Assembly (NCBI RefSeq): GCF_045679555.1
Contig: NC_092092.1
Coordinates: 10,664,690 to 10,728,689 of the forward strand
DNA from: Salvelinus alpinus
Taxonomy: Eukaryota > Chordata > Actinopteri > Salmoniformes > Salmonidae
Length of the DNA: 64,000 nucleotides
Reading direction: 5' to 3'
Below are positions 1-64,000 of the stretch, one piece after another; the first letter of the stretch is position 1, and each line of letters opens with the position of its first letter. The notes beneath the pieces are model-generated. The model was not told the DNA's origin. It ran no database searches and worked only from the letters and a program-made list of their open reading frames with translations. The translations under genes and the position numbers were made by a program.

Positions 1-268
1 ACTTTGAAAAAGTAGTTCACTACATCCAAACTACTTCGTGAAAAATTATCATATGTAAATCGGATATGTCACAGACTACAAAATGCAAGAACAGATCAGT
101 TTGCGGTCATAGGTTAACAGCATGTTTAATTCAGCTTATTAACCCAAAAACAATGTTTCAAGTGAGAATTAGGCAGGTCTGATGAAATTCGTGCCTACTT
201 CACCCATATTTTATTTTTGCAAAATAAGTTGTGTGCAGTTCCGGTAGTTAGCTGCACGGCTACATGGC
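1..268 (-). repeat. hAT-type MITE, first part (interrupted by LINE)
   Basis: This stretch is the reverse complement of the middle and right part of the MITE seen whole at 46790-47243. Shared features include the adjoining text around 'cctgcctaattctcacttg' and the blocks near 'agttagctacaccgctac'. The match stops at about 268, where the tail of the minus-strand LINE begins. It resumes beyond the LINE near 4618. The left end of the element lies before the window start. Confidence 0.7.
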
Positions 269-1330
269 AAAATTCAAATGTATTTATTTGAATAGCCCTT
301 CTTACATCAGCTGATATATCAAAGTGCTGTACAGAAACCCAGCCTAAAACCCCAAACAGCAAACAATGCAGGTGTAGAAGCATGGTGGCTAGGAAAAACT
401 CCCTAGAAAGGCCAAAACCTAGCAAGAAACCTAGAGAGGAACCAGGCTATGAGGGGTGGCCAGTCCTCTTCTGGCTGTGCCGGGTGGAGATTATAACAGA
501 ACATGGCCAAGATGTTCAAATGTTCATAAATGACCAGCATGGTCAAATTATAGTAATCACAGTGAACAGGTCAGGGTTCCATAGCCGCAGGCAGAACAGT
601 TGAAACTGGAACAGCAGCAAGGCCAGGTGGACTGGGGACAGCAAGGAGTCATCATGCCCGGTAGTCCTGACGCATGGTCCTAGGGCTCAGGTCCGCCGAG
701 AGAGAGAAAGAAAGAGAGAAGGAGAGAATTAGAGAGAGCATACTTAAATTCACACAGGACACCGGATAAGACAGGAGAAGTACTCCAGATATAACAAACT
801 GACCCTAGCCCCCCGACACATAAACTACTGCAGCATAAATACTGGAGGCTGAGACAGGAGGGGTCAGGAGACACTGTGGCCCCATCCGATGATACCCCCG
901 GACAGGGCCAAACAGGAAGGATATAACCCCACCCACTTTGCCAAAGCACAGCCCCCGCACCACTAGAGGGATATCTTCAACCACCAACGTACAATCCTGA
1001 GACAAGGCCGAGTACAGCCCACAAAGATCTCCGCCACGGCACAAACCAAGGGGGGGCGCCAACCCAGACAGGAAGATCACGTCAGTGACTCAACCCACTC
1101 AAGTGACGCACCCCTCCTAGGGACGGCATGAAAGAGCACCAGTAAGCCAGTGACTCAGCCCCTGTAATAGGGTTAGAGACAGAGAATCCCAGTGGAGAGA
1201 GGGGAACCGGCCAGGCAGAGACAGCAAGGGCGGTTCGTTGCTCCAGAGCCTTTCCGTTCACCTTCACACTCCTGGGCCAGACTACACTCAATCGTATGAC
1301 CTACTGAAGAGATAAGTCTTCAGTAAAGAC

Positions 1331-2897
1331 TTAAAGGTTGAGACCGAGTCTGCGTCTCTCACATGGTGAGAGTGACCGTAGCGTACGTGTAGGTATGTAC
1401 GGCAGGACCAACTCGGAAAGATAGGTAGGAGCAAGCCCATGTAACGCTTTGTAGGTTAACAGTAAAACCTTGAAATCAGCCCTTGCCTTAACAGGAAGCC
1501 AGTGTAGGGAAGCTAGCACTGGAGTAATATGATCACATTTTTTGGTTCTAGTCAGGATTCTAGCAGCCGTATTTAGCACTACCTGAAGTTTATTTAGTGC
1601 TTTATCCGGGTAGCCGGAAAGTAGAGCATTGCAGTAGTCTACCCTAGAAGTAACAAAAGCATGGATTAATTTTTCTGCATAATTTTTGGACAGAAAATTT
1701 CTGATTTTTGCAATGTTACGTAGATGGAAAAAAGCTGTCCTTGAAACAGTCTTGATATGTTCGTCAAAAGAGAGATCAGGGTCCAGAGTAACGCTGAGGT
1801 CCTTCACAGTTTTATTTGAGACGACTTTACAACCATCAAGATTAATTGTCAGATTCAACAGAAGATCTCTTTGTTTCTTGGGACCTAGAACAAGCATCTC
1901 TGTTTTGTCCGAGTTTAAAAGTATAAAGTTTTCAGCCATCCACTTCCTTATGTCTGAAACACAGGCTTCTAGCGAGGGCAATTTTGGGGCTTCACCATGT
2001 TTCATTGAAATGTACAGCTGTGTGTCATCTGCATAGCAGTGAAAGTTAACATTATGTTTTTGAATGACATCCCCAAGAGGTAAAATATATAGTGAAAACA
2101 ATAGTGGTCCTAAAACGGAACCTTGAGGAACACCGAAATGTACAGTTGATTTGTCAGAGGACAAAACATTCACAGAGACAAACTGATATCTTTCCGACAG
2201 ATAAGATCTAAACCAGGCCAGAACTTGTCCGTGTAGACCAATTTGGGTTTCCAATCTCTCCAAAAGAATGTGGTGATCGATGGTATCAAAGGCAGCACTA
2301 AGGTCTAGTAGCACGAGGACAGATGCAGAGCCTCGGTCTGACGCCATTAAAAGGTCATTTACCACCTTCACAAGTGCAGTCTCAGTGCTATGATGGGGTC
2401 TTAAACCAGACTGAAGCATTTCGTATACATTGTTTGTCTTCAGGAAGGCAGTGAGTTGCTGAATTTTTTTCTAAAATTTTTGAGAGGAATGGAAGATTCG
2501 ATATAGGCCGATAGTTCTTTCTATTTTCTGGGTCAAGGTTTGGCTTTTTCAAGAGAGGCTTTATTACTGCCACTTTTAGTGAGTTTGGTACACATCCGGT
2601 GGATAGAGAGCCGTTTATTATGTTCAACATAGGAAGGCCAAGCACATGAAGCAGCTCTTTCAGTAGTTTAGTTGGAATAGGATCCAGTATGTAGCTTGAA
2701 GGTTTAGAGGCCATGATTATTTTCATCATTGTGTCAAGAGATATAGTACTAAAACACTTAAGTGTCTCTCTTGATCCTAGGTCCTGGCAGAGTTGTGCAA
2801 ACTCAGGACAGCTGAGCTTTGGAGGAATACGCAGATTTAAAGAGGAGTCCGTAATTTGCTTTCTAATGATCATGATCTTTTCCTCAAAGAAGTTCAT
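1331..2897 (-). pseudogene. LINE ORF2, reverse transcriptase part
   Basis: Two overlapping frames (2388-2897 and 1331-2419) encode the reverse transcriptase of the LINE. The upstream piece has the N-terminal palm/finger region ([16 protein letters not shown]). The downstream piece has [12 protein letters not shown], the template-contact motif [14 protein letters not shown], and the catalytic box [10 protein letters not shown] with its YADD aspartates, followed by the thumb region. A frame shift at about 2390-2460 separates the pieces. Family: L2/CR1-like clade, judged from the box wording. Confidence 0.85.
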
Positions 2898-3082
2898 GAA
2901 TTTATTACTGCTGAAGTGAAAGCCATCCTCACTTGGAGAATGCTGCTTTTTAGTTAGCTTTGCGACAGTATCAAAAATACATTTTGATTGTTCTTATTTT
3001 CCTCAATTAAGTTGGAAAAGTAGGATGATCGAACAGCAGTGAGGGCTCTTCGATACTGCACGGTACTGTCTTTCCAAGCTAG

Positions 3083-4153
3083 TCAGAAGACTTCCAGTTT
3101 GGTGTGGCGCCATTTCCATTCCAATTTTCTGGAAGCTTGCTTCAGAGCTCGGGTATTTTCTGTATACCAGGGAGCTAGTTTCTTATGACAAATGTTTTTA
3201 GTTTTTATGGGTGCAACTGCATCTAGGGTATTGCGCAAGGTTAAATTGAGTTCCTCAGTTAGGTGGTTAACTGATTTTTGTCCTCTGACGTCCTTGGGTA
3301 GGCAGAGGGAGTCTGGAAGAGCATCAAGGAATCTTTGGCTTGTCTGAGAATTTATAGCACGACTTTTGATGAGCAGATTATTTGTTGTGATTGCAAACGT
3401 AATAAAATGGTGGTCCGATAGTCCAGGATTATGAGGAAAAACATTAAGATCTACAACATTTATTCCATGGGACAAAACTAGGTCCAGAGTATGATTGTGG
3501 CAGTGAGTAGGTCCGGAGACATGTTGGACAAAACCCACTGAGTCGATGATGGCTCCGAAAGCCTTTTGGAGTGGGTCTGTGGACTTTTCCATGTGAATAT
3601 TAAAGTCACCAAAAATTTGAATATTATCTGCTATGACTACAAGGTCCGATAGGGATTCAGGGAACTCAGTGAGGAACACTGTATATGGCCCAGCAGGCCT
3701 GTAAACAGTAGCTATAAAAAGTGATTGAGTAGGCTGCATAGATTTCATGACTAGAAGCTCAAAAGACGAAAACGTAGTTTTTTTTGGTGTAAATTGAAAT
3801 TTGCTATCGTAAATGTTAGCAACACCTCCGCCTTTGCGGGATGCACAGGGGATATGGTCACTAGTGTAACCAGGAGGTGAGGCCTCATTTAACACAGTAA
3901 ATTCATCAGGCTTAAGCCATGTTTCAGTCAGGCCAATCACATCAAGATTAGGATCAGTGATTAGTTCATTGACTATAACTGCCTTTGAAGTGAGGGATCT
4001 AACATTAAGTAGCTCTATTTTGAGATGTGAGGTATCACGATCTCTTTCAATAATGACAGGAATGGAGGAGGTCTTTATTCTAGTGAGATTGCTAAAGCGA
4101 ACAGCCATGTTTAGTTTTGCCCAACCTAGGTCGAGGCACAGACATGGTCTCAA
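3083..4153 (-). pseudogene. LINE ORF2, apurinic-like endonuclease part
   Basis: A 356-aa open frame with exonuclease-endonuclease-phosphatase signatures: LTETWLKPDE (catalytic Glu), VYRPAGPY, GDFNIH (Asp/Asn) and LSDHHFI (Asp-His at the end of the fold). It nicks target DNA to prime reverse transcription. The frame is open to about 3083. The link to the reverse transcriptase frame that begins at 2897 is broken. Confidence 0.85.
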
Positions 4154-4250
4154 TGGGGATAGCTGAGCTAACTACACTGACTGTGCTAGTGGCAGACTCC
4201 ACTAAGCAGGCATGCTGGCTAAAAGCCTGCTGCCTGGCCTGCACCCTATT

Positions 4251-4617
4251 TCATTGTGGAGCTAGGGGAGTTAGAGCTCTGTCTATGTTAGTAGATAAAA
4301 TGAGAGCACCCCTCCAGCTAGGATGGAGTCCGTCACTCCTCAGCAGGTCAGGCTTGGTCCTGTCTGTGGGTGAGTCCCAGAAAGAGGGCCAATTATCTAC
4401 AAATTCTATCTTTTGGGAGGGGCAGAAAACAGTTTTCAACCAGCGATTGAGTTGTGAGACTGCTGTAGAGCTCATCACTCCCCCTAACTGGGAAGGGGCC
4501 AGAGACAATTACTCTATGCCGACACATCTTTCTAGCTGATTTACATGCTGAAGCTATGTTGCGCTTGGTGACCTCTGACTGTTTCATCCTAACATCGTTG
4601 GTGCCGACGATCACCAA
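4251..4617 (-). pseudogene. LINE ORF1, SGNH/esterase-like end
   Basis: Two overlapping frames (4393-4617 and 4251-4508) upstream of the endonuclease show parts of an SGNH-hydrolase fold. VIVGTNDVR fits block III (GxND), and LLRSDGLHPSW fits the Asp-x-x-His block V. Esterase-type ORF1 proteins are known in fish L2 and CR1 LINEs. The catalytic-serine block lies beyond the truncation point and is absent. A frame shift separates the two motifs. Confidence 0.75.
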
Positions 4618-4925
4618 AACAAGTAGTTACCTACTGAAAACACTACCTAGATTAGACTTTAGTTCAACTTCCACCAAGCTACTGCAAAATGTAGTTCAAC
4701 TACTAGTTAAACTACATCACAGGAGGTTGGTGGCAACTTAATTGGGAATGGGCTCATGGTAATGGCTGGAGCGGAATATGTGGAATGGTATCAGATACAC
4801 CAAACACATGATTTCCATGCATTAAATGCCATTCCACTTGCGCCGTTCCCGTTCCAGATATTATTATGAGTCATTCTCCCCACAGCTGCCTCCACCGAAC
4901 TACATGTAGTTCACTGCTCCACAAC
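4618..4925 (-). repeat. hAT-type MITE, second part, and adjoining sequence
   Basis: The first 60-70 bases (agtagttacctactgaaaa and following) continue the MITE that stops at 268, reading towards its other end as at 46800-46860. The outer part, with several 'tagttcaactac'-like copies, is diverged and its end is uncertain. Beyond about 4730 nothing is recognised until the exon at 5054. Confidence 0.5.
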
Positions 4926-5053
4926 ACGGGTTGTTTATCATATTAAGTTGATTTAAATGATCAAGAGTATACATCTCAGTGATGGAATATAGTTCACTGA
5001 TAATAATAAGTCATAATGTGTTGTTTCCTGTCCCTTTCTTTGTTCCTGTCTAG

Positions 5054-7585
5054 GACCACAGAAGTCAGAAGTTGATATAAAACATAGTCCGATCTTCCTC
5101 GCAGAAAATGAGGCACGCTCTTGTGCTCCACTGGATGGGTTTGAAGGTAGGGACAACTCACTATATAAGGTATTGGCAGAAAGTCACCGTCCTGCATTCT
5201 CTTATGGCGTGTTGATTAGTGCATTTGGGGTTCTCTTGATATCAACTCAAACTAGTGTTTAAGCATCAGCCCGTCCCCGTTTCCATAGAGGTTTTCCTGA
5301 AGTACAGAGGTGGACAGACCAGTCACAACCCTGCTATGTTTCATGTCGAGGACAAATACCCTCCCAACAACAGCAAAGAGGAAAGATCACCAGAACAGCC
5401 CTACTCTCACCAGTCTTCCTTCACACCTGAAGCATATAGTAAGAGCTGCATATGCAGGTTGGCATTTATTGACATGACTCATGTACTGCACGGTGGGAAC
5501 TAGCTGGCACAGCCAGTTATAAAATCTGATTTCAAACCTAACCACACCCTTACCACACTGCTAACCCTAACCTTAAATTAAGACCAAAAAGCTATTTTTT
5601 GGTTTTCATGAATTTTTACAATACAGCCAATTTTGACTTTGCAGTTGGCCCATCTAGCAGAAATCGCTCAGTTCTGCCTACAGAGCAAGACTCATGACAA
5701 TAAACGCCTTTTTACCTTCTAGAAAATATTCACAATCCCTTGACTTTTTCCACATTTTGTTGTCACAGCCTGAATTTGAAATTGATTATATTGAGATGTT
5801 GTGTCACTGGCCTGCACACAATACCCCATAATGTTTTACACATTTTTACAAATTAATAAAAAATGGAAAGCTGTCTTGAGTCAATATATTCAACCCCTTT
5901 GTTATGGCAAGCCTAAATAAGTTCAGGCGTAAATATGTGCTTAAAAATTTACACGGACTCACTGTGTGCAATAATAGTGTTTAACTTGTTTTTTAAATGA
6001 CGACCTCATCTCTGTACCCCACACATACAATTATCTGTAAGGACGCCCAATAGAGGAGCGAATTTCACAAAGACCAGGGAGGTATTCCAATGCCTCGCAA
6101 AGAAGGGTGGGTAAAATGGGTAAAAAAATTATTAAAAAAGCAGACATTGAATATCCTTTGGAGCATGGTGAAATTATTACACTTTGGATGGTTTATCAAC
6201 ACACCCAGTCACCAGAAATATACAGGCGTCCTTCCTAACTCAGTTGTTAGAGAGGAAGGAAACCGCTCAAGGATTTCAACATAAGGCCAATGGTGACTTT
6301 AAAACAGTTAGAGAAATTAACTATGTCCTGAATACAAAGTGTTGTTTGGGGGGATATCCGACACAACACATCACTGAGTACCACTCTTCATATTTTCAAG
6401 CATGGTGGTGGCTGCATCATGTTATGGGTATGCTTGTCATCGGGAAGGACTAGGGAGTTTTTTAGGATAAAAAGAAACAGAATAGAGCTAAGTAGAGGCA
6501 AAATCCTAGAGGAAAACCTGGTTCAGTCTGCTTTCAACAGACACTGGGAGACAAATTAAACTTTCAGCAGGACAATATCCTAAAACAAGGCCAAATATAC
6601 ACTGAAGTTGCTTACCAAAACGACATTGAATGTTCCCGTGTGGCCTAGTTATTTTTTACTTAAAATCATCTTGAAAATATATGACAAGACTTGAAAATGG
6701 CTGTCTAACAATGATCAACAACAAACACGACAGAGCTTGAATAATTTAAAAAAAGAATGTGCAAATATTGTACAATCCAGGTATGCAAAGCTTTTAGACT
6801 TACCCAGAAAGAATCACAGTTGTAATCACTGCCAATGGTGATTCTAACATGTATTAACTCAGGGGTGTGAATACTTATGTTAAATTAGATATTTTTGTAT
6901 TCCATTTTCAATAAATGTACAAAAACTTTAACTTTGTCATTATGGGGTATTATGTGTATTCAGGCTTTAAAACAAAATGTGGAATAAGTCAAGGGGTATG
7001 AATACTTTCTGAAGGTACTTTATAAAGCTAAAGTGTCAATATTCAAACAAAAGTAGTTTGAGTATTTTTTCTATAAAAGCTAACATTTTGCCTGGTCTTA
7101 TTTGTACCAATACAGAAAACTCTGATGCTAATGAGCAAGCAGAGGCAATATTCAAGGTAAACTAGCAGTTTCTATGATTTCAGAGGGGATTTGTGTAAGC
7201 TCGTTACTATGTATAATATGAACATACATTATAACATTCCATGCAACTACAACTTCAAACCAGTGACATGTGCTCCTGCAGATAGTTGATCACCTAAAAC
7301 ACTTGGAGCACTGGAGCCAGTCTAATGACAACAGAAGCTGGAGGGCAGCAGACACCACCTGGGTGGACAGTTACTGTAAGTAAGGCACTTGGCAATAAAC
7401 TATCTTCATTCCTCAAGCGGACAACTTTCAAGTCGTTTCCTCACAGATATGGTTCACATTTTGGGTGATAAATCCTTTTAAATACGTTTATCCTCCACTC
7501 TACAGGTGAGAATATGGATTACTTGGGGTATCCCATGGAGACTGACTGCTACACATACAGTGCACAGCAAATACCATTTCTATGA
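5054..7585 (+). CDS. Unidentified host gene, last five exons
   Basis: Five exons join in frame: 5054-5169, 5264-5438, 7116-7156, 7282-7375 and 7506-7585 (TGA). Each has AG before it and GT after it, and the phases agree (0, 1, 0, 1), which is hard to obtain by chance. The visible 167 or so residues are hydrophilic. The product includes SPIFLAENEARSCAPLDGFE, a segment VPVSIEVFLKYRGGQ, then NEQAEAIFKIVDHLKHLEHW and the C-terminus YTYSAQQIPFL. I see no domain I can name, no signal peptide and no membrane segment in this part. The 5' exons lie before 5054 and were not found, perhaps displaced by the LINE. The gene converges on ddx21, about 0.9 kb away. A broken gene remnant is possible, but no exon contains a stop. 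Confidence 0.6.
5729..7020 (+). mobile_element. Tc1-like transposon, degenerate
   Basis: The ends are inverted copies of each other: 'cccttgactttttccacat' near 5736 and 'atgtggaataagtcaaggg' near 6978. The interior keeps fragments of a DD34E transposase (for example YHSSYFQAWWWLHHVMGML near 6385) but no long frame. The same family starts at 23051. It lies in an intron of the 5054-7585 gene, in the same orientation. Confidence 0.85.
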
Positions 7586-7879
7586 GACGAGCAGGAGCAA
7601 CATGCATCGAACAGAATGCCAAGCTAAAATCCCTGAAAAAGGAGGATATACCACATTCCAAGCCATGCTGGCACAAGATCTCTAAAATTCTGTATTCTGA
7701 TGGACTGCAAGACGGCGACCAAGGGACTGAGCACACATACAGCACATTAAAAACTATTAAGTTCTACACCATCACATTAGTCTACTTGTTCAGATTAGAA
7801 TTACTGAGTTCTTTTAAATGTTTGCTTTTTATTGAACTAAATTGAGAATTTTAGCATAGCATCTTAGGAAATGCCCTTT

Positions 7880-8225
7880 AAGATTGAGATGGTTTAGGAT
7901 GAGTTGGACCACAGAGTGAAGGAAAAACATCAACAAGTGCTCAGCATGTGGCAACTCCCAAGACTGTTGGAAAAGCATTCCTCATGAAACTGGTTGAGAG
8001 AATGCCAATAGTGTGCAAAGCTGTCATCAAGGCAAAGGGTGGCTACTTTGAAGAATCTCAAAGATGAAATATATTTTGATTTGTTTAACACTTTTTTGGT
8101 TACTACATGATTCCATGCGTGTTATTTCATAGTTTTGATGTCTTCAATATTATTCTACAATGTAGAAAATAGTAATAAAGAAAAACCCTGGAATGAGTAG
8201 GTGTTTCCAAACGTTTGACTGGTTC
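7880..8225 (+). mobile_element. 3' fragment of a Tc1-like transposon
   Basis: Matches the last 300 or so bases of the fuller copy at 29428-31146. It includes the end of the transposase (VCKAVIKAKGGYFEESQR-like) and the terminal 'gagtaggtgtttccaaacg' repeat with its TTTGACTGG end. The 5' part is missing. It sits between the 3' end of the unidentified gene and the ddx21 polyadenylation signal. Confidence 0.85.
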
Positions 8226-8284
8226 TGTCCAAGGAAGAATTTTTTGGGGGGGATAAAAAACAGAGTACGTGAAAAAAGATCTAG

Positions 8285-8292
8285 ATTTTTAT
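8285..8292 (-). promoter_or_regulatory. ddx21 polyadenylation signal
   Basis: On the minus strand the bases around 8287 read AAATAAAAAT, about 215 bases after the ddx21 stop codon. This is the first canonical AATAAA past the stop and predicts a short 3' UTR that ends before the Tc1 fragment. Confidence 0.5.
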
Positions 8293-8502
8293 TTCCTCAG
8301 ACCACCTTTAATGAAAACATCTCATTCTAATGAATGGGCTTATTCCAAGTACAGATAGTTGAATGCATAATTGCAAATCAGGTCATACATATTTTGCGGA
8401 ATTTCCTTTCGCGCTGGTAACAGTCAGTCCACCAAACACCAGTAAAAACCAGGAAACAGACAGACAGCTATGTCAACAGTCCAGCGAATGGGAGGTCAGT
8501 GG

Positions 8503-11500
8503 TTAATAATCAAACGCACTGCTGAAGCTGCGTTTATGACTGCCTCCACCTCTCCAGTTGCCGCCGCCGCCTCCGCCGTTTCTGAAGCCACGGCCACCTC
8601 CCTGTCCTCCGAAGGAACGTCCATATCCACGGTCACCTCCCTGTCCTCCGAAGGAACGTCCATATCCACGGTCACCACCCATGCGCGGTTTCTCCTCCAG
8701 CTCAGGAAGCTCTGTGGCGATTGACAGCTGCCAACGTCTACCGTCCTGCCAGGCATCCTGAGAAGACAATTGGAGTGATCACCGCAAGGACAATAGGGAC
8801 TCTGTTACTAACCACATGATCTATAGTGGCCTTAATTAATGAAGCCTTTGTTTTTAACAAAAAAAAGTGATGGATTGCTTGTGTTGTGAAATTTGAGGCA
8901 GTAGCATCACTCTGGCAGAGCTTGACAGTAAGGCTGGGGAAATACTCTAAAATGCCCACAATGAAAATGCAGTTTGAGAAATGGTCTTGGATAATTGCTC
9001 TTCTCAGCTTTGAATAACATTAAACCAAGCCTTTTACATGTGTCCATTTGTCACAGCTGAGAGGAAAAGTATCTGCTCTCGACTTACCTGGTACTCCTTT
9101 ACCTTGTCAGCCGGAACATCAAAACAGACTCCCTGCAGAGCAAAAAACAAAGCTCACTGATCAAATTTTTGCTTAACATCAGGCAAGTAAATTACAGAGC
9201 CTCAATAGTATTGCTATTATAGTACAAAGAGTGAAGGAGGATGGTTTTATTTCAACGGTGAAAACAGAGACATCACCCTTCCCCTTCTGACCGGAGGCAC
9301 AATGAATGACAAATGTACCATTTTGCCCTTGAGGAAGGTCATCCCCCGGATCATGTTGTCAATCTCCTCTCCCAGCTGCTCCTTCAGACCACGCCAGGCA
9401 CAGCCAATGTTTTGCAGCTCCTGGGAGCTGTTCATTGTCATTGTGGTGTAGCCCTGGATGGATTGAATAACAAACATTAAATACAAGTTCGAACCTTTCA
9501 CGGTGCATTTTAAACCATTATGGGCATTTACACATGTTGACAGGTCCTTCATTATTCAATTGCTACATGTAGACTGAGCTAACAGGGTCTAAACACTCAC
9601 AGTGTCAGAGTTGAGGAGGGACCTCTGCTCCAAGGCAGTGGCTCCTGATATGTGTGCCAGGGCGGCAGACAGGGCCTCCACGGCCCCACGCTCCTCAATC
9701 AGCTTGGTAGCAGACACGCGGAAATACTCAATGGCTTGGGGAGGCACAGAGTCTAAAAACCTCACTGCGTCTTTACTGGACGATTTGATGATGTCATTGG
9801 CAGTGGGCACTCCAACCCGCTTAAATGTAATGCATGCTTTCTCCTCTACATATCGGAGCTGGTCTTCTTCTTTGCGTTGGTAGAAACAGATGCAGACGCC
9901 AGTCCTGCCAGCCCGACCAGTTCGACCTGACCGGTGAATGTAGGACTCCACATCCTGGTAGAGGGACAACGAAGCGTTCACGTTAATACCTTGTTGTTGT
10001 TGCTAGATCAATTACAGTGTTACTACACATGTATAAGAGCATCTAACATGGTGTTATCACAGTATTCATCTACCTTTGGGGGTGAGCACTGCACGACCAG
10101 GTCTACCTCTGGGATGTCCAACCCGCGGGCAGCAACGTTGGTGGCCACTAAGACCTCGAAGGTGCCACTTCTGAAGCCCTTCAGTGTGATCTCCCTCTGC
10201 TTCTGAGGAATGTCCCCATGAAGTGACTGGGAACTCTGCAACATTGAACACAATCAGACCCGAGAATGAATAAGCCGATGAACCCATTAGAAATAGTCAA
10301 CTACCGCACTTGACTTTCAATGTCATTTACGTCCGTCGTGTCAAACCTTCCAGGTTGATCATTGTATCAATGTCCTACCTCACCAATTCAGTGTGCACAG
10401 TGTAGCAAAATTAAAACTAACAATCAACAAAGCTACGGCAGGTTTCTGGTACCTGCTTTATGGAGGCGTTCATTGACAGCTCGTTGGCATCCTTCTTGGT
10501 CTCACAGAAAACGATGGTGCGGCCGTGGCTCCCGCTGTAAACCTGCACCACATCCCCAATGACTGCAGCCCTCTGGGACCAGTGACACGCTATAGCAAGG
10601 TGCTGGGTGGGGAGGAAGAGACGGAGAAGACATTTAACAAAAAGTGTTGATCACTGTGAAAACAACTATGTTTAGTAGGCCTGAGTGAACCACACATTAC
10701 AAAATGAGAAACATTTTGAAATGACAGCTAAAAATCAGTATTGCGTGGTCTTTTACCAGTTTGACATGAACAGAAAATGTCAAATGTATGCATGCATGAG
10801 TAAGTCGCTTTCGATAAAAGCATCTGCTAAATCGCATGTATAATTATTATAAATGGGACGGGCTAAATATGGGTAAAGCTGCTAAATAGCTATGCTATAT
10901 GTTAACTGGTTTGTATGTGAGCAGCGGAAGTGCCTAAAATAATGGTGTTTTTGATCACTAGAGTGCTTCCAGGTAAGACACACTTGATCTTTATCGCTGG
11001 ATTACAGCCAAGTAGAAACTACAATAGTATGAGTCTGAGGATACAAAAATATGAGTTAAAAGTAGCTTAAGTCAGAAGAAACTGGTTCAGCAAGTATGAT
11101 GTTTAAGAAACTTGTTGTGCATTTCTTATGAACCATGAAACTATTATGACATTTTCATCACCTGAAAAAACACATTAATAGCAACCAGATGGCTTCATGC
11201 TCCTCTACAGAAGTATTAATAAATTATACATTTGGTTTCTAAAATGTACAATTTCAAATATGAAAAATGTCATCTGAATTGTGTGAGATTGTGAGAGTGA
11301 GATTTAAAAAACAAAAACAAAGTGGAAACCATTGTCAATCAAAATGAACCATCACTTGCTGAAAGGATAGGTAGTTTTCTTTCTTTCTTACCTCTACTGT
11401 GGTGGCAGTTTTCTGGGTCTTTTTGCCAATGAGGTCCACATGCTCATAGTTTGGCCTCATGTACCTCTTTGCCACATCATACACCCATGATGGGCATGTG

Positions 11501-14500
11501 GCAGAGAAGAGCAGGGTCTGGGGGTTGGTCTCAGAGTCTGCCCACAAATAAACCTTGGATCAGTTCTGTGCATTTATTCCGTACTAAATGTTAAGACACA
11601 CTATTTTGGCCACCCATCCAACCCAAGGAAAATCTACAGTATATGGCCTAAATCAATCAATCCCATATGAAAATGTCTCATTACCTTTTTGGTAAGATGC
11701 CGACAGTATCTCCTCCACCTGGTCTGCAAAGCCCATATCAAGCATTTGGTCCACTTCATCTAATACAACGTGCTTCAATTGAGACAGGTCCAGTTTGTTA
11801 TTCTGTAGATGGTCCTTGATACGACCTGGAGTTCCCACTAGGATATCGATGCCACTGCGGATCGCATCAACTGAGAGAAAACAGTTCAAAATGATTTTCC
11901 ACAAATATGATCAACTTAACCGTATATGCAATTTATAGCGTCACTTTTCACAAATAAATAACAGGCACTTTGCAATCAAGCCAAATTGTGCACAACTAGA
12001 GGATGTTAAATTGAAAAAGTAAGAAATGGGAATGAAACTCACGTTGGGGGTTGTAGGAGCTCCCACCATAGAAACATGTAACAGACAGTTTCTTTGTCAT
12101 GTCCTTGAAATCCTTGGATACTTGAATAGCCAATTCTCTGGTTGGAGCAAGGCACAAAATCTATAGAAGTGTACACGGTTAATGATGGAGAAAAAAACAA
12201 ACATTAAGTATTTCGGTCAAAAGATTATACATGCTCTCCAAGACTACATTATGTAGCTAATTGACAATATCTTAGCACTAACAGCACATGCTGAATATCT
12301 GATGGCAGTATCTGCAGCAGACCTACCTTTGGGGCTCTGCCCCTCTTCTTGTCATCTGGGTCATTTTGGAGTTTCTCGATCAGCGGAATGGCAAAAGCTA
12401 AAGTTTTCCCAGTGCCTGTTCTTGCCTGGCCAATCACATCCTTTCCCTCGTACACAGAATTGAAGGTTTGTGTTTGGATGTCAAAGAGGTAAGATATGCC
12501 TCTTGCTAGAGGGAAAAGAGACAATTAAAATGTAGGCAGCCCAAATATCAAATAACAGACTGCACGTTTAAAGATGGGTAACTCAACTGAAAAAGCATTT
12601 TAGTTGAATGAAAATAGACAAATAAGAAAAAAATACCTTCAAGTAGTTTAATGGTGTTGGGGGAGATTCTGAAGTTAGAGAAGGCTCCCTCTTTCTGTTC
12701 TTGTGTCTCCTAAACGCATGAAAATAGAAAATTCAACAGACTGACAATGTTCTTAAAGTCCTTTAAATGATTTTCCCACAAACCACTTCACTGAAGAATA
12801 AGAACATCCCTGGAAAGACTCACGGTTTCTACTCCACTTTCGGAGTCCTCGCTTGATTGTGCTGGAGTTGTCACCGCGGTATGCCCATTAGTTTGTGCAA
12901 TCAGCTTGGGAGTCTCAGGAAACACTCCGTTGACGATGACTTTTTCATCTGTCTTTTTTTCCTTTTTCTTCTTCTTCTTCTTCTGTTGATAATGGCAGAA
13001 TGGGAAATGGTAAAAAGATGCCTTGCCATGTTGATTACTGATTAACATTTATTCTGTTGACCTAGCTAGTTTCAAAAGGTCTGATTATGAAATGATTATA
13101 TTAATTCCCATCTGAAGACTAGCTCAAATAAACAATGTGTATTTGAAAAACAGATGTCAAAACAAATCCAATCTGTTGTAATGCAGTACTGAGTGTAGAC
13201 ATGTTTTATCAAAACAATATATAATATAAGTAACCTCGGTTGCTTTGTCATTGTCTGCAGACTCCTCATTGGAATGAGATGTGTTGTCCTTCAAAGGTGA
13301 TTCTTGTGCGTTGCCGTTAACATCATCTTGTGTGTTGCCGTTAACATCAACTTCTGCGCCCCCGTTAGTTGCGTCCTCCTTTTCCTTCTTCTTCTTCTTC
13401 TTCTTCTTGGGAGCAGGAGGTTCACAGTCAGGTTCCTCTTCAACAACCGTTTTCTGTTTCTTGATTTTCTTTCCCTCCTTGGTCTTCTTCTCCTTTATTT
13501 TCTACCAACCAAACACAGGGCACCAGACATTAGCACAGGGCACCAGACATTAGCACAGGGCACCAGACATTAGCACAGGGCACCAGACATTAAGTTGAAG
13601 GGGACAGAACAGTTGCAAGCTATATCAATGTATAGCTATATTTCTTCTATAAGAGTGAACTAGAACTTAGTAGAAAGACAGATGGATACATTTGGCTCCC
13701 GAGTGGCACAGCGGTCTACGGCACTGCATCTCAGTGCTAGAGGCGTCACTACAGACCCTGGTTCGATTCCAGGCTGTATCACAACCGGCCGTGATTGGGA
13801 GTCCTACAGGGCGGCGCATAATTGGCCCAGCGTCGTCCGGGTTTGGCCGTGGTAAGCCGTCATTATAAATAAGAATTTGTTCTTAACTGACTTGCCTAGA
13901 TAAATAAAGGTTTTTAAAAAATATTGTATTCGATAAATTGTTGCTGATCAGCAAGTTGGAATGGAGACATGTCGAGCAACGTCATCCATCAAGTGCTGTA
14001 CGTGGCACAAATTGATAGGCTATGACTGTACCCGAGTACATGGCGGGCTCGCAGAGAGTCAGGGTTCCTGCCTGTGCGAACGGAGCTCAGTAGGCTACAG
14101 GGGCTACAGTAAATACAGTGCAGCTCAAGAGGCCGGGTTTGACCATGCAGCTCTGAAAACGTCACTAATCCAGTGTTTCAGGTGCCGAAGTCAATAATTG
14201 CTCACTAAGGTCTCCAGGTCGCAGTTGTAAATGAGAACTTGTTCTCAACTAGCCTAGTTGGTTAAATAAATAAAAAATAAGTGGGATGCATTGTTGAGCG
14301 CTACATCCCGAGGGGTTCATGTTGATTGTACAGAGATTGTGACAGCCGGTTGGTTATATGGCATACCTTGAGAAAGCAAGAACAAGATATATGTCAGGGG
14401 AAGTGCAGTATTATCATAAGGAGACATATAATTGGAATACAGAGAAGGAATGACGGGAAAAAGAGGCAGGGGAGGTCTAAAAGAGAGAGGGAGGAAGAGG

Positions 14501-15826
14501 GTGAGCTTGAGTCAGTTAAAAATTGCAGAAAAGGGGATGGTTTGTTAAAGAAGAATGGTAAGAAAGTATAAGCTGAATGAGCTGAAGACAGGAGGAGAAC
14601 TGGAAGTGAAACAGGAGGAGAACTGGAAGTGAATGAGGGCGAAGTATTGGAGGTGGTAGGTGTGGTGAAGTTCTCAGAGCCCGAGGCTTGCACCGAGGGT
14701 CAGGATAAAGATGAGTCTAACAGTAGGAGTGACGTTTTTGGAAAAAGTGGACCTTTGCCTTTTGGCTGATCCACTTGTGCTCTCAGGGTGGGTGAAAACA
14801 GAATTGGGTACTATGAGATTGTGAGGGTAACCAGAAGTGGTCTTGTGATAATTGTTTGTTTCTGCTGGTCAGAGGGAGAAGGCTCTCAGTGTTAAACAAA
14901 TGGGGGCAAGAAATGTGAATTGTTTTGCGCTCAAGAAAAGGGCGCCATTGAAAGGAGTGATTACTGTGGTAGCAGTAAATGTTAAAGTTGACCAACTGAA
15001 GGGGAAGATTCACGGTGTTTGTGATGCTCCTCATTTGGTGCGAGGGAGAGCAGGGAGAGTGGGAAGTCATGGTCTGTTCTTTTGAGTTTTGATGCTGAGT
15101 CTTTGCCCGACAAAGTGATGTTAGGATATATAAGTTACAGGGTGTGTTAAGGAGTGTTGTTACATAATTTCAGGTTGTTGGCATGAGGTAGGACTAAATA
15201 GAATTAAATAACGGAGTAGGGTGGTGTTATTTTAATTACATTTGTTATCATGAGAGCGTAGTGTTTGATGGTAGGGCATTTGTTTATTTTTCAAGCCAAG
15301 TAAAATGGAGTTGTACTCCAGTCTAGTAGGTGGCGGTAATGCAACATATTGGATGCCAACCGCCGTTAAACCTCATCGAAGAAGAGTACATGGTGGCAAG
15401 TTGATCCTTCTGTTTTGCAGATCAGCTGACCACGTGTCATGGGCACGAGGCTGCGCGCTAGTAGCATTGAACATGCCATGTGGTGATGGCTAGCTACTTT
15501 CTACAAAGACTGGCAGTTGTTTAAACCTCTAACGTTACTTGTATTTTCCCGTAAAACTTACCTCTAGCATAATGGCAATATAATTTGAACAATATGACGA
15601 CATTATATAACGTTAGCTACCACGCGGATGTAGAATGTAACTAGCTAGCATGCAGTATGGCGGCGCTAGCCAGCGGCTATAGTACAGTTTCGATTATTTA
15701 ACGAGCGTTAACAACCAGCTATTTGTGTTCCATTTTACTTACTTTGGGTGTCGTACTGCCCGCACTAATGTCCATTTCACCTTCCATTCCGATGTCTTCG
15801 TTTTCAAAAAGAATCTTTGATGGCAT
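8503..15826 (-). CDS. ddx21: Nucleolar RNA helicase 2 (DEAD-box protein 21)
   Basis: Fourteen coding exons, 770 aa: 15743-15826, 13235-13501, 12824-12982, 12637-12709, 12327-12505, 12043-12160, 11685-11870, 11392-11537, 10453-10602, 10074-10235, 9601-9954, 9319-9453, 9088-9132, 8503-8757. All have GT-AG borders and phases agree. The Lys-rich N-terminus (1-190) has poly-Lys runs. The helicase core shows ARTGTGKT (222-229), PTREL (260-264), GTPGR (306-310), DEVD (331-334, the DDX21/50 variant of DEAD), SAT (367-369) and [10 protein letters not shown] (from 515). A GUCT-type RNA-binding region follows, then an RG-rich tail ending [19 protein letters not shown] and [11 protein letters not shown] match mammalian DDX21 (783 aa in human). 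It unwinds RNA in the nucleolus and couples rRNA transcription with pre-rRNA processing. DDX50 is the main alternative, but the tail fits DDX21 better. Confidence 0.95.
8590..8680 (-). repeat. In-frame 39-base duplication in the ddx21 RG tail
   Basis: Two nearly perfect copies of a 39-base unit encode [13 protein letters not shown] twice, within the RG/FGGQ-rich C-terminal tail. Mammalian DDX21 has its own FRGQ-type repeats here, so this tail expands by slippage. Confidence 0.8.
10795..10860 (+). repeat. Short dispersed teleost repeat fragment
   Basis: The text 'agtaagtcgctttcgataaaag' with 'catctgctaaatcgcatg' resembles a phrase that recurs in fish repeats (usually taagtcgctctggataagag). 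It lies in the 0.8 kb ddx21 intron between 10602 and 11392. Nothing else was recognised in that intron. Confidence 0.4.
13512..13592. repeat. Tandem repeat, 20-base unit, four copies
   Basis: Four consecutive copies of acagggcaccagacattagc lie immediately upstream (on the gene's strand) of the acceptor of ddx21 exon 2. Only about ten bases separate the array from the splice site. Copies appear nearly identical, so the array is young and probably polymorphic. Confidence 0.9.
13692..13920 (+). mobile_element. tRNA-derived salmonid SINE
   Basis: Begins ggctcccgagtggcacagcg with a tRNA-like A box, and has a B box in 'ggttcgattccaggc'. The body includes 'gggcggcgcataattggccc' and the tail is 'aataagaatttgttcttaac' then 'aaataaaggttttt'. 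This matches the common salmonid SINE whose reverse copy is at 30480-30696. It sits in ddx21 intron 1, opposite to the gene. Confidence 0.9.
14200..14278 (+). mobile_element. 3' end of another SINE
   Basis: The segment 'gttgtaaatgagaacttg' followed by 'ttctcaactagcctagttgg' and an A/T-rich 'taaataaataaaa' tail matches the 3' part of HpaI-type salmonid SINEs. The tRNA-like head is not recognised. Lies in ddx21 intron 1. Confidence 0.65.
14380..15385 (+). mobile_element. Degenerate L1/Tx1-like LINE fragment (ORF1 and 3' tail)
   Basis: Translation near 14890-15110 gives pieces such as [32 protein letters not shown] and, in another frame, [14 protein letters not shown]. These resemble ORF1 of fish L1/Tx1-type LINEs. 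From 15320 the phrase 'agtaggtggcggtaatgcaa' with 'ccaaccgccgttaaac' is a typical tail of such repeats. No reverse transcriptase is present, so the copy is internally deleted and full of frame breaks. It lies in ddx21 intron 1, antisense to the gene. Confidence 0.6.
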
Positions 15827-16010
15827 CTTCCCCGGTTGTTTTCCCTTAGAGTGGACACAGGCTAACCCTACCGGCACGCGTACAGAAAGGAACGACACGA
15901 CTGTGTGGTGTTGCGCTAGAGCTTTTACAAGCATAGAAATTGAGTAGGTAGAACGGCCCTCTCATTGGAAGCCAGTACAGAGCAACTTAGACGCCGTGAT
16001 GTGGAACTTT
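15827..16010 (-). promoter_or_regulatory. ddx21 5' UTR and probable core promoter
   Basis: The ATG at 15826 is the only start compatible with exon 1, and an in-frame [12 protein letters not shown] begins there. Upstream on the minus strand the sequence is moderately GC-rich and lacks a clear TATA box, as expected for a housekeeping nucleolar gene. The exact transcription start cannot be fixed from sequence alone. Confidence 0.4.
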
Positions 16011-16525
16011 AGGTTGGTTCTTTAGCTTAAAAATATGTGTGTCTTCTTCACAGGTGTTTTATGCGCGTTTGTACTCCATTCATAACAATGTTAATCTAAT
16101 CTGTGCTGACATATGATAGTTTTATGGAAATTATGTACACAATATTTATTCTACTTGTTCTAATTCTAGGGATATGACGGAAAGCCAGAGGAGTCAATAC
16201 AGATTGGCATTGCGATGGTTAGTGTTGGGATTTTTTTGCGCAATCACTATTGTCAGAGCACAGAGAGTTGCCAGTTCACTCACTCACTGTTGGACGATTC
16301 AATTTCGCAATCGTGCAAATGCTGGCCTGTCTCTCTAGCCTACCTGGGCCCACAACAGAGAAACACACTGATATTATGGACACGATTCCAATCAGTTGGT
16401 CATGATAGCCGATCTAAAGAAAAATACAGAAAAATAATAAAAATTTATATTTTCTTTATATATAAAAGCACTCAATGACTGCAAACGTCAAATATGAGAA
16501 CATATGTTGCAAATGGCTAATCAAT

Positions 16526-16862
16526 TCAGATCTGGGTTCAAAACTTTTTAAGCATTTCAATTCATTTCAAACAGCCTACTTTTTGAAGTAAGACAAGCCT
16601 TTTTCCAAATAGAAGTATTTTAACATGCATTTGTACCCAGGTCTGTTTGGCCCTATGGGTATTTGAAATGTATTTGGAAACAAGTAGGCTGTTTGAAAAT
16701 AGTTTCAAACAGTAGCTCTTTTTATAGGAGATTATTTTAAAATACTTCAAATAGAAGTAGTTGGATTCAGCCACATTATTTGAAAATACTCAAATACATA
16801 GAAAATAAGTATTTGAATTACAAACACTTAAATAAATATGCATATATTTGAACCCAGGTCTG
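16526..16862. repeat. hAT-type MITE
   Basis: Terminal inverted repeats cagatctgggttcaaa (left) and ttgaacccaggtctg (right) enclose about 335 bases made mostly of 'tttgaaatacttcaaata'-like text. Imperfect 8-base flanks (aatcaatt and catcaaat) agree at six positions, consistent with an old hAT target duplication. No coding content. Confidence 0.75.
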
Positions 16863-17054
16863 CATCAAATGGGCCATGATTTCTAACTATATTCCAATGT
16901 GCTACACATACTTACTGGGTAATTAGACCTAATAATAATAATAATTAAAAAAAAACATAAAAATGTACATTAAGATATGTTTTCCCCTATAATATTAGGC
17001 TAACAGTGTGGTTATCTATGTAAAAGGGAAAGAAAATATATTGCAAATAAGCGA

Positions 17055-17423
17055 TTAAAATAGTCCATAACTTTCCATTATATTATAATACATTGTACTA
17101 CATATATAGGCCAGGTCATGAAAAAAAGTAATAATAGCTCTTGGCAGTTGTGTAATATTGCCTTGACCAGTGTCTGCTGCTTGGTGCTGGGATAAATTTG
17201 GAACAACGAGGCACGAGGTGAACAGCTGGCTTATTCTAGAACTAGACTGTACAAGGGGACTCCCTCTGATCTGTACGTGAGGTATGGCGTGGAGTGCCCA
17301 TTGAATGGAAACGCACGTAGCCCCTGCCATGTCACCCCTGATAGTGGTACAACCGTCCAGAGCAGGCAGCCCAAGCTCAATGGGCATGGCATACATCCAG
17401 ATGGTTTTCTGAGCCTTGGACAA
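17055..17423 (-). other. Unidentified open frame, 122 codons
   Basis: The longest frame in the 15.9-19.7 kb gap. It contains ELGLPALDGCTTIRGDMAG and VQIRGSPLVQSSSRISQL. No known domain, no clear splice borders and no promoter were seen. It may be a transposase scrap or chance. Confidence 0.2.
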
Positions 17424-17499
17424 TTTTCAACTACATTATTGAAAAGCTACAAATAAAATAGGCAGTTTTTATTATAATAATTAGGCATACAGCCCTACA

Positions 17500-17610
17500 C
17501 TACTAATGGTACTACTACTACCACCTTTTAGGCCTACTACTACCACCTACTACTGCTTCGACTACCACCTACTACCGCTACTACTACTACTACTACTACT
17601 GCTACTACCA
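17500..17610. repeat. (ACT)n microsatellite, imperfect
   Basis: Repeated cta/act triplets interrupted by ccac and gcttcg, with an uninterrupted core of about eight units near 17580-17605. Confidence 0.9.
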
Positions 17611-17984
17611 GTGGTGGTCAGTGATGTTTAAGATGAGGGAGGACAAAAATAATTCATGAGCATGGCCTTATTTCTATTACAGCGTATTGAATGACTCTCA
17701 TTCATATTCCATTCACCCAGCTCAATGTAACATCGATAGGTTTAGGCTACTACATGATACTCAAATTTACCCTATACCATGAGGTTACTACAACCTATCC
17801 TATGAGTTTACAACGTAGGTGCACACAGGTCGAGAGACAAATTTGAAGTGACAGACAGTGACATTCAATACCGCTTTGCACACTCTTGCCTGCATCTAGC
17901 AGCAAATTCAGGTGGAGCCCCAACCAGAACTCGAGCCCGGGTTCAGCAACTCAACCCAGGAGGCATTGGCTTAAAGATAGTAGT

Positions 17985-18524
17985 GTAAAGTAAAATACTT
18001 TAAAGTACTACTTAAGTCAGTTTTTGGGGGTATCTGTACTTTACTATTTATATTTTTGACAACTTTTACTTCATGGCATTCCTAAAGAAAATTATGTACT
18101 TTTTACTCCATACATTTTCCCTGGCACCCAAAAGTACTCGTTACATTTTGAGCGCTTAGCAGAACAAAAAAATGGTCCAATTCATGTACTTATCAAGAGA
18201 TCATCTCTGGTCATCCCTACTGCCTCTGATCTGGCGGACTCACTTAGCACATGCTTCATTTGTAAATTATATCTGAGTGTTGGCGCGTGCCCCTGGCTAT
18301 CCATAAATTTAAAAAACAAGAAAATGGTGCCGTCTGGTTTGCTTAAGTATATTTTAGCAATTACATTTACTTTTGATACTTAAGTATGTTTAAAAGTATG
18401 TTTAGGCTTTTACTCAAATAGTATTTGACTGGATTACTTTTACTTTAGTTATTTTCTATTAAGGTATCTTTACTTTTACTCAAGTATGACAGTATGACAT
18501 TTGGGTACTTTTTCCACCACTGCT
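17985..18524 (-). repeat. MITE with CAGTGGTGGAAAAAGTAC end
   Basis: On the minus strand the element begins cagtggtggaaaaagtac at 18524 and is dominated by 'actcaagtaaaagtaaagata'-like text. The other end, near 17985, is a related but diverged 'agtgtaaagtaaaatac' terminus. This is a very common salmonid non-autonomous repeat. It carries no coding sequence. Confidence 0.7.
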
Positions 18525-19009
18525 TAAAGAAGCACTCCAGCTATTTTGGAACTTTTCCTGTTGAAAAACAAAATCCCACGAATAAGTATAGAAATTTGTT
18601 TTGACCAAAATAGTGTTTTTCAGACACAACTGAAAGCCATTTAAGGATTTGGTCTGATGGTGTCCTCTGATGTCATCGGCATCCTCCTCTCTTGCTTGCG
18701 GGGAACAATAGAGGAGCTATAGAGAACAAAAGAGGAAAGTCCATGTCATGAGGACACCTGGACCACGTATTGAGATGTGACTTTTGTTAAGTAAATCCGG
18801 TGATAAATGAGGTGAAAAGGAGACTGGAGTAGGACCTTAAGGTCCCTATCATAATATTGACAATGATAACAATTACACAGTTTTGTGACCATTAATAATA
18901 CTCATCCTCAATAATCAACATCATCATCCTCCTTCATATTCCATTTTTCAGATGAAATAAAATAGCTGAAAAATCACTGGAACATAATATGATTGTGTAC
19001 AATGGATGC

Positions 19010-19201
19010 GTTTAAACAGGCAGCCAATTTCTACAATTTTTTACCACTAATTGATCTTTTGACCAATCACATCAGATATTTTCACATCGGATCTTTTTCA
19101 GAGCTGATCTGATTGGTCAAAAGACCATAATTGGCTCTGAAAAAGATCCGATGTGAAAATATCTGATCAAGAAGATCAGAATTGGGCTGTCTGTCTAAAC
19201 G
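19010..19201. repeat. Fold-back MITE
   Basis: An imperfect palindrome. The outer arms 'gtttaaacaggcagccaatt' and 'aattgggctgtctgtctaaac' pair, and the inner arms 'ttcacatcggatctttttc' and 'gaaaaagatccgatgtgaa' pair. It lies about 660 bases upstream of the BTB gene start codon. Confidence 0.85.
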
Positions 19202-19699
19202 TTGCTAATGTGTGCAGTCTGGGTCCTCCAAAAAGACAGCCTCAACACCAGCCTCCACTGTTTCTGGTCATTTCTTAACAGGGGATATTATTGTATATGT
19301 TGTGTTCTATTTTAGTACTATATTTAAAATAGTGCCTATACTTCATAATACATTTAACCATCATCCCTGTTTCCGAATGAGGCTGCGGCAACCTATATCT
19401 GTGGTGGTATTTCCATTGCGCAAGAAACATACCCACGGGACTACGGTGAAATGTGTAACCTTAGTAAGTGTACAGTGGGGATGTGACGAACACGTGGGGT
19501 AGGGGACAGGAGGAGACCGCATTTATGGAGTTATCAACAAAGCATCACTGAGGGCTTGCGCAGGGTCGTTAACCAATGATGTGTGTTTACATCATTGCAT
19601 GGAACAAGAGAGGACACTGCAGGGGAAATGTGGGTTGGGTCTCACCATAGCCGGACATGGAGACTTTGACGTCATGGCAGGGACTCCCTAAAAGCAGCT

Positions 19700-19860
19700 G
19701 TTGAAGAGTGTCACGTCGTCAGCCTCGTAGTATCAAAAGCGTGTGATTCTTTTCCGAATGAAAGCGCACGTAGACACCGGCAGCGGAGTATATACACGGA
19801 TACTTTAGTTTTCACTTTTGCAAGGATTCTATGCACTTATTTAAGAAGAGTGCGTTCACG
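19700..19860 (+). promoter_or_regulatory. Probable promoter and 5' UTR of the BTB gene
   Basis: A TATA-like stretch (agtatatacacgg, about 19787-19799) lies some 65 bases before the ATG at 19861. The flanks are GC-richer than the adjacent intergenic DNA. Start site inferred only. Confidence 0.35.
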
Positions 19861-22404
19861 ATGAATGTAAGTAACACAATACGTTTGTCTTGTTTTATAG
19901 ATGTTCCATTTTATTATATGCCATTTATTAGTATATAAAACTGTACTGAATTAAAATGTTATTGTTTCAGAATTTTATCCAGTGTTCCATACTTATTGCA
20001 GCTAGTGCCAACTTTATCATAGTAACTCTATTACTGTTATTTTCATGGTCGATTTGTTGAGTGAATCAACAGAAATCCTAGTTTGTAATAACAGGCCGGA
20101 ATAATAGGTCTATTGATAGGCCTATACTTTCTTGTTATTCTGTCTGGTTTCTTATTGTGAGATTATTTTGTATGTAATAAATGCAAAACCAAATCAACCT
20201 GTTGTGTGCATGAAACAACAGTTCTATAAATCTGAAAAGTATTTTATTGTCACCATAGAATTGGGACAGGAGGCCTCTAGAATCATAGAACAATAGCCTA
20301 TTTTAAATTGTCATAACATTCTCATAATATTTGCAATGGTCTAGTTAGCCTATAGATCTCAACATGCTCAACACAGTATGTGCAAACTTCACACATATTG
20401 AACAAAAAGACTCATGCCACACCATGAAGAGTTTGTTTTGATGGCTTGTTCTAATCTGTTACCTAGGTGAGAACATATCCTTTAGTGGTCAGCACCCATG
20501 CTGTGGCCCTGCTGAGGAAACTCAATTTTCAGAGAATGGAGGGGCAATTTTGTGACTGTGTGATTCGACAACATCTGAACCCGGTGAAACTCTATCTGGC
20601 CCACAAAAATATCCTGTCAGCTTCTAGTCCCGTCTTGGCTTCCCTTCTCCCCAGTAAAGGTGCACTGCTGGACTTGCAGTTTCCATCCCCTTCAACTGAA
20701 ATTCTGGGGTCTCTTTTGGAATTTATCTACACTGGGACACTACCCCCACCAGATCAGGATGAATCTATTCTCTCTGCTGCTACTTATCTGCAAATGGATG
20801 AACTACAGAAGGCTTTAATAAGAAGGAGCACACTGGACACATCATCTGAGTCTGACTGCACTGTTGCAGGTCAAATGATCTATTAATTATTTAAATCGTG
20901 TAAGAATAATATCACATTGTGTTCTAGTTTCTAAAATCATATATTCTTTCTAATTTCTATATTCATTCCTTCAGCAGATATAAAACCCAATCTAAAGAGG
21001 AAATGCTCAGATCAGCAGCAAAACAAGAAGAATGAACATTCTCCATCGCAGTGCACACCAACCCCTCTAAGTTGTGAAGTCGTCCCCGTCATATGCCATG
21101 TCAGCACAACTGGAAAGCCTTCTCTATTGTCAGAAACCAGACCTGAAAGCAGAAAGTTGAACAGTGAGTCTGACGTGACCATAAAGGAGGCAGGAGTCAG
21201 TGAACGAAAGGTGACACTTGGTCATGGACACAATTTAAAGCACTATGGATTACAAACGGATGATAATTATGAGGCAGCTTTATATGAGTCACAACCAAAA
21301 CAAAGCAAGATTTTATCTGGCAGTGCATGCTCCAATGTCCAGGATCTGCCCATGGCTGCCCCAGAGGATGCAGCATATTACACAGGAAGGCGTCAGAGGG
21401 AGTTGGATGAAAAATCTGTATTACAAAGTTCTGGGAATGCCATCCTGACACATACTGCTGTATGTTCAGAAATTAGTGAGGAAGATGATACTGAAAACAC
21501 CACAAATCAGGAATTTACATCCCACTTCAATACTTCAAGTCATTACTCCAGGATTCATAGTTGTCCTCACTTAGATAAAACTTCCAACGGTAGTGATAAC
21601 GAAGGGGTAACTACAATAGATCAGTTAGAGTCAAACAAAGAGAAAGGTTCTAAATGCCACCCCACACGGCAATTTGAAAATATTTCAGATGCTGATGAGT
21701 ACATCCCTGATAATGCCATAGAAAACACCCATAAGGGTAAATTAAAGGATTTATGGAGTTCAATGAACACCAGTGGATATTGTCCCCAGGGCGACGAAAC
21801 AAAATGCTTTCAGAGTGCCTCTAGATTAAATCTATGGACTGAGGCAACGAGCTACTCTACACTAAACTCCAAAATATCTGAGGAGGTAACATCAAATGAG
21901 AGCAGATGTGATATCGAGGGCAGTAACACTAATACCAACGAAATGGAAACGTATCAAGGACAAGTTCGCTATCACTATCTTGCGAGGGAAAAACATCACC
22001 CTGTACAATCCAGTGACTCGGACGACGATGGTCTGTATAGTGCCATGGCTAACTCTGACCTCCGAGAAGGCCTTGGCATAAATGTCAAAGCCAGCACCTC
22101 AGATTTCGTTTTACTGGACATTTCAGCCAAACATCCCTCGGCAGGGTACCCTGACTCCAATGGGAGTCAACTGAGTGTGGGTGGGCCTGCATCTGCCTCT
22201 GTCCAGCCTTACCAGTGCACTATGTGTGATAGGGCCTTCAGCCAGCGAGGCTCCCTCAACAGACACATGCGCTCCCACCTGGGTGTTAGGCCCTACTCCT
22301 GCCCCCAGTGTCCCATGACCTTCTCCAGACAATACCGGGTCACTGAGCACATGCGCGTCCACCAACGGGGCTGCGAGGACCTTCAGAGGACAGGCCCCAC
22401 CTGA
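19861..22404 (+). CDS. BTB/POZ protein with two C2H2 zinc fingers
   Basis: Three coding exons: 19861-19866 (ATG AAT only, then GTAAGT), 20467-20869 and 20978-22404, giving 611 aa. Phases 0 and 1 agree. The BTB/POZ dimerisation domain spans about residues 10-125 (QFCDCVIRQH, LAHKNILSASSPVLASLLP, LLEFIYTGTLPPP). A long hydrophilic, low-complexity middle follows. Two C2H2 fingers sit at the C-terminus (about 548-571 YQCTMCDRAFSQRGS and 576-598 YSCPQCPMTFSRQYR), joined by a near-canonical linker. This architecture is typical of nuclear, sequence-specific transcriptional repressors. The exact ZBTB member could not be assigned. The acceptor of exon 3 is a tandem AG (agcag), so one Ala may be optional. 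Confidence 0.85.
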
Positions 22405-23050
22405 TGGCAGCAACAATCAAAGCAATGGAGCTTCAGCTGAAAATCCTACACAACTTTGAAATTAGGTCAGGGCTAAGGCTTGTTCAACTCTATCAATATC
22501 AGTTTGTGAGATTGAGTTGATCAGGGTTCAAGCCACTTGTGAACTGTATCCAAGAACCTTTGGGAAAGCGCTTTTGGTATGATACCAGCCATTTGATGAA
22601 AAGGAAATGCTTTCAGATGTTCTGTCACTTCGAAAACAATTTGAGAAAGCACCTTTTGGCATTAGTTTATTGTCGTTTGATGAAGTGAAAATGAAGCATG
22701 AATCATCAAGATGGATTTCTCTTATACTCTATTTCAAGTGGCCTTATATTCATGGGTTGCACATTTCGTCACAATATTGTTTTGAACATTAGTTTTAGGA
22801 CCGATGCCTAGCTGAACATTCTACTCAATGTAGTCTCAATGGGTGTTGAGGAAAATTGTCTAAAGTGTATTACTGTGGCTTGGAAACACGATGACATTTC
22901 AAAAGGAGGCAAATAATTAGCAGGACAGGCCTTTGTCATCATTGTGATGTCTCCAAATTGACTTTAGATACAGTATAACTTTAGCTAGCTAGCTAAGATT
23001 GAGGGGAGAGTACTGACATTTTAGCTAGCTAACATTAGCATTGCTAGCTA
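22405..23050 (+). other. BTB gene 3' UTR and short intergenic stretch
   Basis: No coding potential. It contains gctagctagcta-type simple repeats at about 22985-23050 and ends exactly where the next Tc1-like element starts. Confidence 0.5.
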
Positions 23051-23571
23051 CAGTGCCTTCAGAAAGTATTCACACCCCTTGACTTTTTCCAAATTGTGTT
23101 GTGTTTAGCCTGATTTTAAAATGGATAAAATTGAGATTTTTTTTGTCACTGGCCTACACACAAAACCCACTAATGTGGAATGATGTTTTTCAAGTTTATA
23201 AAAATTAATTAAACATGAAAAGCTGAAATGTCTTGAGTCAATAAGCATTCAACTATTTTGTTATGGCAAGCCTAAATAAGTTCATGAGTAAACATTTGCT
23301 TAACAAGTCACATAATAAGTTACATGGACTCACTTTTTGTGCAATAACATTGTTTAACATGACTTTTGAATGACTACCTCCTCTCTGTACCTCACACATA
23401 CAATTATCTTTAAGGTCAATCAGTTGAGCAGTGAATTTCAAAAACAGATTCAACCACAAAGACCAGGGAGGTTTTCCAATGCCTTGCAAAGAAGGACACC
23501 TATTGGTATATGGGTACAAATAAAAAAGCAGACATTGAATATCCCTTTGATAATGGTGAAGTTATTAACCC
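23051..23571 (+). mobile_element. Tc1-like transposon, left part (split by piggyBac)
   Basis: Starts with cagtgccttcagaaagtatt and follows the same family as 5729-7020. It stops at gttattaa, where the piggyBac element begins. The matching continuation (cacccagtcactacaaag and on) is found at about 26465-26580, so the two pieces are one older insertion. Confidence 0.85.
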
Positions 23572-26459
23572 TTGTGTAGTCTTAACATTCTTTATACTCC
23601 ACTTGTCCTAAGGGTAAAAAATTACCCACCTTCACTAAACCCCTAAAATAAAGCAGCTTCATTGAATTTTAAACCCCAAAACTATTTTGAATTAAGAAAC
23701 AATCTGTCATTCATTACAAACTTTGTGAATATCTGGGGTTTCCCTCTTCACAATGCAGAAAGACTGCATTTAATCAGTGGACACCACTCGTTTTTATTAC
23801 AACACACCTGTCATAATTGTTTTCTTTATTATTATTGCAAAAGGTACTGCATAGATTTAAACATATATTTTTTTTATCAAGAGATAGCACTTGTATAGCC
23901 TAAAAGTAGCAGAAATGTGCATAAAGTAGTTTTGAATGCATTTTATTGAAGGGAAACAATAATAGTCTTGAACCTTTTTGTCAACACAGTGATATATTCT
24001 TATATACTGTACAGTGAGGAATTCAACAACAAAATACTAGTCTTCTCCCATTTTTTTAACCATTGCCCCCACCCACAAGGTGTATACACAACAACAATAA
24101 ATTAGAATAAAATAAGATAATCGATACAAAAACGTGAAGAACATAAATCAATCAACTCTAATTAGCACATGTAGGACAGTATGCAAGTGTGTGTGCATGG
24201 ACTTTGCAGATGTATTTCTCACATGTGCAGCACATAGTATTTGTTTTACAGTCCTTCTTTGGGGGGCAGAATTGGCATCTCCTCCTCTTGCCCGCCCCAG
24301 CTGCGGCCTCAGGTGGATCAGGACAAGATTCAGCTCCCTGAACAGCTTTCACAAGTGCTGCAGAGGCTGCGGTGCGGGGGAGGCGCTCCCTGATTTGAAT
24401 GTGTGGGATTACAAGTGCCTTTCCCAGCTGCTCCAGGAATACCCTCTTCTTGTTTCGCTGATCAGGTATCCAGGTACGGTTGATCTTGTTCCTTATCACA
24501 AAGGAATTGTTTGAGGACACATCAATGATGTTATGGAAGATGACCAGGGGCCAGCGGGCAGTTATCCTCCTGCATCTGTAAGTTCCAATCACCTTGTTCA
24601 GGTTGTCCACGCCTCCTTTGTTGTGGTTTTAGTCCAGGATGATGGCTGGCTTCCTGTTCACGATCACTGATCTCAGCCGTTTTGTGCAGTGTGCTCAGGA
24701 GGACCACATTCTTGTTCCTCTTTGGGAGGTGAGAAACTAGAGTGGTGGTGAAGGGGTGAAGGCAAACTTTGATATGAAGGCCTCTCTCCCCCTTGTTGCA
24801 AGGAGTGCAGGGGGGAGCTCAGGCTTATTGTGCCAACCATGGTGATCTTCTTCTTCAGGAGCTGCTGGCTGAGTTCGTAAGAGGTGAAGAAATTGTTCCA
24901 CGTGACATTGTGCCCCCTCAGTCCATCTGTCACATCAAGGAAAACCCGCATCCCCTGGTTCTTCACCGGGCCTCAAATGGTCGGCTTCCCTGTGTAGACT
25001 TGCATCTTCCAAGCGTAGCTGGATTGTACGTCACAGGCCACCCATATCTTGATGCCATACTTTGCTGGCTTGCTGGGTATATACTGCCGGAAAGGACAGC
25101 GAACTTTTGACAAAAGGGATTACTATCAGTAATTCATATCAGTGTCACAGAAAACAATCACATAAATCAATGATATATCAATAAACTATACAATTAACAA
25201 TGAAAATCACTTACATTACAGATATGAAAATAAAAATGTACCTCTGAATGGAACCAGTAGCTCTTCCACTGTTACTTCAGGCCCAGGGTTGTAGAGGTAT
25301 GGTTGACACTACACCCACTGCTCCCAGACCTCTCTTATGGTCGCCAGTTTGTCTCTCACACATCTTGCAGGTCTTGACTCACGGTTATCAAATCGTAGCA
25401 TTCATGAGAAAGTGTGAAAGACTTTCAGTGGCATCGTGGCATGGAAAATCGCTCTTCCACTCTCTGCATCCCAGACACCACATGTAGCCTTGCCTCAGGA
25501 CCTATACACACTCGCTAAGATTAGCAGCCCTATGTAGGCACGCAGGTCAATCTCATCCATCCTTTTCCAGTTGTCTCCATATTTACGGAAATTATCCAAA
25601 TTTGTGGCTGGTGTGGCTGGTGTGATGAACATGTTGAATGTTGAGGCGATGACCTGGGCATGGGCAACTGCATGTCTTGTGGGCCCTGGGGTCTTCCTTA
25701 TGACATTTTGTGCTGCCATCCTGCCCTGGTTGTCATGTGGTGACAAGGACCATGTTCATTTGCTGTTCTTTGACAAAAATGTCTCTCTTTCAGCCTGGGG
25801 GATTTCTTCTTCATCTGATGATGCATCGTGTTCTGGGTTGTATTCTTCCCCATCTTCTTCTTCAGATACATCCTCCTCTTCTAAATCATTGTTCTCTTGT
25901 TCCTCCTGGACATCTGAAAAAAATCAGATCTACGGCCTGTTGGGCACTGAAACGTGCACTCATGGCTCAGCAAAGAGAGAACTGGGGGGGATTGTCATCT
26001 GCAGCACCTTTATAGCCTCTGTCTGCATTCCCCATTAGTAAACAATGCTTTCAAGAAATGTTTATTTTGTCTGAAATGTTGTTTATTTTGTCTGTGAACT
26101 TGAGTCATGTGTGGGGTCGTGGAGGAGAGATGCTGCACATGCACAAGAAAGTTTTAGTTTTGTCTGAGTTCAATCAGTAGCACACATAATCTCAATTTCT
26201 CATTGTGTGTGTGTGTGTGTCTTTGTGTTTTTTTGTGGTGTGTAAATTATTTTATAACTGCCGGGTCAAAAATGACCTTAAGACAATCTTTGTACCCTGG
26301 AGGTATACAGCTCTCATGGAAATATGAACAAAGGCGATGTTTCACTTTTCCTAATGTTGGGGTCACTCTAGGAAAAGTCATCAAATTTCAAGGTGAAAAA
26401 AATATAATTTAGGGGGTTTTCTCTGCTGTTAAACATAGTGGCGGGTCATTTTTGACCCT
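23572..26459 (-). mobile_element. piggyBac-like transposon
   Basis: About 2.9 kb. The left junction reads gttaTTAAccct, which is the TTAA target plus the CCC terminus typical of the superfamily. The right junction (gaccctaaagataac) is less well preserved and some target DNA is missing there. Subterminal motifs gggtaaaaaattaccc and gggtcatttttgaccc occur near the two ends. It encodes a broken transposase on the minus strand. Confidence 0.85.
24158..25963 (-). pseudogene. piggyBac transposase, broken
   Basis: The start is likely at 25963 (MSARFSAQQAVDLI), followed by an acidic stretch (EEEDGEEYNPEHDASSDEEE). Then come the N-terminal domain 25495-25746 (MFITPATPATNLDNFRKYG, RAYIGLLILA), a middle piece 24673-24966 (GLRGHNVTWNNFFTSYELS, KKKITMVGTI) and the C-terminal piece 24158-24610. 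The last ends in a Cys/His-rich finger (CQFCPPKKDC, CCTCEKYICKVH, CPTC). Several frame changes separate these pieces, so no functional enzyme is made. This protein cuts and pastes at TTAA sites. Confidence 0.85.
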
Positions 26460-26580
26460 AAAGATAACACACCCAGTCACTACAAAGATACAGGCATCCT
26501 TCCAACTCAGTTACCGGAGAGGAAGGAAACCTCTCAGGAATTTCACCATGAGGCCAATGGTGATTTTAAAACAGTGTGTG
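26460..26580 (+). mobile_element. Tc1-like transposon, right part of the split copy
   Basis: Continues the element at 23051-23571 (caggcatccttccaactcag, ggccaatggtgattttaaaa). The remainder of the element is absent after about 26580, where a tgtgtgtgcg repeat begins. Confidence 0.8.
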
Positions 26581-26689
26581 TGCGCGTTCGTGCGAGTAGA
26601 AAACTGACCCTACTTGTAGAGAAACACCAATGCCATCCTCCTCTCTTTCATGTTGACGGAACGGTCTATGACTCTGTCATGCAGTACAT

Positions 26690-28695
26690 GCTGTTAAGAT
26701 AGCTCCGACAGAGATGGTCGCCTCGCTTCGCGTTCTTAGGAAACTATGCAGTATTTTCGTTTTTTTATGTATTATTTCTTACATTGTTACCCCAGGAAAT
26801 CTTAAGTCTTATTACATACAGCCGGGAAGAACTATTGGATATAACTTACCAACATTACAACCAGGATTACGACCAGGAATATGACTATCCCGTAATGGAT
26901 CCTCTGTTCAGACCACCACCCAGGACAATGGATCCGATCCCAGTAGGCGACCCAAAAACAACGGCGCCGCAGAAGGGGCAGACGGAGCGGTCTTCTGGTC
27001 AGGCTCCGTAGACAGGCACATCGCTCACCGCTCCCGAGTATACTACTCGCCAATGTCCAGTCTCTTGACAACAAGGTACACAACATTCGAGCAAGGATTG
27101 CCTTCCAGAGAGACATCAGAGATTGTAACATTCTCTGTTTCACAGAAACATGGCTCACTTGGGATATGTTATCAGAGTCGGTACAGCCACCCGGTTTCTT
27201 CACGCATCGTGCCGAAAGAAACAAACATCTCTCTGGTAAGAAGAAGGGCGGGGGTGTATGCCTTATGATTACCAACTTGTGGTGTAATCATAACAACATA
27301 CAGGAACTCAAGTGCTTTTGCTCACCTGACCTAGAATTCCTTACAATCAAATGTCGACCGCATTATCTACCAAGAGAATTCTCTTCGATTATAATCACAG
27401 CCGTGACCCCCCCCCCCCCCTTCCCCCAAGCAGACACCTCGACGGCCCTGAAAGAACTTCACTGGACTCTATGTAAACTGGAAACCATATATCCTGAGGC
27501 TGAATTTATTGTAGCTGGGGATTTTAACAAAGCTAATCTGAAAATAAGGCTCCTGTAGGGTGTGCGTACTGGCGGCAGAGAAGTCAGGCGCAGGAGAGCA
27601 AAAACTGATTTACAACGGCTCAGTTTAATAAACAAAAGCATCGTAAACAGAACAATAAATCATTGGGTAAACAAAACCCGTTACACACCAGCATAACGTG
27701 CACAAGCACTACAATAAACAATTCCAGACAAGGACATGGGGGGAACAGAGGGTTAAATACACAACATGTAATGATGGAATTGAAACCAGGTGTGTTGAAA
27801 GACAAAACAAATGGAAAATGGAAGGTGGATCGGCGATGGCTAGAAGACCGGTGACGTCGACCGCCGAACGCCGCCCGAACAAGGAGAGGGACCGACTTCG
27901 GCGGAAATTTTAGCTCCCTAAATTTTATCAGCATATCGAATGCGCGACTCTAGTTGGCAGCATTCTGGATCATTGCTACTCTAACTCCCACGATGCATAC
28001 AAAGCCCTCCCCTGTCCTCCTTTCGGCAAATCTGACCACGACTCCATTTTTTTGCTCCCAGCCTATAGACAGAAACTAAAACAGGAAATGCCCGTGCTCA
28101 GGTCTGTTCAACGCTGGCCCGACCAACTGGATTCCACGTGGACTTCTACTTTGATCACGTGGACTGGGATATGTTCCGGATAGCCTCAGACAACAACATT
28201 GATGTATACGCTGACTCAGTGAGCGAGTTTATTAGCAAGTGCATGGGTGATGTTGTACTCACGGTGACTATTAAAACCTTCCCTAACCAGAAACCGTGAA
28301 TTGATGGCAGCATTTGCGCAAAACTGAAATTACGAACCACTGCTTTTAATCATGGCAAGGCGACTGGAAACATGACCGAATACAAACAATGTAGCTATTC
28401 CCTCCAAGGCAATCAAACAAGCTAAGCGTCAGTATAGAGACTGACGTAAGTAGAGTCGCAATTCAACGGCTCAAACACGAGACGTATGTGGCAGGGTCAA
28501 CAGTCAATCACGGATTACAAAAAGAAAACCAGCCTCGTCAGGGACACCGATGTCTTGCTCCCAGACAAATTAAACAACTTCTTTGCTCGCTTTAAGAACA
28601 ATACAGTGCCACTGACACGGCCAGCTACCAAAACCTGTGGGCTCTCCTTCACCATGGCCAACGTGAGTAAAACATTTAAACGTGTTAAGGATATA
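26690..28695 (+). mobile_element. LINE, 5' part with endonuclease region
   Basis: Starts near 'ctccgacagagatggtcgcc' and shows pieces of an endonuclease: CFTETWLTWDMLSES, then VAGDFNKANLK. It runs into spacer sequence with TDYKKKTSLVRDTDVLLPDK before the reverse transcriptase. The copy is cut at about 28695, so the polymerase is missing. Several frame breaks. A solo LTR sits inside it at 27554-27912. The matching 3' end of this family is seen separately at 42285-42386. Confidence 0.75.
27554..27912 (-). mobile_element. Solo LTR (fossil) inside the LINE
   Basis: A 359-base insert that begins TG, ends in A and is flanked by the 5-base duplication GCTCC on both sides. It is the same family as 37877-38247 and reads on the minus strand. 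No internal retroelement region is present, so this is a solo LTR left by recombination. It is younger than the LINE it interrupts. Confidence 0.8.
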
Positions 28696-29427
28696 TTTGG
28701 CTGTTCTCGCTTCATAACATGTAGAAGTTGTCCCTTTTCAGGCTTAGAAAAAGTGATTGCTAAATGCTAACTCCCGTTCGAATAAACTGGTGGTTAGCAT
28801 AGCTAGCATACAGAAATCAGTGGTGGTAGTCTAATCGTTTTTAACGGTAATGCAGTTGATTGGTAAAGATGACATGAACATGTGTTGGGGTTGACATCCA
28901 TACAAGCATTATACACTGATTTTTATGACGTGCTTCCATGGGGCAGAAATCAGGGTGTTGTTGTGATTCTGGGTGGCCAGATTGATAGCAAGAAAGACAA
29001 GAAATTGCCATGTGGGGAATCGTAAGTGGCTTGTTTCAGCATGTTTGATCTTGTTATTGATACCGTATTGTTCTGTGGTGTTTAAACTGATTTCATGTCA
29101 ATGCTAATATGGCTAAACATTGTTAGCTAGCTAACCAACAACTGTGACAATGATTTGAGAGACAGCAAGTGCTCATTGTGCAAATGTATTTATGTTTTCA
29201 ATAAACATTGGAGAGTAAGATATAGCTTACATTTTGTCAACAATCTAAGCCAACCCCGTCTGTTTTGCCCCATAGCTGCTCATGCGTCTGTGATCAGGTT
29301 CATTTTCTATTGCACTACATGGATGTTGTTTTATTTTGAAAGTGAAGTATATTTTGAAAATACAAAGATGTGTTTGCTTTTTGTATATTTTCTTATACTG
29401 TTACATAGGCCCTAATTGAGCAATTTA
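28696..29427. other. Unassigned intergenic stretch
   Basis: No gene or element recognised with confidence. The phrase 'ttagcatagctagcatacag' suggests an unclassified dispersed repeat. Confidence 0.3.
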
Positions 29428-31146
29428 CAGTACCTGTCAAAAGTCTGGAAACACCAACTCATTCCATTTGTAGAATAATAGTGGAGACATCAACACTATG
29501 AAATAACACATGGAATCATGTAGAAACCAAAACAGACAGTGTTTGCCTTGATGACAGCTTTGCACCCTCTTGACATTCTCTCAACCAGCTTCATGAGGTA
29601 GTCACCTGGAATGCATTTCAATTAGCAGGTGTGCCTTGTTAAAAGTTAATTTGTGGAATTTCTTTCCTTCTTAATGCGTATGAGCCAATCAGTTGTGTTG
29701 TGACAAGGTAGGGGTGGTATACAGAAGATAGCCCTATTTGGTAAAAGACCAAGTTCATATTATGGCAAGAACAGCTCAAAAGCAAAGAGAAACGACAGTC
29801 CATCATTACTTTAAGACATGAAGGTCAGTCAATACGGAAAATTTAAAGAACTTTGAAAGTTTCTTCAAGTGCAGTCGCAAAAACCATCAAGCGCTATGAT
29901 GAAACTGGCTCTCATGAGGACCGCCACAGGAAAGGAAGACCCAGAGTTACCTCTGCTGCAGAGGATAAGTTCATTAAAGTTACCAGCCTAAGAAATTGCA
30001 GCCCAAATAAATGCTTCACAGAGTTTACGTAACAGACACATCTCAACATCAACTGTTCAGAGGAGACTGTGTGAATCGGGCCTTCATGGTTAAATTGCTG
30101 CAAAGAAACCACTACTAAAGGACACCAATAATAAGAAGAGACTTGCTTGGGCCAAGAAACACAAGCAATGGACATTAGAGAGGTGGAAATCTGTCCTTTG
30201 GTCTGATGAGTCCAAATGTAAGATTTTTGGTTCCAACCGCCGTGTCTTTGAGACGTGGTGTGGGTGAATGGATGATCTCTGCATGTGTGGTTCCCACCGT
30301 GAAGCATGGAGGAGGTGTGATGGTGTCGGGGTGCTTTGCTGGTGACACTGTCAGTGATTTATTTAGAATTCAAGGCACACTTAACCAGCATGGCTACCAC
30401 AGCATTCTGCAGCGATACACCATCCCATCTGGTTTGCACTTAGTGGGACTATCATTTGTTTTCAACTGGGTTTTGTACACCTTTATTTAACTAGGCAAGT
30501 TAGTTAAGAACAAATTCTTATTTACAATGATGACCTAACCCGGCCAAACCCTAACCCGGACGACGGTGGACCAATTGTGTGCCGCCCTATGGGACTCAAG
30601 TGTGCCTTGATACAGCCTGGAATCGAACCAGGGTCTATAGTGATGCCTCTAGCACTGAGATGCAGTGCCTTAAACCGCTGCGCCACTCGGGAGCCCAACA
30701 CATCTCCAGGCTGTGTAAGGGCTATTTGACCAAGAAGGAGAATGATGGAGTGCTGCATCAGATGACCTGGCCTCTACAATCACCCAATTTCAACCCAATT
30801 GAGATGGTTTGGGATGAGTTGGACCACAAAGTGAAGGAAAAGCAGCCAACAAGTGCTCAGCATATGAACGCCTTCAAAACTGTTGGAAAAGCATTCCAGG
30901 TGAAGCTGGTTGAGATAATGCCAAGAGTGTGCAAAGCTGTCATGAAGTCAAAGGGTGGCTACTTTGAAGAATCTAAAATCTAAAATATTTTGATTTCTTT
31001 AACACTATTTTGGTTACTACCTAATTCCATATGTGTTATTTCATAGTTTTGATGTTTTCACTATTATTCTGCAATGTAGAAAGTAGTAAAAATAAAGAAA
31101 AACCGTTGAATGAGTAGGTGTGTCTAAACTTTTGACTGGTGGTGTA
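29428..31146 (+). mobile_element. Tc1-like transposon with SINE insertion
   Basis: The ends pair as inverted repeats: 'acctgtcaaaagtctgg' at the left and 'taaacttttgactggtgg' at the right. The transposase is degenerate but recognisable: [18 protein letters not shown], then [19 protein letters not shown], and near the end FNPIEMVWDELDHKVKEK carrying the glutamate of the DD34E triad. Multiple stops and shifts. A SINE interrupts it at 30480-30696. Confidence 0.9.
30480..30696 (-). mobile_element. tRNA-derived salmonid SINE in a Tc1 copy
   Basis: Reverse copy of the family at 13692-13920. On the minus strand it begins gggctcccgagtggcgcagc, has the tRNA-like B box in ggttcgattccaggc, and ends with a taaataaag tail. 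It splits the Tc1 transposase, so it arrived later. Confidence 0.9.
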
Positions 31147-31333
31147 TGTTATATTTATTACAAAGTACAAGTGTATAGAAAGACGAGTGTATACAAAGAC
31201 AATTCCATATATGTGGATTTAAAGAAATGTTCTACATATTTGTGAATACATTTATTTCATATCAATGGGCAAGTCCAAATGTTTTATCTATCCATCACGG
31301 CAGAGACAGTCAGAAAAGCCTTGTTTTCTTTAT

Positions 31334-34300
31334 TCAGTCTGGTGATGGTAGATCTTGCATTACCACAATTGCCTGTAAAGAAGAAAGAACAGAGTTTATC
31401 TTAGGCATTTCTGCATGAGATAGACACACAAAAAAGGCATTATATACACTGTACTGTATATAAACATACACTGTAATAACATTAGTTGCAGATAAGATTA
31501 TGTCTGGTTCTGTAGGGCACTTATAAACCAAAATGTATTTGATTAATTGTACTGGCATACTGACCACAGTCTACAAGCCTCAGGTCACAATACATATAGC
31601 TACGTTTTTAAAGTTTGTCACAGTACTTTACCTGTGTCTTGCTGGAACGCAGGGCAACCCTGGCAAATGATGTCATCACAATTAGGAGCACCATGCCTAC
31701 TAAGCTCTGGTACATAAATACAGCCTCAAGGCTGATCAACTGGTACTGTGATGATGAGAGAGAGCAGAGAATGAAAGGTATCTTTATTTAGACAGAATGA
31801 GAAAGGTTACAGACGTTTTAAAGATGTGTTATAAGATGTTTATCCTTTCTTTATTACATTTTAAAAGAGATTGTGACGAAGCAAATTCCTAAGCTCTAAT
31901 AATAATTGATCCAGATAACAGTGATCCGGAATCACAACAACAGCAACAAAACATACCATATGTTGTTTACGCCAGGGGACTACAACTCTGCCAGATTCTG
32001 TGGCGTTGTAGTCATAGTGGTAATGATCATAGTAGTCATGTGATTGCCGAATGTGCAGGATGCCTTTAAGGAATTCAAAGAAAGCCACTGTGACCCCCAA
32101 CATAGAGATGATACTAAGGGCCAGGCTTGCTGTCACCTACAGGGTGAGAACAAATAAAGTGGTGAAAGAACTGCAACCACTTTGTGACAACGCCTCTTTC
32201 AAGGCACTTTAACATGAGGTGAGCCGAAAATTTAAAAGGCATTTATTTGCTTGACATTTCCAGACTGAAGTACAGAGTGACAATCACATTGTGATGAACT
32301 GTTGTCAGGGTCTGGGAACAGTCCTAAAGAATAACCATCTTGAAAATTGCCACTATTTACCTTTTGCACAGTGGTTTTTACTATGACTAATAAGAAAAAG
32401 AGAATGGGATGAGGAACTGTGGTCTGACATTCATTTACGTTTTGTTTTGGTAAAAGTTACTAAATTCAAAAGGCACTCGCACATCTGAGCAATCTTTTTT
32501 GCAGGTGCATGGTAACAGTTGAACAAGACGAAGGAAAAAGGAAACCGCACACTGCTCTTGATAGTATCACGGATCTTTAATAAGCTTACGTATCGGCCTC
32601 ACGGCCTTCGGCAAAGCTTTTGTGAGTTTAAATTTTTTTTGCACCCTTATGTAGACCTAGTCCCACCCACATCCGTTCCACGCATCGAAAGGGGTTGGAG
32701 GCGAAGGAAAAACAAATAAGTGCTACCAAATATAACAATATGCATTTCATAAATATTCAAATAAAGTGTGTAATAAGACATATTAAACACGTCTGTAAAA
32801 CCACAATGAGGACATAGACCTACAGAGCAAGTTTTCATTCATCATTGGGTACATCGTACAAAAAACAGAGTAATCTTAAATAGGGGCATAATTCATGTTC
32901 AAATTCACAACATAACATACGTAGGCATTTCATCATTAAGTCCTTTAGGAAATAATGTCTGGAGGGTGATTTGAACATGAATTATGCCCCTATTTAAGAT
33001 TACTCTGTTGTTTTTTGTACGATGTACCCAATGATGAATGAAAACTTGCTCGGTAGGTCTATGTCCTCATTGTGGTTTTACAGACGTGTTTAATATTTCT
33101 TATTACACACTTTATTTGAATATTTATGAAATGCATATTGTTATATTTGGTAGCACTTATTTGTTTTTCCTTCGCCTCCAACCCCTTTCGATGCATGGTA
33201 CGGATGTGGGTGGGGCTAGGTCTACATAAGGGTGCTAATTTAAAAAAAACTCACAAAAGCTCTGACGAAGGCCGTGAGGCCGATTACGTAAAGCTTATTA
33301 AAGATCAGTGATACTATCAAGAGCAGTGTGAGGTTTCCTTTTTCCTTAATCTGATAAAAGTTACTGAAAAGAGATCTCTCTGTGGAATGCACACATGAAC
33401 ACTCACTATACACTTGTGTACAAAACATTACAAACACCTGCTCTTTCCATGACATAGGTGACTAGGTGAATCCAGGTGAAAGCGATTATCCGTTATTGAT
33501 GTCACCTGTTAATTCCACTTCAATCAGTGTAGATGAAGGGGAGGAGAGAGGTTCAAGAAATATTTTTAATCCTTGAGACAATTGAGACATGGATTGTGTA
33601 TGTGTGCCATTCAGAGGGTGAATGGGTAAGACAAATTATTTAAGTGCCTTTGAACGGGGTATGGTTGTAGGTATCGGACACACCAGTTTGAGTGTGTCAA
33701 GAACTGCAAAGCTGCTGTTTTTTTTTAACGCTCAACAGTTTCCCGTGTGTATCAAGAATGGTCAACCAACCAAAGGACATCCAGCAAACTTTACACAACT
33801 GTTAGAAGCATTGGATTCAACTTGGGCCAGCATCCCTGTGGAACGCTTTCAACACCTTGTAGAGTCCATGCTCTGGTGAAATGAGGCTGTTCTGAGGGCA
33901 AAAGGGAGTGCAACTCAATATTAGGAAGGTGTTCCTAATGTTTTCTACATTATATTTTTTATATATTGAATATCGTTTGCCATAGTTATGAACAGTAATG
34001 TGCCATGACTAATCGTTCATAATGCCTTTGCGCAGAATTCCAATTCATGGGACTCACCAGTTGTTTTGAAGGATTCTTCTCTGTGAGCACATATAACAAC
34101 CCAGAGATGATGAACTGTCACAAAGCAGAGGGAGGGGGTTTATAAGCTCAACAACAAGCAACAAGGTCTGAAAGATATCATTGAATGGAACATTAAGAAA
34201 TAAGGGTTTTTAGGACTGAAAGGTATGTCATGTTAAGACATTTGGATTGTCAGTATCATAGATTTATATAGACACACGCAAGAAAGGCGTACCAGGATTC

Positions 34301-34864
34301 CTAGCCAAAAAGGGGTGAAAGTCTCAGCAGAGGACATCAGTGTATCCAGCCTCATGGGAATCCCCAAGATGAAGAGTGATGATCCCATGAACATCATTAC
34401 AATCTAACCAACCAGGAACATAGAATAAATAGCAGCATTACAATCTAACCAACCAGGGACATAGAATAAAGACACCGAAATAATCATATGTTTACACAAA
34501 AATGAAGAGTATCTGTATCTGGTAAAATAATGTTTTCATTATGATTACTGTCGTGACATATGTTACCTATAACCATGCTATTACCACTTTATTTTGTGCT
34601 GTAATCTAAAGTGCTAACACTAAATTAATGAATGATAAATACAAACATTTTACACAAAATAAAATGTTCACAGCAGTGACTCCTTGGAATATTTGGCAAC
34701 AATGAATACATCAGTTGTTTGTTTTCCAGTCTCACCCCAGTACTCTTTGGCTCGCCTCTGATGAAGCGGTGCAGTGGTTTACTTCCTCCCACCATAGTGG
34801 TATGTGGCCCTCTTTCTCCCCCTGCTGGACTGATGTCGGACGCCATGCTCATCGACATGATCAT
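31334..34864 (-). CDS. MS4A-family four-pass membrane protein
   Basis: Six coding exons: 34736-34864, 34293-34403, 34058-34114, 31957-32136, 31632-31745 and 31334-31372. All are phase 0 with GT-AG borders, giving 209 aa. A cytosolic N-terminus (1-43) ends RFIRGEPKSTG. Hydrophobic segments follow at about 44-62, 73-91, 100-122 and 167-190. PFWLGILFIISGLLYVLTEK followed by NPSKQL and VTASLALSII is the MS4A signature (compare FWG..FIISG.LS...EKNPTKCL). A loop of about 40 residues between segments 3 and 4 is Tyr/His/Asp-rich (SHDYYDHYHYDYNATES) with a possible glycosylation site at Asn143. The family acts in immune and sensory cell membranes. The start is the first ATG of a cluster (MIMSMSMASD); the 5' non-coding exon was not found. 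An AATAAA overlaps the stop region. Confidence 0.85.
32528..33352. repeat. Large inverted repeat (about 380-base arms, 64-base loop)
   Basis: Left arm 32528-32904 and right arm 32969-33352 are near-perfect reverse complements. Both encode the same chance 63-codon frame on opposite strands. Near the outer part of each arm, reading outward, is gaaggccgtgaggccgat followed by acgtaa and aagcttattaaa. The right arm has ctgacga just before it. It lies in the MS4A intron 32137-34057. Such gaaggcc...ggccga modules occur in terminal repeats of Penelope-like retroelements, but the assignment is tentative. Confidence 0.75.
33405..33950 (+). mobile_element. Internally deleted Tc1-like element
   Basis: The ends 'aaaacattacaaacacctgc' and 'gaaggtgttcctaatgtttt' are inverted copies. 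A 33622-33879 frame gives YLSAFERGMVVGIGHTSLSV with SRTAKLL, which resembles the helix-turn-helix part of a Tc1 transposase. The catalytic part is missing. Lies in an MS4A intron. Confidence 0.75.
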
Positions 34865-34886
34865 CTGTTGAAGGATAGTGACCAAA

Positions 34887-36420
34887 CTGTAGGCATAACA
34901 ACATTGATAATACCATGACAGAGAACCAGAAGAGGGCCTTAAAAAGACAGCAAGATCAGCTGTGATGAAAATAAATGAACATTAACCTGTTTGGTTTTAA
35001 TTACTCTATAAACTATGTGGGAACAGTGTTAGAACAGTTGCAAAGCAAACCTAAAGCAGCCAGAATTGAAAATGCTTTTGTAAAGGCCCAGGCCCCAATC
35101 ATAAGGGTGTAGATCTGGGTGAAAGTTCAAAATGACATGATATTCATAACACAAAAAGATCTTAGCAACAAATGAACCATCTGAAAACAACGCCAGAACT
35201 CATCTTGCCTACATGTGACAACCATCATAAGTCATAAACTGATACGCTGATTGTAAGGTGTAGCCAGCCAGATGCTATATGCCTCATCAAAACAAGATAG
35301 CCTAAGCTTTTAGTGTTTTGAAAACATATATAATAAGGTTGAGATTGAATACTAGGTCTGAACCTATAACTCAAAACGAACTAATGTCAGATAATATAAT
35401 GTGTTGTATTCGTCTGAAGAGAACTGCAATATTCATCAAACAGTTCAACATCAACAAAAAAACATCACTGAAATTGCACAGAGAACCATAGAACCTATGA
35501 CATAGATAATATGATCACTTTCAAATGAAATTTGATTACTGTCTGTGACATATGTAAACATTCTAATCTAAGTTTTGTTAATAAGAGAACCTAACCTGTT
35601 TGTTACAAATTCACAAATAATTGAACTGTAGCATATTTAACAGATAGATACTCTGCATGTATAGCATAGAAAGTAGTGAAATAGTTACAGACCTGGCTTG
35701 CCTGAAACAAAACTGCGTAGATTAACTAATATTACACAACTGGAGAGAGATATTTACATGAGGGAGACGGGTGGGTGTGGGGATGGTTGGGCGGGAGTAT
35801 GATAGGGCCACAGAAACGTGCTTACAATGGAATCTGTCCCTAAACATTTAAAGAAAATGAACACTTTTGAGCGAGGTAGAAAGAAAAGACAGAGCAGAGT
35901 AGGACGTTGCCATCGTGCACTACAGGTTTATTTTGTTTATTCATGTTGAATGACCGTCAGTTGAATTTCGAAGAAAAGACATCGCTGGTTTTGTTCTGCG
36001 ACCCCAGCTGCTTTCCGACATGAGAGATGAAGAGAGAGCATGGAGAAGAGTACTGGGGGATGGGACATGCGTTAGGGGCTTAACAGAAAGCAGAGGGAGT
36101 GGGAGGGAGAGAGAAAAAAAGTTTTACACAATGTCTACTTTCATTTGGCTGTGGGTGAGATTGCTAAAGTGTTTCGTAAGGAAGAGGGAGAAGAATGAGA
36201 TGAGATGGATCATAAAGGGTATAAAGGAATGGTTTGAAGCAATATCTGGGTGTAACATCCTACACATTCAGGATTCAGAAAATATTCCATGCAGAGATGC
36301 TTTCTGAGCTAGTGAATAAGGGAAGAAATTGAGACATAAAAGGATCAAGATAAAATTGTAGCTTACCAAACTGTTGAGTTGATCAGTTGACTAAATCAAG
36401 AGGTAATCGTTCTGAACTTT
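34887..36420. other. Upstream region of the MS4A gene, no coding feature seen
   Basis: Probably holds the 5' non-coding exon and promoter of the MS4A gene. A 95-codon frame at 36020-36307 has no recognisable domain or splice context and is not annotated as a gene. Confidence 0.4.
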
Positions 36421-36537
36421 CCAACAAATGTTCACTTTTAGGTTTTCCTGATCACTGAACTCAACTTATATGTTTCTGGCCGTCGAAAACAAGCCTTTTT
36501 AGCAATGTATAACATTCCCCAAATTTTATGAGACCAT

Positions 36538-36600
36538 TCCCCCCCCCCGCCCACTTCCAGTCCCCCCCTCACTTCCAGCCCCCCCCCCCCCCCTCCCCCA
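36538..36600. repeat. C-rich low-complexity tract
   Basis: Runs of 8-14 C residues separated by short spacers (cccccccccgcccacttcc and following). Open frames across it are artefacts of base composition. Confidence 0.9.
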
Positions 36601-37324
36601 TCTTCCCCAACACAGCTGTGGAGGAAATCATTCTCTTCGCCCAACCTAGCCTAAACTCCCTCCCTCGCTCTCTCTCTCCACACGCATGCACATGAACGCA
36701 CGCAGTAAGAGCTGACTCAAATGTTTGTTTACTCTGTGCCTGTGTAGGTTTATTGATTATGGAATAAACAGAAATATCAGGTAACCATGCAACCGCCAAC
36801 CGACATATCCAATTCAATTATATTAATTTGCCAATCTATGGCATTTAAAACAGTTGAGTATATGAGTTATGGCCAATAGGGCAAATGATGACCAATACTG
36901 CCTACAAACCTAAGGATAGGCTTGGTCTAGTAAACCTTATGTAACGTTATTTCGTGACACTGAACAGGAACATAATACACTTGACCTTTTATTTGGGGTT
37001 ATTCACATGGTGATTCACATGCAGTGTCACCTTCGGGTTGGGTTGTCTCGGTGGTTATGTAATAGCGTGTCATTTCAAAGTTCAAGTTGAATAGATGGCT
37101 GTGATTTACAGTAATAGTATAATTTAGAAATGGTGTATCAGCCGTGGAGCATGACAGACATAATAATGCTCTTTCTAATTCTGCTGAGTGGACAACAGGG
37201 ACATTTAGGCTTCTATGCCAAAGTGACTAATGATCTGTGATACTGTATAAAGGTCATGAAGTGCGTCACTGTATACTGAGCCAAAATTTTGTCAAGGGGG
37301 GATATTTTTCTCCCACCTTAATTT

Positions 37325-38340
37325 TCACTTCCTTATGAATCCAAAGTCCGACCTACATTCGTACATTCGGAGGGAAAAAAATTGAAGAATTGATTAATGA
37401 TTAGATTGATTAGACACATGAACAAGGAAATAAACTCTCTGAACACTGTCTTAAACCGTTGGAGTTACTAAGGTCCTCATCCATTTCAGATTTATGGATC
37501 TTATTTTTTGTAGACATACTGTAGTACAAATGAAGGGTCTTTGTATACTGAGGGAGTTTTTGAACACATTCATCATTTGTAATCCAAAAGCATTCTTAAA
37601 GTGGTCCTCAAAGCAAAATCACATCTCAAGGTGTTTAAGTTTGAGTGTGGTGGGTATTTATCTATGAGGTCCTTCATCATACTATGACCTTGCATTGAAT
37701 ACCTGCTCATTTATGTTCTGTAATGAGAGAACCAGAATATCAAGTAAATTCTGAAAGCATTGTTGCTATGTAACTCATCTAGGTGACGAAATTGCCCCAC
37801 TGAAGACATGTAAATGTTTAAGGTGGTTAAGGTGGTCATTTCTGTGAGAGACAATAAAGATGTTAAAGTGATACGTTGTAAGATATGCATGACTGGCTGC
37901 AGGGAGGTCAGGCGCAGGAGAGCAGAACTGGGTAATAACTGGAGCAGTTTAATAAGCAAAACCAACGGCACCCAGAACAACAAAATATGGGTACAAAATA
38001 ACCCGTCGCGAACCAGTCAGAAGTGCACAAACACTTTACAACAAACAATTCCACACACAGACATGGGGGGAACAGAGGGTTATATACACAAGAAGGAATG
38101 AGGGAATGTTAACCAGGTGTGTGGGAAAACAAGACAAAACAAATGGAAAATGAGAGGTGGATCGGCAATGGCTAGAAGACCGGTGACGTCGACCGCCGAA
38201 CGCCACCCGAACAAGGAGAGGAACCGACTTCGGCGGAAGTCGTGACATACGTATTGTGGATGATCCTTGTACCTCTTTATGGGTGAACGGACAGTAAAAG
38301 AGGGAGGGGCTGAGGCATCTCAAATTGTGTTAGCTGATTA
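37325..38340 (+). repeat. Direct duplication, copy 1 (with solo LTR inside)
   Basis: Matches 40403-41083 over about 0.65 kb, from 'ttcacttccttatgaa' to 'gggaggggctgaggcatc' and 'tagctgatta'. It differs by scattered substitutions, by a missing stretch of about 90 bases near 37830 that copy 2 retains, and by the solo LTR at 37877-38247. The copy ends exactly at the Tigger element. Confidence 0.85.
37877..38247 (-). mobile_element. Solo LTR (fossil), TACGT target duplication
   Basis: A 371-base insert. On the minus strand it starts TGTCACGACTTCCGCCGAAG and ends CTTACA, so it has TG...CA termini, and both sides carry TACGT. It contains a TATA-like stretch (gtatataac region) in its middle. The uninterrupted target is visible in copy 2 of the duplication near 40996. 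Same family as 27554-27912. No internal region, so a solo LTR of a retrotransposon whose superfamily cannot be told from the LTR alone. Confidence 0.85.
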
Positions 38341-40112
38341 CCGTAATTTCTGGACTATTAAGCGCACCTGAATATAAGCCGCACCCACTGAATTTAAAGA
38401 AAATATGTATTTTGTACATAAATAAGCCGCACATGTTTATAAGCCGCAGGTGCCTACCGGTACATTGAAACAAATGAACTTTACACAGCCTTTAAACGAA
38501 ACACGGCTTGTAACAAAAATAAATAGGCTTTAACGAAACACGGCTTGTAACAAAAAAATAAATAATTGCAGTAAACAGTAGCCTACCAAGAAAGTCATTG
38601 GTCACTATCTTCCTCCTGTGCACTGAAACCACTGAAGTCATCTCCTTCGGTGTCGGAGTTGAATAGCCTCAGAATTGCTTCATCCGATGTTGGATCGTTT
38701 TCATTGTCGCTCTCGTCACTTTCATCCGGAGGCAAATTCCCCGCTGAGCTCATGCTGCCCTCTTCAACACGCAGCAGTCCAGCCTTTCGAAACCCGTTGA
38801 TGATAGTGGATTTTTTGACAATGCTCCACGCTGTCAGGACCCACTGGCAGACTTGACCATAAGTTGCTCTTCGCATGCGGCCCGTTTTAGTGAAGGATTT
38901 CTCCCCACTTGTCATCCAAGCCTCCCACTGAACACGGAGCGCCACCTTAAATGCACGATTTACACTGATGTCGAGTGGCCGCAAATAATTTGTTGTGCCT
39001 CCAGGATTAACAGCTGGAATTGAGTTTGTCCTCTTGATGGCTTCTTTCACAGAATCTGTTATGTGGGCCCTCATGCTGTCCAACACGAGCAATGCCTTGT
39101 TCTTGTGAAAGAATCCTCCCGGTCGCTTGCCGTAACACTCCGTATGCCATTCATGCATTAGGCCTTCCGTCATCCATCCTTTCTTGTTGACTTTCACAAC
39201 AATTCCTCCCGGGAATTTTTCTTTTGGCATCGTCATGCGTTTGAAAATCAACATCGGTGGAAGCTTTTCTCCCGATGCCGTGCAGCTCAGAACACAGGTG
39301 AAGTGCGTTTTTTCATGCCCAGTTGTTTTCAGCGTGACGGATGATTCGCCTTTCCTGTTGACAGTCCGAGTGAGAGGCAGGTCAAACGTCAGAGGAACCT
39401 CATCCATATTTATGATGTCGTGCGGGCCGATGGAATGCTCCGCTATCTTTGCATCAGTGAATTTGCGGAAGTTTTAAACTTTTTCCTCGTAGTCGGGAGG
39501 GAGCTGCTGACACAGACTCGTCCGTACCCTGATGGACAGGCCTTTACGTCTCATAAATCTTAGACACCACGATGGTCCACCTCTAAAATCCTCAAACTTC
39601 ATTGCGGTGGCGATTGTTTTGGCTTTCAGTCGGATCTGCACAGTTGAAACACCTCGGCCGTCTGCTCTCTGTGTGTTGACCCAGTCTTCAAGCTCATTTT
39701 CTAGTTCGGGCCATCTGCTTTTCTTCCCTCTGAAAGGTTTTGTTGTCTTTTTGCACTGAGTCAGTTCCTCACGCTGCTGTTTCCAACGTCTTATCATCGA
39801 CTCATTAAGGCCAAGCTCCCGTGCAGCAGCTCTATTTCCTTTTCCAACAGCCAGACCTTCAACTTGAAAGCTGCATCATATGCATTTCTCCGTGTCTTTG
39901 CCATGATGAGGGTGACAAAATGACTACCCTAATCAGAATGATGGGAAGTTTGAGCGCGCTCGATTTACGTCACATTATGTGACGGTGCTCAGTTTTTTGG
40001 CGGCATGAATCTTGTGAAAGCGGGAAAAATCCATAAATTAGCCGCGTCATTGTATAAGCCGCGAGGTTCAAAGCGTGGGAAAAAGTAGCGGCTTATAGTC
40101 CGGAAATTACGG
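38341..40112 (-). mobile_element. Tigger/pogo-like DNA transposon
   Basis: A 1,772-base element with terminal inverted repeats (ccgtaatttctggactatta at the left, ending gtccggaaattacgg at the right) and TA on both sides. Copy 2 of the duplication shows the empty TA site at about 41080. It encodes one long, nearly open transposase on the minus strand, so this is a fairly recent insertion. Confidence 0.9.
38595..39904 (-). pseudogene. Tigger/pogo transposase, nearly intact
   Basis: Reading starts at 39904 (MAKTRRNAYDAAFKLKV), then the CENP-B-like helix-turn-helix region (NRAAARELGLNESMIRRWKQ; WCLRFMRRKGLS) at 39474-39800. The DDE catalytic domain follows at 38595-39407: DIINMDEVPLTF, KALLVLDSMRAHITDSVK and TNYLRPLDISVNRAFK. 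An acidic C-terminus ends FSAQEEDSDQ. A small deletion near 39860 shifts the frame, and one TAA (after YEEKV, about 39474) interrupts it. Otherwise the frame is clean over 400 codons. Related domesticated proteins (JRK, TIGD, CENP-B) share this layout, but the terminal repeats show this is a transposon. Confidence 0.9.
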
Positions 40113-40402
40113 TAAATTAAACCTTTATGGCTCATGGCATCAATATGTGTCTTAAAATAAAGAAAAAAATATTATTTTGAAAGATTAGCTGTCAAATAAT
40201 TTGCATAAGGTGAGGGACCAGGAAAAGTGGTCACAATGGGGACAAAGTCGACGGATAAGAGACACATTTTAATACCATGTGTAGACATATTTCTCTGAAT
40301 GTGTACAAGATCAGGACAAAGGATGCATGCTAGCGCCAGGTATAAACAAGGCTATACATTTCTAAAATAACTTCAATTGTTTTTGTGAAATAAAAGAGAT
40401 AT

Positions 40403-41083
40403 TCACTTCCTTATGAAACCAAAGTCCTACCTACATTCTTGGTGGATAAAAATTGAACAATCGACACATGAACAAGGAAATAAACTCTCTGAATTCTGTC
40501 TTAAGTCATTGGAGTTACTAAGCTCCTCATCCAGTGGAGATTTGTGTGTCTTATTTTTGTAGACATACTGTAGTACAAATGGAGGGTCTTTGTATACTGA
40601 GGGAGTTTTTGAACACATTCATCATTTGTAATCCAAAAGCATTCTTAAAGTGATCCTCAAAGCAAAATCACATCTCAAGGTGTTTAAGTTTGAGTGTTGT
40701 GGGTATTTATCTATGAGGTCCTTCATCATACTATGACCTTGCATTGAATACCTGCTAATTTATGTTCTGTAATGAGAGAACCCGAATATCAAGTAAATTC
40801 TGAAACATTGTTGCTATGTAACTCATCTTGGTGATGAAATTGCCCCACTGAAGACATGTAAATGTTTAAGGTGGTTAAGTTTGTACAGTATGTAAATGAT
40901 GTAAATTGTCATAAAGGTAAGCAAAAAGATACCACAAAATGTTAACTTTCTAGTTTCATTCATTTCTGTGAGAGACAGTAATGATGTTAAAGTGTTACGT
41001 ATTGCGGATGATCCTTGTACCTCTTTATGGGTGAAAGGACAATAAAAGAGGGAGGGCCCGAGGCATCGCAAATAGTGGTAGCT
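40403..41083 (+). repeat. Direct duplication, copy 2 (empty site)
   Basis: The uninterrupted partner of 37325-38340. It retains about 90 bases (ttaagtttgtacagtatg and on, 40876-40965) that copy 1 lacks. It runs through ttacgtattgcggatgatcc, where copy 1 has the solo LTR, and ends at gctgattaaag, where copy 1 has Tigger. Confidence 0.85.
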
Positions 41084-41528
41084 GATTAAAGTGAACTGAT
41101 GCATGCCAATACCTTAGTACCTCAGCAAATGGACTAGCACCAAGGACCACTAAGCTGTACCACTGAGGACAGTGAAACATGGAGGAGCTCAAATTCAGAG
41201 GGAGGAAAAGGGAAGGGAGGCACAGGTTAGTTCCATTAATCAAAAATCATTTCATTCAGTTCACGTGAGAATCATTTCAATCAAAACTGTTAGGATTCAC
41301 AGGGCCTGATCTTGAAAATAATTAGCACTGTAGACATGGAAAAATATTCTACCTATACTGAAATCACACTAAATAGAAGTAATACAACTATATCATGATA
41401 CAACGATACTATGTACTACGGTAGATATCATTTACCATTATTGGGAAGCTACTGAGAATTTAGTTTTGAAGATATATAATATAAGGAAGCAAAGTTGAAC
41501 TCAAATGCTCCTTATCGCGGGCCGCTGC

Positions 41529-41926
41529 TGTCACGTTCTGACCATAGTTCTTTTGTGTTTTCTTTGTTTTAGTGTTGGTCAGGACGTGAGCTGAGTGGGC
41601 ATTCTATGTTGTGTGTCTAGTTTTCCTGTTTCTATGTTTGGCCTGATATGGTTCTCAATCAGAGGCAGGTGTTAGTCATTGTCTCTGATTGGGAACCATA
41701 TTTAGGTAGCCTGTTTTGTGTTGGGGTTTGTGGGTGGTTGTCTTCTGTCTTTGTGTCTATGCACCAGATAGGACTGTTTCGGTTTTTCACATTTGTTGTT
41801 TTTGTAGTTTGTAGTGTTCACGTTTATTGTCATTATTAAACATGATGAACACTAACCACGCTGCGCTTTGGTCCGATCCCTGCTACACCTCCTCTTCAGA
41901 CGAAGAGGAGGAAATCTGCCGTTACA
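41529..41926 (+). mobile_element. Solo LTR (fossil), second family, GCTGC target duplication
   Basis: A 398-base insert beginning TGTCACGTTCTGACC and ending GTTACA. It is flanked on both sides by GCTGC. An attaaa polyadenylation-like signal lies near its 3' end. This LTR family is widespread in salmonids. No internal region is present. Confidence 0.85.
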
Positions 41927-43190
41927 GCTGCTTTGTTCTGATAATGCTGAAATTATCCTCGGCAGTGTGTGAGATGTCACTAGAAGCTGTTATAATTGAT
42001 CTATTACTCTACGGAGGATATAGTGTTATAACAATAGATATTAGATCAATACTGACATTGTTATATTGAAAGAAAGCCGTTTAATAGGAATTAAAACACC
42101 ACTAACATCTTACAATGTAATATTTGTTAAATGACTACACACATTATATGCTTAAAATAAGTGTTTTGAGACATTAGAATCAGCATGATATTGCAATGAT
42201 TTCATGCTTTAGGATCAATAATAGCATGCAATTATAGGTATGTAAACCGATCAATAGATGAAAAGTTTTAAATATATAATTGTTAGATACTACTGCACTG
42301 TTGGAGCTAGGAACACAAGCATGCCGCTACACACACAATAGCATCTACTAAATATGTGTATGTGACCAATAACATTTGATTTGATATATCTTTTTAAATG
42401 ACCGAATCTGTGGATTTTTTTGTCTAATACTATCCATCTAAAAGACCAGGGGTTCGCAATCCTTTCGGGTAACTCTACCCACAATTACATTTTGCTCTGC
42501 CTGAAGTAGGGGAGACTGGAGGAAATGTTTCTATTTTACTCTATTGCTCAGAGACCACTTGAACTAGGCCAGTCATGTTTTGATATAAGAAAGGTACATA
42601 TGTCTCCTAATCATTCATACCATTTATAGGTATGTACGTAAGATGGTCGGATCACAATATCGATTTTAATCCGAAAAGACTGGATGTTAAATTTTCCCTG
42701 TGGCACGGGCAATTCTAACAGTGGTTGGGGTCAATTGTGACACCCAAAAAAGAATTCAAATAAATGTACTTAACTTCAAAACATTCATGTTCATGAATCA
42801 TCATATGTAATAATTTTGCTAGAAATATTAGTATTTCTATGTACTTAACCAATAATTACAGTAACACCCACGTTTGTGCATGGCCATTTGGTTCTTCTCA
42901 AAACATCTGAATAGTCTGATGGTGCCCAAATGATATCTGTTTACAAATTATTTGGCACTCTACAGGACCTCAATGCTATTTAAAGTTAGTATTTGTAAAT
43001 TTCATGTATAATTCATACAATCTTAAAGTTAAAATCATTTGTTTTCATAATTTGGCTGCTTGGCTCAGGGTAATTTTAACACTACTTTACAATTGCCCCC
43101 AACCCAGCTACCATGACAAAACCTCATGTGCTTAGCAACAGACAATATTAGTGACAACGTCATTCATGTCAAAGTTTAGCCGACATACTT
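41927..43190. other. Intergenic stretch with a LINE tail
   Basis: No gene recognised. The only assigned feature is the LINE 3' end at 42285-42386. The first exon of the downstream chitin synthase gene may lie here or in the next 1.6 kb but was not identified. Confidence 0.4.
42285..42386 (+). mobile_element. 3' end of a LINE (family of 26690-28695)
   Basis: The text atactactgcactgttgg, then agctaggaacacaagcat and gtgaccaataacatttgat, matches the 3' terminus commonly seen for this salmonid LINE family. It ends in a tttgatttgat-type repeat tail. Confidence 0.65.
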
Positions 43191-43562
43191 TACACTATCG
43201 ATCAAAAGTTTTAGAACATCTACTCATTCAAGTGTTTTTCTTTCTTTTTACTATTAACTACATTGTAGAATAACAGTGAATACATCAAAACTATGAAATA
43301 ACACATATGGATTAATGTAGTAACCAAGAAAGTGTTTTAAAAAATCAAAATAGAGTGTGCAAAGAAAGCTGTCATTAAGGCAAAGGGTGGCTCTTTGAAG
43401 AATCTCAAATCTCAAATATATTTTGATTTGTTTAACACTTTTTGGTTACTACATACTACATAGTTTTGATGTCTTAACTATTATTCTACAATGTAGAAAA
43501 TAGTAAAAATAAAGAAAAACCCTTGAATGAGTAGGTGTTCTAAAACTTTTGACCAGTAGTGT
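43190..43562 (+). repeat. Tc1-derived MITE
   Basis: It has the two ends of the family at 29428-31146: left 'gatcaaaagttttagaacat', right 'aaaacttttgaccagtag'. It also retains the last part of the transposase (VCKESCH-like, aaggcaaagggtggct). Most of the interior is deleted. Confidence 0.85.
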
Positions 43563-44299
43563 ATAGTGATAAAAATTATGCTAGTTTGAATTATTGCGAA
43601 TGAATTCTCAGGGCAGTAAGTAAAAATACTTTCACCCCTAAAAAACTAAAATGTGCCCATAAAACATGCAAATAGTGAAATATTTGGCTGTGACTTTACA
43701 AGCAAGGAGACAACCCAAATGTGCATGTCCTGTGTTTCATCACTCTAGCTTGTTTGTGTTTGGAGAAATGCAAGGTGTTACAGTGTTATGGGTCTTCCAA
43801 CTACCCCCTGTGGATAGGTTGAGAACCACTGATCTAGAACATCATCAACAGACTATTCAGATCAATTATTTGAGAACACCGTCAACATTTTGCCCCCTCA
43901 TTCAATTCAGTTTTATTCAGTAAACCTGGTGGACATGAGGTTGTTTACATAAGGTTGAGATAATGGATAATGGTCATATCTTAATTAGGGCGATTCACCA
44001 TGTAGGGCTGGTCACAATTGGGTTGGGTGCGCTTGGATGCTTATACTGGCGCCATAGTTATGTCAAAGCCAAAGCTCATTAGATAAGGTAAGACTGGCTC
44101 TCTGAATACAGACCGACCGGGCATCATTCAGGGGTATGACATTGTCAGAACCTACTGCACCCAATTAGCAGTTTCATTTCCAATTCTACTGATTCAATAG
44201 TGGCTCATTTAGTGTCACCTTTGCCTGACACCCATAAACACTGAGGCTCCTTATTGCTATTATAAACAGGTTACCAACATTAGAGCAGTAAAAATAAAT

Positions 44300-44395
44300 G
44301 TTTTATCATACCCGTGGTATACGGTCTGATATGCCATGGCTGTCAGCCAATCAGCATTCAGGGCTCGAACCACCCAGTTTATAATGGATGTTATA
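44300..44395 (+). repeat. Dispersed salmonid repeat fragment
   Basis: The segment 'atatgccatggctgtcagcc', then 'aatcagcattcagggctcga' and 'accacccagtttataat', is a recurrent salmonid repeat phrase. Element type not determined. Confidence 0.5.
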
Positions 44396-44451
44396 TGATG
44401 TCACTTGTGACTTACTTCCTTTGACCCAATGATGAACTACTAAAATCATTT

Positions 44452-44662
44452 ACAGGTGTAGGATCTTAATTAGATTACCCTGTTGTGCAGAAAATGTCAT
44501 GCACAGCAGGAAATGCAAAGGCTTCTAAAGTTTGTAAAAAATAAATGTATCAACCCTTAAAAAAAATGTATAATGTTAATTATAGTCCACACAATAATTC
44601 ACATTTCCTGTTGCTGCAGGATAATTTTCTTGCTGTGAGAAAATTAAGATCCTACATATGTA
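44452..44662. repeat. MITE with TGTAGGATCTTAATT ends
   Basis: Terminal inverted repeats tgtaggatcttaatt at 44456 and aattaagatcctacat near 44644 enclose about 170 bases with a secondary inverted pair (gcagaaaatgtcatgcacag and ctgcaggataattttcttgc). Ends about 180 bases before the first visible chitin synthase exon. Confidence 0.85.
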
Positions 44663-44838
44663 CCTTCCCATCACTGGATATAACATATCTTCAAGTCAGA
44701 CATTACAGTAACACTCTATACCGCTACACTTTATAAAGGGTTTATAAAGACTGGAAGTTATTATTTTAAGAACGGTTTATGAAACAGTAATGAACAGTTT
44801 TAACAAACTGTTTGAAATTGTGTTCGATACTGTCACAG

Positions 44839-47800
44839 AGACACCTGGGATCCATTCCAGTTGAATCCCATTGGTGCTGAGAAAGAGGAAAAGAGAAGAT
44901 GCTTTGAGTTGTTCCAGCACCTGGTGGCAGCATTCGTGGGGATAATGGTCCTGTGCAGTGCTGTCATCAGCAAGGTGAGCCAAAATGAGGGACCAGCACC
45001 CAGTTTAGTCTAGACAGGATACATCTTATGTCAGAATTTACTTTTTATAACAGGTGGGGAGAACTTACGCAGCAGGTTAGGATAATTAACGTAACAGGTT
45101 ATGACAATTAGGTTAAGATTAGGAAAAGGGTGCGTAAGATAAAATGCAAAAGAAATATCAACTTTTGACATCAATTTATTTTATTTTATTTACTTTTACC
45201 CCATTTTTTTCTCCCCAATTTCGTGGTATCAAATTGGTAGTTACAGTCTTGTCTCATCGCTGCAACTCCCGTACAGACTCGGGAAAGGCGAAGGTCATGC
45301 GTCCTCCGAAGCAAGACCCAACCAAGCCGCACTGCTTCTTGACACAATGCCCCCTTAACCCGGAAGCCAGCCACACCAATGTGTCAGAGGAAACACCGTA
45401 AACCTGGCGACCGTGTCAGCGTGCATGCACCCGGCCCGCCACAGGAGTCACTAGAGTGCGATGGGACAAGGACATCCCTGCCAGCCAAACCCTCCCCTAA
45501 CCCGTACGATTCTGGGCAAATTGTGCGCCGCCCCATGTGTCTCCCGGTTACGGCCGGCTGCGACAGAGCCTGGACTCGAACCAGGATCTCTAGTGGCACA
45601 GCTAGCAACTGCGATGCAGTGCCTTAGACCACTGTGCCACTCAGGAGGCCCTTGACATCAATTTCACATAAACTGTATCACATCTAGCATTGACCCCAGC
45701 ACCATGAACCTGGAAACTACTGTATCAAGCATAATACCTCCTGGGATGTCATCTTATAATAATATATAGATATATCGAATCCATACCATATCAGATACAT
45801 TCCCACAACTCAGCATTGATGAATAGTATACAAGGGAAGGGGTTCTTTATGGGTTCTTTATGAGACAAATCTCAAATCTGCGAATTGTAATTCGGAACAT
45901 ATCATACCAAATTGGGTAATGGACATCCACAAATTAATTCGAAGGTCATGCGTGAAAAGCCAACTGAAAATTATTCATGATTATTATTTGACCATGCTTG
46001 TCACTTATGAACATTTTTGAACATCTTGGCATAGTTCTGTTATAATCTCCACCCGGCACAGCCAGAAGAGGACTGGCCACCCCTCATAGCCTGGTTCCTC
46101 TCTAGGTTTCTTCCTAGGTTTTGGCCTTTCTAGGGAGTTTTTCCTAGCCACCGTGCTTCTACACCTGCATTACTAGCTGTTTGGGGTTTTAGGCTGGGTG
46201 TCTGTACAGCACTTCGAGATATTAGCTGATGTACGAAGGGCTATATAAAATAAAATTGAATTCACACCATACAAAACATAAAATATCATACTAAATGGGG
46301 CCTCAGATTTTTGTACAGAATAATATGAAGTGCTCTGAGACCAGTTTGACACCCTAGACACTTAGTACTACTCTCCTATCTGTTTTTTTTCTCTCTAACA
46401 CATACACTGCTAACACTATGAAGGAATTGTTCACACTCATTATGTAGATCAGTGTTTAAATGAATGAATCTTAGATTCTATAATATTAGGAGTCTGATGT
46501 CAGTTGTGTTTACATCTAACCCGCCAGGGCTCTCTACTGGTTCTCTCCACACTCTCAAGCCCCACATCGACTAGGACTTCCAAGGAAAGACAATATTACA
46601 TGCTCATGCTGGTGGGCTGTTTGGTGATGCCCAACCTGCTCGTGTTCCTCAAGTCACTGTGGAAATGCGCTTTCAAGAACTTCGTCCCACCAAACATGAG
46701 AACTATGGGAATTGTAAGTTGAAATATTATACAATTTGACTTCTTGGTGATCTTTGTATGTCTTAATTGCTGCTCAAATTTCTTGCTGTCAGTGTTGGGG
46801 AATTCATTTCTAATCTATGCAGTATTTTCAGTAGTTAGTTATATTCTCACCATGTAGCGGTGTAGCTAACTACTGGAAATACACACTGCTTTTTTTCTGC
46901 AAAAAGAAAAGAAAATAGGGGAGAACTAGGCAAGAATTTCCTTTATTTTTCGGGCATTATACCTGCCTAATTCTCACTTGAAACATTGTGTTTGTGTTAA
47001 ATAGGCTAAATTAAACATTCTGTTAACATATGACCGCAAAGTAATCTGACCTTGCAATTTGTAGTCTATGAAATTTCAGATTTACATATGATAATATTTC
47101 ATGAAGTAGTTTGGATGTAGTGAACTCCTTTTCAAAGTAACTTTACTTTTTTAAGGATAGCTTTAGTGTAGCTTCTCTTCTTCCAGTGTGAAGTAATTGG
47201 TAGCCTGGTAAACTATATTTTCAGAGTAGCTTCCCCAACACTGCATGCTGTCAATACAAACTTAAATGTGTATTTTTCAGGTGTGTGGGATTGAATGCTT
47301 GGTGTCTCTTGGGACCTCCATCCTGGTGCTGGTGGTGATGCCCCAGTTTGACGTGCTGACCAACCTCTTTATCTCCGGGGGAGTCTGCATGCTTTCCTCA
47401 GTCCTACAGATTGTATTTCGTCTGCAGAGAGAGAACTGGAAGATCATCTTCCCCATTTGTTCTCTTATGCTTGTCCTGACCGGCTACTTTCTCCTTGGGG
47501 CAGACTATTACGTCCGGGTAACCTCTTTTGTATCAGGGCAGGAGAAAGACTGTTATTGGTATGTTGGCATTGCAGTTTTTGCATCTTTTTTGGTTTCTCT
47601 GAACTGGTGGGAAAACCCAGTGCAGGCGAGCAACAACATGAAAGAAATGCTGGCCGAGTTGGACACCTTCAGAGACTTTGTATTTGTGATATCGAGTCTC
47701 CTAAGGGTTGTAGTCATTGCTGCTGTGTACCTCATCTACCACGTATTGATACAGAAAAACATTGTATGGTCAGATTTTGATTTCACCCCTAAGGCCAATG

Positions 47801-50800
47801 AAGATGAAAGTACAATTGCGAGGCATAAAGAGACCCTTGATATTGGTCTTACTGTACTTTTCCTTCAAGCCTTTTTCTCTGCTGCATGCCATTGGTTTGG
47901 AGTGGTGGCTTGTAAGATCCACTCTGTGCGAATGAGCTTCGCCTTCCCTGTCTGTTTTACCGGGCCCTCTGTTCTCATTATCGGCATGATCCTTTTCCTA
48001 ACGCAATCTCAATACCTAGCTGGGGCCAACACAACTTCTATCATTGACTTTTGCTCGAGCCTAGTTGACCTGAGCACCAAGAACACCAGCGCAGTCGTGA
48101 TGCTGGAGCTCACAAAGAGCATCTGCAGGACTTCTTTGAGTAGCCATTACTGGACCTGGCCTTTCTCCCTACTTGTGCTGGAGGGCATTTGCATGTGGCT
48201 CGGGCTCATCACATGCACCTACTACGTGTGGAACTTCAAGGTCCAGAGGATCGAACGCACAACTGAGCTGTTTGTACGACGCCTCTATGAATCTGCCTTC
48301 ATCGACCTGTCTCTGCTTCTGAACACCAAGATGAAGGTTGTGCAAACGAGGAACCAGGAGAGGCAAGATTTTGCTATTTAATTGATTAAAAGTCCACGTG
48401 GTTTAAGACTTCACATTGCAACAGTGTAAATAGACATTTGTTCAGTAATTGTTGAGTTTTGCCGACAGTGCACTATATAAGAAAGAGTCTTAGTGGTAGT
48501 GTGGTGAAATACACTTAATGACATTAACTCTGATCACTCTGCATTCAAACATGATTAGAAATGGTTCTCTATCCCCCCCTCCTTCCAAACATGTTCTCAT
48601 ACTTTCCCCATGTTTTTCATTCTACAGTAGTGTTGTTGACGACGTGGAGAATTGTGTCATTTACCTCTGTGCAACAATGTGGCATGAGACCTATGACGAG
48701 ATGTTGAAGATCCTCACGTCCATGTTCAGGTATTGTGCTTATCAATTTCGCTGGCTGTGTTTGATATTTAAATATTTCTAGCCCTGAAAAGTTATTTAAT
48801 ATAAATTCACAATGTTAGTGTGTGTGAATGAGTTTGTGTGTGTGAGTGTGTGCAGCAGAGACCTCTTGTATACAACACAAGACAATGACCCCGTACACAC
48901 CGCACTCAAGTTGTATAACTCATGTAGCCTTCAACACATTTGTCACTTGTTGTGATAGAGTTTTTCTGCACAAAAATAATTACACAAGCGTTGTGGAGAC
49001 ACCGTAAAATGGTTGTGTAAACATGTTTGTACAGACAAACTCTCCATTGTATTACAAAAATATCAGCTATGTCACAACCATTGTGTGAAATGCGTTCCAC
49101 ATCAGTTGTACAACCTTAGCGTGTACAGGACCAACAGACTTTGACAAAATACAGTGAATGATAAGGAGGTGATTATTATAATGTTTTGCATAAAAATAGG
49201 ATGTTCACTTAACATGTGTCTTGATGGTTTCAGGTTGGACCGGTACAGAGGTGACCCAAAAGAGGAACATAAAGATGTTTTTGACTTTGAATGCCACATA
49301 TTTGTAGATGACGCATTCATGATAGACAAGGAGACGGGCAAAAAGTTTATCAATGAATATGTGACCGATCTCATTCATGTGGTCATAGAGGTTTACAGGT
49401 AAGTGGACATTTTGTTTTTCTTTGCACTTTACTCCCTATAAACCCAGACCAAGTGTCAGTTAATGAGCACAAGCAAGCTCTACTTTAAGATGCATTCACT
49501 ATAAATGGGGGAATTCTATAAATCCAAAAGACTGCCAACTGTTTCATAATGAATCTTGAATGTTTGTGCATTTCAGGGTATTCACCAATAAGGAGCCCGA
49601 TGACGTGTCAATTATTGAGACTCCTTATGGTGGGCGATTAATGTTTGTGATGCCAGAAGGAAACATGCTGTATTTCCATTTGAAAGACAAACAGCTAATC
49701 AGAAACAAGAAGAGATGGTCACAGGTGAGTAGGATGATTTTCAATATTACTGTATTCCATGATTTCACCACTGTTAACCTACATTCTTTAAACATACTTG
49801 AATTACTTTTCTTGAAGAACATGAATATATTGTAATTGCTTTTTGGGGTTTTAGTATGGACACACTTTAAAATTAAAGAGTTATAAGTTTGCATCTGACA
49901 TGTCTTTCAGATCATGTACCTCTACTATCTGCTTGGATGGAAAGGATACATTGTCAAGAATCCTCAAAAGATAACGGTATGTAATATATTTAATCCCCGC
50001 AATACAGCTGATCTGTAAATATAAAAAAATCAGTAGCGAGCCATGGTTCCATGGTTTCCCTAAATGAATGTGTATGATTTTCTTTGTATCTGTCTTCTAC
50101 AGAGACAGAATAATCCTTGCCGTGCCAGTCTCATATCACTGGATGGGGAGAGTTTCCTGTTGCCACAGCATGACAATGACAGTAAGAGAAAACACATCTC
50201 TGATGACAATACCTACATCATGGCCCTGGATGGAGACACAGACTTCCACCCCTCAGCTCTGATATTACTGGTGGACCGACTTCGGAAGTACTGCAATGTG
50301 GGTGCTGCATGCGGACGAATCCACCCTACAGGAATGGGTGAGTAGAGCTGATGTTGATACACCCTTTACCGAAGAGTTAGGGGATCCACTCAGACATGGC
50401 TATGTCCAGCATACTGTATATTTCAAGTGCATCTATCCGTATTGCAGAAGCGTTGCGAAGGATCCGCGTTATAGCTCGCGTGAAATGTAAAGGCAGTGTT
50501 CCCGCGTTCGAGGAGACTGCATCCACGGTATACGCTGCATATGTCGGCTCAATCGGAAATTAAGTTGACATTTTATCGCGGATCTTCTGCGATACTTCCA
50601 CGATACGGAGCCCCTAATCCAATTCCAACCATAACCACTGAGAGACAATATATCAACATGTCTCGCTACACTATAACTGAACTGACATGCATTGATTTCT
50701 ATTTTAGGTCCAATGGTGTGGTATCAGAAATTTGAGTATGCTGTTGGTCACTGGCTCCAGAAAACAGCTGAGCACGTGTTTGGTTCAGTCCTCTGCAGTC

Positions 50801-53800
50801 CTGGATGCTTCAGCTTGTTCAGGGGATCAGCTCTGATGGATGACAACGTGCTCAAGAGATACACCACCACTGCAACTAGAGCCTCTGAGTATGTTCAATA
50901 TGATCAAGGTGACTACTTCCTTATTCTCCCATCAACAGCACTTGGTTGTCAGTATAGGCTACTGGAGTATTAGACTATACCACAGGAGGCTCATAGACGT
51001 TTTATCACAGTTTCTTAAGCTATTTATGTTGGCTTCAATCGACCAAGGGTAACATAAACTCAGCAAAAAAAAGAAACGTCCCTTTTTCAGGACCCTGTCT
51101 TTCAAAGATAATACGTAAAAATCCAAATAACTTCACAGATCTTCATTGTAAAGGGTTTAAACACTGTTTCCCATGCTTGTTCAATGAACCATAAACAATT
51201 AATGAACATACACCTGTGGAACGGTCGTTAAGACACTAACAGCTTACAGACGGTAGGTAATTAAGGTCACAGTTATGAAAAGGACACTAAAGAGGCCTTT
51301 CTACTGACTCTGAAAAACACCAAAAGAAAGATGCCCAGGGTCCCTGCTCATCTGTGTGAACGTGCCTTAGGCATGCTGCAAGGAGGCATGAGGACTGCAG
51401 ATGTGGCCAAGGCAATAAATTGCAATGTCCGTACTGTGAGACGCCTAAGACCGCTACAGGGAGACAGGACGGACAGCTGATCGTCCTCGTAGTGGCAGAC
51501 CACGTGCAACAACATCTGCACAGGATCGGTACATCCGAACATCACACCTGCGGGACAGGTACAGGATGGCAACAATAACTGTCTGAGTTACACCAGGAAT
51601 GCACAATCTCTCCATCAGTGCTCAGACTGTCAGCCATAGGCTGAGAGAGGCTGGACTGAGGGCTTGTAGGCCTGTTGTAAGGCAGGTCCTCACCAGACAT
51701 CACCAGCAACAATGTCACCTATGGACACAAACCCACCGTCGCTGGACCAGACAGGACTGGCAAAAAGTGCTCTTCACTGATGAGTCGCAATTTTGTCTCA
51801 CCAGGGGTGATGGTTGGATTCGCATTTATCGTCGAAGGAATGAGCGTTACACCGAGGCCCGTACTCTGGAGCGGGATCGATTTGGAGGTGGAGGGTCCGT
51901 CATGGTCTGGGGCGGTGTGTCACAGCATCATCGAACTGAGCTTGTTGTCATTGCAGGCAATCTCAATGCTGTGCTTTACAGGGAATACATCCTACTCCCT
52001 CATGTGGTACCCTTCCTGCAGGCTCATCCTGACATGACCCTCCAGCATGACAATGCCACCAACAATACTGCTCGTTCTATGCGTGATTTCCTGCAAGACA
52101 GGAATGTCAGTGTTCTGCCATGGCCAGCGAAGAGCCCGGATCTCAATACATTGAGCACGTTTGGGACCTGTTGGATCGGAGGGTGAGGGCTAGGGCCATT
52201 CCCCCCAGAAATGTCCGGGAACTTGCAGGTGCCTTGGTGGAAGGGTGGGGTAACATCTCACAGCAAGAACTGGCAAATCTGGTGCAGTCAATGAGGAGGA
52301 GATGCACTGCAGTCCTTAATGCAGCTGGTGGCCACACCAGATACTGAATGTTACTTTTGATTTTCCCTTTGTTCAAGAACACATTATTCCATTTCTGTTA
52401 GTCACATGTCTGTGGAACTTGTTCAGTTTATGTCTCAGTTGTTGAAACTTGTTATGTTCATACAAATATGTACACATGTTAAGTTTGCTGAAACTAAACG
52501 CAGTTGACAGTGAGAGGACGTTTTGTTTTTTTGCTGAGTTTACATATTTACTGGCTCATTAAGTGTTCCCTAGAGATAATCACTAAGTGTGCAGCTGTCC
52601 TAGGACCTGATAAGTATATTCATTTCCTTGAATCTTCCCTTTTCCCGCTGGCCAGGTGAGGACCGCTGGCTGTGCACCCTGCTCCTCCAGCAGGGCTGGA
52701 GAGTGGAGTACAACGCTGCGTCCGACGCCTACACCAACTCCCCTCAGGAGTTCAAAGAGTTTTACAACCAGAGGCGGCGCTGGGGGCCGTCTACTCTGGC
52801 CAACACCCTGGACCTCCTGCACAGTGGCAATGAGACGGTCAAGAGGAACTCTTCCATCTCCAGACTGTACATCTTCTACCAGATATTTACTGTCAGCTCC
52901 TCCATTCTCGGCCCTGCCTCTGTGTCTCTGATGATAGCAGGTACCTGTTCTGTTCATTCTTGTTCATTGTACACACTCTTTTATGTCTATATGTTGTTAA
53001 CCAATATTCATTATACGACCTAGAGTAACTAGAACTGAAGTGCCACATTTTCCCTTAAGTCAAGTTATATATTTTATTTTTATTAAGGTGTATATCAGCT
53101 TTAATATTGCAGATTGATTGTTGTTTCTATCAATGTAATTGTCTGTATCATTTCCAATCCCCCATATATATTTTTTTGTACATACTGTATATTTGTTCCC
53201 CGGGCGCCGAAGACGTGGATGTCGATTATGACAGCACCTCTCTGATTCAGAGGGGTTGGGTTAAATGCGGAAGGCACATTTCAGTTGAATGCATTCAGTT
53301 GTATAACTGACTAGTTATCCCCCTTTCCCTAAAATATACAGTGTATATTTTCCTTTATTATTTTCCCCTAACCCAACCACCCCTCCCTAATTGGAGTAAA
53401 CTAATGGACTAAAATACTTAGGCTTCTACTTCCAGCTTATTCATACTATAAACATTTCACAGACACAGTATATTTTACATTAGCTTTATTTTGTTTGTTT
53501 TTAGTCCCACCCTTCAGCTTCCCTCAACCCCTCCCATCTATCTCTGAAGACCATCCAGTTTTTCTAGCTGCCATATATTTTTCCACTGTGCTGTGATGTT
53601 TCACAAAAGTTCTGAACCTTTCTATTTTCATAGTTTCTACAGATTGTAAATGAAAAATAAATGTTTTTGCTAAGAGTATTATTGATTGAGTGATATACAA
53701 CATTCTATTGTCACGTTAAGTATTTTGAATTGTCAGTAAGTTCAAAAGCTCAAAGTCAGGCTGAGAGCCAGCTGGGTGAACGAGATTACATATGACTACA

Positions 53801-56800
53801 CATTTTAGGGCACAGGGCTAAAGGACAAACAGTATAAAGTATGCCTACCCATCAGTTATGACTTTTGCTTTGGTTCAATAAAACCATAAAAGTCATGAGG
53901 TGAAGATGAGGTCAAATTGTATTTTTTTAATGTGCTATGATATACAGATCTCCATCCCAGGAAGTATTCACTCTTTTTTCTGTCTTCCTCTTTAGGTGCT
54001 TTTCAGTTTGTGTTCAAAATTGAAGGAACCAATTCCATCATCATATCAGTCATCCCACCTATTTTCTACATGTTAATTTGTTTTTTGGCAAAACCAAACA
54101 CCCAGATCACCATTGCAGCCATTATGAGCGTGTTGTACGCCTTTCTGATGTTAGCATCATTCTTCGCCATCATCGGTAAGCTTTGGCAATGACTCTTCAC
54201 ATGATCATTCACTCAACACACAAAACCAAGTTGTTTATGCAAAGATAAAGGTTACCTATAATCTTTTAAAGGGTGGCGGCTGGTGTTAAATGAGTCAGAC
54301 TGTTACGATACACATTTCATTTCATGCGTTCCCCAGGTGACATGGCTACGCAGGGCACATTCATCACCCCAACTGGCCTCTTCCTGGTTTCCATGGCTGC
54401 CATGTACCTGGTGACAGCCATCCTTCACCCCCAGGAGTTCAGCATGATCATCTATGGTCTGATGTACTTCATCTGTATCCCCAGTGGCTATCTCTTGCTC
54501 ACAATCTACTCCTTGGTGAACATGCACATTGTCACATGGGGCACTCGAGAGACAAACAAGGAAAAAGAACAGAAGAAGAACCAGAATGTTCTCTGTGATC
54601 GAAACTGCAAACTTTGCTGTTGGGATATGAAACTACAAGTCACCCAAGAGACGGATAACTTGATGCTCCAGCAACTCCAGCAGGCAGTCAATCCAAACAT
54701 ACAAGTCACCCAGCAGGTGGTGCATGAACAGAAGCCCAACACCAAGGAAGAGAAAAACAATGCCCCAAATGAAGAAAACAATGAGGAAATAAGTCCAGAG
54801 CTTTTAGACCGCAAAAGAGCCAATAAAGACTTAGAATATGATACAAGGCATGTACAAAACATTTCACAAAGGCCCAAAGGACCTCGCTCATATACTGTCT
54901 AAAACAAACGTCTATCAAATGGAGGGCCTGTTGTTACCTGTTGTAACTTTTCATCCTCTTGTTCACAGCAGTGTTGACAGGTTTGACAGCATTCCTAAAA
55001 AGGAGAGCGCCTATTCCAGCATCGAAGATGACAACGATGATAACCATGACGATGATGATGATAATATGCTTTATGACGGTTCGCTTTATAGTGGCTTCAC
55101 GGAGGAAGAAAGAGAATTTGTACCTCAAAGTGGTAGGTGGTTCAGTACATGAAAGAGTATAGCTGTAACCTACAACATACTGACTTTTTGTATGTAACTA
55201 CAAGTTGAATTATAAATCAACAGCACCTCTACACAATTTGCTTTCAATAGATTGGGTTCAGCCTGTCAAGGAAGAGTTCCTGAAGAAATTGACCTACGCC
55301 AACTTGAAAAGGAACCTTCAGGAGCAGATCCGTTACACCCTGAGAAACAAGAACCAGGAGGATGTGTGTGAGGAGCTGGTAATGATGCTGACGGACACGG
55401 TGAACGGAGAGCTGAAGGACAAGGTGGGCCCAGAGGACGTGCTGAGCGACAGCCAGCTAGAAGAGCTGCAGTACGCCCTTAACGAGGCCGCCAGGAGGAT
55501 CCTGAAAACCAACCGAATGGAGAGGCTTGAGAGGAGGGTAAAAAGAGCCATAGAGAAAACCCTCATTGCCCCACAGGTGGAGAAACTCACTGAGGTAATG
55601 TTTGAGTGAAAACACACCCGTTCATATTGTATTTAATGTTATATTGTATTGCCTGGTGTCTTACTGGTAGCAGCTCCGGACGTTGTTTTCTCTACATCTG
55701 TGACCTGGGATGGACTTCAGCAATAAGTTGACTGAGTACTCTGGAACCAGACCCTTTGAGTGATAATCTGAAGAACAGATAGTGTTGGGCAACAATGTGT
55801 TCCAATAAAATGAGCAAATATACATACCATGTTTCCCTATGCATTTTGGCAGGATGAACACGACTTTTGGAAGAAACTACTTGAGAGATACCTCGCACCT
55901 ATTGTTGATGATAAAGCTCATAAAGAGGAGGTGACAAGGGAACTGAAGTCACTACGAAACAAGGTGGGCTTTTCTTGTTTTATACTATTTATTCACTATG
56001 TTCTACTAAACACACATGGCTCGTAGAATGATCATATTTTGTTTTTGTTGTTTTACAGGCAGTGTTTCTGTATTTCATCGTCAACGTTTTGTGGATTGTG
56101 GCCACTTTCTTTTTACAAGCCATTGGAAATGATGTGATTAGTATCAAGATTCAGAAAATCTGGCCAAATGGCACATCATCAGGAGAATACCTGAAGGTGG
56201 AGCCTCTCAGTCTGATGTTCCTCTTGTCATTCGCTGTGCTTCTAGTGGTGCAGTTCCTGGCTATGCTTTACCACAGGTGGGCAAACATTTCTCATTTCTC
56301 AAACACAAAATGATATATCTACATAACACCACCATTGCAAACATGCATAAGAGGACAGAAATGTCAAAATAAAAGGCAGAAAGACAAATAGAATAAGATT
56401 ACAATCTCATGCTGTGCGCCTTATGACAGTTTAACACATTTTTTTTCTCTCAATGCAAGCAAGTGATTAGTTTCAGTTATCTTATGATGAGTCTTGATGA
56501 AATCAAACTAAAAGTACACTGTGTTGTTTCTCTTTTCAGAGTTTATACTCTTATCCACGTGGTGTCGTACAGAAGCACAGAAAAAGACTACATTCCCAGA
56601 GACGAGGTGAGTGATCTCTGCTAATCCAAACAACAAGGAGGATAAAGTACATCTAGTCGCCATCTACCTGATTGTAGATTATTAATAATTTGAGTAATTA
56701 TGGTGCAGATATACTGAATATCTAACAGGTTAATAAATGATTTACTAGTCGTTGTGTGAAAAACAACTATTATGAAGACCTAAAATGCTTCTTGTTGATC

Positions 56801-56900
56801 ATTGTATTTCTCTCCGTTGCTTGTGCAGGAGGGCGAGGAGGGGGTGATTATTGAGAACCAGATAGCCAACGGCCTTGTGATCACCAGTGATGACTTGTGA
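44839..56900 (+). CDS. chs1: Chitin synthase (animal type), first exon not seen
   Basis: Eighteen coding exons: 44839-44974, 46528-46713, 47281-48362, 48628-48729, 49234-49398, 49577-49724, 49911-49976, 50103-50337, 50708-50908, 52656-52940, 53996-54175, 54337-54847, 54969-55132, 55251-55594, 55853-55963, 56059-56276, 56540-56606, 56829-56900. That gives 1,423 residues without the N-terminal exon. Multiple membrane segments (1-450) precede the GT2 core: CATMWHE, FVDDAF, NKKRWSQIMYLYYLLG, ALDGDTDF (about 669-676), GRIHP, EDRW (775-778), QRRRW (812-816) and WGTRE (996-1000). C-terminal membrane segments follow. It polymerises GlcNAc from UDP-GlcNAc and extrudes chitin across the plasma membrane. 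Chitin synthase genes are known in fishes and amphibians. Exons ending 48362 and 54847 require GC donors. Near 1110-1130 is an Asp-rich run. No stop interrupts any exon, so the gene looks functional. Confidence 0.93.
45205..45653 (-). mobile_element. Long tRNA-derived SINE in chitin synthase intron
   Basis: On the minus strand it starts gggcctcctgagtggcacag, has a tRNA-like B box (ggttcgagtccaggc), and continues for about 450 bases. The body includes ggcgcacaatttgcccag and cttcggaggacgcatgacct. It resembles the AvaIII/SlmII type of salmonid SINE, though the name is uncertain. A second, shorter copy is at 58408-58763. Open frames across it are not genes. Confidence 0.8.
46020..46262 (+). mobile_element. 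3' end of an L2-like LINE (RSg-1-like)
   Basis: Near-identical to the 3' UTR of the LINE at 269-480 in reverse: 'ggcacagccagaagaggact', 'ttcctagccaccgtgcttct', 'tttggggttttaggctgggt', ending ataaaataaaattga. Strongly 5'-truncated. Lies in the first visible chitin synthase intron. Confidence 0.85.
46790..47243. repeat. hAT-type MITE just upstream of chitin synthase exon 47281
   Basis: Ends cagtgttggggaa and ttccccaacactg, 454 bases. Flanked by cttgctgt and catgctgt, an 8-base target duplication with one mismatch. No coding content. Its right end lies only 37 bases before the exon, so the acceptor and pyrimidine tract are host sequence but much of the upstream intron border is MITE-derived. 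The same family is split by the LINE at the window start. Confidence 0.9.
51055..52543 (+). mobile_element. Tc1-like transposon in chitin synthase intron
   Basis: Ends 'aaactcagcaaaaaaaagaa' and 'tttttttgctgagttta' are inverted copies, with the conserved gaaacgtcc and ggacgttttg next to them. It sits in the 50909-52655 intron in sense orientation and carries a recognisable transposase. Confidence 0.95.
51331..52347 (+). pseudogene. Tc1-like DD34E transposase
   Basis: Starts MPRVPAHLCERALGMLQGGM with a helix-turn-helix (TADVAKAINCNVRTVRRL). The catalytic part shows LFTDESQFCLTRGDGW (first Asp), MTLQHDNATNNTARSM (second Asp) and, in another frame, EHVWDLLDRRVRARAIPP (Glu). It ends NAAGGHTRY. 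Frame changes lie near 51470-51600 and near 52140, so the copy is broken but only mildly diverged. Confidence 0.9.
53195..53330 (+). repeat. Dispersed salmonid repeat fragment in an intron
   Basis: The phrase gggcgccgaagacgtggatg, then attcagaggggttgggttaa and ttcagttgtataactgacta, is a recurrent salmonid repeat tail. It lies in the chitin synthase intron 52941-53995. Nothing else was recognised there. Confidence 0.55.
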
Positions 56901-57456
56901 AACTGGATTTTTTGCGGGCGTGTTGTTACTGAGTGTTCCATGAAACAAAATAGTGGCTTTGTGAAGTGTTTTGCACCTTTGTTTGAACATAATTCAGATA
57001 TACATAGCAGTAATGATACTTATGATACTGCAGCAGTGAAATATGAAATGTTACTACTAGCATTAACATAGTTATCCAATGCCTGAGTTTTCTATAAAAA
57101 AAAAACTGTTTCAATATTGAGCCATAATAAGATGTAGAATGAAAATATTGTAATTCAGCCTGATTGGATGTACTTACTGGGAAACAGACGATATTATGAT
57201 CAGTTAATACATAACAAAATCATTAAACATATCCAGAGAAATATACATACACAGATGCATACTTCTACGACTACATGAGCCTCCATTTTTCAAGGGGAAA
57301 TGACCTTTCTAAATGTATGGCTCTGAACCTATCCAACTGAAGAAAACGGTCTTGCAATCTTTCACAGACGGACAATGTAACACATATTGTGAACATGAAG
57401 TAAATGTACTAGTATTTATACTGCAATATTTATGATATGACTGCCTATGTTGAACT

Positions 57457-57465
57457 CAAATAAAA
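57457..57465 (+). promoter_or_regulatory. Chitin synthase polyadenylation signal
   Basis: AAATAAAAT about 560 bases after the stop at 56900 is the most plausible signal before the hAT-like element starts at 57527. Confidence 0.5.
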
Positions 57466-57526
57466 TTTACATTTCTAATATTATTATTACCAGTCAAAAC
57501 ATTAAATGACAAATGCATGTGGTGAT

Positions 57527-60500
57527 TAGGGCTGTTACAGTGACTGTATTACTGCCACAGCGACGGTCGCGAGTCATGATGGTAGTCAAATTCCACATGA
57601 CCGTTTAGTCACGGTAACTAGGCTTCTCCAAGCTCTGATGCTGCTGCTGGTCATTAGTAGCCTACGAAACTTGCTAACTGCCTGGTACTCAGCACTCTAT
57701 TATTGTACCTCTTATCACTCTGACATCAATGCAAATGTAATCGAAAATCTAATCAAACACTTCATGAGAGCCCATGAGCTCATGTTGAGCAACATTTCTA
57801 TAGGCTATGCAATTGTGTGAGAAAACAGAGTGATGGCCTCTACTAAAAAGAGGAGGATCAAATCAGCTTTCTATAGGCTAGGCACATTGCTTCTCTTTAA
57901 AACAGGAGTATAGCATACCTTGCTGGCATGAAAATGAACCACGGGAAAAGCGTCCTCCATCCACTGCCCGTTTCGAGACAGGTGCATGATAATGGTCCAT
58001 TCTAAATCAAGAAAATTTCACACATTTTATTTAGTATATGTAAAGACAAGATTAAATCAAGAATAGTGTGATGATTGAAATATTAGCCTATCATTTGTGA
58101 ATGATGCCCAGCTTATTTGGCCACTTTAGTTGTGATACAAACCTTATCAAAACATATAGGCCTATGGGCTAGGCTACATGAGGTGTGCGACTATGATTAG
58201 AAAAAGTTGCAAAAAAAAGTATGCGCTGTTTGCCTTAATTAAGGATCCTCCCCTTTTTTTAAATTTCCGCCTAAAATTACATACCCAAATCTAACTGCCT
58301 GTAGCGCAGGACCTTAAGCAAAGATATGCATATTCTTGATACCATTTGAAAGGAAACACTTTGAACTTTGTGGAAATGTGACATTAATGTAGGAGAATTT
58401 AAAATCCATGCGTCCTCCGAAGCACAACCCAACCAAGCCGCACTGTTTCTTAACACAGCGCGCCTCCAACCCGGAAGCCAGCCGCACCAATGTGTCGGAG
58501 GAAACACCGTGCACCCGCCCCCCTCGGTTAGCGCGCACTGCGCCCGGCCCGCCACAGGAGTCGCTGGAGCGCGATGAGACAAGGATATCCCTACCGGCCA
58601 AACCCTCCCTAACCCGGACGACGCTAAGCCAATTGTGCGTCGCCCCACGGACCTCCCGGTCGCGGCCGGCTGCGACAGAGCCTGGGCGCGAACCCAGACT
58701 CTGGTGGCGCAGCATAGCACTGCGATGCAGTGCTCTAGACCACTGCGCCACCCGGGAGGCCCTTACTTTCACACATCTAAATGGCCTGGCGAGGTGGGTG
58801 TGGAGCCAGACGCAGCAGTGGGGTCAAACTGTAAACCCCAGTTCCTACATTTGAACATAAACATTTATTTTATCAAGCAAAACTATGCTACATTTTATCT
58901 CAGTGACCCTCAGGATGACAAACCAGAGCAAGATTGCTGAATGTAAGTACATTATTTACCGTCAGAGGTGAATGTATCAAACCAGTTGCCGTGATAAAAG
59001 TTTTTTGTTGTTGTGCACTCTCAAAAAAAAGTAGCAAGGTATTTTTTCACTGTAATAGCTACTGTTAATTGGACACTGCAGTTAGATTAACAATAATTTA
59101 AGCTTTCTGCCCTTATACGGCATGTCTATGTCCCGGAAGTTGGCTGTTGTATACAACGTCGTTCTAGTCACATTAGCGCACGTTAGCAACAATCGTCCCG
59201 GTTTAGGGACACCCATCCCGTAGAGGAATAACTACTTAAAATTAAGCACATTAATCCGCTTTACGCCTAATTGGCATACACACACAGCGCGTGAGTTTCA
59301 AGTTTGGGGAAGATCATTTTAACCATAAAAAGGCACTTTTATTTAAAAAAAAATAACATGCATAATCAAATGGTGTTTTCCTGCTAATGGAACATTTGTG
59401 TATATAGCCTACTGGGTGCGCATTGCTGCGCTTATAATGTGAAAAAATAGCCTAACAGTTTATCAACATTATAAGCTAACCGTTCTGATCTGTTGCGTCA
59501 TTCTCATTGCTTAAAACAGGTTTTTTGATGCTGGTGGTTGTATTAATTTGGGATATATCGCATCCCACAACTGTTCCGGACTATGTTTGGAATATTTATT
59601 TCTCGCACAGAATAGAATTGGTTAACTTTAGTACTACTAGATTGACATAGGCTAGTGCTTTTACTGTTCGTTAGGCCTACTTATCTTGTTGGCTGACAAA
59701 GTAAATGTGGAAAGTTCTTCCAATAGCTTCAATATGCGCCTCGGAATTGGATAAGTACACTCGCAGTTGCGTCCCAGATGTGTCGGTCTTCACTTGTAGC
59801 CAGTGAGAAAGACCTGATCACGTGACAGAGGGCCATGTGAGTGAGAGAGGTGCTTCTGCATGCAGTGGGGAGAAGGGAATTATAATTATTATATTCAGCC
59901 CAAGGGCACAATGGCCACTGTCCGCAAAAGGCATTGATTTTTTTTAGGGAAATTATGGCCACACAAAAGGGATGCAGCCAGGAAATTCTAGGCATTATCA
60001 AGTGCTTGTCAAACTGTGAATGAGAGACTGATGAAGTGTGTACAGTGTGCACAAAAAAACTAAGCAGAGCTCATGCCTTTCATGCAACTTTTTTCAAATC
60101 ATCATTTGAGTCGCTTGGAGAAAATTGTTTGGAGAAAATATCCTTTCTATTTTATTCAGCTATGTTCAATTGTATTCTTCATACTATAAAATTAAGCCAT
60201 GGAATTGTAAGCAAATCTTGTCTGCTAAATGAACTAGTGTAGCGCCTGAGCCATATGGCGAAAGCCAGATCAGGGCCTAACATAAGGACAACGCAGAGGA
60301 TGCTGTTCTGTTCTTCTGAAATAAACATTTTCTTCACATCATGTTTCTTTAGACCTGTCTAAAATAAATAATGGATTTATTAGACTTTTTAAAATGTAGA
60401 TGTCCCAAAGGTCTGCATCAGTGGCTTGTAGGCTGTGCGTGGAAGCCAGGAGATGCTAAATATGTTTATGTTAATTAAAGGTAAATTACCATGAGACCAG

Positions 60501-60556
60501 CAGATAATTGCTTGACAATCACCGGCTGACAAAATTTCATGATCGCCGTAGCCCTA
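57527..60556. mobile_element. hAT-like element, 3.0 kb, non-coding
   Basis: Begins TAGGGCTGTTACAG and ends CGTAGCCCTA. Both sides carry the perfect 8-base duplication GTGGTGAT (57519-57526 and 60557-60564). No transposase frame is visible, so this is a non-autonomous or badly decayed hAT. A SINE lies inside at 58408-58763. Confidence 0.8.
58408..58763 (-). mobile_element. tRNA-derived SINE inside the hAT-like element
   Basis: On the minus strand it starts gggcctcccgggtggcgcag and has a B-box region near 'gcgcgaacccagactctggt' on the plus strand. It shares the body of the SINE at 45205-45653 but is truncated at the 3' end. The 152-, 148- and 147-codon frames across it are spurious. Confidence 0.8.
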
Positions 60557-60774
60557 GTGGTGATAAGCAGATATGTCTAGCTTCACCTCACGTGTCATTA
60601 CAGAAATTAACAAGACATTTAAGATAAAATCATAATCAGAGAAGATACTGTACCATTTCAAAGATATTTCAGTACATGTAACTAAAGCAGCGTGTTCACT
60701 GTTGCCTTTCATCAAGGTCATTCAGAATGCAGCCTTCCTGGAAGAGTTGATAATAATAATACATTTATTTTACA

Positions 60775-62215
60775 TTGAACAAAAATATAAAGGCAACATG
60801 CAAAAAAATGTAAATATTGTACTGAGTTGCAGTTCATATGAAGAAATCAGTCAATTGAAACAATTAATTAGCCCCTAATCTATGGATTTCACATGACTGG
60901 GAATACAGATATGCATCTGTTTGTCACAGATACCTTTAAAAATGGATCAGAAAACCAGTCAGTATCTGGTCAGACCACCATTTGCCTCATGCAGCGCAAC
61001 ACATCTCATTCGCAAAGAGTTGATCAGGCTGTTGACTGTGGCCGGTGGAATGTTGTCCCACTCTTCAATGGCTGTGCGAAGTTGCTGGATATTGGCGGGA
61101 ACTGGAACACACTGTCGTACACGTCGATCCAGAACATCCCAAACATGCTCAATGGATGACATGTCTGGTGAGTATGCAGGCCATGGAAGAATTGGGCCAT
61201 TTTCAGCTTCCAGGAATTGTGTACAGATCCTAACACGGAACCCAAACCGGCTACGCGCGTGCGATATTGTGCATACATTTATTTTGTCCCCCCACACCAA
61301 ACGCGATCACGACACGCAGGTTAAAATAGCAAAACAAACTCGGAACCAATGACATTAATTTGGGGACAGGTCGAAAAGCATTAAACATGTATGGCAATTT
61401 AGCTAGTTAGCTTGCACTTGCTAGCTAAAATTTGTCCTATTTAGCTAGCTTGCTGTTGCTAGCTAATTTGTCCTGGGATATAAACATTGAGTTGTTATTT
61501 TACCTGAAATGCACAAGCTCCTCTACTCCGCCAATTAATCCACACATAAAACGGCCAACCGAATAATTTATAGTTATCTCCTCCTTCCAGGCTTTTTCAT
61601 TACGACGACTACCGGCAAAACAGTTGGTCTTTCAATCGCCCACGTGGGTATAACCAATGAGGAGATGGCACGTGTGTACCTGCTTCTATAAACCAATGAG
61701 GAGACGGGAGAGGCAGGACTTGCAGCACGATCTGCGTCAGAAATAGGAATGACTTCTATTTTAGCCCTTGGTAATGCAGACGCTCGTTGGCGCGTGTGAG
61801 CAGTGTGGGTTCAATACTTGAATAAAATAGATTTCTAAATTTATTTTGCGACGCTCGCGCACGCAACATGCCCGGTCTGGTCAGCATGTTAGGTTAATGT
61901 CAGCAAACCGCTCACCTACATGACGCCATACACGTGGTCTGCGGTTGTGAGGCCGGTTGGATGCCAAATTCTCTAAAACAACGTAGCTTATGGTAGAGAA
62001 ATGCACATTCAGTTCTCTGGCAACAGCTCTAGTGGACATTTCTGCAGTCAGCATGCCAATTGCACACTCCCTCATAACATCTGTGGCATTTTGGTGTGAC
62101 AAAATTGCACATTTTAGAGTGGCCTTTTGTCTCCAGCACAAAGTGCACATGTGTAATGATCATGCTGTTTACTCAGCTTCTTGATATGCCACATCTGTCA
62201 GGTGGATGGATTATC
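60775..62215 (-). mobile_element. Tc1-like transposon with nested MITE
   Basis: The low-coordinate end 'ttgaacaaaaatataaaggc' is the known terminus of a salmonid Tc1 family. The minus-strand transposase shows its N-terminus at 61881-62120 (ECAIGMLTAEMSTRAVAREL, NVHFSTISYVV) and its C-terminus at 60959-61230 (ILPWPAYSPDMSSIEHVWDV, LDRRVRQCVPVP, HEANGGLTRY). The middle is replaced by an insert at 61229-61893 and some sequence is lost. The high-coordinate terminus is missing. Confidence 0.85.
61229..61893. repeat. MITE nested in the Tc1 copy
   Basis: The ends cctaacacggaacccaaacc and, in reverse, cctaacatgctgaccagacc pair as imperfect inverted repeats, and both continue into gcgtgcg-rich text. 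The interior contains ttagctagttagcttgcac and two 'aaccaatgaggaga' copies. A frequent salmonid repeat without coding potential. Confidence 0.65.
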
Positions 62216-62963
62216 TCATTCAACTCATTCATGGCTTGATGATTAGAAGTTAAATCAGGTCTGCTTGTCCAGGTTAACAAAAAAAATGTGTACTTTCCAT
62301 TAAGAGTAACATCTTAAAATCGCTTAAAAAAAAAGAATATATATATAATTTAGCTAAACAAATGTATGGACCGGGCAGTTCTTGGGCGAAGGTCTTGCAC
62401 AGCTTTAGAGTTATCAGTCATTATGAAGGTAAAAGCTCATCAGCCACTTCATGGATATCAGACAGTTTATTATAAATTATGGTCAGTGTAAGAGGAAGTT
62501 TAATTCATGATACATAGATAAGGGTTTATTCATTATATTCAGGAATAATGTTTCCATGGCAACACACCAGAGTACAACTTTTATTGCCTGTACATTCTGA
62601 TAAAGATTGTGTTATTGGTATTGCTAACACATTTATTAAAACGAGGACAAACAGTAAATATTTGTGTTATGGACCATCTCTTTAAAAGAATCCCATCTGT
62701 AACAGGGCCTCACTAGATTCCATTCCATTTAATTAGTTTGTGCGTAAAAAACATTATGCAAAACAAATCTATTCATTGACCTTATATACCGGAAGAAACA
62801 GGCATGGTGATCGTCAACAGCAGTTTAATCTAAATTAACATTTTTTAAGTTAAGAGTTTTACATAGGTATGCAATGAGATAAACATGGTCATACACACGA
62901 AAACCATAGGGTCAAACTATGCCGATTTCCTAATGAAACTATATATTCTGCATTTGTCCATCA
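62216..62963. other. Intergenic and probable mpc1 3' UTR
   Basis: No feature recognised apart from A/T-rich text. The part next to 62964 should be the 3' UTR of mpc1. Confidence 0.4.
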
Positions 62964-63612
62964 CTAAGAAGACTTCTTCTCCATGCTGGAAAGAAGGAAA
63001 AAAATCCATCAGAATTACTGGAGACACACATTCTGTAGAACAGCATTAAGTCTAAATGACATATGAAATTATAACTAGTGACAATGTTTGATGATCTATG
63101 TGTAAACAGTATGAGAGATTGAAGTTAAGATGTTATCATGGATATGGATAAAACTAATTATGTTATGAAGTACTGTGCTTCCATGTTATACATTTTCAGT
63201 TGATTTGATGGCAACTTTCAACATATTCTTGTGTGGAAAAATCCTAAAATATATATATTTGGGCTTCAAGGCTGTGGCTTCATTGAAATATCAGTCTATT
63301 ATACTCTAAGAAAGAACCCCAAATAATTTGTTACTAACAAGAGACACCACCTGAGCAGTGAATAAATCACATATGTTTTGAGGTTGTTGTTGCTTGGTAG
63401 CCAGAGTGGAATGCAGGTACAAACCAAAAAAAGTTTAGCATTGAAATAAGCAAATCAGTACAGTAAATTGTGAGCTTACTTGTATTTGATAAGTCGTGAA
63501 CCTTGAATGAGCTGGGCGGTCTCATTGGTTAGATGGCAACCAAAGAGGAGCCAATTCCTTGGCTGAACTTTGTATGCAAACCTCATAAACAGGAGGGAGT
63601 AGCAGGTCAAAG
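62964..63612 (-). CDS. mpc1: Mitochondrial pyruvate carrier 1, last two coding exons
   Basis: Exons 63480-63612 and 62964-62985 (TAG) join in phase 2. They encode [20 protein letters not shown] then [20 protein letters not shown] and the end IKYNMEKKSS. This matches the C-terminal half of vertebrate MPC1 (human has [19 protein letters not shown] and AQLIQGGRLIKHEMTK). MPC1 pairs with MPC2 in the inner mitochondrial membrane to import pyruvate. The visible part covers the last one to two membrane helices. The upstream exons lie beyond 64000, so the gene is cut by the window, not broken. Confidence 0.92.
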
Positions 63613-64000
63613 CTGCGGGGGGAAAAGAACACACAAAAACACTCAATAAATAAGGAATTAACAGCCACTCGACACTTACATATCTTTAGGACAACCTTAT
63701 CAGAAAACACAACATTTTCTTACCTCGTGTCAGACAGCAGGAAAGGATTATGAGGTTCAACGAAGAATGTTAAACTATTGGAATTCTACTTTATCAAAGC
63801 ATGAAGGGCCATTCTGACTCAAAAAGCACAAGAAAGAGGATTGATAAATATTGTACCTAACATCTGATTTGGATCATCATTCTTCCTAACAACGAGTAAG
63901 ACATGAGGAATCCAATAAAATGATCAAAAGCAACCCTAACCAATTAATTGGATTCCCTATGTCTTACTCAATGGTAGGAAGAAGTTTGGTCTAAATCAGA
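63613..64000 (-). other. mpc1 intron, no further exon seen
   Basis: Expected to be intronic because the preceding MPC1 residues (ending GRMTF) are not found before the window end. A pair of 'gacttactc'-like copies near 63895 and 63960 face each other as a small inverted repeat (cattggattcc and catgaggaatccaat). Confidence 0.45.

Follow-up and report, generated by a model that had tools for sequence, protein, structure and literature searches.

The closest described counterparts of the gene analysed here are chs1a and chs1b of Atlantic salmon, which the published description assigns to teleost chitin synthase subclade II, places on chromosomes 28 and 1 and derives from the salmonid duplication (PMC10234404). 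The same account describes expression of subclade II genes in the pyloric caeca and gut, and reports the motif CATMWHxT in subclade II only (PMC10234404). Among animal enzymes more broadly, most type I chitin synthases are described as carrying one or two C-terminal SAM domains and type II enzymes as having none (PMC3942024). A chitin synthase gene of the tilapia O. mossambicus, Om-CHS1, is described as expressed in the gut epithelium (PMC6109156), and work cited in PMC6109156 and in PMC10234404 reports chitin from the gut of zebrafish and the scales of salmon. The stains with which chitin has been visualised in the guts of zebrafish and Ciona are described as not specific to chitin (PMC6109156).

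We analysed a 64-kb stretch of fish DNA (C7:10664690-10728689, hereafter the window), for which an earlier note, made from the letters alone, had proposed an intact animal-type chitin synthase gene. This proposal is supported by the reading frame, by the family match and by constraint relative to a duplicate on a second contig, C3. The window holds a complete and well-preserved chitin synthase gene, real but of an already known kind.

Gene structure and the first coding exon

Exon boundaries were picked by eye from the reading frames and splice sites in the window, and each exon was then checked against the C3 duplicate. Eighteen exons on the forward strand (44839-56900, here A to R) splice to one frame of 1,425 codons, in which the single stop is the terminal TGA at 56898-56900. 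Read in the two shifted frames, the spliced exons contain 76 and 82 stops, while 149, 135 and 143 stops occur in the three frames of the joined introns (~2,596 codons each); the open frame of the 18 exons is therefore not due to chance. The GC content is 0.472 for exons, 0.398 for introns and 0.595 for third codon positions.

All of the exons lie on the forward strand. Exon A (44839-44974) encodes an N-terminal segment (DTWDPFQ...) and the first hydrophobic segment, exon B (46528-46713) encodes a hydrophobic segment, and exon C (47281-48362), with 360 whole codons and a GC donor, encodes the large N-terminal transmembrane block. CATMWHET is found in exon D (48628-48729), DDAF in exon E (49234-49398), LDGDTDF in exon H (50103-50337), QKFEY in exon I (50708-50908), and both EDRW and QRRRW in exon J (52656-52940). 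Exon K (53996-54175) forms part of the C-terminal transmembrane cluster, which also extends over exon L (54337-54847), together with WGTRE, the start of a variable linker and a second GC donor. Exon M (54969-55132) encodes an acidic linker and exon N (55251-55594) a charged segment, for which the only Pfam matches are below the cut-off. The last hydrophobic segments are in exon P (56059-56276), and exon R (56829-56900) ends in the stop codon. Exons F (49577-49724), G (49911-49976), O (55853-55963) and Q (56540-56606) were defined on the same basis as the others. Relative to the window, exon L is 6 bases longer on C3 and exon M is 15 bases shorter. The signature motifs that the earlier note had listed as lying in uninterrupted exons, CATMWHE(T), DDAF, (A)LDGDTDF, EDRW, QRRRW and WGTRE, are indeed each present once in the single spliced frame.

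The position given for the start of the gene, 44839, did not hold, as exon A begins inside a codon and its frame, followed upstream, reaches a stop without an ATG. Comparison with the C3 duplicate identified a further coding exon at 41179-41225 on the forward strand, which encodes MEELKFRGRKREGRH plus two bases of a codon that exon A completes as Arg (AGA in the window, AGG on C3). The 15-residue peptide is identical in the C7 and C3 copies and splices in frame in both, the donors are conserved (CAG/GTTAGT in the window, CAG/GTAAGT on C3), and the start codon has an A at -3 and a G at +4. Among the aligned ATG-to-donor candidates this exon was the best, with a summed donor score of 21.2 compared to 15.8 for the next, a two-codon candidate. 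Taken by themselves, donor score and start context did not single out this exon: the accepted ATG ranked first among 16 candidates and second in listings of 4 and of 6, and it was the comparison with C3 that settled the choice. The coding part thus extends from 41179 to 56900 on the forward strand, with 19 coding exons and 1,439 amino acids.

Sixteen of the 18 introns are GT-AG (15 of the 17 within 44839-56900); the other two, which follow exons C and L, are of the GC-AG type, with donors at 48363-48364 and 54848-54849. The GC donors were chosen because no GT donor that we saw gave the needed phase; the same two introns are GC-AG on C3, where each of the 18 introns has a GT or GC donor and an AG acceptor in the corresponding position. 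The description of the gene as interrupted by repeats was also borne out, with two introns containing sequences that have copies elsewhere in the window and a third containing a Tc1-like element. The sequences at 45296-45653, 45982-46254 and 46850-47138 have window copies at 83%, 93% and 80% identity, respectively, and the first has two more window matches at 80% and 74%. Two short salmonid repeat tails gave two matches (a number equalled in 6 of 100 shuffles) and one match (1 of 100 shuffles), and neither result decides the species. The Tc1-like element, a degraded transposon on the forward strand in the exon I-J intron (51055-52542), has 27-base inverted ends that are 93% complementary and a frame (51587-52186) with a DDE_3 match above the cut-off and an HTH_Tnp_Tc3_2 match below it. 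The element is missing from the C3 duplicate, where its flanks abut.

Related loci and constraint between the duplicates

Of 13 candidates scored in a Pfam search of the assembly (2,367,770,401 bases, 928 contigs), at least eight matched at E up to 0.001. C7, C3 and C29 contributed two matches apiece, and C9 and C4 a single match apiece. Together these reveal two chitin synthase loci beyond the window gene, the close duplicate on C3 and a distant paralogue on C29; no second copy was seen within the window itself. Exon C matches C7 itself, C3 at 93% and C29 at 38%, as well as a fragment on C3 that is 85% identical and contains two stops. The fragment (C3:66167551-66167982, reverse strand) is a decayed partial copy of exon C in the exon A-B intron of the C3 gene and was not seen in the window copy; a second alignment of it covers 144 residues with one stop. 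The C29 locus (~38736818-38741460, forward strand) retains the catalytic motifs. It belongs to the same family as the window gene, with the same order of motifs, but differs by reading CATMWHEN and by its 38% identity in exon C, and is probably a member of teleost subclade I. The C9 and C4 genes, in which we read QQTRW and WGTSG, are presumably hyaluronan synthases, judging from the motif.

CATMWHET is present in the window gene and on C3, and the contrast with CATMWHEN on C29 fits the difference described between subclades II and I. Like chs1a and chs1b of Atlantic salmon, which lie on different chromosomes, the genes on C7 and C3 form a close pair on separate large contigs, and, compared through the published description, CATMWHxT, QKFEY, EDR and QRRRW are shared (PMC10234404). 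Given the salmon pair and the distribution of CATMWHET and CATMWHEN, the window gene fits a salmonid chs1a or chs1b, or a gene closely equivalent to them. The reading as a salmonid is based on the size of the genome and the pattern of copies, compared with those of Atlantic salmon (PMC10234404).

The C7 and C3 proteins are identical at 1346 of 1434 aligned residues, with seven gapped columns left out. Over the 1,434 codons, dN is 0.030 and dS is 0.216, giving a pairwise dN/dS of 0.140 (95% bootstrap interval 0.107-0.180, 300 rounds) that averages over both copies. A dS near 0.2 would fit the salmonid genome duplication. Constraint is strongest in the catalytic region, with a dN/dS of 0.02 over 377 codons and 373 of 377 residues identical, compared to 0.14 in the N-terminal block, 0.18 in the five-segment cluster, 0.40 in the linker and 0.09 in the C-terminus. 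The two coding indels, +6 and -15 bases, are multiples of three. From exon A on, 93.4% of aligned exon bases are identical (3978 of 4257), as are 86.8% of the aligned intron bases (2717 of 3130, from introns that total 7,789 bases and are over half unalignable).

The linker dN/dS of 0.40, compared to 0.02 in the catalytic region, and the two length changes raise the tentative and rather unlikely possibility that the two copies are starting to diverge functionally by way of the acidic linker, which lies between the membrane cluster and the C-terminal segment; in that case their regulation or partners may differ and the polymer would be the same. The same figures are accounted for by a flexible linker under relaxed constraint.

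We also considered whether the window gene is a recently inactivated pseudogene with a frame that is still open by chance. The decayed copy of exon C on C3, with its in-frame stops, indicates that such sequence does decay in this genome, and the Tc1-like insertion is present in the window gene and absent from the C3 copy; the insertion, however, sits in an intron. The entire frame and all splice sites have been retained since the duplication (dS 0.216), the catalytic-region dN/dS is very low, and the changes that could be polarised are not in excess on the C7 copy: C29 covers 60 of the 88 residues that differ, and among these 10 changes are assigned to C7, 11 to C3 and 39 not polarised. We therefore regard inactivation as very improbable; the C7 gene behaves as a maintained gene and not as a relic. 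This fish thus retains a chitin synthase gene and its duplicate under strong constraint, and the catalytic motifs are also preserved at a third locus.

Family assignment and predicted function

In a Pfam search, the window protein matched Chitin_synth_2 with an E value of 9.5e-26, scoring 91 bits where the cut-off is 27; matches to two general GT2 models were also obtained. The NCBIfam matches were limited to NodC and PgaC/IcaA, both below their cut-offs, and no Rfam match reached gathering scores. A search of PDB sequences at E up to 0.01 gave seven matches, the best six being chitin synthases (1.2e-15 to 5.6e-7) and the seventh and weakest hyaluronan synthase 1 (7.9e-5). In the alignments shown for four of the seven, EDR and WGT align in all four; three also align at QRRRW, and the fourth has QRKRW there. 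The hydropathy profile has 24 overlapping peaks, of which 13 precede the catalytic core and 11 follow it; in insect chitin synthases, transmembrane segments are likewise laid out on both sides of the core. A Chitin_synth_2 core between transmembrane blocks is also the arrangement described for animal type II enzymes, among them those from insects, Danio, Xenopus and Ciona, and the window gene shares with these the absence of a SAM domain (PMC3942024), none having been found in the 428-residue C-terminal part with E values up to 1. On the basis of these sequence features, we consider it almost certain that this is a functional teleost chs1-type gene (animal type II, teleost subclade II), with activity and role taken from its family.

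A hyaluronan synthase or another GT2 enzyme would share part of this profile, given that hyaluronan synthase 1 is among the PDB matches and that the same Pfam model finds the two genes on C9 and C4 that read as hyaluronan synthases. The hyaluronan synthase motif is QQxRW. The window gene instead has QRRRW and WGTRE where the C9 and C4 genes have QQTRW and WGTSG, its protein has a long N-terminal membrane block, and chitin synthases score far better, leaving this assignment scarcely credible. Contaminating arthropod or fungal DNA is equally hard to credit, as the motifs are common to insects and fungi but the locus lies inside an 89.7-Mb contig of a 2.37-Gb assembly, has introns with repeats copied elsewhere in the window (five matches, 74-93% identical), lies downstream of DDX21-like and BTB zinc-finger genes in the same window and has a colinear duplicate on another contig.

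For a chitin synthase of this type, we infer the activity, topology, tissue and role from the family. The 1,439-residue protein is predicted to reside in an epithelial membrane, where the glycosyltransferase-2 core (DDAF, LDGD, EDR and QRRRW) would take UDP-GlcNAc on the cytoplasmic side and link GlcNAc by beta-1,4 bonds. The chain would be pushed outward through the transmembrane block of the enzyme, and the product would most likely serve a chitinous gut lining. Thus read, the gene is in keeping with published accounts of a chitinous gut lining in ray-finned fishes, and this fish likely makes the polymer, which the earlier note had taken to be implied by the intact core. The claim in the earlier note that fishes keep and mammals lost chitin synthase genes is in line with what is printed for teleosts and mammals (PMC10234404). 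Chitin synthase genes of Atlantic salmon and the presence of chitin in fish have already been published; the reading of the window gene is correct but ordinary.

Neighbouring sequence in the window

Other recognizable sequence lies upstream of the gene. On the reverse strand, 9247-13501 contains pieces of a nucleolar RNA helicase 2 (DDX21-like) gene, with pieces of the DEAD domain and a GUCT domain. Nucleolar RNA helicase 2 is the best PDB match for two of the pieces, and the piece at 9589-10002 has no Pfam match. A BTB/POZ domain and C2H2 zinc fingers are encoded on the forward strand in two adjacent open stretches (20467-22404) that are probably one BTB zinc-finger gene. Remains of mobile elements were detected on the reverse strand at 1331-4171 (a LINE, with reverse transcriptase and endonuclease), 24158-24972 (a DDE_Tnp_1_7 element) and 38595-39875 (a DDE_1/Tc5-type transposon). 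Finally, ~2.8 kb of DNA upstream of the chitin synthase gene (34032-36872) aligns to C3 at 76% and contains two open frames of at least 85 amino acids; this sequence may be regulatory or genic.
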